The position numbers and the translations under genes are program-made. This document shows positions 1-64,000 of a stretch of 64,000 nt of DNA, piece by piece. Under the pieces are notes generated by a model that saw only the letters and a list, made by a program, of their open reading frames with translations, was not told the DNA's origin and made no database searches. Numbering within the stretch: the first letter of the stretch is position 1; every line of letters starts with the position of its first letter. Source of the DNA: Panorpa germanica (taxonomy: Eukaryota > Arthropoda > Insecta > Mecoptera > Panorpidae); contig OY783216.1 in the NCBI GenBank assembly GCA_963678705.1, forward strand, positions 14,958,596-15,022,595, in the 5' to 3' direction.

Positions 1-210
1 TTCTTGTATGCAAGAGTTACTGGGGCTGCAAATGGACTGTATGATTCTTCTATTAATTTCTTCTTTAATAATTCATATTTTTGTTATTCATTTTCTTTCT
101 TGTGCTCATTTGTACATCGGTATGGTCTTTTATGAAAATATTCATCTAATAATAAAACTTCTCTGGCTGTACCAATCTTGTATTTATTTTTTGCTAATAA
201 TCCTATATTA
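1..210 (-). pseudogene. Ty3/gypsy reverse transcriptase N-terminal fragment
   Basis: Read on the minus strand, this edge encodes the start of a gypsy RT. It has the approach segment around KRPYRC, a stop-interrupted spacer, then the motif ESYSPFAAPVTLAYK, which is the conserved block just before RT motif A in Ty3/gypsy elements. The fragment runs off the window's left edge. It is a different element from copies A and B below, and resembles the family at 21600-22760 (CYSPFAAPVTLAIK). One in-frame stop is visible, so it is a remnant. Confidence 0.75.
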
Positions 211-239
211 TAATGTTCCAACTGTTTGAATCTATTCTT

Positions 240-989
240 ATGATCTTATATTCTTATATGTTTGGTAGTGAATTTTGTATGGCAGCGCGAAAACGGCTCC
301 ATCAATGTTTTTGAAAATATCCTATTTCGTAGGGAAAAAAATTCTAAAACTTTTGGCGTCCCCGGATTTTTCCCTGAATTTCCTGGAAACCCGAAATTTT
401 GGAAAATCTGGAAAAAAAGTGAGCCTTTTTTGCTGTATTTCATTTAATTCGTAAAAGATAGAAAGTTGAAATTTTGCATGTGTATTAAGGTATTCAATGC
501 TGACATTTCTCAAAAATTAAAAATTCAAACATTAAAAAAAGGGAGGTTGAAGAAATTTGGGGGCCCGGTATGGAACTTTGAAGAAAGAAATATTAATTAA
601 TTAGAAATATTAATAAAAAAAAATTTAAAATTTCAAAATTTTATTTGGCGGCACGGGGGACAATATTTTCCGAGTGTAAAAATTGTGCTAGAAAGTTGAA
701 ATTTTGTATATAGGCTAACCTTGGTAACTTATTTACTAATCGAAAAACAAATCCCAAAATTTGAAAAAAAGTTGGTCAAATAACGCATAAATTGAAAATA
801 TTTTTTATTTTGATATAAAAAATATATTTTCTTAGTCAGTTTGTATGAAAAATTAATTGTTATTATATGTAAAATTAATATAGAACCAGTTTATTTATTA
901 TTTTAATTTAAAAATGAAATTAAATTTTGACATGAAATTCAAGCCACTCACAAAAAACAGACGTCGCTTGCGACGGGGGTAAAAGCTAG
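240..989 (+). mobile_element. Helitron-like non-autonomous element, 3' end
   Basis: The right end looks like a Helitron terminus. A short perfect stem (CGTCGC 962-967, GCGACG 970-975) lies about ten bases before CTAG at 986-989, which is followed by T. This fits the Helitron rule of a subterminal hairpin, a CTRR end and insertion between A and T. The body contains two copies of AAAGTTGAAATTTTG (near 460 and 690) but no RepHel coding sequence. The left end is not resolved; 240 is only where the sequence style changes. Confidence 0.45.
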
Positions 990-2128
990 TATTTTATATT
1001 TCTCTAGTAATTTATTTATTAAATTTCTTTTTTTATAGTTAAAGTGTTGTATTGAAATATCAAAATCCTTTAGTTACAAATTTTTATTGAAATTTATTCG
1101 GTATATTTTATTATTCATACTTCCATTACTGATTTCAGTTTTACCCATATTTTCGAGATTTTTTTATTATTGTAGATTCTGTTGTATGGCTAATAACATC
1201 TTCCATTGCAGCAGATCTTTTTATATTATTATAATTATTTTAGGTGTAGCTATATATTGAAAAATTGCCCGAATAATTTTTAGATTTTTAGTTTGTATTA
1301 ATTTGAATTTTTTTTTTTTAAATACATAATTTATAATTTAAAACATAAAGAAATTAAAGTTGTATTGTTTTAGATTTTCCCTGATTTCATTTATTAGCCT
1401 ATATTCCTTAAGGATATTACATTCCTTTTTATTAATTTTTTTAATTTTTAGGGCATCAACTTTTAAAAGTTATTAGCATTTAAAAGGCTTATTCTAACAA
1501 TCGGCAATTCATAATACTTATAAACATGTACAATATATAATTCGTAATTCATAAACTTATAAATATATTTAAAATAAAGAAATTAAATTTGTTGATTATA
1601 TAAATTCAATATAAGCCTATATTTCTATGGCATATTACATTCTTGTCTGTGCGACGAGTATTTTGAACATTGTGCCAAAATATGGTTTACCTTTAGTGGT
1701 TTATTACATTGTTTACATATTCGTTATAGATTTTTTTTAAATAAGTAGGTATGAGTATCATTTGTAGGACCTATAATGTTCCTACATATTACTACTTCCA
1801 GACTTCAATTTATTAAAATTGCCTTATTTACTTGTAGTGTCTGTAATTAATTACATCTAACAGATGGGAAAGCAAATTAGTAGTTTGTATAAATAATAAC
1901 AAAACCATAATATTCTAACCTATATGTACAATGGGCTTGTGTCTTATGTCTTAATTTCTATAAAACTGTACTATATATTGATAAAGTGGGTTACTAGAAC
2001 GTCAAATGTTCAATTATTTTTTAATAACTCCTTATATATTAAGAGATATTACCAATTAAAAAAGTCATTTAGTATCTTTAATTATTAAAGGAATTCAACG
2101 TTGTACACATTCCAAGTGCATCTGACAT

Positions 2129-2159
2129 CACAATCCTTGTGTAAGGTTACTAACCTTAC
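2129..2159. repeat. two adjacent short hairpins
   Basis: CACAA(2129-2133)-TCC-TTGTG(2137-2141) is followed at once by GTAAGGTT(2141-2148)-ACT-AACCTTAC(2152-2159). Both stems are perfect and together they could form a cruciform pair. No associated gene is visible. Confidence 0.5.
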
Positions 2160-2393
2160 AGTTCATAAATCTCTGCTATATGTATTTATATATCAAAATA
2201 TCAAATATTATTTACAGCTATTTCAAGGAACATGTAGACTGTCTTCTTTTGTTCGGCTCAAAACTGTGTATATACACTCTTAATCCTCTTCAGCTCTTTA
2301 TCGTTTCTTTAAGGGTGTTTAAAAAATATATTTCTTTGTTAATTGCAATGGCAGTGTTTGTCCTTCTACATCTCGCTACGTCGGGTAACATGC

Positions 2394-2434
2394 ATGTCAC
2401 AGAAGGGGTGGTTACAACACCCCTTCTGTGACAT
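2394..2434. repeat. 17-bp perfect inverted repeat, 7-base loop
   Basis: The arms 2394-2410 and 2418-2434 are exact reverse complements, with the loop GTTACAA at 2411-2417. The stem core CAGAAGGGGTG/CACCCCTTCTG is far richer in GC than its surroundings. It could be an RNA hairpin (for example a miRNA-like precursor core), a transposon end-to-end junction, or a footprint of fold-back repair. There is no terminator context because this is a eukaryote. Confidence 0.85.
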
Positions 2435-4400
2435 CCTAAGTAGATGAATTTTTTTCCCAAATGACGCGTCTGTTCTACTCAATATGATCGTATAGTAATA
2501 TACGAGCATAGGTATATTATATATAGGTTATAGGGTAAGGTTTCAACTTTTTTATTATTTCGTTTTTTTATTATTTCTTTTTATTATTGTACAACATATT
2601 AAGTTTATTGTGTAAAGATTTAAAGTCGATTCGAGTAAAACTGTCGGAGGTATAAAGTTTTAAATCTTTACTTCTCTGGTCTGCTTTCGTGTTACTTTGA
2701 AACTTTAAAATGCGGTTTCTCACACATAGTTTTTTCAGAGTCGGTGTTCTCTCTAGCTCAAAATCTACTGGATCGATTCTTACGAAATTTTGCACACTCT
2801 TTCTTTACATTATTGCCGATGTAACGCTGTCAAATTAATTTTATATTTTTATTTAACCGTTTTTTAAAATAACAAAGTTACTGATTTTTTTTATAAAACA
2901 TCGGTATTTTGACTTTTAAGTGCTCTATAAAATTAAAAAATCAATAAAAAAGTAAAAACTCGACGAATGAAATCATTTTGGTTTTTTGATTTCAGAAAAT
3001 CCAGTTATGAGTGACACCGCAATTTTAATTTTTTTTGTGACGTCTGCGTAGATTCGCTGTCAATGCCTCATTTCTTGATATTAATTTATAAAAATTTCAC
3101 AAAATATTCTTTAAATGTCATTTTATCATGTAGTAATTATAAAAATATTTATAGATTAACTGTGTCATCAAAAAACATTATTGAAAATATGCTTCTTTTT
3201 TATCGTTTTAAACTATTCATCGTTTCTCATTTCGAATTTCTGTTAAGCGTTTTTTATTAATTCTTTTTATATAGAGACTTTTAATGCGATCTGACACTTT
3301 TTTTCTGTACCGTAGTAGAAAGACAGTAAACTCCTGATTATTTATGACTTGACTATTCCACAAGCTTTAACATGGGGCCAAACATGTGCTTAAATCTGTC
3401 TGAAACATCACGTCACCCTTTCTAATACCATTTAAAAATCTTACACTTTTTATTCTTTTCCGTTTGAGAAAGACAACATAACTCATAAAAATTCAAATTT
3501 TATAATATTTTTTCCAATTTAATCTATAATACTTGCTTGACCTTAATATTTGACAAAAAATATCAGCCATTAGAAGCTTGATCAGACTCGATCTGATTTA
3601 TTCTATCTACTATTTCTAAAAAAATGAATTCTCACAACTGCTTTAAGTTTAATTTTCCACAAAATACAAAAAAACAATCTTCCACTAAAACATCTATAGT
3701 ATCCCAATTAAAAATTCTTATAAAAATCCTCAAATCATTACATTGTTTGTCCTTAAAGAATTATCTTCTTTATTTGTTCTAAAACAATTAACACGTATTC
3801 CTTTTAAACTTTTTTTTTAAACTTTTAATAAAAATAATACATTTTATTAAGTCCATTTATTTTTCAAAAAAATTCTATTATAAATTATCAAAAAACCTTT
3901 TTCAATAATATCCCGTATCGTAAAATGTATCCCATACAATTTATTATAAAACCATTGCCCTTTATTCAACACTGTAAAAATTGTCAACATGAAACCTTAC
4001 CGAATTGTATGTACGAATAGCTCTCCTTTACAAACCATTTTATTTTTTAGTATTTACCTTCGCACCTTTAATATAACCAAATTGCTATTACTTTTAATTA
4101 ATTAAATTATTTTTTCAAAATTTCATAAAGTTATACCAACAGTAAAAAAAATTAACCCTTTTATTTAATAGTATTTGATTCTTCAAATTTTCATTTATTT
4201 TATCAAATCATCTTAATCAAATTAAATTATTTCACAAAAATTTTATCAAATTATTAAAAAAAAATTCCTAGCCTTTAAAATCATCTGGCATATGATTCGA
4301 CAATTAAGTTTTTCATTATTTACTTTACTATTAAATTGATACTTTAATACTTTAAATTTTATCTAATTTTAAAAATTTATGTATCGGAATTATTAATTTT

Positions 4401-6484
4401 ACTTACTTTAGTCAACTCATTTTACTAATCGCGAACTTTTATCATCTAACAATGAGTATTTAAATACAACTATTGATTAGCTATATGGACTAATCAACCC
4501 CGCTTTTATCGATCCGATTTAAGACAGTTTTGCGTTCATTACAAAGCGTATAAGTTTCTTCAAAATAATGATAAGAATATTTGGTTAATTTTGGAACACA
4601 CATTTTGCTCTTTTAAGCAGCAATATGTTGCCAAATTCATTTATTTTAACATATTTGTCAAATTACAAATTATTTATTGTTTTGTGACAAATTCATTTAT
4701 ATTTGCGCCACCAGAGATCTCTTTTATCAACCAGATTACAGCTGGTCACAATCACTTCTCCTTTTGCTGGTTTATATAAGTGACTGCGCTGTTATCAGTG
4801 CTGCTCTTTTACAACGCTCTCTACTTTTTAATCTTTACTAGCAGCTCTTTACTAGACTACGCTGCTCTTACTACTTGTTACTTTGTTACTACTATATTAT
4901 TAGCTATATTTAGTTATATTTGTTTTATTATTATTTATATTTTAAGTGTTACTTATTGTTATTATTATTAAAACTTGTGAATTTCATATGATTAAATAAA
5001 CAAGTGAATAGTTATATAAAATTTAAGTGAAGATCTTTAATTTACTGTTGTAACCATCCGACGCCACTGATCTTTCAGCAGGATAAATTAAAGTATAACC
5101 GTCCAAAGTCGTTGAGTCCAAACTTAATTAGAAAAATATATGGTCGGAAGAAAGTTTAGAGTTTAAGTAAATTAGTTGGTAATAAAATAAATACCATTGA
5201 GTAGTTAATATTAGGGTAAATAAAAAAAAAGATTAGAATAAGTAAATATTTGAACTTTGAGAAGCAAGGTCCAACTCTGATCGTAATAAAACTAATATTG
5301 AAATAAATGTAATAGTAATTAAGACAAATATCACATTATGTCACAAATAAATATTTGACTTTGGGAATTCGAGGCCAAACTCTGCGAAAAAACGGGTAGA
5401 CATACGCTCAGTTGACATTAGAAAGTATTAACAAAAAAAACATAATAACTCATATATTTACCAGTTCTTAGTCATTCTAAAACAACTTAATCCAAGTAAA
5501 CAACAGACTCATTATTTAACTATTGTCACTACTCAAATAGAAGAAGCATAAAGGTCACAAATGAGGTACACCCACAAAAGAGCGAGAAAGAAATAATATA
5601 AGGGAGGGAAAGAAAACTTCTTAAAATTTGGAAGATAAAAAATCCAGCCAATAAAGAAATAGATATCAGGGAAAAGGGCAGATTACAAAACGGAATAAAA
5701 ATGCAAGAAGTCACGGGAGACGAGAGAGTACAATTTGGGAAGCCGTAATACGGACTAGTGGGTCACAAACTAAGTAATCAGAATGTTGAGTTTGGAGTTG
5801 AAGTAAATAACCTAAGCAGAGTAACAATACTTTCGGTGTTTAATTGAGTACATGTTTGAGTCGTTAAGAACCAGAGTTTGGAAGAGAGTGATCAAAGTCT
5901 TGTACAAACATTGGGGAGCGATCAAAGATATTTTGCTGAGTGTAATTGTGCAATTATAAATAAATAAATATAAAGTGTGGAAGAAAAGACTCGCGTTTTC
6001 TTTGTGGAGTTGGGTGAAATAAACTGGGTAATTCAAAATAGTGATTAACTAGGTGATATCTGTTTCCTCACAGCCGAGCGGGCAACCATAGCTGAGACAC
6101 CAGTGACAAGAAAAAGTAGGATTCATTTTTCTTTATTAACAGGTCGTCATCATATTAAATACAAAGCAGTGGGCTTTATTGAAGGCTGGTAACAAAACTA
6201 TTTGAGCGAACCTCGAACTTGTTAAAAAGCGAGATCCCCTCACTCCGTAACGCACCTTGGTCACAAAATGGCGCTGCGGACAGGATATGAAATAATTACT
6301 ATTTGCTAGATATTTAAATAAACAGTTGATACAATTTCCACGTCGGATAATTAATTTAAATCTCAAATAGGTAAAGAATCTATTTCTTTACAAGTTACTA
6401 ACCTTTAACAAACCCTATGTTACATTGTTTCAGCTTAATAATAATTTTCTCTCCAGCACATTTAAACCGGTTTCGATATGAGAT
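4401..6484. other. LTR-like/leader debris upstream of gypsy copy A
   Basis: No protein-coding region is recognised. A TATATAAG box at 4773-4780 is followed by an arthropod initiator-like TCAGT at 4795-4799, and ATTAAATAAA occurs near 4992, as expected of an LTR promoter and poly(A) signal. An imperfect direct repeat of about 34 bp occurs at 5246-5279 and 5350-5384 (both contain a TTTG-ACTTTG core and end CCAAACTCTG-like). From about 5550 the plus strand is purine-rich, like retroelement leaders. AATAGTGATTAACT near 6036 recurs near 20845, possibly the same LTR family. No confident primer-binding site was found. Confidence 0.3.
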
Positions 6485-7122
6485 GTTTAGTATTTTTATT
6501 ATTTTTTATATGTGTAAAAACTACTAGTCCCAAAAGTGTATGAGTGTATAGATGAATACTACATAAAATATTTTTTGTCTCCATTCATGCAAAACTATAG
6601 TTAACCACAATTAATGACCGCAAACTAGAAGTTGTGCAAATAGTTCCTTTTACCATTTTAGTTTGTTGGAGTATCTCATGTAAATATAATAACAGAGCGC
6701 AAGAGGGATAGAGGGGTCACCGTCTACATTCAAAGCAACTAAAAATTAATTTTGCAGTTAGATAAAAAGAGAATAAAGATTAGTCAAGATCATTAATTCC
6801 AGTTATTGTAGATCAAGGTCATAACTAGACGGGGTATTTTATCAAAGTAACTAAGTTAAATATACGCGATAGGGGATTTAAGGGAACTAGTCCAGAATAG
6901 CTAAGGGTTGGGCGATAAAGTTAACGAGAGGAAGAGAGAATAGATTGAAATCCATTTCGGGAATGAGCAGGTCTTTTCGTAGGATTGTACGAAAATAACG
7001 GAAAGAAAATAAATATAAAAAAAGAGATATTTAGAGGCAGTAGCAAAATTTAGACAAAATTTTTCTTTGTAACAGGGTACGCAAATAATTATATAAAAAC
7101 GCGGAAAATAAACGGAGTTAAG
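6485..7122 (+). other. gypsy copy A leader / 5' untranslated region
   Basis: Non-coding, and homologous to 13473-13934 upstream of copy B up to about 6950. Copy A then keeps about 170 bp, including the ATG, that copy B lacks. No clear tRNA primer site can be placed because the LTR boundary is missing. Confidence 0.55.
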
Positions 7123-8326
7123 ATGCAATCAGTGGAAAAGGAAACCATAGAGGGAAGAAGGGAAATAAAAACTTTTACTAAGAAAGGGGATATTAACCAA
7201 TTTTTACAAAATATTAAACGGGTGGGGGCCCATTTTAACTGGTCTCCGAAGACTAAACTAACAGTTTTGCTTGCTTAAGTATCACAAGCAGTATTTTTCT
7301 ACATTTGAACGAACCCCAGTACCATAGATAGTACTGATTATGCCAAAATCTGTCAAGCATTATGTAACCGATACGATAGACAAGGCCCACCTAAAGTGTG
7401 GCAGGCCAAGCGAGATTTTGACAATTGCAAACAAAAGAATGGTGAATCCGCTTTTGAGTTTGAGTTTGAGTTGAGTTTGCGCAACGACTTAGAGAGACAG
7501 GGTTGAAAACGATACCTGCAGATGCTTCCGGCAGTCTAGATGCGAACAAAGACGCAATGATAGAGAGCTGCTTATAAGAAAAGTTCAGGGATGGAATGTT
7601 CCCACGTTACTCTAAATATTTGTGGATAGCTAACCCAAAGTAGTAAAAGAGGCTATTGAGCTCGCAGAACGTATGGAAGCCGCGGAAAATATACCACAGC
7701 GACAGGAAGTTATCAAAGCTCTAACAGACGAGCATCCGGTTATGAACAACCGCACGCCGCAGGGTTACCCAAACACGAGACTCACACCGGATCAAGGCCC
7801 CTCCGCACCTAGATACAATATTGGATGGAACAATTCTAATAACAATAGGCCGATCTACAATCGACAGAACTATGCTAGAAACATAACTTGTTACTTCTGC
7901 GAGAACCCGGGACACATAGAACGTGATTGCCGATTATTTATAAAGATGAAGACACAAAGACCACCGGAGGAAACTAACCGCCAATATAACAGGGCCGCAC
8001 AGAGACAAAATACCAACTGGAATCCCACGCAAGAGACAAGGGTAGGCAACCCAATAAGCAATAGCAATAGAGGTAATTATTTTATTAGAGGGCCATATAA
8101 TCAAACCATACGACAACCAGCGTTACCGCGAAAAGCTAATGTAACGGAGGTATGGCAGAGTCCCGACTACATTCAAACAAACGACGCAGAGATGGAGATG
8201 ATAGAAAGAGAGAGACTAGATAGGTTTATCACAGAAAGAGAACTGGTTGTTGGAGAACTGCAGCTAGAAGGTGCAACCGTTGGACACCTTGAGAATCATT
8301 TAAACTATCCGACAGATCGTGCGTAA
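7123..8326 (+). pseudogene. gag of gypsy copy A (broken)
   Basis: Gag is the structural polyprotein of the particle. The chosen start is the ATG at 7123, after which the frame matches copy B's gag (QFLQN, VGAHFNW, YAKICQALC, KVWQ). In-frame stops occur at 7276-7278 and near 7305. A short GAGTTT expansion at 7456-7482 shifts the frame. The frame resumes and stays open from 7673 to 8326. The nucleocapsid knuckle CYFCENPGHIERDC (CX2CX4HX4C) lies at 7889-7930 and is intact. The gag stop is TAA at 8324-8326, downstream of a slippery heptamer. Confidence 0.85.
8299..8305 (+). promoter_or_regulatory. -1 programmed frameshift heptamer T_TTA_AAC (copy A)
   Basis: TTTAAAC lies with TTA and AAC exactly in the gag zero frame (codons 8300-8302 and 8303-8305). 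A -1 slip continues at 8305 in the frame that encodes KEGHGLKI and then the protease. This is the canonical X_XXY_YYZ pattern. A possible stimulatory stem pairs GAAGG near 8329 with CCTTC near 8358. Copy B has the same heptamer in place. Confidence 0.75.
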
Positions 8327-8660
8327 AAGAAGGCCACGGTCTAAAAATTCAGCAAGTCCTTCGTGATACCAACTTATACCCTTCCAGGTACGAAAATAAA
8401 CAGTAGACACTATTTATACGAATACAGGGCAGAGATTGCGAGTGCCTAATAGACTCAGGGGCAGGGGTCAGTCTGATTAGGAGTGAATTTGTACAGACGC
8501 ATGAAATAGTAGATTCCGACATAATTCTTAAAGACGCACAAGGTGCGTCCATGTCGACGTTAGGTAAATCAAAACTTGATCTAAATATATTCGGAGAAAA
8601 GGGAAGTTTCGAGTTTTATATTTGCGACACTATAGGTTGGCCATGCATATTGGGGTGGTA
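8305..8660 (+). pseudogene. aspartic protease of gypsy copy A pol
   Basis: The pol frame opens at the slippery site. After one in-frame TAG near 8402 comes LIDSGAGVSLI, the retropepsin active-site motif with catalytic Asp at 8452-8454. A flap region and the second conserved block (ILGWYFLIKF, corresponding to the usual hLG..fL) follow. Open frame 8551-8850 carries the C-terminal half. The protease would mature Gag-Pol. Stops make this copy non-functional. Confidence 0.8.
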
Positions 8661-9106
8661 CTTTCTGATAAAGTTTAATATAATTATTAATTTTGGAAGA
8701 GGGATTTTCCACCAAAAAAAATTGTTCGACCTAAACTGTAGTCGGACATTACATTATCCTATAGGTAAGCTAGATATAGGGCAATTAGTAACGCAACAAA
8801 TCCACAATATTTTTAATAAAGCAAAAAGAGGAGTAGGGTTTATTGTATAAAAGGTGTCAGTACCTAGACACAAGTATACAGGTGCGCCACTGGTCGACAA
8901 AACCGAATCCAAACCAAACTTGGAAATATATATAGAAAAACCACAAAATACCAAAACCGCACTAACCAAATTAGGCGAGGCCAGTATCGCAGACGCAGTA
9001 GAGAACCCGAATGGGTTGCTCAAGCTAAAGCCAGAGTCATACGAGGGATTTATGAAGTGAAAACTCGCGGGTTTTCCCAAAATGGATAAAATGCTTCCAA
9101 ATAAAC

Positions 9107-9507
9107 GAAATGAAGAGCGAAGTCATTAACTTGTCGAAGAAGTATACCATCGCCTACGGAGTAGGAGAATTATTCGCCAAAAATAAATTCGGCGATAGGT
9201 ATGACGGTTTAATACACAAAAAGAGCACCATAAATTAATTAGCAAAGTTATCAATCAATAAGACGAATGATAAGTATATATATTGTATAGGGTCTAGGGC
9301 GCAAGCACCCGGAAAAATAACTTATCGCGAAATATACGATATGTTGGACGATATGAAAGAGCATATTATCGAAAACCGATAGGACGATATTTAGCACTCC
9401 CACGCATTGGAAACGGGTCATGCAGGTTAAAGGATGATGCAATTCGTAGAATGATAGAGTATGTTTTCGACAAGGTCAACGTCAAGATCTGCATATACGA
9501 TAGCAGG
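9107..9507 (+). pseudogene. macro domain embedded in gypsy copy A pol (broken)
   Basis: Between protease and RT, translation gives KKYTIAYGVGELFAKNKFG, then YIYC, SRAQAPGKITYREIYDML and, after a +2 frameshift near 9380, YLALPRIGNGSCRL followed by a helix and VNVKICIYD. Order and spacing match macro domains of the TARG1/OARD1 type: glycine-rich ADP-ribose loop, LF..KFG, YIY strand, PTY helix, MPRIGCGLD-like loop, final IxVY strand. The equivalents of the TARG1 catalytic Lys and Asp appear to be Arg and Cys, so binding rather than hydrolysis is likelier. An in-frame TAA at 9236-9238 is shared with copy B. Family assignment is by eye. Confidence 0.7.
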
Positions 9508-9690
9508 ACCGAAATGCCTTAAGTAGAGAAAGCACTAAACATCGTCGAAAATGACCGTACCACACCAACAATACAAGTTACTAGCCTGAGAGGCACTATG
9601 GATCACAAAGTTAAGGATGACGAGAAAACAAAAATAAAATTAAACGCATCGGTCTAAGATTCGACTAAGTGGGCAAATTTACAAAAAAAA

Positions 9691-11060
9691 ATGGTTGAAA
9701 GAATACACAATAGTAAAACAGAGAGAACTGAAGTAGGATACTACAAAGACAGGAGAGAAACAGAGAAGAAAAATTACCGCTCATACATACGACTAAAATA
9801 CGCTGCGGAAATACCTGCAAGAAGTAGTGTTAACGTATGGGCAACACAAAAATTAATTACAGATGGAGACATTATAATCGAGACGGATATCACGCACTTC
9901 AATAATATATTAGTAGCTAGAAGTTTAAATACGGTTCGCAATATTGATCTTATATTACAAATCACAAATGTATCCAGTAAAACCATAAATTTAAATAAAA
10001 ATACGTTATTGGCACGCGCTGAAGCACATACTGACAGCTACACAGCTATTGAAAGAGACCCAACTCAGTACCTGCTGAGTAAAAGAGACACCGACCGACG
10101 AGTATCAAGTGTTAGCAGCCAACCCATAAACGAGATATGTTCGATCTCACTACCGGAAGTTAATACATCAGCATTGTCAAAACAGGAGCAAGCTGTTCTA
10201 ACAGAAATAATAAGGCAATGTAAGGAGCCGGGCAGAATAAATGAACCACAAATATCCCTTAGTAAATACATCATAAACAAAATAGACGTATTACATTTGG
10301 ATAGGGATGACAAGTTAAAAGTCGAACAAATGATAATTGAGTATAGTGACATATTTGCTGATAAAATCAAACCGTTATCGACCACAACATTAGTCGAACA
10401 TAAAATAATTGTGGACGATGAAACACCCAATTGTAAACCCCCATATCGTGTGCCATACGCACAGTTAGAATTTTTGAAAACCGAATTAGACCAAATGCTA
10501 GCTGAAGATATTATTGAACCAAGTCAATCACCTTGGGGGTTCCAGTAGTACTAGTAGAAAAGAAAAGTCAGGATAACACGAAACTATATTGCATTTGTAT
10601 AGACTACCAACCCTTAAATAAAATTAAAAAAAGAACTAATTTCCACTTCCTATTTTAACGGACACACTTGACCAGTTGGGAAGTTCAAACTGGTATACAA
10701 CATTAGATTTGTTTAGCGGATATTTCCGGTGGGAATGGCAGAGGAAATGGCAGTATACCGCGTTTAACACACCAAATTGCAGATATCAATTTAAGTAAAT
10801 GCCAATGGGGCTAGCTTCGTCGTCATACAGGTTCCAAAGATTAATGAATCTGGCGTTATCCGGACTGACAGGGATATTGTGTTTAGTATACCTAGACGAC
10901 ATCATTATATTTAGTAGAGGGGACGTTGATGTCCATATTGCACACATAAAGCAAGTATTTGACAGACTACGAAAGGCGAATCTATCTTTGAAAGCTTCGA
11001 AATGCAAAATTGCACACCCGGAGGTACAATATCTATTGGTAATAGAACGTTAAGAACATT
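9691..11060 (+). pseudogene. pre-RT linker and reverse transcriptase, gypsy copy A
   Basis: Open frame 9691-10548 holds the linker that normally precedes gypsy RT (ARSSVNVWATQ, ILVARSLNT, RNIDLILQITN) and ends in the RT entry motif DIIEPSQSPWGF. A frameshift near 10548 breaks the fingers. LDLFSGYF (motif A) and MPMGLASS (motif B, 10799) follow, then the catalytic motif VYLDDIIIF with YLDD intact at 10889-10900. Stops near 10600-10680 and an indel near 11040 kill the frame. The enzyme would copy element RNA to cDNA in the particle. Confidence 0.85.
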
Positions 11061-11090
11061 AAGGCAAATCCAGATAAAATAGAGGCAGTA

Positions 11091-11888
11091 GTGAAATTCC
11101 CACAACCAAAAAATATCAAAAAAGTTGAAGGGTTCTTAGGCTTAACAGAATTTTATAGACGATTAATTAAAAATAATTCTACAATCGCAAAACCGTTAAC
11201 AGCACTGACCCATAAGGACGAACCATTTATATGGGGGGCGGAACTGATAAGAGAACCAATTTTGAAGTATCCCGATTTTAGTAGAGAATTTGTGTTAACG
11301 GTAGACGCGTCCGGGGTCGCAGTTAGGGCCGTATTAGGAAAAGAATATAAGAAAATTCGACACCCCATCGCGTACGCTAGAAGACAGTTGATACAAGCGG
11401 AACGGAACTACAGTGTAACAGAGCAAGAGTGTTTAGCAGTCATATGGGCTATCCAGAAATTCAGACAATACTTATATGGGAAAAAAATTACGATATACAC
11501 GGATCACAGGGCGTTAGTGTGGCTTATGAATATAAAAGATATGCACAAATGTAGGCTGGCCAGATGGAGTTTGACGTTAGCTGATTATGACTTCGAAATA
11601 ATTCATAAGCCCGGAGCTCAAAATCAAAATGCTGACGCTTTATCAAGGGTCCTAATTAATAACGTAACCAATAAAATGGCGGAAGAGGAAGAGCCTATAT
11701 GGGATTTTTCATATATCCGTACTGAACAAAGAAAAGACCCAAATATTCAATCGCTGATAGATAAAGTCAATGATAACGAAACCAGAGAATATTTACTAGA
11801 TGCAAGGGGAGTGTTATATGAAACAGCCGGGAAAAATAGACACGAACGGATTGTAGCACCGAGGTCGATAATACTTAAAATATTATGA
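11091..11888 (+). pseudogene. RNase H domain and connection, gypsy copy A
   Basis: This 265-residue open frame has gypsy RNase H landmarks in order: TVDAS (first Asp, 11304-11306), TEQECLAVIWA (Glu) and IYTDHRALVWL (Asp), ending HKPGAQNQNADALSR. Relative to copy B it lacks about 36 bp around 11235 (the GFQTLKNEL stretch) and has VRAVLG for VGAVLG. Locally the frame is unbroken, but it is isolated from RT by a shift upstream. Confidence 0.85.
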
Positions 11889-13273
11889 ACCTACCACGAC
11901 TTACCTATCTCCGGCCATTGCGGCAAAGATAGAACAAAAGACAGAATAAATAGAGCGTTTGTATGGGAAAAGAAATCGAAAAATATTGCGAGGAGTGTGT
12001 GTCGTGTCAACAAAAGAAGACAAACCCGCATTTGCGAAAAGAGCCCCTACAGCGCATTCAGGTATGGTCCGTACCCGGACAGATGACTCACATAGATATA
12101 GTAGGACCTTTGCCTCAGGGATCCCGAGGCTCACGGTACATACCAGGATGCGTTTACACGGTATTTAACAGCGGTACCAATAATAGACCATTCTACAGAA
12201 ACAGTCGCACGCGCGTTCGTCGAAAATATAATTTGTGTACAGGGGATACCGCAAAGAATGCTCTCCGACAGGGGGAATAATTTCATGTCGGAAGTTTTCA
12301 AAAAGGTGTGCAAAAGGCTAGGGATTAAAAAATTAGGCACAACAGCTTATATGCCTAATTGCAACGGGCTAGTGAAGAGAAGCAATAGGACCATGAAAAC
12401 ATATTTATCGCACTACATAGAGAAAGATACCGCGGATTGGAAAGACTACCTACCACTAGCTGTATTCGCCTATAATACGTCGGTACACTCGGCGAATAAA
12501 GAAACACCTTTCTTTTTAAACTGTGGCATGGACGCGATATTACCATTGGAAGAAATCACCAGGCCCAGTAAGTTGTGTTACAACTTAGATACAAATTATG
12601 CAGAAGAAGTTTTGCGTAGACTAAAAATAGCTTACAAATTATGTAAGGAACTAACGGAGATCGCCAGGGAAAAACAGGAGAAGCAGTACATCAAAAAAAC
12701 AAAGCCCATTATTATCAAAATGGGTAATGTGGTATTGTAAAAAGAATATAATAATATTATAATAAGAATATATTGTTAATATCCGGCCAAACAAGGAAGT
12801 TGAGTAAACCCTGGGCTGGTCCGTACAGAGTGATGGAAATGATCACTAAAGTATCAGCTATAATCAAAGAGATATATGGAACTAAGGTACAGACCGTACA
12901 TGTAGATCGGCTAAAGCCATTTAAAAGAGACTATAGTAGAATGCAGGGAAAGGAAAATACCAATCTAGAAAAAAGCGAAACGGAAGAGATACCGAGTGCA
13001 TATGGGGCTTACGGAAATATGAATAGCCCGATTCGCAGTACCAAAGAGATCAGCCACGAGAGTATGTTACAGACAGGCTCAGACAGTGACACAGAGTCCA
13101 GCGAAGCAGACAGCGAATCCGAAAAATCGGACAGAACGGATGAGGAGAACGGATGAGGAGAACGAGTCGGTAATACCACAGGTCGGGTCCGCGAATGGAA
13201 GCTCAGAGGAGTGTAGACATAGCTTTAAAACCAGGAGTAAAGGCAAAATGCCCGACGAGCCATGGATAGGATA
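11889..13273 (+). pseudogene. integrase of gypsy copy A
   Basis: The zinc domain (LPISGH, then CEECVSCQQKK) is followed by the catalytic core with THIDIVGPLP (first Asp) and SDRGNNF (second Asp). At the third catalytic position the expected GLVER-N-R reads GLVKRSNR: the Glu codon is Lys (12375-12377). Copy B has the same change. An AT-rich insertion near 12745-12775 precedes the GPY/F module (WAGPYRVMEM, VDRLKPF). An acidic Ser/Glu-rich tail runs to about 13273. Frameshifts near 11890 and 12150 break the frame. Confidence 0.85.
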
Positions 13274-13472
13274 AAGCACGTATATTTAAACCATCAAATT
13301 TATAATATTAGCATTAAAAACATAAAACAGATATTAGGAAAGTTGTCATACACGAGTTATCAAACTAAATTTTTTATTATTGATCACAATTAATATATGT
13401 ATATGTTGTAATAGAAGGAAAACGAGCGGCAAGCCCAAGCAAAATCTGAAACAATAAAGACGCACTTCGCAC
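13274..13472 (+). repeat. LTR-like segment between gypsy copies A and B
   Basis: About 200 bp homologous to 20416-20603 after copy B, including AATAAA at 13453-13458. In copy A it directly follows the end of pol, because about 480 bp present after copy B (19931-20415) is deleted here. It passes straight into copy B's leader, as expected if two elements share one LTR or were tandemly duplicated. LTR ends are not proven. Confidence 0.5.
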
Positions 13473-13934
13473 GTTTAGTATTTTTATTATTGGTATATGT
13501 GTAAAAACTACAAGTCCCAAAAGTGTATGAGTGTATAGATGAATACTACATAAAATATTTTTTGTCTCCATTCAAGCAAAACTATAGTTAACCACAATTA
13601 ATAACCGCAATCTGGAAGTTGTACGAATAGTTCCTTTTACCATTTTAGTTTGTTAGGGTATCTCATGTAAATATAATAACAGAGCGCAAAAGGGGTAAAG
13701 GGGTCACCGTCTACATTCAGTGCAACTAAAAATTAATTTTGCAGTTAGATAAAAATAAAATAAAGATTAGTCAAGATCATTAATTCAAGTTATTGTAGAT
13801 CAAGGTCATAACTAGACGAGGTATTTTATTAAAGTAACTAAGTTAAATATACGCGATAGGGGATTTAAGGGAACTAGGCCAGAATAGCTAAGGGTTGGGC
13901 GATCAAGTTAACGAGAGAAAGAGAGAATCAATCA
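13473..13934 (+). other. gypsy copy B leader
   Basis: Homologous to 6485-6950 of copy A. Copy B then has a deletion of about 170 bp relative to A that removes the end of the leader and the gag ATG, joining GAGAGAATCA to the third gag codon region. Confidence 0.55.
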
Positions 13935-15074
13935 TTGGGAAAGGAAACCATAGAGGGAAGAAGGGTAATAAAAACTTCTACTGAGAAAGGGGATATTAAC
14001 CAATTTTTACAAAATTATAAACGAGTGGGGGCCCATTTTAACTGGTCTCTGGAGACTAAACTAACAGTTTTGCTAGCTAAAGTATCACAAGCAGTATTTT
14101 ACTACATTGAAACGAACCCCAGTACCAGAGATAGTAATGATTACGCCAAAATCTGTCAAGCATTATGTGACCGATAGGATAGACAACGCCCAGCTAAAGT
14201 GTGGCAAGAAATGCGAGATTTTGACAATTGCAAACAAAAGAATGGTGAATCCGCTTTTGAGTATGCGCAACGGCTTATAGAGACAGGGTGGAAAAAGATA
14301 CCTGTAGATGCTTCCGGCAGTCTAGATGCAAACAAAGTCGCAATGATAGAAAGCTGCTTACTAGAAAAGTTCAGGGGTGGAATGTTTCCACGTTACTCTA
14401 AATATTTGTGGATAGCTAACCCAAAGTCGTAAGAAGAAGCTATTGAGCTCGCAGAACGTATGGAAGCCGCGGAAAATTTACCACAGCGACAGCGAGCTAT
14501 CGATGCTATAACAGACGAGATTCCGGTTATGAACAACCGCACGCCGCAGGGTTACCAAAACACGAGACTCACACCGGATCAAGGCCCCTCCGCACCTAGA
14601 TACAATAACGGATGAAACAATTCTAAAAACAATTGACCGATCTATAATCGACAGAACATTGCTAGAAACATAACTTGTTACTTCTGCGAGAACCCGGGAC
14701 ACATACAACGTGATTGCCGATTATTTATAAAGATGAAGACACAAAGACCACCGGGGGGAAATAACCGCCAATATGACAGGCCCGCACAGAGACAAAATAC
14801 CAAATAGAATCCAACGCAGGAGACAAGGGTAGGCAACCCAATAAGCAATAGCAATAGAGGTAATTATTTTATTAGAGGGCCATATAATCAAACCATACGA
14901 CAACCAGCGTTACCGCAAAAAGCTAATGTAACGGAGGTATGGCAGAGTCCCGACAACATTCTAACAAACGACGCAGATATGGAGATGTTAAATAGAGAGA
15001 GACTAGATAGGTTTATCGCAGAAAGAGAACACCTTGACACCCTTGTTGGACACCTTGAGAATCATTTAAACTAA
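13935..15074 (+). pseudogene. gag of gypsy copy B (start codon lost)
   Basis: Homologous to copy A gag but without an ATG because of the leader deletion. Capsid-like sequence is open at 13935-14177, interrupted by TAG, and open again at 14199-14432 (FEYAQRLIETGWKKI, EKFRGGMFPRYSKYLWIANP). The CCHC knuckle lies at 14676-14717 with HIQRDC in place of HIERDC. A stop precedes the knuckle, and the zero frame ends at TAA directly after the slippery heptamer (15072-15074). Confidence 0.8.
15065..15071 (+). promoter_or_regulatory. -1 frameshift heptamer TTTAAAC (copy B)
   Basis: Identical heptamer at the homologous place to 8299-8305. Here a substitution makes the next zero-frame codon TAA, so only the -1 path continues into pol. 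Confidence 0.65.
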
Positions 15075-15843
15075 CCGACAGATCGTGCGTAAAAGAAGGC
15101 CACGGTCTAAAAATTCAGCAAGTCCTTCATGATACCAACTTATATCCTTCCAGGTACGAAAATAAACAGTGGACACTATTTATACGAATACAGGGCAGAG
15201 ATTGCGAGTGCCTATTAGACTCAGGGACAGGGGTCAGTCTGATTAGGAGTGAATTTGTACAGACGCATGAAATAGTAGATTCCGACAAAATTCTTAAAGA
15301 CGCACAAGGTAAAACCATGTCGACGTTAGGTAAATCAAATCTTGATCTAAATATATTCGGGGAAAAGGGAAGTTTCGAGTTTTATATTTGCGACACTATA
15401 CCATGCACATTGGGGTTGAACTTTCTGAAAAAGTTTAATATAATTAATAATTTTAGAAGAGGGTGGATATTCCACCGAGAAAATTTGTTCGACCTAAACT
15501 GTAGTCGGACATTACATTATCCTAGAGGTGAGCTAGACATAGGGCAATTAGTAACGCAAAAAATCCACAATATTTTTAATATAGCAAAAAGAGGAGTAGG
15601 GTTTATTGTATTAAAGATGTCAGTACCTAGACACAAGTATACAGGTGCGCCACCGGTCGACAAAGCCGAATCCAAACCAAATTTGGAAATATATATAGAA
15701 AAACCACAATATACTGAAACCACACTAACCAAGTTAGGCGAGGCCAGTATCGCAGAAGCAGTAGAGAACTCGAATGCGTTGCTTAAGCTAAAGCCAGAGT
15801 CAAACGAAGGATATATGAATTGGAAACTCGCGGGTTTTCCCAA
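15075..15843 (+). pseudogene. protease region of gypsy copy B pol
   Basis: LLDSGTGVSLI holds the active-site triplet with Asp at 15218-15220 and Thr after Gly, the commoner retropepsin form. Open frame 15317-15892 continues through PCTLGLNFLKKF to a lysine-rich linker, including KYTGAPPV and EASIAEAVENS, whose function I do not recognise. A frameshift around 15850 separates it from the macro domain. Confidence 0.8.
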
Positions 15844-15869
15844 AATGGAAAAATGCTGCCAAAAAAAAC

Positions 15870-16265
15870 GAAATGAGGAGCGAAGTCATTAAGTTGTCGA
15901 AGAAGTATACCATCGCCTACGGAGTAGGAGAATTATTCGCCAATAATAAATTCGGCAAAAGGTATGACGGTTTAATACACAAAAAGAGCACCAAAAATTA
16001 ATTAGCAAAGTTATCAATCAATAAGACGAATGATAAGTATATATATTGTATAATGTCTAGGGCGCAAGCACCCGGAAAAATAACTTATCGCAAAATATAC
16101 GATATGTTGGACGATATGAAAGAGCATATTATCGAAAATAAAATAAAGTATTTAGCACTCTCACGCATTGAAAACGGGTCATGCAGGTTAAAGGATGAAG
16201 CAATTCGTAGAATGATAGAGTATGTTTTCGACAAGGTCAACGTCAAGATCTGCATATACGATACC
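15870..16265 (+). pseudogene. macro domain embedded in gypsy copy B pol
   Basis: One continuous frame, broken by a single TAA at 15999-16001, encodes the whole domain: KKYTIAYGVGELFANNKFG, YIYCIMSRAQAPGKITY, an amphipathic helix (MLDDMKEHIIEN), YLALSRIENGSCRL, RRMIEYVFDKV and VNVKICIYD. It is the better preserved copy. Family resemblance is to TARG1/OARD1-like macro domains that bind or remove ADP-ribose. The catalytic Asp loop reads GSCRL, so hydrolase activity is doubtful. The domain lies between protease and RT in the same orientation and frame as the downstream linker, so it is part of Gag-Pol rather than a separate gene. Confidence 0.72.
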
Positions 16266-17960
16266 AGGACCGAAATGCCGGAAGTAGAGAAAGCACTAAA
16301 CATCGTCAAAGAAGACCGTACCACACCAACAATACAAGTCAGTAGCCTAAAGTGCACTATGGATCACAAAGTTAAGGATGACGAGAAAACAAAAATAAAA
16401 TCAAACGCATCGATCTGGGATTCGACTAAGTGGGCAAATTTACAAAAAAAATTGGTGGAAAGAATACACAATAGTGAAACAGGGAGAACTAAAGTAGGAT
16501 ACTACAAAAACAGGGGAGAAACAGAGAAGATAAATGACGGCGGTATGGGCAACACAGAAATTAATTACAGATGGAGACATTATAATCGAGACGAATATAA
16601 CGCACTTAAATAATATATTAGTAGCTAGAAGTTTAAATACGGTTCGTAATAATGATCTTATATTACGGATCACGAATGTATCCAGTAAAACCATAAATTT
16701 AAATATAAATACGTTATTGGCACGCGCAGAAGCACACACTGACAGCTACACAGCTATTGAAAGAGACCTAACTCAGCACCAGCTGAGTAAAAGAGACACC
16801 AACCGACGAGTATCAAGTGTTAGCAACCAACCCATAAACGAGATATGTTCGTTCTCACTATCGGAAGTTAATACATCAGCATTGTCAAAACAGGAACAAG
16901 CTGTTCTAACAGAAATAATAAGGCAATGTAAGGAGCCGGGCAGAATAAATGAACCACAAATATCCCTTAGTAAAGACATCATAAACTAAATAGACGTATC
17001 ACATTTGGATAGGGATGACAAGTGGAAAGTCGAACAAATGATAATTGAGTATAGTGACATATTTGCTGATAAAACCAAACCGTTATCGGCCACAACATTA
17101 GTCGAACATAAAATAATTGTGCAAGATGAAACACCCGTTTGTAAACACCCATATCGTGTGCTATACGCACAGCAGGAATTTTTAAAAACCGAATTAGACC
17201 AAATGCTAGCTCAAGATATTATTGAACCAAGTCAATAACCTTGGGGGTTCCCAGTAGTATTAGTAGAAAAGAAAAGTCAGGATAACACAAAACAATACCG
17301 CATTTGTATAGACTACCGAGCCTTAAAAAAAATAACAAAAAATGACTATTTCCCACTTCCTATTTTAACAGACAGACTTAACCAGTTGGGAAGTTCAAAC
17401 TGGTATACAACTTTAGATTTGTTTAGCGGATATTTCCAGGTGGGAATGGCAGAGAAAAGCCGACAGTATACCGCGTTTAACACATAAAACTGCAGATATC
17501 AATTTAAGAAAATGCCAATGGGGCTAGCTTCATCGTCATACACGTTCCAAAGATTAATGAATCTAACGTTATCCGGACTGACAGGGATATCGTGTTTAGT
17601 ATACCTGGACATCATTATATTTAGTAAAGGGGAAGTAGATGTCCATACTGCACACATAAAGCAGGTATTTGACAGACTACGAAAGGCGAATCTATCATTA
17701 AAAGCTTTAAAATACAAAATTGCACACCCGGAGGTACAATATCTGGGCCATATTATAAGTGAAGCAGGCATTAAGGCAAATCCAGATAAAATAAAGGCAG
17801 TAGTCAAATTCCCACAACCAAAAAATGTCAAAGAAGTTAGAGTGTTCTTAGGCTTAACAGGATTTTATAGACGATTAATTAAAAATTATTCTACAATCGC
17901 AAAACCGTTAGCAGCACTGACCCATAAGGACAAACCATTTATATAGGGGGCGGAACAAGA
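16266..17960 (+). pseudogene. linker and reverse transcriptase, gypsy copy B
   Basis: Linker as in copy A (16534-16989), RT entry block near 17100-17235, then motif B MPMGLASSSY at 17512. The catalytic motif reads VYLDIIIF at 17599-17622: a 3-base deletion removed one Asp of YLDD, so this RT cannot be active. Thumb and connection continue to the stop near 17946. Several other stops are visible. Confidence 0.85.
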
Positions 17961-18006
17961 ACGAGGATTCCAGACGCTTAAAAATGAACTGATAAGAGAA
18001 CTAATT

Positions 18007-18370
18007 TTGAAGCTTCCCGATTTTAGTAGAGAATTTGTGTTAACGGTGGACGCGCTTGGGGTCGCAGTTGGGGCCGTACTAGGTAAAGAATATAAGAAAA
18101 TTCAACACCCCATCGCGTACGCTAGTAGACAGTTGATACAAGCGGAACGAAACTACAGTGTAACAGAGCAAGAGTGTTTAGCAGTCATATGGGCTATCCA
18201 GAAATTTAGACAATACTTATATAGGAAAAAATTTACGATATACACGTATCTCAGGGCGTTAGTGTGGCTCATGAATATAAAAGATCCACACAAAAGTAGG
18301 CTGGCGAGATGGAGTTTAACGTTAGCGGATTACGACTTCGAAATAATTCATAAACCCGGAGCTTAAAATC
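18007..18370 (+). pseudogene. RNase H domain, gypsy copy B
   Basis: TVDALGVAVGAVLG and TEQECLAVIWA are present, but the third catalytic block reads IYTYLRALVWL where copy A has IYTDHRALVWL, so the catalytic Asp is Tyr. The frame ends at a TAA in the HKPGA motif (18364-18366). Confidence 0.85.
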
Positions 18371-18399
18371 AAAATGCTGACGCTTTATCAAGGGTCCTA

Positions 18400-19930
18400 A
18401 TTAATAACGTAACTAATAAAAGAGCGGAAGAGGAAGAGCCTATATGGGATTTTTCATATATCCGTACTGAACAAAGAAGAGACCCGAATATTCCATCGCT
18501 GATAGATAAAGTCAATAATAACGAAACCAGAGAATATTTATTGGATGCAAGGGGAGTGTTATATGAAACAGCCGGGAAAAATAGACACGAACAGATTGTA
18601 GCACCGAGGTCGATGATACCTAAAATATTATTAACCTATCACGACTTACCTATCTCCGGCCATGGCGGCGGAGATAGAACAAAAGACAGAATAAATAGAG
18701 CGTTTGTATGGAAAGGTATGGGAAAAGAAATAAAAAAATATTGCGAGGAGTGTGTGTCGTGTCAACAAAAGAAGACAAACCCGCATTTGCGAAAAGGGCC
18801 ACTACAGCGCTTTTAGGTATGGTCCGAACCCAGACAGATTACTCACATAGATATAGTTGGACATTTGCCTCAGGGATCCCGAGGCTCACAATACATACTA
18901 ACATACCAGGATGCGTTTACACGGTTTTTAACAGCGGTACTATTAATAGACCAGTCTGCAGAAACAGTCGCACGCGCGTTCGTCGAAAATATATATTGTG
19001 TACAGGGGATACCGCAAAGAATACTCTCCGACAGGGGGACTAATTTCATGTCGAAAGTTTTCAAAAAGGTGTGCGAGAGGCTAGGGATTAAAAAATTCGG
19101 CACAACAGCTTATAGGCCTAATTGCAACGGGCTAGTGAAGAGAAGCAATAGGACCATGAAAACATATTTATCGCACTACATAGAGAAAGATACCGCGGAG
19201 TGGGAAGACCACCTACCACTGGCTATATTTGCCTATAATACACTCGACGATTAAAGAAACACCTTTCTTTTTAAACTATGGCATGGACGCGATATTACCA
19301 TTGGAAGAAATCACAAGGCCCAGTAAACCGTGTTACAACTTAGATTCAAATTATGCAGAACAAGTTCAAAATAGCTTTCAAATTGTGTAAGGAACTAACA
19401 GAGATCGCCATGGAAAAGCAGGAGAAGCAGTTCAACAAGAAAACAAAGCCCATTATTATCAAAATAGGTGATGTGTTATTGTTAAAAGAAGTTGCGTTAA
19501 AATCCGGCCAAACAAGGAAGTTAAGTAAACCCTGGGTTGGTCCGTACAGAGTGATGGAAATGATCAATAAAGTGACAGCTTTAATCAAAGAGATATATGG
19601 AACTAAGGTACAGACCGTACATGTAGATCGGCTAAAGCTATTTAAGGGAGACTATAGTAGAATGCAGGGGAAGGAAAACACCAATCCAGGAGAAAGCAAA
19701 ACGGAAGAGATACCGAGTGCATATGGAGCTTACGGAAATATAAGTAGCCCGATTCACGGTACAAAAGAGATCAGCCACGAGAGTATGTTACAGACAGTGA
19801 CACAGAGTCCAGCGAAGCAGACAGCGAATCCGAAAAATCGGACAGAACGAGTCGGTAATACCACAGGTCGGGTCCGCGAATTGGAGTTTAGAGGAGTAAA
19901 GGCAAAATGCCCGACCAGCCATGGATAGGA
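18400..19930 (+). pseudogene. integrase of gypsy copy B
   Basis: Zinc domain intact in sequence (LPISGHGGGDRTKD, CEECVSCQQKK). The core has THIDIVGHLPQ and SDRGTNF. The third catalytic residue is Lys in GLVKRSNR (19138-19140), as in copy A. A small deletion near 19250 shifts the frame. The GPY/F module (WVGPYRVMEMINKV, VDRLKLF) and acidic tail end at the TAG at 19926-19928. Confidence 0.85.
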
Positions 19931-20401
19931 TAAAGCAATAGTTAAAAAAGGAAAGTCAAAACAAAAAAAAAAGAGAAGAAAAGTAGGGGTTATAAAAAAG
20001 GAAAAAAAATAGAAAGACAATCACTCAAATCTGTATAGAAATAGGTTACGAAAAATAGTAGGGTAAAAAAATTGAAAAACAACAATATTGAAGGGCTTAC
20101 AATCGAACAAGCCCATTGATAATAAAACGCATTGAGTCATATCACTTTAGGGATGTGAGTGGTTACACTTATAACAATAAAAAGGATAGGTATCTATCGG
20201 AAGTTAAAGGCAAAATCAAAGAGCGGAGTGCAGCCAATCCGCGAGGAACAGCACCCGACGACTACACCACCCGACGGCTACGCAGTTCGAGGTTACCATT
20301 GGTACCACGCGAGGAAGTGGTGGGACAGAAACAATTAATGAGCGGACATACCAGCAGCAGATTTTAGAGGAACAAATAATAGAAGATAACTAAGGAGAGG
20401 G
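19929..20401 (+). other. 3' region of gypsy copy B with an 83-codon ORF
   Basis: This stretch is missing from copy A. It starts with A-rich, purine-rich DNA and contains an ORF at 20116-20367 (MIIKRIESYHF... ending GHTSSRF), rich in Arg, Lys and Ser and without a recognised domain. It could be chance or a small accessory ORF in the env position. A purine tract AAGGAGAGGG at 20392-20401 is a plausible polypurine tract just before the LTR-like segment. Confidence 0.4.
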
Positions 20402-20603
20402 TAGCAACACGGTAGAACGTATATTTAAACCATCATATTTATAATATTAGCATTAAGAACATAAAACAAACATTATGAAAGTTGTCATACACGAGTTATC
20501 AAACTAATTTTTTTATTATTGATCACAATTAATATATGTATATATTGTAATAGAAGGAAAACGAGCGGCAAGCCCAAGCAGAATCTAAAACAATAAAGAC
20601 GCA
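20402..20603 (+). repeat. LTR-like segment after gypsy copy B
   Basis: Homologous to 13274-13472 from about 20416 on, with AATAAA at 20592-20597. It follows a candidate polypurine tract. Similarity to the A/B junction stops after GACGCACTT at 20603, so the element ends or is truncated there. Confidence 0.5.
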
Positions 20604-21599
20604 CTTTACCCCCACCCCCTTCCTCTACCATAGAATCCGCGCTATCAAATGGAGAGCCCACAATCAAATGGAGAGCCACTATCAAATGGATGCCCTAATA
20701 CCAAAATCAACAACAACATCAGACATCAGGGGACACCATCAGAATCCAACAACAAGGCATTACCTTGGCGAACGTTATGACGTCAAAAAAGAAAAGTAAT
20801 TATATATATACACATGGGTATCACTATGACACATAACGTAAATGTAATAGTGATTAACTTGGTGTTAATATCATTGAGGAACATTGTGATTTGTAAATTT
20901 GATTGTCAGTGTTTTGAAATAATTAAATGAAGTATAATTAATCAAAAAGCTTTATGTATACCTATCCTTATTAATATTATATCACATTTGGGGGCTTAAC
21001 ATAGATTTTATTTACCCACATATATAAGACATTTTAGGAATTGTTAATTTTTAATCAAATTTATGTACTACCTCTGAAATCGAAGACTTTGAATTTAGTA
21101 ATTTACATACACAATATTGCACACACTACAATGCAAGTAGCTATAACCAATGTTAGTTCATCTGACCAGAATGCAGTTGTAATATCTATGGTCAGTGTCA
21201 CCAACTAAAGAAATATGATTTCATTTCATCTTTCTCCTTAACGAAGAAAATTTTCACCAAAAATTTCTCTTATCTACACTTATCTAATTAAAACTAAATT
21301 TAAATTGTACACTGTAAACAATACTAAATAAAATTTAGTTTGTCCTATTTCTATTTTTTATGTAGGTATTGGTATAAGTTCTGTGATATGAAAGAGATTT
21401 GACTCTGTTTTTCTATGACCTGTATTAATTTTATGTATTGAATTTGATATCTTTTCAATACATTAAAGTAGACCAACGTTCAGCTGAGCTAAATATTTCA
21501 ATTTAGTTTGTTTCCATTCTCTACCATACCCCTGTATCAAAATAAAATTGAGTTTTAATTTTATCAAATATTTGTTTATTGTAGTTATATGATTAAATT
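20604..21599. other. non-coding DNA with LTR/primer-site-like phrase
   Basis: No ORF of note. It starts with a C-rich run and a short tandem repeat (listed separately). At about 20985-21000 the phrase ATCACATTTGGGGGCT resembles an LTR end followed by a tRNA-Pro type primer site (TGGGGGCT), preceded by a TATATATATACA box near 20800; this may be a 5' LTR of another element. A stretch at 21117-21190 recurs at 28303-28360. Confidence 0.35.
20643..20692. repeat. 17-19-bp tandem repeat, three copies
   Basis: The phrase ATCAAATGGAGAGCC occurs three times in a row (the last as ATCAAATGGATGCC), with short variable spacers. Confidence 0.7.
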
Positions 21600-22760
21600 A
21601 ATTTCCAAATGCTATTTTTTTTCTAATCCATTCAATTTCTGTTTTATTTTTATTTAGTTCATTAGTAAAATATGTACCATCTAAGAGATATTTTTTATTA
21701 ACAAACTTTGTGATAGAAAATAATATAGAAGTGTAATTTAAGTTAAAATATTTTATTTAGTATGTATTTAATTTTAAGTTTAATTTTTTAAAAGAATCAA
21801 TTTGTTTTGTATTTATTAGAACAATTATAATTTATATGTAAATTTTTATATAATTTTACAAATAAAAGCAATGGCAAGAAGGCTGAATAAGCCAAAGCCT
21901 AAATAAATAAAAAAAAAAAAAAAATAAGAGATATTTTGGTGCAAAGCCACTAACTGTATGTTTAGTATTATTTTGTTCTCTCGTTTTACTTTTTATACAT
22001 ATCTTACAACTTTCACAATGTCTTTTAATATTTACTGTTACATTTTTTGCTGTATATAATGCACTTATTTTGTTTTGTATCTCTCTTACACTTAAATGAC
22101 ACATAGTTTCCTGTACATTTTTAATAAGTTCCTTACTGAAATCTTCTGATAAAATAATTAGGTAAATTTTGAACGGGTTCTAAAATTGCTGCATTTTTAG
22201 GTATATATTTACGATAGAAAATTTAGAAAATATTAGGATATTATCTATATAGCTTTCTGCAAATTCAAGCTTATACAATCTCAAAAAGTTACTTGGAATC
22301 ATTTGAAAAATAGCTGGTGATGTCTTCAAACCAAAAGGTAAACATGTCTATTGATAATGCTTTTTGTGCGATACAATGGCAATTTTCTTGAGCAGAAAGC
22401 TGAATTGATGTCCTGTGTTGTAAAATATGTTGAGTTGTCATTAACACTAGACCGTTATTCAGTGGAAATGGTTGAGATTGAGGTACCACTATTGTATTTA
22501 TATCTTTAAAATCTATACCTAATCTTGATTTTCTGTTGTCTTCTATTTTAATAGCCAAAGTTACCGGCGCCGCAAACGGACTATAACATTTTTGTATAAG
22601 ATTTTTGTCAAATAATTTTGCTATTTGTTCTTTTATTTCTTTTTTTCTTTAACTGAACATCTATAAGGTCTTTCATTACAATTTTTGTCCACAAGTAGAT
22701 CAATACGCGCTTCGTATTTTCTGATCGTGCCAATGTTTAGATATAAATTAGATTATTATA
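21600..22760 (-). pseudogene. internally deleted gypsy pol fragment
   Basis: On the minus strand, from 22760 downward: RT approach (RKYEARIDLLVD, NERPYRC), NLIQKCYSPFAAPVTLA, SRLGIDFKDIN and PFGLKTSPA-like debris near 22330. There is then a jump to the integrase zinc domain (HCESCKICIKSKTR, near 22050) and on to GFAPKYLLDGTYF and EWIRKKIAFGN at the C-terminal end. RT motif B onwards, RNase H and the integrase core are missing. The reading GFAPKYLL-DGTYF continues across a LINE tail insertion at 21695-21924. Confidence 0.8.
21695..21924 (+). mobile_element. 5'-truncated LINE tail with 13-bp target duplication
   Basis: The last 230 bp of a LINE with a poly(A) tail. Its 3' end (GGCAAGAAGGCTGAATAAGCC, then AAAGCC) is the same as the 3' end of the I-like LINE at 40810-40868. 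It is flanked by the identical 13-mer TAAGAGATATTTT at 21682-21694 and 21925-21937. Removing it restores the reading of the host gypsy fragment. Confidence 0.85.
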
Positions 22761-22850
22761 TTATTATTATATTAAATTAATTGTTCGCCTTAACTTCAAC
22801 CTAAAACTAAACTTAAACTATTCTAGACCTTTTTATTTCAAAAAGTACTT

Positions 22851-25395
22851 TCTTCTTCTTCTTCTCTTGACTCTCTTTCTTCATTTTCCATAGTCTTCCT
22901 TTATTTTCACCGTTTCCTCACCTCTTGTATTCTTTGTCTCTTCTCGGCAAACCGTTTCCTGCGTCTCCTTCCATATTTCTTGTATCATTGCCTGTCATCT
23001 ATCACCTCTTGCCTTTCTTGTCTCCTCTCGACATACCCTCTATTATCTTTTCATTATCCTTCCTGCCTTCTCTCTTCATTTTTATTTTTTCACTTATGTC
23101 TATTACAGGCATAGACGCTCTATCTTAAATATTTCCTCTTGACTCTCTTACTTTACTCTTTCTTCTTGACTCTCTACCTTTACTATGTTATTATTGTCTC
23201 TATCTCCACCATCTACCTCTTGTCCTTATCTGCTTTCTTAAATTCTTTTATTTCTTCGGACTGAAGTTTAACTCTGTCCTCGCTACTTCTTTCTTTCTCT
23301 TGCTTCCCTTCACTGCCTCTTTTAGTACTTCCTCTCTCTTCCTGTTCCTTGTGCAACCCAGCCACCAGCTTATTAATTGTCCTGTTTTTCATTTCCTTTT
23401 TACTATTTCCGCCATCCACCTCTTTCCTTCACTGCCTCCCTTTAATAGCTTGCCAATATTCCTTTCGCTTACTACTTTTTCCTTACACTCAAACTAAATG
23501 TGCTTCAGTGTTTCGTCCTCCGTTCCGCACACTCTACACTTTCTTTCCTCACTACTTCTCCAGTATCTATTTATTTTTTCCTCATTTCCCAATCTAAACC
23601 TTGCTGTCCTTCTTTTGTGTTTTACATCTTTTTCTAGAATGTACTGAGGTACATTATTTTCCTATAACCTTTTATATCTTGTATTGTAGTTGCTATTTTC
23701 GATTTTTCCCATTCTCTCCTGTTGTTGTATTGCCTTATCCCTTCTCCTTAGCTCCTTTTCCACACTTGCGCCTCATTCTCTTCTTCTTTCTGCCTCCTCG
23801 ATCGCCATTCCATTCCTTTTAAAATATTCTTTTCTCTTTTTTATACCTCCTCCCCCCCTATTCTTTATACATTCCTCTCTTCTTTTTTCTTTAAAATTTT
23901 GCTTTCAGCCCTGCTCAATTTCTCCTCATATTTTATTGCTCTTTCACCTGTTTAAATTCGTATCTTATCTCTTTTTAGCTTCTCCATGATCATGTATCCT
24001 GGCGTGCACCTGTATAGCCCTATTAACCTTTTAATATATCTCTTTTGTATTCTTTCCAGCTTCTCTTGCTCCTTCCTACCCTTAAATCTCTGTTCCATAC
24101 ATCATCATACTGGTTATCAATCTGGCGAACATCCATAGTCTCTTTTGTATGTCCCCCAAAATACCTTTTCCCCTTAACCCCTTACTTACTTTTATCTCTT
24201 CTTCTAACCTTTCTCTCACTATTCCTGCATATATCCTATACCCTGTATTCAATAGGGTAATTCCCCTATAGTTCTTGGCTTCATGTCTATTCTTCTTTTT
24301 ATATATCAAAGTTATTATCCCTTCTCTCTAGCTGTCTGACAGGTCTCCTCCTTTCCATGTCTTATTCAACGCTGTCCGTAATTCTTTCTCTAATATTTAT
24401 TTCCCAACTTTCCACGCTTCGTTCTTCAGTCCATCTCTACCTGGTGCTTTCTTTTCCTTGAGTTTTTGAATTTGTGTTTTTAGTTCATTTAGTTCTATTT
24501 AGTTTACTTTCTCCTTCTCTTTTTCTCCCTTCTTTGTACTCTAGTTTCTTTTTTTTCTTCCAAGTACTTCCATAAAGTGTTTCGCCCACTCTTCCATTTT
24601 TATTTCTTTACTTGGCTCTTTCCTTTGCCTTTTCTCGCTTTTTATGTAATCCCATGCCTGCCTCTCCGTTGTTAGCTCTCTTATTTCTTTTTCTATCTTT
24701 ATTTTGAACTCATTCTTTTTATCTTTTATCTTATTGTTATATTTTCTTTGTTTCCTCTTGAAGTCTTCTTTACTTGACTCTCCTTTCTTCCATCTCTTTA
24801 GTTTTCTTTTTAATTTTTTTTTCCTTTCTTTACATTCTTTATTCAACCATTTGTATTCTCCAGTTCTCTCAGATATTCTCCACCTTATACCTTAAATTGC
24901 TTCTTTCATCCTCTCCTTAATTTCCTCAATCTCCTCCCTTGCTCCTTTTTCCTTGTATCTCAATTCCAATTCCTCCACAATCTTCTTCCTTCCTTTCTCC
25001 GTCCAATCGCTGCTTTCTTTCTATTCATCTCCCTTTCTTTCTCCTTTCCTCGCCTCCAAATCCACCACCAGAGGTAGGTGATCCGAGTTTACTCTTTTTC
25101 CACTTTCATTCTTGCTACCTTCTGTCCTCCTCTCAACGTTGTCACCACGTAGTTAATTACTGTATCCCCTCTGCCTCCCACATAGGTATATTCTCATCGT
25201 TCATCTCCTTCCTTGTTCCCATTTAGGACTATCCATTCTTGTTTTTGTAGCATTTTCATTAGTTCTTTTCCCTCGGCGTTTTTTGTTTTGTCTTTTGTTA
25301 TTCTTTTCTTTTCACTATTTCCCCATTTTTTGTCTACCTCTCCCAACTCTTCAATCGAGTTGAAATCCCCTTGAATTAATAGATTTTCCTGTTTC
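22851..25395 (-). mobile_element. decayed minus-strand LINE (EN and RT)
   Basis: Read from 25395 leftward: the endonuclease motif QGDFNSIEEL, then YTYVGGRGDTVINYV (the EN region before the terminal SDH block), a very Lys/Glu-rich linker (24541-24846, KEIRELTTERQAWDYIK), then RT sequence AKNYRGITLLNTGYRIYA near 24280 and SKGLRGKGILGD. The left end has a CTT-type simple repeat (22851-22866), like the tail of some LINEs. Stops are frequent. The strong pyrimidine bias of the plus strand here is simply the complement of Lys/Glu/Arg-rich codons. Clade unresolved. Confidence 0.75.
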
Positions 25396-25424
25396 TGGCA
25401 GACAGAATCTTCCGTTGTAAGTGT

Positions 25425-26205
25425 GGCAATGAATGCTCAGATTTTAAGAACATCTGTGCAGGAGTACCTCAAGGTGTTCTTGCTCTACACAAGAGATATA
25501 CCACAAAATTAGGAAACAACAATAGCCAACTTTGTATATCATAATGCTATCTTAGTCATTGGCAATATTAATAATAAATTTACAATAAAAATTAAAAAAT
25601 CAGTGGACAAGGGTCAATGTCAATGACAGAAGTCAATGAGTCTACATCAGACGTAAATATTACATACCAAAAGAATACTAAAAATCGGCCCATACTTTTT
25701 AACGCAAACACAACTCTTCATGCGAATGAAGAATATTATCTAGGAATGACACTAGATGCTAAGTTAAGATAGAAAACGCACGAGAAAAAGAAAAAGAAAG
25801 AACTGAACATAAAATACAGGAATATGTATTGGCAAATTGGACGACGCTCTGAACTAAACATTGAAAACAAGCTGCTTATATATAAACAAGTGCTAAAACC
25901 AGTGCGGACTCATCGAGTGCAACTCTGGGGTTGCTCCAAAAAGTCGAACATTAAAGAAATACAAATGTTCCAAAATAAAGTTCTGCGAGGAAAAGTTATT
26001 GCATCGTAGTATATCCGCAATGATGGCATACATAGAGATTAGAAGACTAACACAGTCGGAGAAGAAATCAAATCTATAGCAGTAAAGCACGAATTGAGAC
26101 TTTGTAACCACGAAAACATTAACGTGACGCAAATGTTATTTAATAGTAATGATGTTTGAAGACTTCGCAGGACTGAGCTCTCAGACCTAGTAATCTAATC
26201 ATGTA
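25425..26205 (+). pseudogene. Jockey-type RT C-terminal fragment
   Basis: Frames in series give AGVPQGVLAL, a stop-broken thumb, YLGMTLDAKLR (near 25740), then an open piece with RRSELNIENKLLIYKQVLKP and VQLWGCSKKSNIKEIQ (25824-26009). The order matches the minus-strand Jockey LINE at 59747-62884 (IENKILLYKAILKP, QLWGTASKSNIS). It is an old, degenerate copy. Confidence 0.75.
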
Positions 26206-26276
26206 GATTTGGTCATTGGAGTAATCTCTACCACACCGTGTGATTATAGAAATGTAAGCCGCTATAGATAAGTATA

Positions 26277-26301
26277 GTCAAAGTTACGATAGATCGGCGA
26301 T
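26277..26301 (+). repeat. left terminal inverted repeat
   Basis: 25 bp matching the right end with one A/G difference at position 10; preceded by TA. Confidence 0.85.
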
Positions 26302-26859
26302 GACATATGCCTACGAAATGCCTAGACTAAGATTTGATAAACGTATTTCGCTTATTATACAGCAAAATATATTTTATAGCAGCGTCATCTATGAAAGCTA
26401 TTGTGAAATAATTTAAAAAAAACTATATGTACGAATATGTTTAGAAATTATTTATATTGAAATTAACTATTTTTTACTAAATTAACTTATTAAAGATTTA
26501 GTTATCATGCACTTCTTATTTATTAATTAATATTTATACATATTGAAATATTTGTAATGCATTTTTTTTTTTATTATTTTTGTAAATAACAAATAACTAA
26601 GTAAAAGTTAATTCTTTATTTGTGTTTTTTTCATATAATTGTTTATAATATAATATGCACATATAATAATGATGGCACAATACCTTAAAGCAATTATGCT
26701 TAACGTAAAACTGCTGTGTCTTCGTATTTAGTCCCTTGGTAGATTGTTATCAAAATTAAATTGATTATGCACTTATAATAATAAAACTTAGGAAGCAGAG
26801 GTGTAGTTCACATGTGTGAGGTGGCTATCTGTATCAGAAAAAAATCTTCGGTCGTTCTT

Positions 26860-27615
26860 CTTTATAATATCACAGCATTGCAACATCTTGTTTTCCACAG
26901 TCTTGATGAAATTTGTACAATATTCTGAGGTAAAACATTTTTATTTTTTAGTTTATCTGTGTCAATGTTGTTGTTATAAAATTCTTTGTGGTTGGCCTGT
27001 ACTAAGTCAATAGCATTGAAGTTGCAGTGATAAAGTGAAAGACGCATACTTTGTGACCATGTTTCTTTGTGATGCGGTGAATTACATATACATTTTATAA
27101 ACGGTTCTCTTTAGTAAGAAACAAAAGTTCAATTTTTAGCATTTCTGGTGGTGTTAAGATATTATTTTTTTAAAGATAAATCGTTTTTTTCCATGTTGTG
27201 TTAGGTAGAGGTTTTAATATCATTGAGAATGTATGTTGCGTTATCCATGATCAATAAAAATGGCACTTGTAAATTAAAAATAAAATGTTCTGAAAGCCAT
27301 TTCTTGGACAATTCTGCATTTATATAATGGTAATCCAATATCTGACATTTTGTTGAAAATATTAGTGACGCATTCTCCACTGAAATTAGTTTGCAAATAA
27401 TTAATATTTCAGAATATTTTTTAAGTGCATACATCTAAATATATTCTCACTTTGAAAATTCTTTTCATAAATTATTTGTTAATTACGGCATCTTTAACAA
27501 ATTTATCTTCATCTTTCGACTGAGCTTTGACACGATTACGTGTTTTTCGTGGTGAAATGAATACTCCAAAAGCAGCATCAACTACACGCTTTTTGACACT
27601 CATACTGATTTTTCT
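26860..27615 (-). pseudogene. transposase remnant (Tc1/mariner superfamily)
   Basis: From 27615 leftward: SVKKRVVDAAFGVFISPRKT and RNRVKA in the N-terminal part. Then comes PFLLIMDNATY (27201-27434 frame), which holds the second catalytic Asp block (usually hhhDNA.YH). After frameshifts, YHCNFNAIDLVQANHKEF matches the usual PYHC.hNPIELhWAQhK block carrying the third acidic residue. The first Asp block was not found. There are several stops, so it is inactive. Confidence 0.7.
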
Positions 27616-28129
27616 CCAATACTAAAAGCTTCTGTTATCCTTTACACGCATAGGAAATGTTTGTACTGTAGGACTCCAATTATCCAGACTAATTGGGATT
27701 CAAACCAATCCGGAATTGTAATTCTATTGCGGCTTTAAGTAATATTTAAATAATAATCCAATATTTATGTTGAACTGTACTTATATTATAAATGTCAACG
27801 GCAATAATATTGGTCCATCATTTTCAAAATATCGCAATGCTTTACTTTTCAAAGATCTAAACATTTCCACATTTTATATACTTGAAATATTATAATATTT
27901 GATAATAAATTTGACAGTTCGTTCTATTACAATAAATAAATTTGACAAATTTAAATTTGTTTATAAAATAAACACATACGTTTATACATCAGTCTATACT
28001 TAACATAGCAGACAACTGGTGTTTTTTTATCTTTTTTTTTCCCTTATATATATAATAGCAATAGGAGTGAGACAATTCTTTTTTAATGTATCGTAGTTTT
28101 ATGCAGCTAAAGTTTTAAAAGTATGACTT

Positions 28130-28154
28130 ATCGCCGATCTATCGCAACTTTGAC
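28130..28154 (-). repeat. right terminal inverted repeat
   Basis: Mirror of 26277-26301; followed by TATATA, so a TA duplication is present. Confidence 0.85.
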
Positions 28155-29223
28155 TATATATCTATACTTAGTTGTAATATTATAGAAAATAAAAAAAATC
28201 CTACTTCATAGGACATTTTCGTTCTTCTATTTTAAATTTTATAATAACTTAACATTATGCACAGTGAGTTATGTCGACTTTAAATATCAACTGTGTTGGT
28301 CGTTGGCACACACTACAATGAAAGTTACTATATATATGCAGTTGTAATATCTCTAAATGTGTGTAATTTTAATTTCTTTACACACATACAATTCAATAGT
28401 AGGATCTATATCGTAGAAAATTTGGTTTTTCCTAATTTTATTTAGTTTTTCTTTATTCTGTTTCGGCTGTTGTTGGTGTGAAAGCTAAATTAAGAGTAAT
28501 TTGAACTGGCAATAGAACGTTTAAACCTCGTGAATATAAATAGCAAGAAACAAATAAGGAATTAATATTTCATAACAATAAATAAAGAAATTATCAAAAT
28601 ATATATAATATTCCAGTTAAAACTAAAAAATATAAAAATATAAAATAGTATTAAAGTTTTATTATAATACGATGATGAATAATTATTTTAATGTAGATTA
28701 ATGTAATTTGTACTAAAATAATAATAGAGAAATAACAAATTATGTTTCTTTTTCACTTTATTAATTTATTCTAAAAAAAAAGTGTAATTCACTATCAATC
28801 TGTTCTATGGCTTCTGCCATCTTAGTTTTTATAGTAAGGAAGCTTAGTTAAGGAAGAGTAAGGACAGCGGAAGTAAGGAGAGAAAGCAGAGAAAAGAAAG
28901 TTAACGATAGATAGTCTGTATATGTTAATTGATTTACATACGGAAAAGAGATATAATTGTAGGCAGATGGTAATGCCAAAAAGGTATATATGATACCAAT
29001 GATGACATGTTTAGTTCACAATATGAAATTACGATCAGAATAGTTTTCCTCCTATTTGGACATATGTCACAATGTGTTTTAATATTAAAGTATGGTTCAA
29101 AAACGTAACCAAAAAATTTAATTCAACATTAATCATCAGTGCATGGTGAATGTCAACTTTTGTGGTGTAAGTAATAAATTAGGATAATTAATAAAGCTTA
29201 CGAATATACACCAAATACATACA

Positions 29224-29224
<1 letters not shown>
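28155..29224. other. AT-rich non-coding DNA
   Basis: No coding signal. The segment 28303-28360 (GCACACACTACAATG ... GCAGTTGTAATATCT) repeats 21117-21190, so it is part of a dispersed repeat. It is probably intron or 3' flank of the serine protease gene. Confidence 0.45.
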
Positions 29225-29266
<42 letters not shown>

Positions 29267-29300
29267 TATTCTATATATATATATATAATATCTATAAAAT
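29225..29300. repeat. (TA)n microsatellite
   Basis: Almost pure alternating TA with a few C/T interruptions. Confidence 0.9.
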
Positions 29301-29431
29301 GTGGTTAAATGGAAAAAGTCTAATTGTTTATTGAAGCAATATAATTTTTTTTTAAATTTTTTATTATGTATTTTCAAAATTAATACGATCAGATAATAAT
29401 ACTGTAACAAACAATTTTTTGTGTAATTTAC

Positions 29432-29576
29432 CTGCACAAAATGGTCTTCTATTCATAGGGTATTCTTTTAGATTCCTAATTTTCTTTAAACATTCTTCAA
29501 TTCGCAGAATTGGTGCAGTAGCTAGCGTCGGTTCTACAGTTGGCATATTGTTTTCATTATTTCCCCAACCAATTAT
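29432..29576 (-). CDS. serine protease (S1) exon carrying GWG and FCAG
   Basis: A 145-bp minus-strand exon. The acceptor AAATTTACAG ends at 29577 and the donor CAG|GTAAAT begins at 29431. It reads IIGWGNNEN ... APILRIEECLKKI ... RRPFCAG: GWG follows the central strand of trypsin-like domains, and the Cys/FCAG pair belongs to the loop before the catalytic Ser exon. It starts in phase 0 and ends in phase 1, splitting the Gly codon after FCA as is common in S1 genes. The next exon, with GDSGG, was not found to the left, so the gene is incomplete in the window. Confidence 0.75.
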
Positions 29577-29667
29577 CTGTAAATTTTTTAAGTGTTTATT
29601 TTAATTACCTAAATATCAAATCACTGCTTTATTAATATATAAAACTGTATTTTATATATATATATAT

Positions 29668-30230
29668 TGTTACAATTTTTCTAGGCGTGACGGAGACGGC
29701 TTGTGTGCATGTAGCTAGACTTCTATATATGTGCCGTATTACGCCTGCGACTGGGGTTCTTTCTAAGCACCGAGCGGAGTAATTATTTTTACTATTTAGT
29801 CGCGTTGTAACTAATAAATTATTAAATAGCCACAATTAAACTAATAAGAAGGATTAACACTTTTACAGACTTTATTTATTCATACAAAACAATTACAACT
29901 ATTGCCAACTATTAACAATAACTCTTTATTATTTCACTTAATTATTCATTGCTGACTGACTTATTCTTGCGGACTAACTTACTATCGCAAACTCACTTAC
30001 TATCTCGGTCTGACTTTTGCTTGCGGACTGACTCGCGAGGCGATTCTCTGGTTCTTTTATATCAGCGGCTTACGCAGTAGAATACGCCTAGTTTTGACAC
30101 TGACACTGACTTTCCAAAATATTTCTATAATTATTAAAATACGCCGATTTTACCTTCTGACTATTTCTATGACGTTCCACTCAATACGCGTAGTATTTCG
30201 TTCTAGGAAGATCACATGTAAACAATAACA
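29668..30230. repeat. possible solo LTR (TGTTACAA...CAATAACA)
   Basis: The segment begins TGTTACAA after a TA tract and ends CAATAACA, with inverted TG/CA ends. It is more GC-rich than its surroundings and has repeated TACGC motifs. No matching 5-base target duplication was seen, so this is tentative. Confidence 0.3.
29951..30040. repeat. 18-bp tandem repeat, five units
   Basis: Exact 18-base spacing: units begin at 29951, 29969, 29987, 30005 and 30023, with consensus close to GCGGACTNACTTACTATC. Units diverge by several bases each. Confidence 0.85.
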
Positions 30231-30424
30231 CAAGTGCATGGTATGCAGTTGTTTATGTTTATCTCTTGAAACACGCGTATTAAGTTATGCGGCGACGAGT
30301 AAACAGATTCGTTATTAAAATGTTTTGATATTTAAACAGGGATGCGCAACCTTTTCTGCTAATTCCAGTTATTATTTTATAACTATAATTCTTGTATGCT
30401 CAGACGCCCACAAATTCGTAGCAA

Positions 30425-31755
30425 TATATTAACCTGCGGAGTTCCACAGGGATCGGTATAAGGGCATCTACTATGGAACATTCTGTACAACGAGGTACTA
30501 AAAATAAAACTATCAGAAGGCGCTTCTGTTATTGGATTCGCGGACGACGCAGCACTTATTATTGATGCTAAATTTAAAGAAACACTAAAGGCTCATGCTA
30601 ATACGGCGCTGAACCGGATTGAACAGATGCTAGAGAGAAAGCAATTACAGCACGCTCCGGAAAGAACAGAGATAATCGTACTTTATGTTGGAAGAAAACT
30701 GACGGAAATACCCTTGGAGGTAGGCACAATGAAAATTAAATCCAAAGAACACTTAAAGTACCTGGGGCTCTATATTGGAAGGAATGCAGACATAAAGCAA
30801 CATGTTATACAAGCGGCTAAGAAATCCGAGGAAAAACTTATGACGTTAAGTAGACTAATGCCAAATCTGAAGGGACCGAAGGCAAGTGAAAGAAGAGTGT
30901 TAGCGTTGGTGGTTCACTCAATAATGCTGTATGCTGCACCGATATGGGAGGAAGCTGTAAAACTCAAAAAAAATAGAAATATGTTAATGAGTGTGCAACG
31001 TAGAACGGCAATACGAGTGAGTAGTACTTATCGCACAATCTCGGCAAAAGCTGTCCAGGTGATAAGCGGAATAGTATTTTTTCACTACTTTTGGATGAGT
31101 GGAAAAAGGTCTATCTGGAAAAAAAAAGAAAAACACTAGGAAGAAAGAAAAGAAATTTAAAAAAAAGGCAATGCGAATGGGAGAAAGATACCGGTAAAGC
31201 GGTGTGGACTAAAAGGCTAATACGAAAGATCAGTACTTGGAAAAATCGAAAATACGGGGAAATTGATTATTTTATAACACAATTTTTCTGAGGACATAGG
31301 TGCTTTGGGAGTTACTTAAAGAGATTCAAAAAGAGAGAGTCCGACAAATGTTGGTACTGTAAACATGTCGATACACCAGAACATACGTTGTTCTATTGTG
31401 GCCGATGAGCGATGGATAGAGACGAAGTACAGACGATAACGGTAACCACACTGATCTAGATATTATTGTTAATATTATGGTATAAAAGGAAAAATATTGG
31501 AGTGCGGTTCGAGTCTTCGTCATAAAAATTCTAAAAACAAAAGAAGTGAACGTCAACACAGCATCATAACCGGAACCCGAGTATCAAGATCCAGTCTGAA
31601 GGAATGCTATTGCTGTACCAGATTGTGGTCTAGATGAAGAGAGGGAGAGCTTCAGTTGGTAGGCGCTCTTCCAGCGAGGGTGTATCCATCACGTCCCGAC
31701 GGGTTGTCAGGTGACAATCTTATAGAAGATTTCTCCTCCTCACCACAAAAAAAAA
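30425..31755 (+). mobile_element. R1-like LINE, 5'-truncated copy (i)
   Basis: It begins inside RT at CGVPQGSV, followed by GFADDAALI (second Asp retained, T to A after it). A long open frame at 30627-31139 gives RT thumb sequence (KLTEIPLEVGTMKIK, YLGLYIGRNAD), then a Lys-rich region and the C-terminal zinc motif CWYCKHVDTPEHTLFYC (31350-31400). The 3' UTR ends in a short poly(A) at about 31745-31755. It is about 90% similar by eye to copies (ii)/(iii) and is the only one with the 3' end preserved. TAA replaces a Leu codon in the VLG motif. Confidence 0.85.
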
Positions 31756-34700
31756 CTGTTTTATATTTATATTAATGTAAATTTTAAATATTTTCAGTAA
31801 TTTTGCAACTACGAGCTGTTTGGGCCATTAAATAAGTGAATTGAATTCATTAGTATTCATATAGTATTCATTAGTAATTCTCAATGCATACGATAAGGTT
31901 GTTTAATTTTTAAGGTTCTGTATTAAGGTTTAGAGTCATACGAGTTTTTGTTTTGTGAGAAAGCAATCTATAGCAAGTGATATCATCATTGTTATAAACA
32001 CTCAGTTGGATGCCCATCGGAAGGTCTGCACTAACTTTGAAAAGGTTAGTTTTAGATAAATGGTTTTGAACGTGTTCGAACATAAAACAAAGATAACACA
32101 TGCTCTGAACGTTCAGTTAAGACTACTATATCAGAAATGTATTACTAACATAGATCGCCTAGCAGAAGTGTGTTCTATAGCCGATAGTAGCAGTAGGTAT
32201 GAGCATCTCAATTGATGCAGTATAAAAAATTTTGCATACAAATTTATGTAGGAGCGAGGAACAAGGACGTGTGTTTACTTTTTAGCTTAATTGTTTTGGT
32301 TATCTGCAAAGGAAGGAAAATGTAAGGGGTAGAAAGTTTAATGAACACAAAAGAAACAGGGTCAACAGAGGTTGAGTCAATGAAAACAGAAAAAAATACT
32401 GGTAGAAAAAAAACAGACATGTATATTTCAAATTAAGAGTTGTTAGGTTTTGCCGAACAGATTTATTGAATATCTTAAAGTTCGGTATGTCGTTTAGAGC
32501 TTTGTAAGTTATTTTATTTTTTTCTATTGAAGTATCATAAAACGAATAATATTAACACACTTTAACTTTATTGATATATAAATATTTCTACTAGAATTAG
32601 TGATTCACATTAAGTTATAATAGGTAATATAACCAACAATTAGTCTATCGATTATTCTCGAATACGTGTTAGTAATTTGAACGATAGACTTTAAATGAGT
32701 TTTAGTACAAGATTTACTTATAGGTAGTTTTAGTGCTTTATTACTGTCACTTTATCCAAGGATTGATTTATAGGAGACAGGCTCACACAACTGGCTGGAA
32801 ATATTTACATAAGTCAGCTCTTACATATCAAATTAATATACTGACTTGAACACTTGACTTATCAGTAGATAAATGCCTTGGGAACTTAAAGCCAGACATA
32901 ATACTTAAACATTGCAGGTTTATTAGTACACTCATGTCAAAATCATACACTTTTCGCTATAGATATATCCAGGATATTATTCCTCTCTTCAAGCTTGAAG
33001 ATTAAACTTTCACATGTTTTCTTTATTATAACTAAAGTCTTATTGATTTCAATTACGAAATTACCATGTAACAATAATGATAATATATATATATTTAATG
33101 TGCTAACTACATGGTTTCTCTTTTTTCTTTGGTAAAAATAAAAATTTAGTGTTTATAATTTATAGAATATAGGAATAATTGTGTATGCATGGTTTCAGTA
33201 AAGGGTACAAATGTACATGAAAATAGGGGAAATAATCATATTGCTACATAATGATTCGTACAAACTCTTAAGGTTAATAATAATTATATTATTTATTATA
33301 TGAGATATCTTAAGAATATGTAAAAGTAATGTTACTATAATGATTTATAAATAAACATTAAAAAAAAAAAATTATGATAATGTAAAATTAAATTATAAGA
33401 AATATTTTAAATTGTTTGTATTCAATATTATAAATAGTAATTTAATTATATTATTTATTCTATGTAAATAGCAGTAGTATTCACTATTTAATTTATCTAC
33501 TTTATGCTAGATGTCAGTTATAACTAAGTTCGGTTCTTATTTACATCTCTTTTCTCTACATATTTATGTATCTTTCTGTTTTGTTGTCTTCTAGGCAGTA
33601 GTTGATACAATTCAGCAGAATTCTGTCAGGCCCTAACGTAATAAGTATCAAATCAAATATCCAGGTATTAAAACCTAATTAATATCCAGTAGTAATTATA
33701 TAATTAAAATATACATCTATCTTGTTCTTCGATTAATTAAACATATTTTTTATTTGTATCTGTGAAGTGAAGTTTATAGAAGTAAATAAACGATTTTTAT
33801 ATAAAAGTACAAAATATATTTGTCTACAAAAATACAGTCAAATAATTCAACATGTCATCGCCTCAAGACTTTATTTTAACTGTTTTTGTAAATCGGTTAA
33901 ATTGATAATACTACTGTGCAATATTTCGAGTTTCACGAATTCGTAAGAATAATTGTATAAAATAAGTAATAGTACTAAGGTTAGAGTAATAAAACAACAA
34001 AATTCGCAATTACTCAACTATTGAATATTCTTCGTTGAATATTTGAGCAAAACAGCGATAAATGAGAAACATCCAGTTTTTAATCAAGTAGTAAGGAAAT
34101 CTATCTAAAATATGCTACAACCGTGTCAGCATAATTACGATAATATTGTTGTATTTATTACAACCTATAACCTATAGCGTTATCTTAATGTAAAGGTCAT
34201 TTATGTTTAAGAATACTAGATTATATTTACTTTTGCTTGTTTTTTTCAAAGTTTTATATGTTTTTTTTTCGATTTCTAAATTAGATACCAAAGTTAGCGC
34301 ATGTACAAAATTTTGAGTTTATAGTGTAAATTTTATCTTCGCCTAAAAATCGCCACCGTGCCTCTCAATAATTTCTTTTTTATATATTCAGTTATTACCC
34401 AATCCAAAATTTGAGCTTTTTTCAAAGTTATTGACTCATCCTCCATTTCCCTTCAGGCCATATGAATCAGCATATGCCACCACACGCACCCGCTATCGAT
34501 CGAATTCTACTGCTGGAAGTTATTTAAATATCTAACAAATAAAGTACTATTTTGCTTCTACTTAATATTCTTAATGCATAATATAATCGATGTATCTCTA
34601 TATTGTTCTTATGTTTTGTTTATCACCTCTGTCCTAATGTTAAACTTAAGAAAATGTAGTATTTTATTTATTTTCGTTATTAATATATCAATCTATATCT

Positions 34701-34838
34701 GCATGTTAAATTTCAGCTTTGCATTTAAATTTAGCATAAGTGCCCTTAGGGTCGGATTTAGAGGGGACTAAATTTGTCAAATTTTAGGATATAAATTGAT
34801 TAAAATTTACAATTCCTATTAAAGTTAAAGATATTGTC

Positions 34839-34839
34839 T

Positions 34840-34890
<51 letters not shown>
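34839..34890. repeat. (TA)n microsatellite
   Basis: Alternating TA/AT with one C interruption. Confidence 0.9.
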
Positions 34891-35536
34891 TGCCATCGTA
34901 TTTTTCTATTAATTATATTCCAAACATTTATTTAAATGACACATTATTAAGTACATAAATAGTACTGAATGAGCCTTCTTAGTGATTATGTTATTGCAAA
35001 AAGGTAGAGTAGTTATTTTTCTAAAAGCAGAGAGGTCACAAAATATTGTAATTTATGTGGCAATGTTTAGATAATAGGTAACATTTATGTGGAAAACTTT
35101 TAATACACTCAACTGTGTTTAGCAGGATAATTGTTTGGTATTAAAATATTGCTTTAGGCAAAAAAATAATTAATAGCTGCTGAGATGTAAGTTTACATTA
35201 TGAAAATAAAAAAAAAATTGGATTTTATTCAAAATTGAAAGATATTTATAATTTAATGACGATCGTTATTTGATCAATTGTTTTAGACAGTTTTGATTTC
35301 TTTTATTAACTTCGAAAATTTTGTACTAATGATATGTATAATTTTACTTTTCTTACACAATTATGTAATGTATACGTAGGTCTTCAAAAGGATTTTAAAT
35401 TTTATTGTATATTTGATTTGGAATTTTAAGATATTCAACGTGAAATTTTGTATTTGTGAAATATTTAAATTGATGAAAGTTAATATGTAGAATGAATTAA
35501 ATAAAAGAAAATATGAAATTAAAATGTAATACTTAC

Positions 35537-35727
35537 TACCGCTGTCGCTCCTGAAATAACTCTATGCTCTGTTGAACCTCTCCACATACATATCGGACGA
35601 ATATTTGTCTGATTCCATTCCACGGGATTCTCTAATTGTAGAACTGCTATATCCGCTCCATTAGGTGGTAAATTATAATCATATTCATTATGAATAAAAA
35701 TGTTTTTTATTTTTCTTTCCACGTAAT
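35537..35727 (-). CDS. serine protease (S1) exon carrying the catalytic Asp
   Basis: A 191-bp minus-strand exon with acceptor TGTTATTTCAG (ending at 35728) and donor GTAAGT (35536-35531). It reads KIKNIFIHNEYDY, GADIAVLQLENPV and NIRPICMW. The Asp of ADIAVL is the S1 catalytic Asp, and IRPIC is the conserved strand after it. It ends in phase 0 (VISGATAV), which fits the start of the exon at 29576 (IIGWG). Exons upstream with the His (AAHC) were not found to the right. It is the only clearly single-copy host coding sequence I see. Confidence 0.8.
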
Positions 35728-35751
35728 CTGAAATAACATCTACACATTATA

Positions 35752-36749
35752 TTGTTCGAAATCCTACATTGGCTGTTGTTCATAAAAACGGTATTATTTA
35801 TTTCGTACAATGTGAGAGCGTTATTACAAAAAGTAAAGACCATATCTGGAAACGAGAAAAGCAAAGAACTCATATTTATATGCTCAAAGGATGGGCTAGA
35901 GTTCCAGCTTCGCAAAATCATAGAACTCATACTTGGAGATCAAGGTTACCACATAATTCTACACACGAAAAATGAAGGAGAGATAGTACAGGAAGGGAAA
36001 CCACAGGAATAGCAAAAAATAGGAAAACAAACGTGAGGACAACTAGAGAAACACTAGTGGTTAAACCACGAGAAGCTGAAAAATCATATGTAGATATAGT
36101 AAAACATATGAAAAAGAACATCAAAATAGAAGAGTGGCTACAGACAATGAATGCCCTTAAAAAAAAACAAATCAAGATTAAAGATCTCATGGCCCAACAC
36201 AATCTCAGTTTTTATGAAGCAAAATTAGAATTAATAGAAAAAAATACAGACTATTTATACTCAGTAAGAACTAAAAATTCTTTTGAAGCTCTAAACTACA
36301 CTGAGACTTTTCTCAATATCACATATAAATACAATAGTATCAACAGAATATCAACATACAAACCAAACCCTTTAACCAGAAGAACCAATACCAGAGTGAA
36401 TAAATCAAATACAGGTAACTCATTACAAAGATCTTACAGTCAACCACAACCTACGACATTTACTAAAGAACCAATTCTAAAAAGAAGAAGAGAAGAAAAG
36501 AAATCTAACAATGAAGAAAACGACATATTCCTTAAGAAAACTAATCAAGGAAAAAACAGAAAGCAAATCAACCAAGAGAAACCTGATATTACAATGGAAA
36601 ACAATGATAACGATACCTGCTATACATCAATATATAATAAAAATATTGATGACAAAATTAAAGATACAAACAAAGACCCAAATATTACATCCCAATCTCT
36701 TAGAAGCTACAAGAAACAAATATCTAGTGTACAATGGCCAAACTCGTAA
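35752..36749 (+). pseudogene. ORF1 (gag-like) of the I-like LINE
   Basis: Two frames in series. 35752-36012 reads VRALLQKVKTISGNEKSKEL and GYHIILHTKNEGEIVQ. After a frameshift, 36033-36749 reads KSYVDIVKHMKK, a basic Asn/Lys/Thr-rich region and a charged C-terminus. No CCHC knuckle is visible, so the N-terminal nucleic-acid-binding part is missing or diverged. Likely an RNP-forming protein. Confidence 0.6.
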
Positions 36750-36949
36750 GAAAACATCGATATATAAATTAAGTTAATTTTTTAATAAAAATTCTATTCA
36801 CATCACTAAACCTAATCGTATAATAAATTTACTAAAATATTTAATCAACAATAATTATATAAACATAAAGAAAAAAATAAAATATATAAATAAATCGAAC
36901 AACAAGATATCAGATATAAAAATCAATTAAATTAATTAAAACAGTTAAA

Positions 36950-38056
36950 ATGATAAATTTTATTCAATGGAACTGTAGAGGAGTCAGATATATTAAAGAG
37001 GAACTACAACATATGTTACAGAAGCATAACATACATATATGCATACTATCAGAAACGTTTTTAACAAAAAATCACAATTTCAACATCAAAGGCTATTTTA
37101 TTGAAAGAGAAGATAGGATACAGTTAACAGATCATAACCCCCATGGAGTTGAAGCAATTTTAATACATAAATCCGTAAAATATAAAAGATTTATAATAAA
37201 TAACCCATTTAACTCAGTAGAAATTGCAGCAATAACAATAAAACTTAACAGAATTGAAGAAATATGTATACTATCCGTTTATGCTAAACCAAATCACAAA
37301 ATTAATAACGTAAATTGGTCTTTCATAAAAAATCAAGTAAATGTGCCCATAATTTTTGCTGGAGACTTTAACTCAACACATCAAGTGTGGGACCCTTTCA
37401 CCCTAGGACAAAATTACGAAGGTAGGGAGCTGCTTACATTTATTGAGAATGAAAATTTAGTAATATTAAATGATGATAATCCAACTAAAGTTAGAAACCC
37501 AAGGACAAGAGATAGTATTTTAGATTTAACAATAGTATCCCCTTCTATCGTTAAATACATACACTCTTGGCGGATACTAACAGATAATGTGGGAAGTGAT
37601 CATTACCCTATAATATATTGCTTTGTTGACAACAATGATGTTGAGAACAGAGAAAAAATCATGCGACGCAACTTTAAAAAAGCTGATTGGATAAAATACT
37701 CCAGCTATATAGACTTGAGATTAAATAATCTAAACACGTCCAGTGAAACTAATGTGGAATCTCTTTACGCTAGCTTGACTGAGATAGTCAATGAGGCCGA
37801 AGAGCTATCTATACCAACTACAGAAATATACAATCTGAGGCCCAATAAGATTAAACCTATATGGTGGAATACTGAATGTAACAAAATGATCGCTAAAAGA
37901 AGACTAGCTTTAACTAACTGTAACAGACATTTTACTATTGAAACATTTCTTGCATTTAAGAAGCAACAAGCGCAAACCAAAAGGTATTTCAGAGCTAGGA
38001 AAAAAACGGAGTGGCGGAAATTCTGTGATAATCTAAATTCCAATACTACCTCTTAA
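36950..38056 (+). pseudogene. ORF2 endonuclease domain of the I-like LINE
   Basis: The ATG at 36950 opens 368 residues with APE-type motifs in order: FIQWNCRGV, ILSETFL (Glu), FAGDFNSTHQVWD, DSILDLTIV and GSDHYPI. All expected catalytic positions are present. A stop at 38054-38056 separates it from RT, so ORF2 is broken here. The enzyme would nick target DNA to prime reverse transcription. Confidence 0.88.
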
Positions 38057-38132
38057 ACTATTTGGGAAAATATAAGAAAAATTAACAACAAAAAACTACA
38101 GCACCAAAAAATATTGTGATAATGACAATTGG

Positions 38133-39567
38133 TTGGATGATTTTATTAAAAACAAATTTCCTCAGAACAATGTTAATCTCTCTACTGACACTACAAACAT
38201 TCCAAATAGTAACATTCCAATTTTGGACAATCCTATACTCATAGAAGAACTTCACTACTCTCTAAATCATAACAAAAATACAAGCACCGGTTTCGACAGA
38301 TATAACTACAAAATGATACAATTATTACACAAATAGCTAAATCACTTGTAATACAAATCTTCAATAATATATTTAACACTCAAACTATACCCGACGATTG
38401 GAAAAATCATATTATTGTACCAATATTAAAACCGAATAAAGATCCAAACTCAGCAGAATCATACAGGCCTATCACTCTACTTTCATGCATTGGGAAAACA
38501 ATGGAATCCATTATCAAAAACAGATTAGAATGGTATCTGGAACATCATCAAAAAATGCCTGACCTTCAATTTGCCTACAGAAAAGGAAAAAGCACCCAAC
38601 ATAGCTTAAATATATTAAACTTGGACATACAGAAAGTATATAGTAACAATCATTACATGGTCGCAGCTTTTCTAGACATCAAATCCGCGTATGATAATGT
38701 AAATCTTATAAATCTAAAAAACAAAATGACAGATATTGGTATATCTACAAAAATTATAAAATGGATTTTAAATTATTACCAACTAAGAGAAGTTTTTATA
38801 AGACATAACAACAAATTATTAGGTCCTTACGTGAACTCTCAAGGAGTGCCGCAAGGCTCAATATTATCTCCTCTATTGTTCAATATATACACAAAAGATA
38901 TCATCAAACTGGCGGATAATTCTACGAAAATCCTACTATATGCCGATAATATAGTAATCTACAGCAAGGGCTATTCACTTAACATAGCGCAAAAAAGACT
39001 TCAAAAGAAAATCAAAATGCTAGAATCTACCTTAAGTAATTTAAATCTAGAGGTATCTACTAATAAAAGCAAACAAAATAATTTTTACCAGACACAACTT
39101 AGATCGAAGTCTAAGAATTATTATGAAAAATAAATGTTTATCTGTTACAAGTAACGTTAAATTCATGGGTGTTTGGTTTGATTCAAAAAGCACATGATGC
39201 AAAGAAATCAACTCAATTTTAGCAAAATGTCACAAAGGAATAAATGTAATGAGATGTCTAGCTGGAAGCAGCTGGGGAAGTCATCCTCTAACTCTACTCA
39301 GTATTTATAAAGCCATTGTCAGACCCCATTTTGACTACATTAGTTTGTACCGCAAATAATACAAGACTTAAAAAATTAAACACAGTACAAAACAAAGGAC
39401 TAAGAATAATAATAGGTGCAATGGGTTCTACTCCCATACAGATTCTTAACCTGGAAACAAATATGTCACCTTTAAAAATTCGAAGACAGATATTAAGTGA
39501 CAATTTCTTCATCAAAATAATCCATAGTAAGTACCAAAATATCATATCTAGAATAGAAGAACTTTAA
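38133..39567 (+). pseudogene. ORF2 reverse transcriptase of the I-like LINE, YADN mutant
   Basis: YRPITLLSCIGK, LQFAYRKGKSTQHSL, FLDIKSAYDNV (motif A Asp present) and GVPQGSILSPLLFNIY are recognisable. The catalytic motif reads LLYADNIVIY at 38936-38965: the second Asp of YADD is Asn (38948-38950). Thumb debris continues past a TAA (39131-39133) to 39567 (RLKKLNTVQNKGLRIIIGA). The Asn change should abolish activity. Confidence 0.88.
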
Positions 39568-39666
39568 AATGTATACTTTAAGCCATATTGGATAAACAAG
39601 AACCAACCTCTACTTTTAATAAGCTACAATCACTACAAAAATATACCTATAGAAAGTTTTGAGATC

Positions 39667-40668
39667 ATGCCCTACTTTAAATCTTCATATGAATTAAAAA
39701 CTATTAAAATAGATACCGAAATTAAATATTTCAACAAGAAAGACAACAACACTATTATATATCAACGGTATATGAATTTTATATGCACTGAAAACATAAA
39801 ATGGGACATATGGTATACAGATGGTTCCGTAAATTATAAATCTAAAAATGGAGGTGCTGGCTTATACAACTCTACAACAAACAAGCAATATAAGTTTAAG
39901 TTAAATAATATATTAAGTTCATTCAATGCTGAACTTATAGCTATATTGAAGACAATGAAGATAATTAAAAACACTAAAGAGTCTAACATATTAATAGTAA
40001 CAGATGCATATAGTGTATTAACAGCTATAAATAATAAAAACTTCAAAAACAATAATAATAATAAAATTTGTAAAATAAAAGCAATATATTGTAAACTTAA
40101 AAAGAGTGGTGTAAACATAAAATTTTTATGGGTACCAGGTCATTCTGGAATTTTAGGCAATGAAACTGCAGATAAGTTAGCAAAAGAAGCATGTACTGAC
40201 GGTAAATTAATAGATATAAAATCTTCCTTAAATGAAATGAAAATAATTATCAAGGAAAAGGCATATATAGTCTGGCAAATAATATACAAAGAGGCAAGTC
40301 AAACCACAGGCAAAACATTCTACCTTTTCAACAATAAAATTAAAGATAACATGTGGATCAATAAAAATGTATCTACAAAATTCATTTATACAATATGCCG
40401 ACTAAGATCAGGTCATTGTAAAGTCCCATCACATCTAGCAAAAATAAAAGTAATACAATCTTCTAATTGCATCTGTGGAGAGGAAGGTACTATAGACCAC
40501 ATGGTACTAGGATGTAAATTCAAAAAACAGGAAGTCGTCCACTTATGGAGTAATTTATGTAAACATACCATGATGCTAGTAAACGTATTAAATTTAATAT
40601 ATGATATAAATAGTGCCACTACAAAATGTGTGGTTGAGTTTTTAATTGACAATAAAATTGACATATAA
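39667..40668 (+). pseudogene. ORF2 RNase H and C-terminal zinc motif of the I-like LINE
   Basis: An open frame of 333 residues with IWYTDGS, SSFNAELIAI, IVTDAYSVL and VPGHSGILGNETADKLAK, the complete RNase H1-type acidic set. A tail CICGEEGTIDHMVLGC (CX1CX8HX4C) lies near 40465-40515, the usual C-terminal motif of this LINE group. The frame itself is intact; only its link to RT is lost. Confidence 0.88.
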
Positions 40669-40809
40669 CATGTATAGAGAATATTCAATGAACTTAAACT
40701 TAGATGTAACAAATGGTGATGTAAAAATAATAGTTTATGTATAGTAGTTATATATGTATAGTTTTAAGTAATTTTTATGTATTATAGAATGTAATATTTA
40801 TTTGTATTT

Positions 40810-40868
40810 TAGAATGGCAAGAAGGCTGAATAAGCCAAAGCCCAATAAATTAAAGAAAAAAAAAGAAG
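40810..40868 (+). other. LINE 3'-end recognition motif
   Basis: AATGGCAAGAAGGCTGAATA and AGCCAAAGCC precede the A-rich tail. GGCT-GAATA-AGCC can form a small hairpin. The same motif ends the LINE tail at 21695-21924. Confidence 0.6.
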
Positions 40869-41509
40869 AGTTACACGTGAAAATTAAGAGCATAGAAAAA
40901 ACAGCTGAGGCGTATGTGAGGCTAAGTGTTTCTGGCTGCAAAAGAGAAAATGGAGAATCAATAAAAGCTGCGGTCTAAGAAAAAATGAAAGACCTAGTGG
41001 AACTAGTGAAAAGGAAGAGAAACATAACAGTCATAGATATAGATGAAACTATCACGTAAGAAGAACTACTAGAATCAATAGTAACAGAGCTGTCTAGCAC
41101 AAACATCAAAAGGAAAGACATCACAATAAAAATGACGGTTAAATAAAACAGCAGGGAACAGCAGCTTAGATACGCAAATATAGCTCAACCTATAACAAAA
41201 GCAATATTACTAACGTCCAGGAAGAGAATTAAAATAGGATGGACTAGATGCAGGATAGTCAAAAGACTAGCGCTACTGAAATGTTACAAATGCGAACAGT
41301 TTAGGCATCTTGATAGGGCATGCAACAGCGAGAAGGATATAAGCACAAAATGTATAAAATGCGGAGAGGAAGGGCATAGTTCCAACCAAGTATATTGCTG
41401 GTCCTGCAAAATAAAGGGTCATGGGGCGAACAAAATGGTATGCCCAAATTATCGAAAACAAGTAAGAGAACTTTGGAAAACGAGAGCGCCTGTCAGTGCG
41501 ACAGAATGA
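40869..41509 (+). pseudogene. ORF1 of R1-like LINE copy (ii)
   Basis: Three CCHC-type knuckles follow in the usual order: CYKCEQFRHLDRAC (41282), CIKCGEEGHSSNQVYC and CWSCKIKGHGANKMVC. Upstream are the Lys/Glu-rich and TSRKRIKIGWTRCRI segments typical of R1/Jockey ORF1. Stops interrupt the N-terminal half. ORF1 ends with TGA (41507-41509) inside ATGA, so ORF2's ATG overlaps the stop. Confidence 0.85.
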
Positions 41510-42060
41510 AAATGACGAAAATGAAAATAGTCCAAGTAAATGTGGATAGAGGGAGAGCAGCATTCGACCTACTACATAGCACTTGTCGGTAAAAACACAT
41601 AGATGTCGCCATTGTGACAGAACCAAACAAGAAACTGGCTAGTAAAGGGCCCTGGAAAACGATTTGAATATGGACGCAGCAATTAGGGTTCAGCAAAGAA
41701 GTTAGTATACTAAAATGTGACACAGAACAAAAAAGATTCGTATGAGTAGAACTTGAGGACCTTGTTGCTTACTCTTGTTATGCATCACCGAATATAAGTG
41801 AACAATAATTTGAGTCCTATCTTCTGACACTGGGAGAAAGCCTAAAAACACAGAAAAAGCAGGTGCTAGTAGCGGGTGACCTAAATACTCAGGCATGAGT
41901 TTGGGATCCCAAGAAAGACAAGAAAGAAAAGGCACTGGAGGACTAAATAGCAGAACTTTCACTAGTTGTGCAGAACAGTTGGAAAAGCCGACCTTTGTGC
42001 GAAGAGGTTATAACGTGTGAAGAAATAGCCAATTGAATAAGAGAATGGAAAGTAGCGGAG
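41506..42060 (+). pseudogene. ORF2 endonuclease of R1-like LINE copy (ii)
   Basis: Starts at the overlapping ATGA with MKIVQVNVDRGRAAFDLL, then IVTEPN, CYASPNIS and AGDLNTQA. Stops replace several codons (for example TGA before VWDPKK). The EN C-terminal half (SDH block) is deleted: sequence jumps near 41990 to later linker debris. Confidence 0.75.
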
Positions 42061-42734
42061 GAAGAAAACCTTAGCTTTCATAGGAATATCTATTTTATTG
42101 TTATTTCAGCTAACTCTAGAATGACACAAATGAGCGAAGCAAGATATAGAATAAATAAAAAGGAATACCGATCTTTGTGGAAAATTTGGAAAAAGAAATA
42201 TACAAAATGTAGAAATACGAAATGTACAGAAATTAGATATAAATGAATGCATGAAGGCAATAAACCTAGCACTAAAAGCCACTTTTAATAAAAGAGCTGC
42301 AAGAGGAAATCGTTAACTTGTGTACTCGTGGAACGATAACATCGCTTAGTTAGAAAAGCAATGTCTGAGGTCAAGAAGATTGTTAACTCAAGGTAATAAG
42401 AGCAAAGAAGTCACAGAAGAAAGTAGAGAAAGATTCAGAAATGAATACAATGAAAAATTTAAACTCCTCAGAAACGCAATAATAGGAGCAAAACAAGATG
42501 TCTGGAGAAAAACCTGCCTAGAAGGTAACCAAGATATTTGGGACATGGAGTACAAAATTGTGTGTAAAGAGCTTAACATGATGTCTCGAATTAAATTAAG
42601 TAGCGATAAGCTAATAACAACTGTCAAGAAACTGTTTCCAACACGAGCAACAAACAAATAGCCATACATAGCTATAGAGGAAAGGTGTATACCCTATTTT
42701 ACTGAGGCAGAACAATAAGGGACAATAAGAATTA

Positions 42735-43807
42735 AAAACGGAAAGTCACCAGGTCCGGATCAAATTCCATCTGAAATCGTCAAAGCGGCAATTAGAGAAT
42801 TCTCGAGAGAATTCCTCGAAATAATGAATGTTTAACTAAAAAGTAAAATATTTCCAAAAATGTGGAAAATAGCCATACTAGTCTTGATTTAAAAGTCTAA
42901 AAAAGAAGGAGACCTGGAGGCTAAATATAGACAAATATGTCTTCTGAATGTCATGGGAAAAGTTCTTAAACAGCTGGTTGCAGTTAGGTTATTAGGGGAA
43001 GTTGAACCAAAACTCTCAAAGAACCAATATGGATTCAGAAAGAAACGGTCAACTATTGATGCAATGATCCAGATAAAGAGGTCGGTAGAGAAAATAAAAC
43101 TCAAGGCGCACCGGAACAGGAAATATATAGTGTTAGTAACGCTTGCCATAAAAAATGCCTTTAATTCAGCACCTTGGGATGAAATCATAAAAGCGCTGAA
43201 AGAATTTGAAGTCAGTGAGTACCTGACAAGAATTAAAAGCAGCTATCTAGAGGATCACTGGATAGAAGTCGAGGGAAATTTAATAAGTGTAACCTGCGGA
43301 GTTTCACAGGGATCGGTATTAGGGTCTTTTCTATGGAACATTCTGTACGACGAGGTACTAAAAACTGAACCACCAGAAGGCGCATCAGTTATTGGATTCG
43401 CGGATGACACAGCACTTATTATTGAAGCTAAAACTAAGGAAACACTAAAGACACACGCAAACACGGCGCTGAACCGGATTGAGCAGATCCTAGACAGAAA
43501 ACAATTACAGCTCGCTTCTGAAAAATCGAAGGCAATCGTACTTTATGGTAGAAGAAAACTGACGGAAATACCCTTGGAGGTAGGCACAATGAAAATTAAA
43601 TCCAAAGAACACTTAAAGTACCTGGGGCTCTATATTGGAAGAAATGCAGACATGAAGCAACATGTTATACAAGCGGCTAAGAAATCCGAGGAAAAACTTA
43701 TGACGTTAAGTAGACTAAAGTCAAATCTGAAGGGACCGAAGGTAAGTAAGAGTAGAGTGTTAGCGTCGGTGGTTCACTCAATAATGCTGTATGCTGCTCC
43801 AATATAG
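42735..43807 (+). pseudogene. ORF2 RT of R1-like LINE copy (ii)
   Basis: PGPDQIPSEIV and a stop-broken linker lead into the open frame 42953-43807: NQYGFRKKRSTIDA, CGVSQGSVLGSFLWN (the usual Pro is Ser), GFADDTALIIEA (FADD intact), YLGLYIGRNAD. Motif A reads LVTLAIKNAFNSAPW: the catalytic Asp is Ala (43145-43147). That makes the RT dead even where the frame is open. Confidence 0.85.
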
Positions 43808-44400
43808 AAGGAAGCTGTAAAACTCAAAAAATTAAGAAATATGTTAATAAGTGTGCAATGTAGAATGGCAATACAAGTGAATAGTGCTTATCGCACAATC
43901 TCGGCAGAAGCTGTCCAGGTGATAAGCGGAATAGTACCTCTGGCAATACTAGTAGAAGAGCGGTAAAGAGTCTATAATGAGAAAGAAGAAAAACACTAGG
44001 AAGTAAGGAAAGAAATTTAAAAAAAGTGGCAATGCGAGTGGGAGAAAAAAACCGGTAAATCGGTGTGGACTAAAAGGCTAATACGGCAGATTAGTACTTG
44101 GAAAAATCGAAAGTACGGGGAAATTGATTATTTTATAACACAATTTCTCGGAGGACAAGAATGCTTTGGGAGTTACTTGAAGAGATTGAAAAAGAGAGAG
44201 TCCGACAAATGTTGGTACTGTGAACATGTCGATACACCAGAACATACGTTCTTCTATTGTGGCCGATGGGCGATGGTAATAGAAGAAGTACGGACGATAA
44301 CGGGAACCACACTGACCATAGATAATATTGTTAATACTTTGGTGGAAGAGGAAGAGTATTGGAGTGCGGTTCGAGTCTTCGTCTTAAAAATTCTATAAAC
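43808..44400 (+). pseudogene. C-terminal zinc domain of R1-like LINE copy (ii)
   Basis: After stops near 43806 and 43963, open frame 44063-44398 encodes KRLIRQISTWKNRKYGEIDY and CWYCEHVDTPEHTFFYC (CX2CX7HX4C), then a charged end (LVEEEEYWSAVRVFVLKIL). Confidence 0.8.
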
Positions 44401-44562
44401 CAAAGAAGTGAACGTCAACACAGCATCGTAACCGTAACCCGAGTATCAAGATCCAGTGTGAAGGAATGCTATTGCGGTACCAGATTGTGGTCTAGATGAA
44501 GAGAGGGGGAGTTTTAGTTGGCAGGCGCTTTTCGAGCGAGGGTGAATCCAGCACGTCCCGAC

Positions 44563-45400
44563 AACACACAGATCGACGAAGTTCACAGATATACTATGAA
44601 CCGATGGAAACATCACAAATGATAAAAATAAACCATCTACAATATCAGGTGAATAACGATAAAACTGAATATAAAAACCAATATGAAAATCTATAGGAAA
44701 GCCAATATAAATATGAATATGAAAGTCATTATGAAAACCAATATAAAAACCAATATAAAAACCAATATGAAGGATTATAATTATGGTGAGAACGAACGGT
44801 AACCGTCAAATGAAAATTGAAAGGAGAAACAAGATTTTTACGAAACGGCCTTAGAGAAAACATCAGAATTAACGCAAATAATAATGCATTATTACCATTC
44901 ATATACATTGACGAACTAAAAGCTAAATTCTTGATCGATGACGGATCGTCTAGAACTTTTATAAAACCATCACTTACTTTTAAACATTATAATTACCTTG
45001 TAACATAAAACAAGTAATCATAAATATACTGCATCAATTCCACTATTTCCCACGTTTAAAGAAAACCAATATCATAAAATATATTTGTTTGACTTTGATA
45101 AAAAATTATATCCCTTAATAGATGTTGATTTAATTAAACAACTAAAAGGCAAAATTAATTTAAAAAATAATATTATATTTGCTGTTCAAGCCACTAAAAA
45201 CAAATATAGAAATATATTTTCATAATGAAAATTTATAAAATTAAATACGTAAAAAATTAAGAAAGAACACCTTTACGACGAATAATTAATACATCTAAAT
45301 AAATTATTAAACGCATACAAAGATGTAATTCCATCAGACAATGAAAACATTTACATTTTCTAATGTAACTAAATATCATATTAGAACAACAGTATTCATT
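44563..45400 (+). pseudogene. errantivirus-like gag C-terminus and protease
   Basis: QHTDRRSSQIYYEPMETSQM runs into a Asn-Gln-Tyr repeat tail, typical of the gag end in insect errantivirus relatives. Then open frame 44817-45008 reads FLRNGLRENIRINANNNALL, FIYIDELKAKFLIDDGSSRTF. The protease motif is DDG where DTG is expected. Further debris (INLKNNIIFAVQATKNKY) shows the usual region between protease and RT. RT is absent. Described as a broken old copy. Confidence 0.7.
44670..44772 (+). repeat. 12-bp gag coding repeat (NQYK)n
   Basis: Variants of ATAAAAACCAAT repeat about eight times in frame, encoding (K/E)NQY units. Copy 2 is at 53161-53263. Confidence 0.8.
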
Positions 45401-45516
45401 CAACAGAGGTTATTAAAACCTAGTACCGATAGGATATGGAAATAGGTTGGGTTTTTCCGAACCCAGAGGTAGCGCGACCGCCCATCATTTCTCCTTTGAC
45501 TCCCACTACTGCATAT

Positions 45517-45985
45517 TTAATAATCCGATAATGCAATAGGAGTGGGTTTTATCAATTGTTGTTGTTGTCTGGTAATAGTCCGCGAACCACGAACAGTTTG
45601 TATCGTAAAATACTTAGCTGATCTACTGATTACTTTAAATGGACCATCATAAGTAAATTGTAAGGTTCCACGTACTGCATCGTGTCTAACGAAAACATGA
45701 GTGGTTGTCTGCAAGTCTTTGTGTATGAATATTTTTGGTTTTGCATGATGTTTTGCGATCACGGGTCTAATCCATCTTATTGCTATTCACGTAGTTTAAA
45801 TAGAAAAGTTTGTAGTTCTGTTATATCAATATTTTGCTGCTCGGTAATAAATTCACATGGTAAAGGAATGTATGCTCCATAAATCACTTTTGCTGAACTT
45901 GTATCAAATTCTGTAACGAGTCCACATTTTTTTTTAAATTGTGGTATTTTCACAGTGACGCGTGCCACTTGTTTAGTTCGTTCAT
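45517..45985 (-). pseudogene. gypsy integrase C-terminal fragment
   Basis: Minus strand: CGLVTEFDTSSAKVIYGAYI, PLPCEFITEQQ, LQTFLFKLRE, then in a second frame HKDLQTTTHVFVRHDAVRG, QFTYDGPFKVISR and KYFTIQTV. This is the post-core region and GPY/F (YDGPF) module of an insect gypsy integrase. Downstream (lower coordinates, to about 45400) a purine stretch and GGCGGTCGCGCTACC look like a 3' LTR start. It faces opposite to its neighbours. Confidence 0.75.
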
Positions 45986-46439
45986 TATCCAGATCTGTTT
46001 GTCATTTTCTATCATTGAAGTATCTTGTATGAGGGATTTAATCCTCTATTCTGCGTTGCAAGGTTATTATGTTACACTCTGTACTGACCTTATCGCGAAC
46101 AGTTTTTAAATAATAAAATATTGTTTATAATTCACACACGAGGTACATAAACAAAAATACTAATTGTTTTTCGCGGGCACAATTTGTAGTAATTTGCTTT
46201 TATGTATTAATGTTATTTTATTTATAACAAGTACAAATGTCTTCACAAAATATACTTTAATTTGATAATAAGAGGTTATTTATTATTTTTATTATTTTCA
46301 ACCGATTATATACAATAGATATCAAACTGATACTATATAGAATATAACTGATATTATTTGTTATTATATACAAGGCTAACTATACTATACTACTAGAACG
46401 TGTGTACGCTTGCTTGTTATTTCAGGTCATGTGATCCAA

Positions 46440-47700
46440 CCCACATTGAACCACTGATATGACTCCATTAAGTATAATATTTAAATCAACAAGACATATT
46501 TGATTTGGAAATAAAAAAAGAAATAACCCAATACAAGATTAAAGATCATCTTGATAACTTAAACAGATAACATGACAAAATATACGAAAAAAGTGCTGAT
46601 CAAAAAATTTTTACAATTGAAAGAATTAACAATAAAATAAAATCCTCCACATTTCTTATATAGGAGATTTTATTTATGTAAAAAACAATCAAAAAGAAAT
46701 AAATGACACCAAATTAAAAATGTACAATATGTAATTAAACATATAAACAGACAAACTAATGTAATGCATATAAAGTATATACATACGGGTAAACTAATAT
46801 TAAAAATACCTTTCTGTTCCAGACGTTGAATTATCGGAATAACAGCAGAAACAATTTAAAAAATTATTAACAAGCCCGGACTATATCCAGTACAGCTAGG
46901 ATTAGCAACAAATATACAAACTTATTGGAAACTTATTAAGGTCATAAACTACTCACAAATGATTAAGAAAAGTAAAAACCTAAATCTGCAAGCAGAAACA
47001 TTTTTACAAAAATATGAAATTAACAAAATACTATATAAAATATATTAATTTAGTGTCAATGAAAATATTAAAAGAATAGAACATACAATTGAAGAAATCT
47101 TTAATACACCCACTAATCAAGGTAGAAGATCAACAGAACCACTAAGAAATATAATTATATCAGGAAACCTAGATGGCTGATGATTATAGACAATGCTATA
47201 AAATAATTGCAATTAAAATCAAATGCACGAAATAATAATATAAACCAACTAATATCATTATTGAAGCAAGCTAAAGAAAAACATGTACAACAAGCTATTA
47301 AAAACATTAATGAAAACCGAGAACATATGGAGATAATAATAAATCAACAACTGAAATCAGAACAAAAGTTTACTACTCAATTTGAGCGACCAAATTAGCA
47401 AGGTGAAATAAATTCCATATTTGAACATATAATAATGCTAATAATAGTAACATAGGTTCACCTATTAATCCAACCAATACAGCCTAAGCCGCATCTATAT
47501 TTTTCACAAGAGTCAAAGCTATAGCAAAACTAAAAGTATTACTACTGACTACGACTGACAATGACGAAAAAAATGTAATGACCACAATGAGATCAGGGCA
47601 TGTTGTGAAAATTATTGAACCGACATTGAAACCAAGAAAATAATCAGGGAAAAATTTGTTAAGCAAAATGTAAGTCATAACAAATATAAACTAAATCAAG
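46440..47700 (+). pseudogene. possible env-like remnant of an errantivirus-type element
   Basis: Scattered frames give long Lys/Asn-rich helices and one phrase, IIISGNLDG, that resembles the segment after the cleavage site of insect errantivirus envelope proteins. A helical stretch follows (47207-47398, INQLISLLKQAKEKHV, NINENREHMEII), and a TMRSGHVVK-like end near 47590. There is no intact frame, signal peptide or membrane segment. The assignment rests on weak similarity and position before an LTR. Confidence 0.35.
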
Positions 47701-47775
47701 AAAGATCGTATCGGGTAATAGACGAGAAATGCATGCAAGTTAAAATGGTTTTACTACCTAAATTATGTTACATTC

Positions 47776-47932
47776 TTTTAAAACTCACTCATAAATTGCA
47801 TTCAATAATTAACTAAAATATTAAATAACAAGTTTTTTTTATGTTCAGTAAATAAATAGAACCAATATCTTACATTACCGTAAAAATCATAAATTCTATA
47901 TTTTAAAACTCTTAAGTCAAAACCATGACTAT
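47776..47932 (+). repeat. about 150-bp direct repeat, left copy
   Basis: AAAACTCACTCATAA and the following sequence through AACCATGAC recur at 48742-48887 with about 80% identity. The pair brackets the inverted minisatellite piece. Confidence 0.75.
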
Positions 47933-48131
47933 TAAGTACATAATCCTAAAAAATTAAAATTAAAATAGAACTATTTAAAATAATTAAGTAAAGTTTAATT
48001 TTCTCACAATACAATACAATTTTATGTTTCAAAATTAGATCTCACATATAAAATATGATTCTGTATAAGTTCTCTTGTGTTCCAAATTTTTTGTTAAATA
48101 AATAATTCTATTTATTTTACCATTTCGATTC

Positions 48132-48200
48132 TGTTGTTCTTTGTTGTTGTTTGATGTTGTTTGTCGTTGTTTGTTGATTGATGTTGGATGTTGGATATTG
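48132..48200. repeat. imperfect (TTG)n microsatellite
   Basis: Runs of TTGTTG interspersed with GATG; duplicated at 56623-56691. Confidence 0.85.
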
Positions 48201-48269
48201 AATAATTTTAAGAGTGATTTTATTATTTAAACATTATAAAAGTACAATTTCCGTATAAGCTAATTTCGT

Positions 48270-48722
48270 AAGCATCACGTAACCATTCAAAGTCGTAACA
48301 ATCTGCATATAGTAATAATATAAAACCTAGAATATAGCATTATAGCCTTTATTACCTATCATTGCAATACAATCAATTTAGTTAATAAAGAACTTAGCGT
48401 TGTCTTAGAACCTAGTATATAGAATTACTATCTTGACCAAACCTAGCGTTGCAATACAATTAATTTAGTTAGTAGAACCTATCGTTGTCGTAGAACTAAG
48501 TATATAGCATTATTACCTAGTTCAAATATACCGTCACAATACAATAGATATAGATAACAAATATAAGACAACAAATATAATATAAGATAACAAATAATTT
48601 GTAGTAACAAGAAATATTATATTTCTCTAGCAAGTTAACAAATTATACAGTCCACTTTAAATCTAAGACTTAAGCGAAAACTCTTCAATAATTTAGAACA
48701 TTAAAAGGTCGCATACGTCGTG
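48270..48722 (-). repeat. inverted fragment of the 85-bp minisatellite element
   Basis: The reverse complement matches 62939 onward: the leading flank (ACGTATGCG-CCTTTTAATG, near 48700) followed by about three diverged 85-bp units (TTGTATTG..., GTTCTA-GACAACGA). Both flank and units are shared, so this is a mobile or dispersed element whose tail is the tandem repeat. Confidence 0.8.
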
Positions 48723-48741
48723 TTTTTTATGATGCATTCAT

Positions 48742-48887
48742 TTAAAAACTCACTCATAATTTGCATTCAATAATTAACTAAAATAACAAGAGTTCTTTCA
48801 TGTTCAGTAACTTAATAGAACGAATATCCTACTTTACTTAAAAAATCATAAATTGAATTATTTGAAAACTGTAAGTCAGTACCATGC
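48742..48887 (+). repeat. about 150-bp direct repeat, right copy
   Basis: Partner of 47776-47932. The pair is also present in duplication copy 2 (56267-56423, 57233-57378). It may be part of a long LTR split by an insertion. Confidence 0.75.
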
Positions 48888-48908
48888 CCTTTGTAACCTA
48901 TGTAGTTA

Positions 48909-49355
48909 AATCCCACGCTGATTCTAAGAATCATTTTACACTTGACTAAGGGTTTGACCCTTAGGCTATTACAAGATTAGTATATATATATAGTTCGTAG
49001 AGATATAATAAGTTAGTCTGTAAAAGTATTAACATCAATCGATATCATTTTACTTTCACTTGCTCAAGGATCTCTAGGATAACACCACAATAGCTGCACG
49101 TGTTATCTTAATTCCGTAATAGTCAATTTCTATTGCAGATTATTGACATTACCATAAATTAAATCTAAGATACAAAAGTCTAAAAAGACATAAAGCATAA
49201 ATTGCAAAAGAAACGAAACAAAACCATATTAAATTATTATTGTAATAATTAATAATATTTACAAAACCACGACTTATAAAATATAAGCAAATTAAACTAT
49301 CCAATATAAATTTGTTAATTTCTTTCGGCTCCCAGAGAGTGTTCAATACAATAAC
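48909..49355 (+). repeat. candidate LTR upstream of a tRNA-Ser-type primer site
   Basis: It ends immediately before a primer-binding-like sequence at 49356. It contains a TATATATATATAG box near 48983 and two small hairpins (48919-48933 and 48946-48964). The left edge near AGTTAAAT is only a guess from errantivirus LTR style. Duplicated at 57400-57846. Confidence 0.4.
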
Positions 49356-49374
49356 TGACGCAGTGCGGTAGGAT
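49356..49374 (+). promoter_or_regulatory. tRNA-Ser-type primer-binding site (degenerate)
   Basis: TGACGCAGTGCGGTAGGAT resembles the tRNA-Ser complement used by 17.6/297-type insect elements, with one substitution and one inserted G. Second copy at 57847-57865. Confidence 0.6.
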
Positions 49375-50729
49375 AATTTGCTTTTTTGAAAAGTAAAAAG
49401 TACAACCCAGTTCTTAAAAAAGTTATAAAAGGATCTACTAAAGTGTATTAAATAAATATTTTTATGTTAAGTGAAATTTTTTTTCTTTCCTGTGTAAATG
49501 AATAAAATTTAAAAAATCTACAATATTAAATATACAGTACTTAAAAAAATTAAATAGTTATAAGTGTACAAAGGGGCATTTAAAATAAAGTTGTGGGAAA
49601 AGTTTTTTTTTTTTTTAAATAAGTGTACTAAAGGTTTTTTTAAATAATTGGAAGAAGTTTCCAAAGGGTAAGTAAAATAAACAAAAATGTTTAACAAAAC
49701 TAAAAAAAAAATAGGTTTTAAACAAAAAAGTGCAAAAGCAGTCGAAACCATCATACAGCGAGATCATAAAACGGAGACCATAGAATCTATATCAATGATA
49801 CTTGTAATATAACTGTAAGTAGTAAGTATTTTTGACATTCCTTTCATAAATTCCTAATATCCAATTATTAAATTTAAAAAAAAAAAAAAAAAAGTTATAG
49901 TAATAACAAAAAGCATTATATGACCCAAAATACATTTGACTTCACATTTGACAACTAAACTCTGTACTTAACGAAATTGAAATCAAACATTTTAAAATTG
50001 AAAACGTAATACTACAAGTACAAAAACAACTAGAGTTGCAAAGACAAGAAATCTTCCAACTTTGGCAACAGACAGACAAAGTATTCAACAAAGAACAGGC
50101 ATAAATAAGCGGTTTTATTAAACAGATAGACAACATCGCTTATATGTTCAGAAACGAAGTCGAGGAAATAAAAACCTGCATAGCCGGAGGAATCTTATCC
50201 AAGTTGGAGGAATCCACCGAAAGAGTTACATTAGGTTGACGTATCGACACATAGAACGAACTGAGAAGGCTTCTAATCACCCATTTCTCTGATAAAAGAG
50301 ATAAAGCCACACTGTTCAGTACAGAACATAAGATATGTCTCTGCTGACATTTCAACATTGTAATGTATTGTTGTCTCTGGTAGAAGTTACACGCAGGGCA
50401 ACATTACAAGCATTGCTGTGTACGCCACAGGCATATGGCAATGCCAGTCAGTCGGATTCTGGTCTTTACACTTGCAGCGTCACGATTCACAATCATTTTG
50501 TATAATAAGAAATTGATTAAAGTTATTTAAGAAAAGTGTAATTTAAGTTTGAATATTTAAATAAAATATTCAATCCATTTTACTCGCATGGTTTTATTTC
50601 GTACACACACTTAACATGAAAATTAGTGAGCTTATGCAGAAAACTTATGAAAATACGAAGGACTTCTATAACTATTTTTAAGACACAGCCTCAGAACAAG
50701 ACCGTGAATAAGAATAAATACTCACAATC
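49375..50729 (+). pseudogene. errantivirus-like leader and gag debris
   Basis: After the primer site comes an AT-rich leader, then short frames with no recognised domain. A start near 49688 (MFNKTKKK...) fails quickly. Near 50390-50500 one frame reads SDSGLYTCSVTIHNHFV, which resembles an immunoglobulin-fold Cys strand, but it is isolated and I treat it as chance. Position between primer site and protease suggests decayed gag. Duplicated at 57866-59219. Confidence 0.4.
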
Positions 50730-50738
50730 CTAATTCAC

Positions 50739-50821
50739 TACCGTTTATGTATATTCCGAAATATAAAACAAAATTACTCATTGACACAGGGTCCTCCGGA
50801 ACTATGATTAACCCACAATTT
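50739..50821 (+). pseudogene. protease start cut by the duplication junction
   Basis: MYIPKYKTKLLIDTGSSGTM with an intact DTG motif, then abrupt fusion at 50821/50822 to R1 LINE linker. The uncut version is at 59237. Confidence 0.8.
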
Positions 50822-53053
50822 GAACGATAACATCGCTTAGTTAGAAAAGCAATGTCTGAGGTCAAGAAGATTGTTAACTCAAGGTAATAAGAGCAAAGAA
50901 GTCACAGAAGAAAGTAGAGAAAGATTCAGAAATGAATACAATGAAAAATTTAAACTCCTCAGAAACGCAATAATAGGAGCAAAACAAGATGTCTGGAGAA
51001 AAACCTGCCTAGAAGGTAACCAAGATATTTGGGACATGGAGTACAAAATTGTGTGTAAAGAGCTTAACATGATGTCTCGAATTAAATTAAGTAGCGATAA
51101 GCTAATAACAACTGTCAAGAAACTGTTTCCAACACGAGCAACAAACAAATAGCCATACATAGCTATAGAGGAAAGGTGTATACCCTATTTTACTGAGGCA
51201 GAACAATAAGGGACAATAAGAATTAAAAACGGAAAGTCACCAGGTCCGGATCAAATTCCATCTGAAATCGTCAAAGCGGCAATTAGAGAATTCTCGAGAG
51301 AATTCCTCGAAATAATGAATGTTTAACTAAAAAGTAAAATATTTCCAAAAATGTGGAAAATAGCCATACTAGTCTTGATTTAAAAGTCTAAAAAAGAAGG
51401 AGACCTGGAGGCTAAATATAGACAAATATGTCTTCTGAATGTCATGGGAAAAGTTCTTAAACAGCTGGTTGCAGTTAGGTTATTAGGGGAAGTTGAACCA
51501 AAACTCTCAAAGAACCAATATGGATTCAGAAAGAAACGGTCAACTATTGATGCAATGATCCAGATAAAGAGGTCGGTAGAGAAAATAAAACTCAAGGCGC
51601 ACCGGAACAGGAAATATATAGTGTTAGTAACGCTTGCCATAAAAAATGCCTTTAATTCAGCACCTTGGGATGAAATCATAAAAGCGCTAAAAGAATTTGA
51701 AGTCAGTGAGTACCTGACAAGAATTAAAAGCAGCTATCTAGAGGATCACTGGATAGAAGTCGAGGGAAATTTAATAAGTGTAACCTGCGGAGTTTCACAG
51801 GGATCGGTATTAGGGTCTCTTCTATGGAACATTCTGTACGACGAGGTACTAAAAACTGAACCACCAGAAGGCGCATCAGTTATTGGATTCGCGGATGACA
51901 CAGCACTTATTATTGAAGCTAAAACTAAGGAAACACTAAAGACACACGCAAACACGGCGCTGAACCGGATTGAGCAGATCCTAGACAGAAAACAATTACA
52001 GCTCGCTTCTGAAAAATCGAAGGCAATCGTACTTTATGGTAGAAGAAAACTGACGGAAATACCCTTGGAGGTAGGCACAATGAAAATTAAATCCAAAGAA
52101 CACTTAAAGTACCTGGGGCTCTATATTGGAAGAAATGCAGACATGAAGCAACATGTTATACAAGCGGCTAAGAAATCCGAGGAAAAACTTATGACGTTAA
52201 GTAGACTAAAGCCAAATCTGAAGGGACCGAAGGTAAGTAAGAGTAGAGTGTTAGCGTCGGTGGTTCACTCAATAATGCTGTATGCTGCTCCAATATAGAA
52301 GGAAGCTGTAAAACTCAAAAAATTAAGAAATATGTTAATAAGTGTGCAATGTAGAATGGCAATACAAGTGAATAGTGCTTATCGCACAATCTCGGCAGAA
52401 GCTGTCCAGGTGATAAGCGGAATAGTACCTCTGGCAATACTAGTAGAAGAGCGGTAAAGAGTCTATAATGAGAAAGAAGAAAAACACTAGGAAGTAAGGA
52501 AAGAAATTTAAAAAAAGTGGCAATGCGAGTGGGAGAAAAAAACCGGTAAATCGGTGTGGACTAAAAGGCTAATACGGCAGATTAGTACTTGGAAAAATCG
52601 AAAGTACGGGGAAATTGATTATTTTATAACACAATTTCTCGGAGGACAAGAATGCTTTGGGAGTTACTTGAAGAGATTGAAAAAGAGAGAGTCCGACAAA
52701 TGTTGGTACTGTGAACATGTCGATACACCAGAACATACGTTCTTCTATTGTGGCCGATGGGCGATGGTAAGAGAAGAAGTACGGACGATAACGGGAACCA
52801 CACTGACCATAGATAATATTGTTAATACTTTGGTGGAAGAGGAAGAGTATTGGAGTGCGGTTCGAGTCTTCGTCTTAAAAATTCTATAAACCAAAGAAGT
52901 GAACGTCAACACAGCATCGTAACCGTAACCCGAGTATCAAGATCCAGTGTGAAGGAATGCTATTGCGGTACCAGATTGTGGTCTAGATGAAGAGAGGGGG
53001 AGTTTTAGTTGGCAGGCGCTTTTCGAGCGAGGGTGAATCCAGCACGTCCCGAC
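50822..53053 (+). mobile_element. R1-like LINE copy (iii), in duplication copy 2
   Basis: Repeats 42331-44562. RT frame 51444-52298 has the same Asp-to-Ala change (51636-51638) and FADD. It has Leu in VLGSLLWN where copy (ii) has Phe, Pro in LKPNLKG for Ser, and Arg in AMVREEV for Ile, which in all three cases are the forms expected for the family. Confidence 0.9.
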
Positions 53054-53891
53054 AACACACAGATCGACGAAGTTCACAGATATACTATGAACCGATGGAA
53101 ACATCACAAATGATAAAAATAAACCATCTACAATATCAGGTGAATAACGATAAAACTGAATATAAAAACCAATATGAAAATCTATAGGAAAGCCAATATA
53201 AATATGAATATGAAAGTCATTATGAAAACCAATATAAAAACCAATATAAAAACCAATATGAAGGATTATAATTATGGTGAGAACGAACGGTAACCGTCAA
53301 ATGAAAATTGAAAGGAGAAACAAGATTTTTACGAAACGGCCTTAGAGAAAACATCAGAATTAACGCAAATAATAATGCATTATTACCATTCATATACATT
53401 GACGAACTAAAAGCTAAATTCTTGATCGATGACGGATCGTCTAGAACTTTTATAAAACCATCACTTACTTTTAAACATTATAATTACCTTGTAACATAAA
53501 ACAAGTAATCATAAATATACTGCATCAATTCCACTATTTCCCACGTTTAAAGAAAACCAATATCATAAAATATATTTGTTTGACTTTGATAAAAAATTAT
53601 ATCCCTTAATAGATGTTGATTTAATTAAACAACTAAAAGGCAAAATTAATTTAAAAAATAATATTATATTTGCTGTTCAAGCCACTAAAAACAAATATAG
53701 AAATATATTTTCATAATGAAAATTTATAAAATTAAATACGTAAAAAATTAAGAAAGAACACCTTTACGACGAATAATTAATACATCTAAATAAATTATTA
53801 AACGCATACAAAGATGTAATTCCATCAGACAATGAAAACATTTACATTTTCTAATGTAACTAAATATCATATTAGAACAACAGTATTCATT
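53054..53891 (+). pseudogene. errantivirus-like gag/protease, duplication copy 2
   Basis: Same as 44563-45400, including the DDG protease motif. Confidence 0.7.
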
Positions 53892-54007
53892 CAACAGAGG
53901 TTATTAAAACCTAGTACCGATAGGATATGGAAATAGGTTGGGTTTTTCCGAACCCAGAGGTAGCGCGACCGCCCATCATTTCTCCTTTGACTCCCACTAC
54001 TGCATAT

Positions 54008-54476
54008 TTAATAATCCGATAATGCAATAGGAGTGGGTTTTATCAATTGTTGTTGTTGTCTGGTAATAGTCCGCGAACCACGAACAGTTTGTATCGTAAA
54101 ATACTTAGCTGATCTACTGATTACTTTAAATGGACCATCATAAGTAAATTGTAAGGTTCCACGTACTGCATCGTGTCTAACGAAAACATGAGTGGTTGTC
54201 TGCAAGTCTTTGTGTATGAATATTTTTGGTTTTGCATGATGTTTTGCGATCACGGGTCTAATCCATCTTATTGCTATTCACGTAGTTTAAATAGAAAAGT
54301 TTGTAGTTCTGTTATATCAATATTTTGCTGCTCGGTAATAAATTCACATGGTAAAGGAATGTATGCTCCATAAATCACTTTTGCTGAACTTGTATCAAAT
54401 TCTGTAACGAGTCCACATTTTTTTTTAAATTGTGGTATTTTCACAGTGACGCGTGCCACTTGTTTAGTTCGTTCAT
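54008..54476 (-). pseudogene. gypsy integrase C-terminal fragment, duplication copy 2
   Basis: Same as 45517-45985. Confidence 0.75.
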
Positions 54477-54930
54477 TATCCAGATCTGTTTGTCATTTTC
54501 TATCATTGAAGTATCTTGTATGAGGGATTTAATCCTCTATTCTGCGTTGCAAGGTTATTATGTTACACTCTGTACTGACCTTATCGCGAACAGTTTTTAA
54601 ATAATAAAATATTGTTTATAATTCACACACGAGGTACATAAACAAAAATACTAATTGTTTTTCGCGGGCACAATTTGTAGTAATTTGCTTTTATGTATTA
54701 ATGTTATTTTATTTATAACAAGTACAAATGTCTTCACAAAATATACTTTAATTTGATAATAAGAGGTTATTTATTATTTTTATTATTTTCAACCGATTAT
54801 ATACAATAGATATCAAACTGATACTATATAGAATATAACTGATATTATTTGTTATTATATACAAGGCTAACTATACTATACTACTAGAACGTGTGTACGC
54901 TTGCTTGTTATTTCAGGTCATGTGATCCAA

Positions 54931-56191
54931 CCCACATTGAACCACTGATATGACTCCATTAAGTATAATATTTAAATCAACAAGACATATTTGATTTGGA
55001 AATAAAAAAAGAAATAACCCAATACAAGATTAAAGATCATCTTGATAACTTAAACAGATAACATGACAAAATATACGAAAAAAGTGCTGATCAAAAAATT
55101 TTTACAATTGAAAGAATTAACAATAAAATAAAATCCTCCACATTTCTTATATAGGAGATTTTATTTATGTAAAAAACAATCAAAAAGAAATAAATGACAC
55201 CAAATTAAAAATGTACAATATGTAATTAAACATATAAACAGACAAACTAATGTAATGCATATAAAGTATATACATACGGGTAAACTAATATTAAAAATAC
55301 CTTTCTGTTCCAGACGTTGAATTATCGGAATAACAGCAGAAACAATTTAAAAAATTATTAACAAGCCCGGACTATATCCAGTACAGCTAGGATTAGCAAC
55401 AAATATACAAACTTATTGGAAACTTATTAAGGTCATAAACTACTCACAAATGATTAAGAAAAGTAAAAACCTAAATCTGCAAGCAGAAACATTTTTACAA
55501 AAATATGAAATTAACAAAATACTATATAAAATATATTAATTTAGTGTCAATGAAAATATTAAAAGAATAGAACATACAATTGAAGAAATCTTTAATACAC
55601 CCACTAATCAAGGTAGAAGATCAACAGAACCACTAAGAAATATAATTATATCAGGAAACCTAGATGGCTGATGATTATAGACAATGCTATAAAATAATTG
55701 CAATTAAAATCAAATGCACGAAATAATAATATAAACCAACTAATATCATTATTGAAGCAAGCTAAAGAAAAACATGTACAACAAGCTATTAAAAACATTA
55801 ATGAAAACCGAGAACATATGGAGATAATAATAAATCAACAACTGAAATCAGAACAAAAGTTTACTACTCAATTTGAGCGACCAAATTAGCAAGGTGAAAT
55901 AAATTCCATATTTGAACATATAATAATGCTAATAATAGTAACATAGGTTCACCTATTAATCCAACCAATACAGCCTAAGCCGCATCTATATTTTTCACAA
56001 GAGTCAAAGCTATAGCAAAACTAAAAGTATTACTACTGACTACGACTGACAATGACGAAAAAAATGTAATGACCACAATGAGATCAGGGCATGTTGTGAA
56101 AATTATTGAACCGACATTGAAACCAAGAAAATAATCAGGGAAAAATTTGTTAAGCAAAATGTAAGTCATAACAAATATAAACTAAATCAAG
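54931..56191 (+). pseudogene. possible env-like remnant, duplication copy 2
   Basis: Same as 46440-47700, with the same caveats. Confidence 0.35.
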
Positions 56192-56760
56192 AAAGATCGT
56201 ATCGGGTAATAGACGAGAAATGCATGCAAGTTAAAATGGTTTTACTACCTAAATTATGTTACATTCTTTTAAAACTCACTCATAAATTGCATTCAATAAT
56301 TAACTAAAATATTAAATAACAAGTTTTTTTTATGTTCAGTAAATAAATAGAACCAATATCTTACATTACCGTAAAAATCATAAATTCTATATTTTAAAAC
56401 TCTTAAGTCAAAACCATGACTATTAAGTACATAATCCTAAAAAATTAAAATTAAAATAGAACTATTTAAAATAATTAAGTAAAGTTTAATTTTCTCACAA
56501 TACAATACAATTTTATGTTTCAAAATTAGATCTCACATATAAAATATGATTCTGTATAAGTTCTCTTGTGTTCCAAATTTTTTGTTAAATAAATAATTCT
56601 ATTTATTTTACCATTTCGATTCTGTTGTTCTTTGTTGTTGTTTGATGTTGTTTGTCGTTGTTTGTTGATTGATGTTGGATGTTGGATATTGAATAATTTT
56701 AAGAGTGATTTTATTATTTAAACATTATAAAAGTACAATTTCCGTATAAGCTAATTTCGT

Positions 56761-57213
56761 AAGCATCACGTAACCATTCAAAGTCGTAACAATCTGCATA
56801 TAGTAATAATATAAAACCTAGAATATAGCATTATAGCCTTTATTACCTATCATTGCAATACAATCAATTTAGTTAATAAAGAACTTAGCGTTGTCTTAGA
56901 ACCTAGTATATAGAATTACTATCTTGACCAAACCTAGCGTTGCAATACAATTAATTTAGTTAGTAGAACCTATCGTTGTCGTAGAACTAAGTATATAGCA
57001 TTATTACCTAGTTCAAATATACCGTCACAATACAATAGATATAGATAACAAATATAAGACAACAAATATAATATAAGATAACAAATAATTTGTAGTAACA
57101 AGAAATATTATATTTCTCTAGCAAGTTAACAAATTATACAGTCCACTTTAAATCTAAGACTTAAGCGAAAACTCTTCAATAATTTAGAACATTAAAAGGT
57201 CGCATACGTCGTG
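56761..57213 (-). repeat. inverted minisatellite element fragment, duplication copy 2
   Basis: Same as 48270-48722. Confidence 0.8.
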
Positions 57214-57846
57214 TTTTTTATGATGCATTCATTTAAAAACTCACTCATAATTTGCATTCAATAATTAACTAAAATAACAAGAGTTCTTTCATGTTCAGTA
57301 ACTTAATAGAACGAATATCCTACTTTACTTAAAAAATCATAAATTGAATTATTTGAAAACTGTAAGTCAGTACCATGCCCTTTGTAACCTATGTAGTTAA
57401 ATCCCACGCTGATTCTAAGAATCATTTTACACTTGACTAAGGGTTTGACCCTTAGGCTATTACAAGATTAGTATATATATATAGTTCGTAGAGATATAAT
57501 AAGTTAGTCTGTAAAAGTATTAACATCAATCGATATCATTTTACTTTCACTTGCTCAAGGATCTCTAGGATAACACCACAATAGCTGCACGTGTTATCTT
57601 AATTCCGTAATAGTCAATTTCTATTGCAGATTATTGACATTACCATAAATTAAATCTAAGATACAAAAGTCTAAAAAGACATAAAGCATAAATTGCAAAA
57701 GAAACGAAACAAAACCATATTAAATTATTATTGTAATAATTAATAATATTTACAAAACCACGACTTATAAAATATAAGCAAATTAAACTATCCAATATAA
57801 ATTTGTTAATTTCTTTCGGCTCCCAGAGAGTGTTCAATACAATAAC

Positions 57847-57865
57847 TGACGCAGTGCGGTAGGAT
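57847..57865 (+). promoter_or_regulatory. tRNA-Ser-type primer-binding site, duplication copy 2
   Basis: Same as 49356-49374; the candidate LTR lies at 57400-57846. This copy is the one in line with the protease-RT fragment at 59230. Confidence 0.6.
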
Positions 57866-59229
57866 AATTTGCTTTTTTGAAAAGTAAAAAGTACAACCCA
57901 GTTCTTAAAAAAGTTATAAAAGGATCTACTAAAGTGTATTAAATAAATATTTTTATGTTAAGTGAAATTTTTTTTCTTTCCTGTGTAAATGAATAAAATT
58001 TAAAAAATCTACAATATTAAATATACAGTACTTAAAAAAATTAAATAGTTATAAGTGTACAAAGGGGCATTTAAAATAAAGTTGTGGGAAAAGTTTTTTT
58101 TTTTTTTAAATAAGTGTACTAAAGGTTTTTTTAAATAATTGGAAGAAGTTTCCAAAGGGTAAGTAAAATAAACAAAAATGTTTAACAAAACTAAAAAAAA
58201 AATAGGTTTTAAACAAAAAAGTGCAAAAGCAGTCGAAACCATCATACAGCGAGATCATAAAACGGAGACCATAGAATCTATATCAATGATACTTGTAATA
58301 TAACTGTAAGTAGTAAGTATTTTTGACATTCCTTTCATAAATTCCTAATATCCAATTATTAAATTTAAAAAAAAAAAAAAAAAGTTATAGTAATAACAAA
58401 AAGCATTATATGACCCAAAATACATTTGACTTCACATTTGACAACTAAACTCTGTACTTAACGAAATTGAAATCAAACATTTTAAAATTGAAAACGTAAT
58501 ACTACAAGTACAAAAACAACTAGAGTTGCAAAGACAAGAAATCTTCCAACTTTGGCAACAGACAGACAAAGTATTCAACAAAGAACAGGCATAAATAAGC
58601 GGTTTTATTAAACAGATAGACAACATCGCTTATATGTTCAGAAACGAAGTCGAGGAAATAAAAACCTGCATAGCCGGAGGAATCTTATCCAAGTTGGAGG
58701 AATCCACCGAAAGAGTTACATTAGGTTGACGTATCGACACATAGAACGAACTGAGAAGGCTTCTAATCACCCATTTCTCTGATAAAAGAGATAAAGCCAC
58801 ACTGTTCAGTACAGAACATAAGATATGTCTCTGCTGACATTTCAACATTGTAATGTATTGTTGTCTCTGGTAGAAGTTACACGCAGGGCAACATTACAAG
58901 CATTGCTGTGTACGCCACAGGCATATGGCAATGCCAGTCAGTCGGATTCTGGTCTTTACACTTGCAGCGTCACGATTCACAATCATTTTGTATAATAAGA
59001 AATTGATTAAAGTTATTTAAGAAAAGTGTAATTTAAGTTTGAATATTTAAATAAAATATTCAATCCATTTTACTCGCATGGTTTTATTTCGTACACACAC
59101 TTAACATGAAAATTAGTGAGCTTATGCAGAAAACTTATGAAAATACGAAGGACTTCTATAACTATTTTTAAGACACAGCCTCAGAACAAGACCGTGAATA
59201 AGAATAAATACTCACAATCCTAATTCACT

Positions 59230-59746
59230 ACCGTTTATGTATATTCCGAAATATAAAACAAAATTACTCATTGACACAGGGTCCTCCGGAACTATGATTA
59301 ACCCACAATTTGCGAAAAACCATTATAAACCATACATCAAGCATAATTATTTTATAATTAAAACACCACAAAAGACCACCAAACATAAAAAAATTGCAGT
59401 AGTCCCCATATTCCCCATTTTAAAAACTGCGGAATATCACAAATTTGATGCTGTTTAATTTTTGCGATAATTTTTGTGGACTAATAGGAACAGATCTGAT
59501 GGACAAAACAAAGGTAATATAGATTGTAACAAAAAAATATTTTATACATCAAATGCAAATATTCCTATATATACTTATTATATAGATATAGATTCATTCC
59601 CACATGAAGAAGAACAACTGACATTCACAAACACTACTAAACACGTCATAAGAACGATTGATAACAACCCAGTTTACACACGCAACTATAGATATCCTGA
59701 AATCTATAAAGAAAAAGTACAAAATCAAATACAAACGGTAAAAAAT
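59230..59746 (+). pseudogene. errantivirus-like protease to RT start
   Basis: Open frame 59237-59458 reads KLLIDTGSSGTMINP (intact DTG) and AVVPIFPILKTAEYHKF. After a small frameshift and TAA, 59474-59746 continues with NRSDGQNKGNIDCN and SFPHEEEQLTFTN, then RNYRYPEIYKEKVQNQIQTV, the standard entry to errantivirus RT. It stops exactly at a LINE insertion and resumes at 62895. A broken old copy. Confidence 0.8.
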
Positions 59747-59924
59747 TTTTTTTTTTTTTTTTTTTATTATCTCAATGAGTTAACAGCAATCTGCCAGTGC
59801 AGGCAATAAGCTTATGATATGACATATTATAAAAGTGACATGTGAGAGAATCAATCCAATGACTGATCTTTGTAATTATTACATTCTATGTTGCAAGATA
59901 TTCATTCACTGCTTATTTGAGCAC

Positions 59925-61543
59925 TTATCTTAGGCCTAAAGCTAAGTCAGCTGGTTGACAACGCTTTAACCTACGAATTTCACTGTTATCACTCTCGTAT
60001 AGTTGGTTTGCTAGCACATTTGGGTGATTAGAGAGTCTCTCACTATAATTAACACTGTACTGATAAATTACATCATTGATGGATTCTAGTGGAATGTCCC
60101 GCTGAATAACCTCGTTGGATATATAGTATGGGGCGTCAAGGATGGCACGTAAAACTTTATTTTGAAAACGCTGCAGTATGGAAATATTGGATTTGCTTGC
60201 CGTCCCCCAGAGCTGAATTCCGTAAGTCCAGATCGGTTTTAATATAGCCTTATAGAGTAGTATCTTATTTTCTAATGAAAGTTTCGATTTACGATCTATC
60301 ATCCAGTACAGCTTGCTTAGTTTGAGGCCAAGCTGTTTACGTTTCGTAAAGATATGCTTCCGCCATGTGAGCTTCTTGTCCAGATGAATACCGAGAGATT
60401 TAGCATCATCGGATTGTGGTAGTTCGCAGTCGTTAATTTTCACTAATGTACAGGTTCCTCTGCGCATGGTAAAAGTTACATGTACGGATTTGGATGCGTT
60501 GACTTTTATCCGCCATTTCTTGAGCCATACTTCGATCATGTTGAGGTTGTTCTGAAGATACTGTGATGCTAGACGAGGGTCTGTGTGATAGTACTGCTGT
60601 GTCATCAGCAAACGTTGCTACAGTAGTTAATCTTGTTATTGGCAGATCTGCTGTATAAAGAAGATATAGAGTAGGTCCAAGCACGCTTCCCTGTGGGACT
60701 CCTGATTGGATAGGATACAGATCTGTATACTCACTATCTTGTTTCACTAGGAAGTGCCTATTTGTCAAATACGATTTTAACAGCTGAAATATAGAGTATG
60801 GGAGCAACTTTTTTATTTAAAATAAGATTCCTTTATGCCATACTTTGTCGAAGGCTTGCGATATGTCCAGGAAGGCAGCTGAGCAGTATCTTTTTGCGTT
60901 CAGATCTTTGTTGATTTTGTTAACAAGTCGATGTACTTGTTCAATAGTTCCGTGTCTATTCCTGAATCCAAATTGATGCTCAGGGATTAGCTTTCTTGTA
61001 TCGATTATCTCTTTCAATTTTTTGACATATATTTTTGCAAAAACATTAGACAATATTGGTAATAAGCTTATAGGCCTGTATGAAGTTACCTCTTCTGGTT
61101 TTTTTTCCGGGTTTAGGAATCATAATATTTTGGGCAACTTCCCAACTATTTGGGAAATAGTTTGTTCGAAGTATTGCATTATTTATAAATGTTAATAGTT
61201 TTATGCATTTCCATGGTAACTCATGAATGATTCTACCAGTTATTAGATCAAATCCGGGTGACTTTTTAATGTTTACTTCTTTGGAAATTGTATTTCATAG
61301 GTCAGTGTATTTAATTTTTGAATGGGGCCGATCCATTTGGAGAGGAGCATCCAGATATTCAGAAATTTCGTTTTCTTCAGCTGCAGATATTTTTGAAGAA
61401 TATGGTTTAAAAACTTCTTGCAGGTGATTAGCAAACATCAGAGCCTTATCTTTATCATTTTTGGCCCATTTATTCTTACCGTCTTTAATAAGTGGGTTGT
61501 GCAGTTGAGTACTCTTCAGTTTTCGTGTTGCTTTCCATAGCAA
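59925..61543 (-). pseudogene. ORF2 reverse transcriptase of the Jockey LINE
   Basis: From 61543: ATRKLKSTQLHNPLIK, EVFKPYSSKIS, a stop near 61294, KSPGFDLITGRII and YRPISLLPILSNVFAK. Then HQFGFRNRHGTIEQVH, AAFLDISQAFDKVWH (motif A), SGVPQGSVLGPTLY (60710), TFADDTAVL (catalytic FADD intact, near 60610), WRIKVNASKSVHVTF and IWTYGIQLWGTASKSN, to the end at 59925. Frameshifts occur near 60590 and 60820. Catalytic residues are retained. Confidence 0.88.
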
Positions 61544-61592
61544 GTAGTCTGATGCCTCAGACGGCGTTAGATTTGCAAGGTAATTTTGAATT

Positions 61593-62630
61593 TTAAATGT
61601 TTTTATATTCTAATAACATGTCTTTCAACTCTTTTGTTGCTCTGTTCAGTTTTCGTTTGTACACCGAATCTCTCCTTTGTTGCCATAGTTTCCGCAGATG
61701 TCTTTTTTGCATTAATTTTTCCATAATAATGAGTGGCATATCATTTTTCCTTGGAAATATTTTATGTTTGGGGGTAGCAATCCATGCTGCTTCTTGTATG
61801 TTTTTTGTTATGCTTTCCACAGCTACTTCTATGTCTATTTCAGATCTTAATGGTATTTTTAGTGAGGTTAGGTCTTCTAACTTATGTCTGAATAGATCCC
61901 AGTCCGTTTTTTTATTATGTAAATATGGCTCAGTTTCTTTATTGAGTATCTTCTTATAAACAGTGAGTATTACGGGTGAATGGTCAGACAATAATTCCAA
62001 ACAAGATTCTGCCTTACATTTCTTGGTATCAATACCTTTCATAATAAAAAAGTCAATCACATCAGGAACTTTTTCCTTGTCAGAAGGCCAATAGGTTGGC
62101 TGATATGTTCACATATGTTGCAGCTTATTTGCTGTCATGGTTTTTACCAATTCTCTGCCCTTAGACGTAGTTAGTCTGGAACCCCATGTTGGATGTTTGG
62201 CGTTATAGTCACCTCCTGCTATAAATCTATTTCCCAATGTTTTAAAGAACTCGTCAAAATGCAGCTGTTTGTTGTTGTGCTTCGGTGTACAATATATAGC
62301 AGATATAATTATTGGTCCGTGTACGTCTTCAATTGAGACACTCGTTGCTTGTAGATTATTTTTAGTGTACTTATCTCGTTCATGATGTTTAATGTTATCT
62401 CTTATTATTATGGCAGTTCCTCCACGTGCCTTTTCATCCAGGTGATTCGTATTGTAAATTTTATAGTTAGGAACGTTTATATAGTTCCGTTCTGTAAAGT
62501 GAGTCTCTGCTACCATCATGATGTCTAAATCCTGGTTGAGTATAAAAGCTTTGATTTCCTGCGAGTGCTAATGAAGACCATTTGCATTCCACATTGCAAT
62601 TTTGTATTTATCTTTTTTGTGTCCAGCCAT
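61593..62630 (-). pseudogene. ORF2 endonuclease of the Jockey LINE
   Basis: Starts MAGHKKDKYKIAMWNANGL. A TAG follows, then MMVAETHF (Glu block), IISAIYCTPKH, IAGGDYNAKHPTWGSR, a TGA near 62111, VIDFFIMKGI and LLSDHSPVIL (SDH block). All APE-type motifs are visible. Linker helices continue to 61593. Two nonsense changes are the main damage. Confidence 0.85.
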
Positions 62631-62725
62631 TATGCCAGTTTACTAATGACAGTAGTTAGTAAATTGAGCATAACTCTTATTTGTTCCATTAGCTTGCTGA
62701 GCATTTCTACAAGTTTTGCCATGAT
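62628..62725 (-). pseudogene. ORF1 C-terminal end of the Jockey LINE
   Basis: MAKLVEMLSKLMEQIRVML and LLTTVISKLA end at TAA, which overlaps the ORF2 ATG as TAATG (62632-62628). The hydrophobic heptad pattern is coiled-coil-like. The element is truncated not far upstream. Confidence 0.65.
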
Positions 62726-62894
62726 GTTAATAGGTTATTTGTTAGGAATATGTTGTTAATTTATATCTGACCACCAAATTTGTCCGGGCATGACATTCGC
62801 GCAAGCTGTCAACAACAAAAACAGCGTACAAGAAACACACCATAATCCAATTATTTCAACATATAATCAACCTATTAACAACATGGTAAAAAAT

Positions 62895-62938
62895 AAAAAC
62901 ACAAAGGAACAATCAATCTCCTTATAACATCCTGTACA
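62895..62938 (+). pseudogene. continuation of errantivirus-like RT after the LINE
   Basis: Translation gives debris around KEQSIS and QSPYNI, the motif expected right after the RT entry block left at 59746 (normally S.SPYNSPV). This confirms that the LINE interrupted this gene. The fragment is cut again at about 62939 by the minisatellite element. Confidence 0.65.
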
Positions 62939-64000
62939 CGACGTATGCGGCCTTTTAATGCTCTAAATTATTAAAGAGATTTCTGTTGGTCGCCTTAAAC
63001 TTAGATTTAAAGTGGAATGTATGATTTGTTAACTTTACAGAGAAATAAAATATTTCTTGTTTGTACGTGTAATTTGTTGTCTTATACTAGAACAATGGTT
63101 CTAGTATCTATATCTATTGTATTGTGAATATATGTTTGAACTAGGTAATAATGCTATATACTAGGTTTTACGACAACGATGTGTTGTACTAACTAAATTG
63201 ATTGTATTGCGAAGATAGGTTCAAACTAGATAAAAATGCTACATTCTAGGTTCTACGACAACGATGGGTTCTACTAAATAAATTGATTGAATTGCGAGGA
63301 TAGGTTTGAACTAGGTAATAATGCTATATTTTAAGTTCTACGACACCGATAAGTTCTACTAACTTAATTCATTGTATTGCGACGATAGGTTTGAACTAGG
63401 TAGTATTGTTATATACTAGGTTCTACGACAACGATGGGTTCTACTAACTAAATTGATTGTATTGGAATGATAGGTTTGAACTAGGTACTAATGCTACATA
63501 CTAGGATCTACAACAATGATGTGTTCTACTAGCTAAATTGATTGTATTGCAACGATAGGTTTGAACTAGATTATAATGCTTTATACTATACTACGTTAAC
63601 GATGCGTTCTACTAACTAAATTGATTTAATTGCGAGGATAGGTTTGAACTAGGTAATAATGCTATATACTAAGTTCTACGACAGCAAAAAGTTTTACTAA
63701 CTAAATTGATTGTACTGCGACGATAGGTTTGAACTAGGTAATATTGTTATTTACTAGGTTTTACGACAACGATGGGTTCTACTAACTAAATTCATTGTAT
63801 TGCGACGATAGGTTTGAACTATGTAATATTGTTATATACTAGGTTCTACGACAACGATGGGTTCTACTAACTAAATTGATTGTATTTGAATGATAGGTTT
63901 GAACTAGGTACTAATGCTACATACTAGGATCTACAACAATGATGGGTTCTACTAGCTAAATTATTTGTATTGCAACGATAGGTTTGAACTAGATTATAAT
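62939..64000 (+). repeat. element with 85-bp minisatellite array (continues past window)
   Basis: A 150-bp flank (62939-63090) is shared in inverse orientation with 48570-48722. Then at least ten units of about 85 bp follow, with cores GTTCTACGACAACGATGGGT, ACTAACTAAATTGATTGTAT and GATAGGTTTGAACTAGGTA. Unit cores recur near 63171, 63256, 63341, 63426, 63511, 63594, 63678, 63764, 63848 and 63934. Variant types recur in order (see findings). Confidence 0.92.

What the first reader, a model, noticed from the sequence alone, without database searches (positions are those of the whole stretch)
15870..16265. Macro (ADP-ribose-binding) domain inside a Ty3/gypsy Gag-Pol, between protease and RT
Copies A (9107-9507) and B (15870-16265) both encode, in the pol orientation, a segment with TARG1-like macro architecture: glycine-rich loop and LF..KFG, YIY strand, K-[IP]-T-Y helix, LALPRIGNGSCRL loop, VNVKICIYD strand. 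Gypsy pol normally goes from protease to RT with only a short linker. RNA viruses use macrodomains to counter host PARP-mediated ADP-ribosylation. A retrotransposon carrying one suggests an acquired host gene used against ADP-ribosylation-based silencing or for particle maturation. The TARG1 catalytic Lys/Asp equivalents appear as Arg and Cys, so a binder or decoy is likelier than a hydrolase.
Basis: partly seen in the sequence, partly recalled or inferred. Interest (0 to 1): 0.88.

Follow-up and report, generated by a model that had tools for sequence, protein, structure and literature searches.

The report
TARG1-like macrodomain inside gypsy Pol
Jumping genes in this genome carry, inside their replication polyprotein, a domain related to the human ADP-ribose-removing enzyme TARG1; it was likely captured from an insect-type host gene, it has lost TARG1's two catalytic residues in the family found in this window, and it is predicted to erase a host defence mark in two sister families that keep them.

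Summary
Window B piece 16002-16610 matches TARG1/OARD1 (PDB phmmer E=3.6e-10); its domain part is modelled as TARG1's C-terminal half (pLDDT 82.5; TM 0.84 to 4j5s). Both window copies are broken, but other copies carry the domain in one open Pol frame, PR-macro-RT-RNaseH-IN (L043, 1526 aa). The same genome holds two more Ty3/gypsy families with it: Fam2 (PR-macro-RT, frames up to 1638 aa, E=1.4e-38 to TARG1) and Fam3 (macro between RNaseH and IN, 1389 aa, E=4e-41). The copies I read of Fam2 (4 of 4) and Fam3 (33 of 33 with the whole domain) keep TARG1's catalytic Lys and Asp. The window's Fam1 has Arg and Cys there, and a shorter loop-1 stretch. Purifying selection: Fam3 dN/dS 0.24; Fam1 against older subfamilies 0.24 pooled. 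Fam2 and Fam3 group with insect OARD1-type proteins. Likely mechanism: a captured ADP-ribosyl hydrolase against host ADP-ribosylation, kept in Fam1 as a pseudo-enzyme. No activity was tested; one capture or several is unresolved. My paper searches showed only fish retroviruses with macro ORFs.

The parts
15819..15998 (+). N-terminal piece of the macrodomain, copy B (domain part from about 15870)
   Evidence: open piece; aligns to the domain of Fam1 copies (L024 piece)
16002..16265 (+). C-terminal piece of the macrodomain, copy B; its frame runs on to 16610
   Evidence: TARG1 E=3.6e-10 for 16002-16610; model of 16002-16265 pLDDT 82.5, TM 0.84 to 4j5s
15059..15889 (+). Pol protease frame, copy B (DSG aspartic protease)
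   Evidence: RVP E=0.02, below its cut-off
9056..9235 (+). N-terminal piece of the macrodomain, copy A
   Evidence: aligned as L028
9239..9379 (+). middle piece of the macrodomain, copy A
   Evidence: aligned as L028
9298..9519 (+). C-terminal piece of the macrodomain, copy A, other frame
   Evidence: aligned as L028
9658..10548 (+). Pol linker region and start of RT, copy A
   Evidence: frame; no Pfam hit; placed by likeness to L004, where RVT_1 starts at residue 756
7634..8326 (+). Gag with CCHC knuckle, copy A
   Evidence: zf-CCHC E=5.1e-05
6485..13467 (+). element copy A
   Evidence: self-comparison with B
13473..20606 (+). element copy B, head to tail with A, 5 bp between

Best explanation
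The segment is a broken copy of a TARG1-like macrodomain that sits inside the Pol polyprotein of a multicopy Ty3/gypsy family; it was likely captured from an insect-type OARD1 gene, and in the window's family it is predicted to be a pseudo-enzyme, while two sister families would still make an active ADP-ribosyl hydrolase. Shown by sequence: the domain identity, its place in open Pol frames (between protease and RT in Fam1 and Fam2, between RNaseH and integrase in Fam3), the catalytic Lys/Asp in the Fam2 and Fam3 copies read, Arg/Cys and a shortened loop-1 stretch in Fam1, and purifying selection. Inferred: Pol brings the domain into the particle with RT and integrase, where it removes ADP-ribose that host PARP-type enzymes put on element proteins or on RNA/cDNA ends, and so protects replication or escapes silencing. 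In Fam1 the domain likely lost hydrolysis before its subfamilies split and was kept for a different, likely protein-binding or structural, role in Pol.
For: TARG1 is the best solved match: Fam1 E=8.5e-13, Fam2 1.4e-38, Fam3 4e-41; window piece by fold. Open Pol frames with PR, RT, RNaseH, IN. Lys/Asp in 4 of 4 Fam2 and 33 of 33 Fam3 copies; Arg/Cys in 10 of 10 open Fam1 copies. dN/dS: Fam3 macro 0.237 (codon bootstrap 0.136-0.369), RT 0.101 (0.055-0.213); Fam2 0.221 (0.087-0.643, 4 copies); Fam1 against older subfamilies 0.15-0.38 per piece, pooled 0.24. The Fam1 domain diverges faster than RT (dN to Fam2 0.702 against 0.368), while Fam2-Fam3 do not (0.490 against 0.534). Fam2 and Fam3 fall in a set with fly, midge, mosquito, flea, firefly and aphid proteins and three unnamed metagenome proteins (96/87). 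TARG1 acts on protein esters and nucleic-acid phosphate ends (PMC7050489, passages). PARP-1-null Drosophila: mobile elements, many of the gypsy superfamily, tend to be upregulated (PMC7712786, passages; for ten of them significance was weak, and the authors do not exclude an indirect effect).
Against: No activity, binding, expression or transposition data. The full Fam1 domain was not modelled. The model of the window piece used an alignment of OARD1-type proteins, so it leans to that fold. dN/dS within open Fam1 copies alone is 0.605 (0.315-1.489), not different from 1. The copies read were chosen by me, mostly those with long open frames, which favours low dN/dS and kept residues. A Streptomyces relative (SCO6735) hydrolyses without TARG1's dyad (PMC9411070, passages), so loss of Lys/Asp alone does not prove inactivity. 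The two Fam1 alignments place the missing residues differently. The tree leaves one capture against several open (p-AU 0.591). No LTR pair was found around the window copies.
Confidence: 0.6

Rival explanations
1. The domain is a structural module of Pol (spacer or folding scaffold between protease and RT, or RNaseH and IN) with no ADP-ribose function in any family.
For: Fam1 lacks the dyad but its domain region stays under purifying selection against older subfamilies.
Against: Fam2 and Fam3 keep Lys, Asp and the loop Gly in the copies read wherever the position is present, which a spacer would not need; the domain sits at two different Pol positions.
Confidence: 0.2
2. In Fam1 the domain still acts on ADP-ribose by a non-canonical mechanism, as SCO6735 does without Lys/Asp.
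For: SCO6735 precedent (PMC9411070, passages); purifying selection.
Against: The stretch holding the first ligand loop is about nine residues shorter than in Fam2; the Asp position is Cys in the young family and Arg in older subfamilies (L025, L026, L037).
Confidence: 0.12
3. The domain works on the element's own nucleic acid: it clears ADP-ribose from cDNA or RNA ends so that reverse transcription or integration can proceed, rather than removing marks from proteins. (A version of the best explanation, not exclusive of it.)
For: TARG1 removes ADP-ribose from nucleic-acid phosphate ends (PMC7050489, passages); the Fam3 domain lies next to integrase.
Against: No direct evidence; protein and nucleic-acid substrates cannot be told apart by sequence.
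Confidence: 0.3
4. Chance: a host OARD1 pseudogene or insertion hit one copy, which then spread passively.
For: Both window copies are broken and share lesions.
Against: Open Pol frames of 1526, up to 1638, and 1389 aa with the domain; dN/dS well below 1; three families.
Confidence: 0.02

Closest known systems
Human TARG1/OARD1/C6orf130 (ALC1-like macrodomain hydrolase)
   Same: Sequence along the domain in Fam2 and Fam3, with the Lys84/Asp125 equivalents; predicted fold of the window piece
   Different: Embedded in a retroelement Pol, not a free enzyme of 152 residues (length recalled); Fam1 lacks the dyad and has a shorter loop-1 stretch
Bacterial DarG macrodomain
   Same: ALC1-like class; weak matches (NCBIfam E=5.7e-4, 19.3 bits, far below its cut-off of 250, for Fam1; PDB 5m31 E=2.1e-05 for Fam3)
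   Different: Much weaker similarity than TARG1; part of a toxin-antitoxin pair (PMC7050489)
Fish epsilon-like endogenous retroviruses with macro-domain ORFs (Basta et al. 2009, cited in PMC4977317; I saw one passage of PMC4977317, and nothing of Basta et al.)
   Same: A retroelement that carries a macrodomain
   Different: Described there as additional open reading frames in vertebrate retroviruses; here a TARG1-type domain inside Pol of Ty3/gypsy elements. Sequences not compared
dUTPase in lentiviral and betaretroviral polyproteins (recalled, no call)
   Same: A captured cellular enzyme domain at alternative positions, one of them between RNaseH and IN
   Different: Different enzyme and substrate
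Alphavirus macrodomains (Mayaro and VEEV in the fold listing)
   Same: Macro fold in a replicating element
   Different: Weaker fold match than TARG1 (E about 0.02-0.05 against 1e-5)

Membership tests
TARG1/OARD1 (ALC1-like macrodomains) | significant similarity to TARG1 along the domain | tested here: met
   Fam2 residues 52-189 of the piece, Fam3 piece 5-139; Fam1 47-160 of 163
TARG1/OARD1 (ALC1-like macrodomains) | catalytic Lys84 and Asp125 | tested here: not met
   Not met for the window's Fam1: Arg and Cys. Met for the Fam2 (4 of 4) and Fam3 (33 of 33) copies read. Numbering is my own count on the aligned PDB chain; residue names from PMC9411070 (PMC7050489 prints Glu125)
TARG1/OARD1 (ALC1-like macrodomains) | first ligand loop (MGAGIA in TARG1; its role is recalled) | tested here: inconclusive
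   Fam1: the stretch between the SKY-type and KFG motifs is about nine residues shorter than in Fam2, but searches place the gap differently; the loop is recognisable in Fam2 and Fam3
TARG1/OARD1 (ALC1-like macrodomains) | macro fold | tested here: met
   window piece 16002-16265 only, C-terminal half; the alignment held 32 proteins
TARG1/OARD1 (ALC1-like macrodomains) | ADP-ribosyl hydrolase activity | not testable with these tools
   needs an assay
Pfam Macro PF01661 | score above the gathering cut-off (22 bits) | tested here: not met
   17.4 bits for the Fam1 domain (14.0 in the 903-aa frame); 16.8-20.0 for four Fam3 pieces, none listed for L047 and L055; none at E<=0.01 for Fam2 L039 or for L043
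Ty3/gypsy retroelements | Pol order PR-RT-RNaseH-IN | tested here: met
   L043, L041, L042, L039; the protease hits of L043 and L039 are below their cut-offs, those of L041 and L042 include one above
Ty3/gypsy retroelements | Gag with CCHC knuckle in a separate overlapping frame | tested here: met
   L043:43-1272 and L039:3971-5110; no hit in the L041 upstream frame
Ty3/gypsy retroelements | long terminal repeats | tested here: inconclusive
   No flanking direct repeat around window copies; 5' and 3' end sequences occur apart in other places; a Fam2 upstream region gave no clear pair (40 of 368 candidates scored)

The most novel reading that the evidence does not exclude
Ty3/gypsy elements of an insect-type genome turned the host's own TARG1 enzyme into a Pol-borne counter-defence against ADP-ribosylation, placed it at two different sites in Pol, and in one lineage made it a conserved pseudo-enzyme. 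This would show that ADP-ribosylation is a defence against retrotransposons in insects.
Probability: 0.4. Interest if true: 0.88.

Novelty: new variant of a known kind. Interest (0 to 1): 0.76.

Why it matters
Macrodomains that oppose host ADP-ribosylation are known from RNA viruses (recalled); whether ADP-ribosylation restrains retrotransposons is open. Here a multicopy retroelement group keeps a TARG1-type domain inside Pol with its dyad conserved, next to a sister family in which the same domain lost the dyad and yet stayed under selection. That gives a natural pair of active-type and inactive-type domains to test directly.

Tried and rejected
Rejected: a chance hit or an insertion in one copy. 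L047 looked like the host OARD1 gene (147-aa frame) but carries Fam3 flanks, so it is a Fam3 fragment; the host's own OARD1 gene was not identified. Protein searches with Fam1 and a viral-contig scan with Fam1 found no relative; a scan with Fam2/Fam3 gave one relative in a 110-kb viral contig (L079), of which I read 601 bases. The second structure job and the prokaryote genome scan were not used. A census of Fam3 with its own domain as query never ran (tool busy), so copy numbers are lower bounds. Whether relatives exist that lack the domain was not searched. Paper searches aimed at this question: (open-licence PMC only; two searches listed 20 of 31 and 12 of 1,351 papers). PMC8195603 (passages) and PMC11642819 (passages) were checked and are not about this. 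In one search the PR rows and the Fam1 RT row mix families and were not used.

Full report
What was claimed.

Is it there? Yes. Copies A (6485-13467) and B (13473-20606) lie head to tail and are 87-98% identical piece by piece. In B the domain is split into two open pieces of one frame, 15819-15998 and 16002-16610; in A into 9056-9235, 9239-9379 and, in another frame, 9298-9519. Both copies share a frame change behind the protease and a stop inside the domain, so they likely descend from one already broken copy. The B piece 16002-16610 matches human TARG1 at E=3.6e-10. Its domain part, folded with 32 proteins in the alignment, gives pLDDT 82.5 and matches TARG1 entries at ranks 1-8 (4j5s TM 0.84, E=1.3e-05). 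Pfam does not see a macrodomain in the window pieces scanned.

The family beyond the window. A DNA search gave 31 matches. A protein search with an unbroken domain (L004) gave 152 matches, 150 printed. By my hand count of the 150 rows, grouped by identity and span: 37 rows (some of them parts of one place) belong to the window's Fam1 (49-100% identity); 46 near-full-length rows and 3 partial ones look like Fam2 (26-32%), of which I read 4 loci (L039, L040, L045, L046); 64 are the rest, of which I read 36 rows in 35 loci, all Fam3. Eleven Fam1 places have the whole domain without a stop (one with an internal 14-residue gap), three of them in a 1526-aa frame. Of the 46 Fam2-type rows, 41 have no stop in the domain and 8 lie in frames of 1636-1638 aa. 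Eighteen rows show a 1389-aa frame. Counts are lower bounds, because the tool scores only its best candidates (150 of 512).

Architecture (naturally open frames). L043 (Fam1): aspartic protease about 40-132, macro 235-397, RT 756-920, RNaseH 983-1112, integrase 1203-1374. L039 (Fam2, frame cut by the end of the fetched stretch): protease 37-134, macro 226-376, RT 732-895, RNaseH 958-1087, integrase from 1179. L041 (Fam3): protease 78-168, RT 320-479, RNaseH 547-675, macro about 782-882 (Pfam, below cut-off), integrase zinc domain 1020-1077. Protease hits of L043 and L039 are below Pfam's cut-offs. Fam1 and Fam2 RTs are closer to each other (about 230 bits) than to Fam3 (about 160 bits).

Active site. 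Fam2 and Fam3 match TARG1 along the domain (E=1.4e-38 and 4e-41). Residues named in PMC9411070 as the TARG1 dyad (Lys84, Asp125; passages) map by my count on the aligned PDB chain to the Lys and Asp that are present in 4 of 4 Fam2 and 33 of 33 Fam3 copies (of 35 Fam3 loci read, L048 and L050 were dropped because their pieces are partial, and L052 counts once although it holds two copies). In Fam1 they are Arg and Cys in 10 of 10 open copies (in one search the Arg is the row printed 'K-next'; the eleventh open place, L010/L043, was left out there as a near-duplicate). Older Fam1 relatives (L025, L026, L037) have Arg at both places. In Fam1 the stretch between the SKY-type and KFG motifs, where TARG1 has its first ligand loop, is about nine residues shorter than in Fam2, and older relatives share the short form (L032, L034, L035). 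Phmmer aligns this part without that gap, so which residues are lost is uncertain. The loss of the dyad is old and shared.

Selection. Fam3 macro dN/dS 0.237 (bootstrap 0.136-0.369, 33 copies) against RT 0.101 (29 copies); Fam2 0.221 (0.087-0.643, 4 copies). Fam2 RT over the same 4 copies is 0.475. Open Fam1 copies among themselves are too similar to say (0.605, 0.315-1.489, 10 copies; 0.603 with 11 places). Fam1 L009 against pieces of older subfamilies, residues 226-425 (domain plus some flank), 15 pieces from 8 loci, not independent: 0.15-0.38 each, pooled 0.24. The older pieces are themselves decayed, which pushes the ratio towards 1. On the other side, I chose the Fam2 and Fam3 copies to read and favoured long open frames, which pushes the ratio down.

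Origin. With 41 proteins that I chose from the 120 listed, Fam2 and Fam3 fall in a 17-row set with fly, midge, mosquito, flea, firefly and aphid proteins and three unnamed metagenome proteins (96/87); the one crustacean row lies outside. The bootstrap, which includes Fam1, had not settled; there Fam1 sits on a very long branch (4.46) and cannot be placed. Holding Fam2 and Fam3 as one clade is not rejected (p-AU 0.591), so one capture followed by relocation in Pol, or two captures, both remain possible. The insect nature of the host genome is an inference from this grouping.

Mechanism. Shown: identity, place in Pol, conservation pattern, selection. Inferred: as part of Pol the domain reaches the particle; in Fam2 and Fam3 it would remove ADP-ribose from proteins or nucleic-acid ends, both known TARG1 substrates (PMC7050489, passages). 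The same review suggests that RNA ADP-ribosylation may help to recognise transposon-derived or viral RNA. [quoted passage not shown] three of eight significant ones went down, ten further ones were weakly supported, and an indirect effect is not excluded (PMC7712786, passages). For Fam1 I infer a pseudo-enzyme role.

Novelty. Seven paper searches of open-licence PMC (some lists capped) showed me one related statement: fish epsilon-like endogenous retroviruses occasionally carry macro-domain ORFs (PMC4977317, one passage). Subscription papers and Repbase were not searched. I therefore call this a new variant of a known kind.

Noticed in passing
window 42331-50822 and 50822-59312: Adjacent direct repeat of 8.49 kb, 99.94% identical: a recent tandem duplication or an assembly artefact.
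   Followed up: no
window 13473 and 13467; C41, C7 and C1 places: The 5' end sequence (13473 onward) and 3' end sequence (to 13467) of the window copies occur apart in other copies, several with the same boundaries, and no terminal direct repeat was seen; among 15 matches they join only between A and B, with 5 bp between. No match lies beside the open C2 copies, so these have other ends. Either LTRs were missed or these copies lack them.
   Followed up: partly
P0030 (firefly Pyrocoelia, 11 members): A TARG1-like macrodomain preceded by a stretch weakly similar to the integrase C-terminus of Fam3 (E=0.001 against three sequences; Pfam Integrase_p58_C E=0.55): a possible third Pol position in another insect.
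   Followed up: partly
P0068 and P0108 (aphids): Aphid OARD1-like proteins group weakly with Fam2 (80/68) and may be retroelement-derived.
   Followed up: no
L041, L039, L043 upstream of the macrodomain: A similar short stretch (a Tyr and a Trp spaced alike) precedes the domain in all three families although the Pol position differs (phmmer of the Fam2 piece extends into it): a hint of one cassette that moved.
   Followed up: no
window 36920-40668; 30462-31139, 42893-43807, 51384-52298: Frames that look like non-LTR retrotransposons (endonuclease-, RT- and RNaseH-like, judged by eye) of two families.
   Followed up: no
window 63097-64000: Satellite array with an 85-bp period and a 423-bp higher-order period; related short stretches occur near 48354 and 56845.
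   Followed up: no
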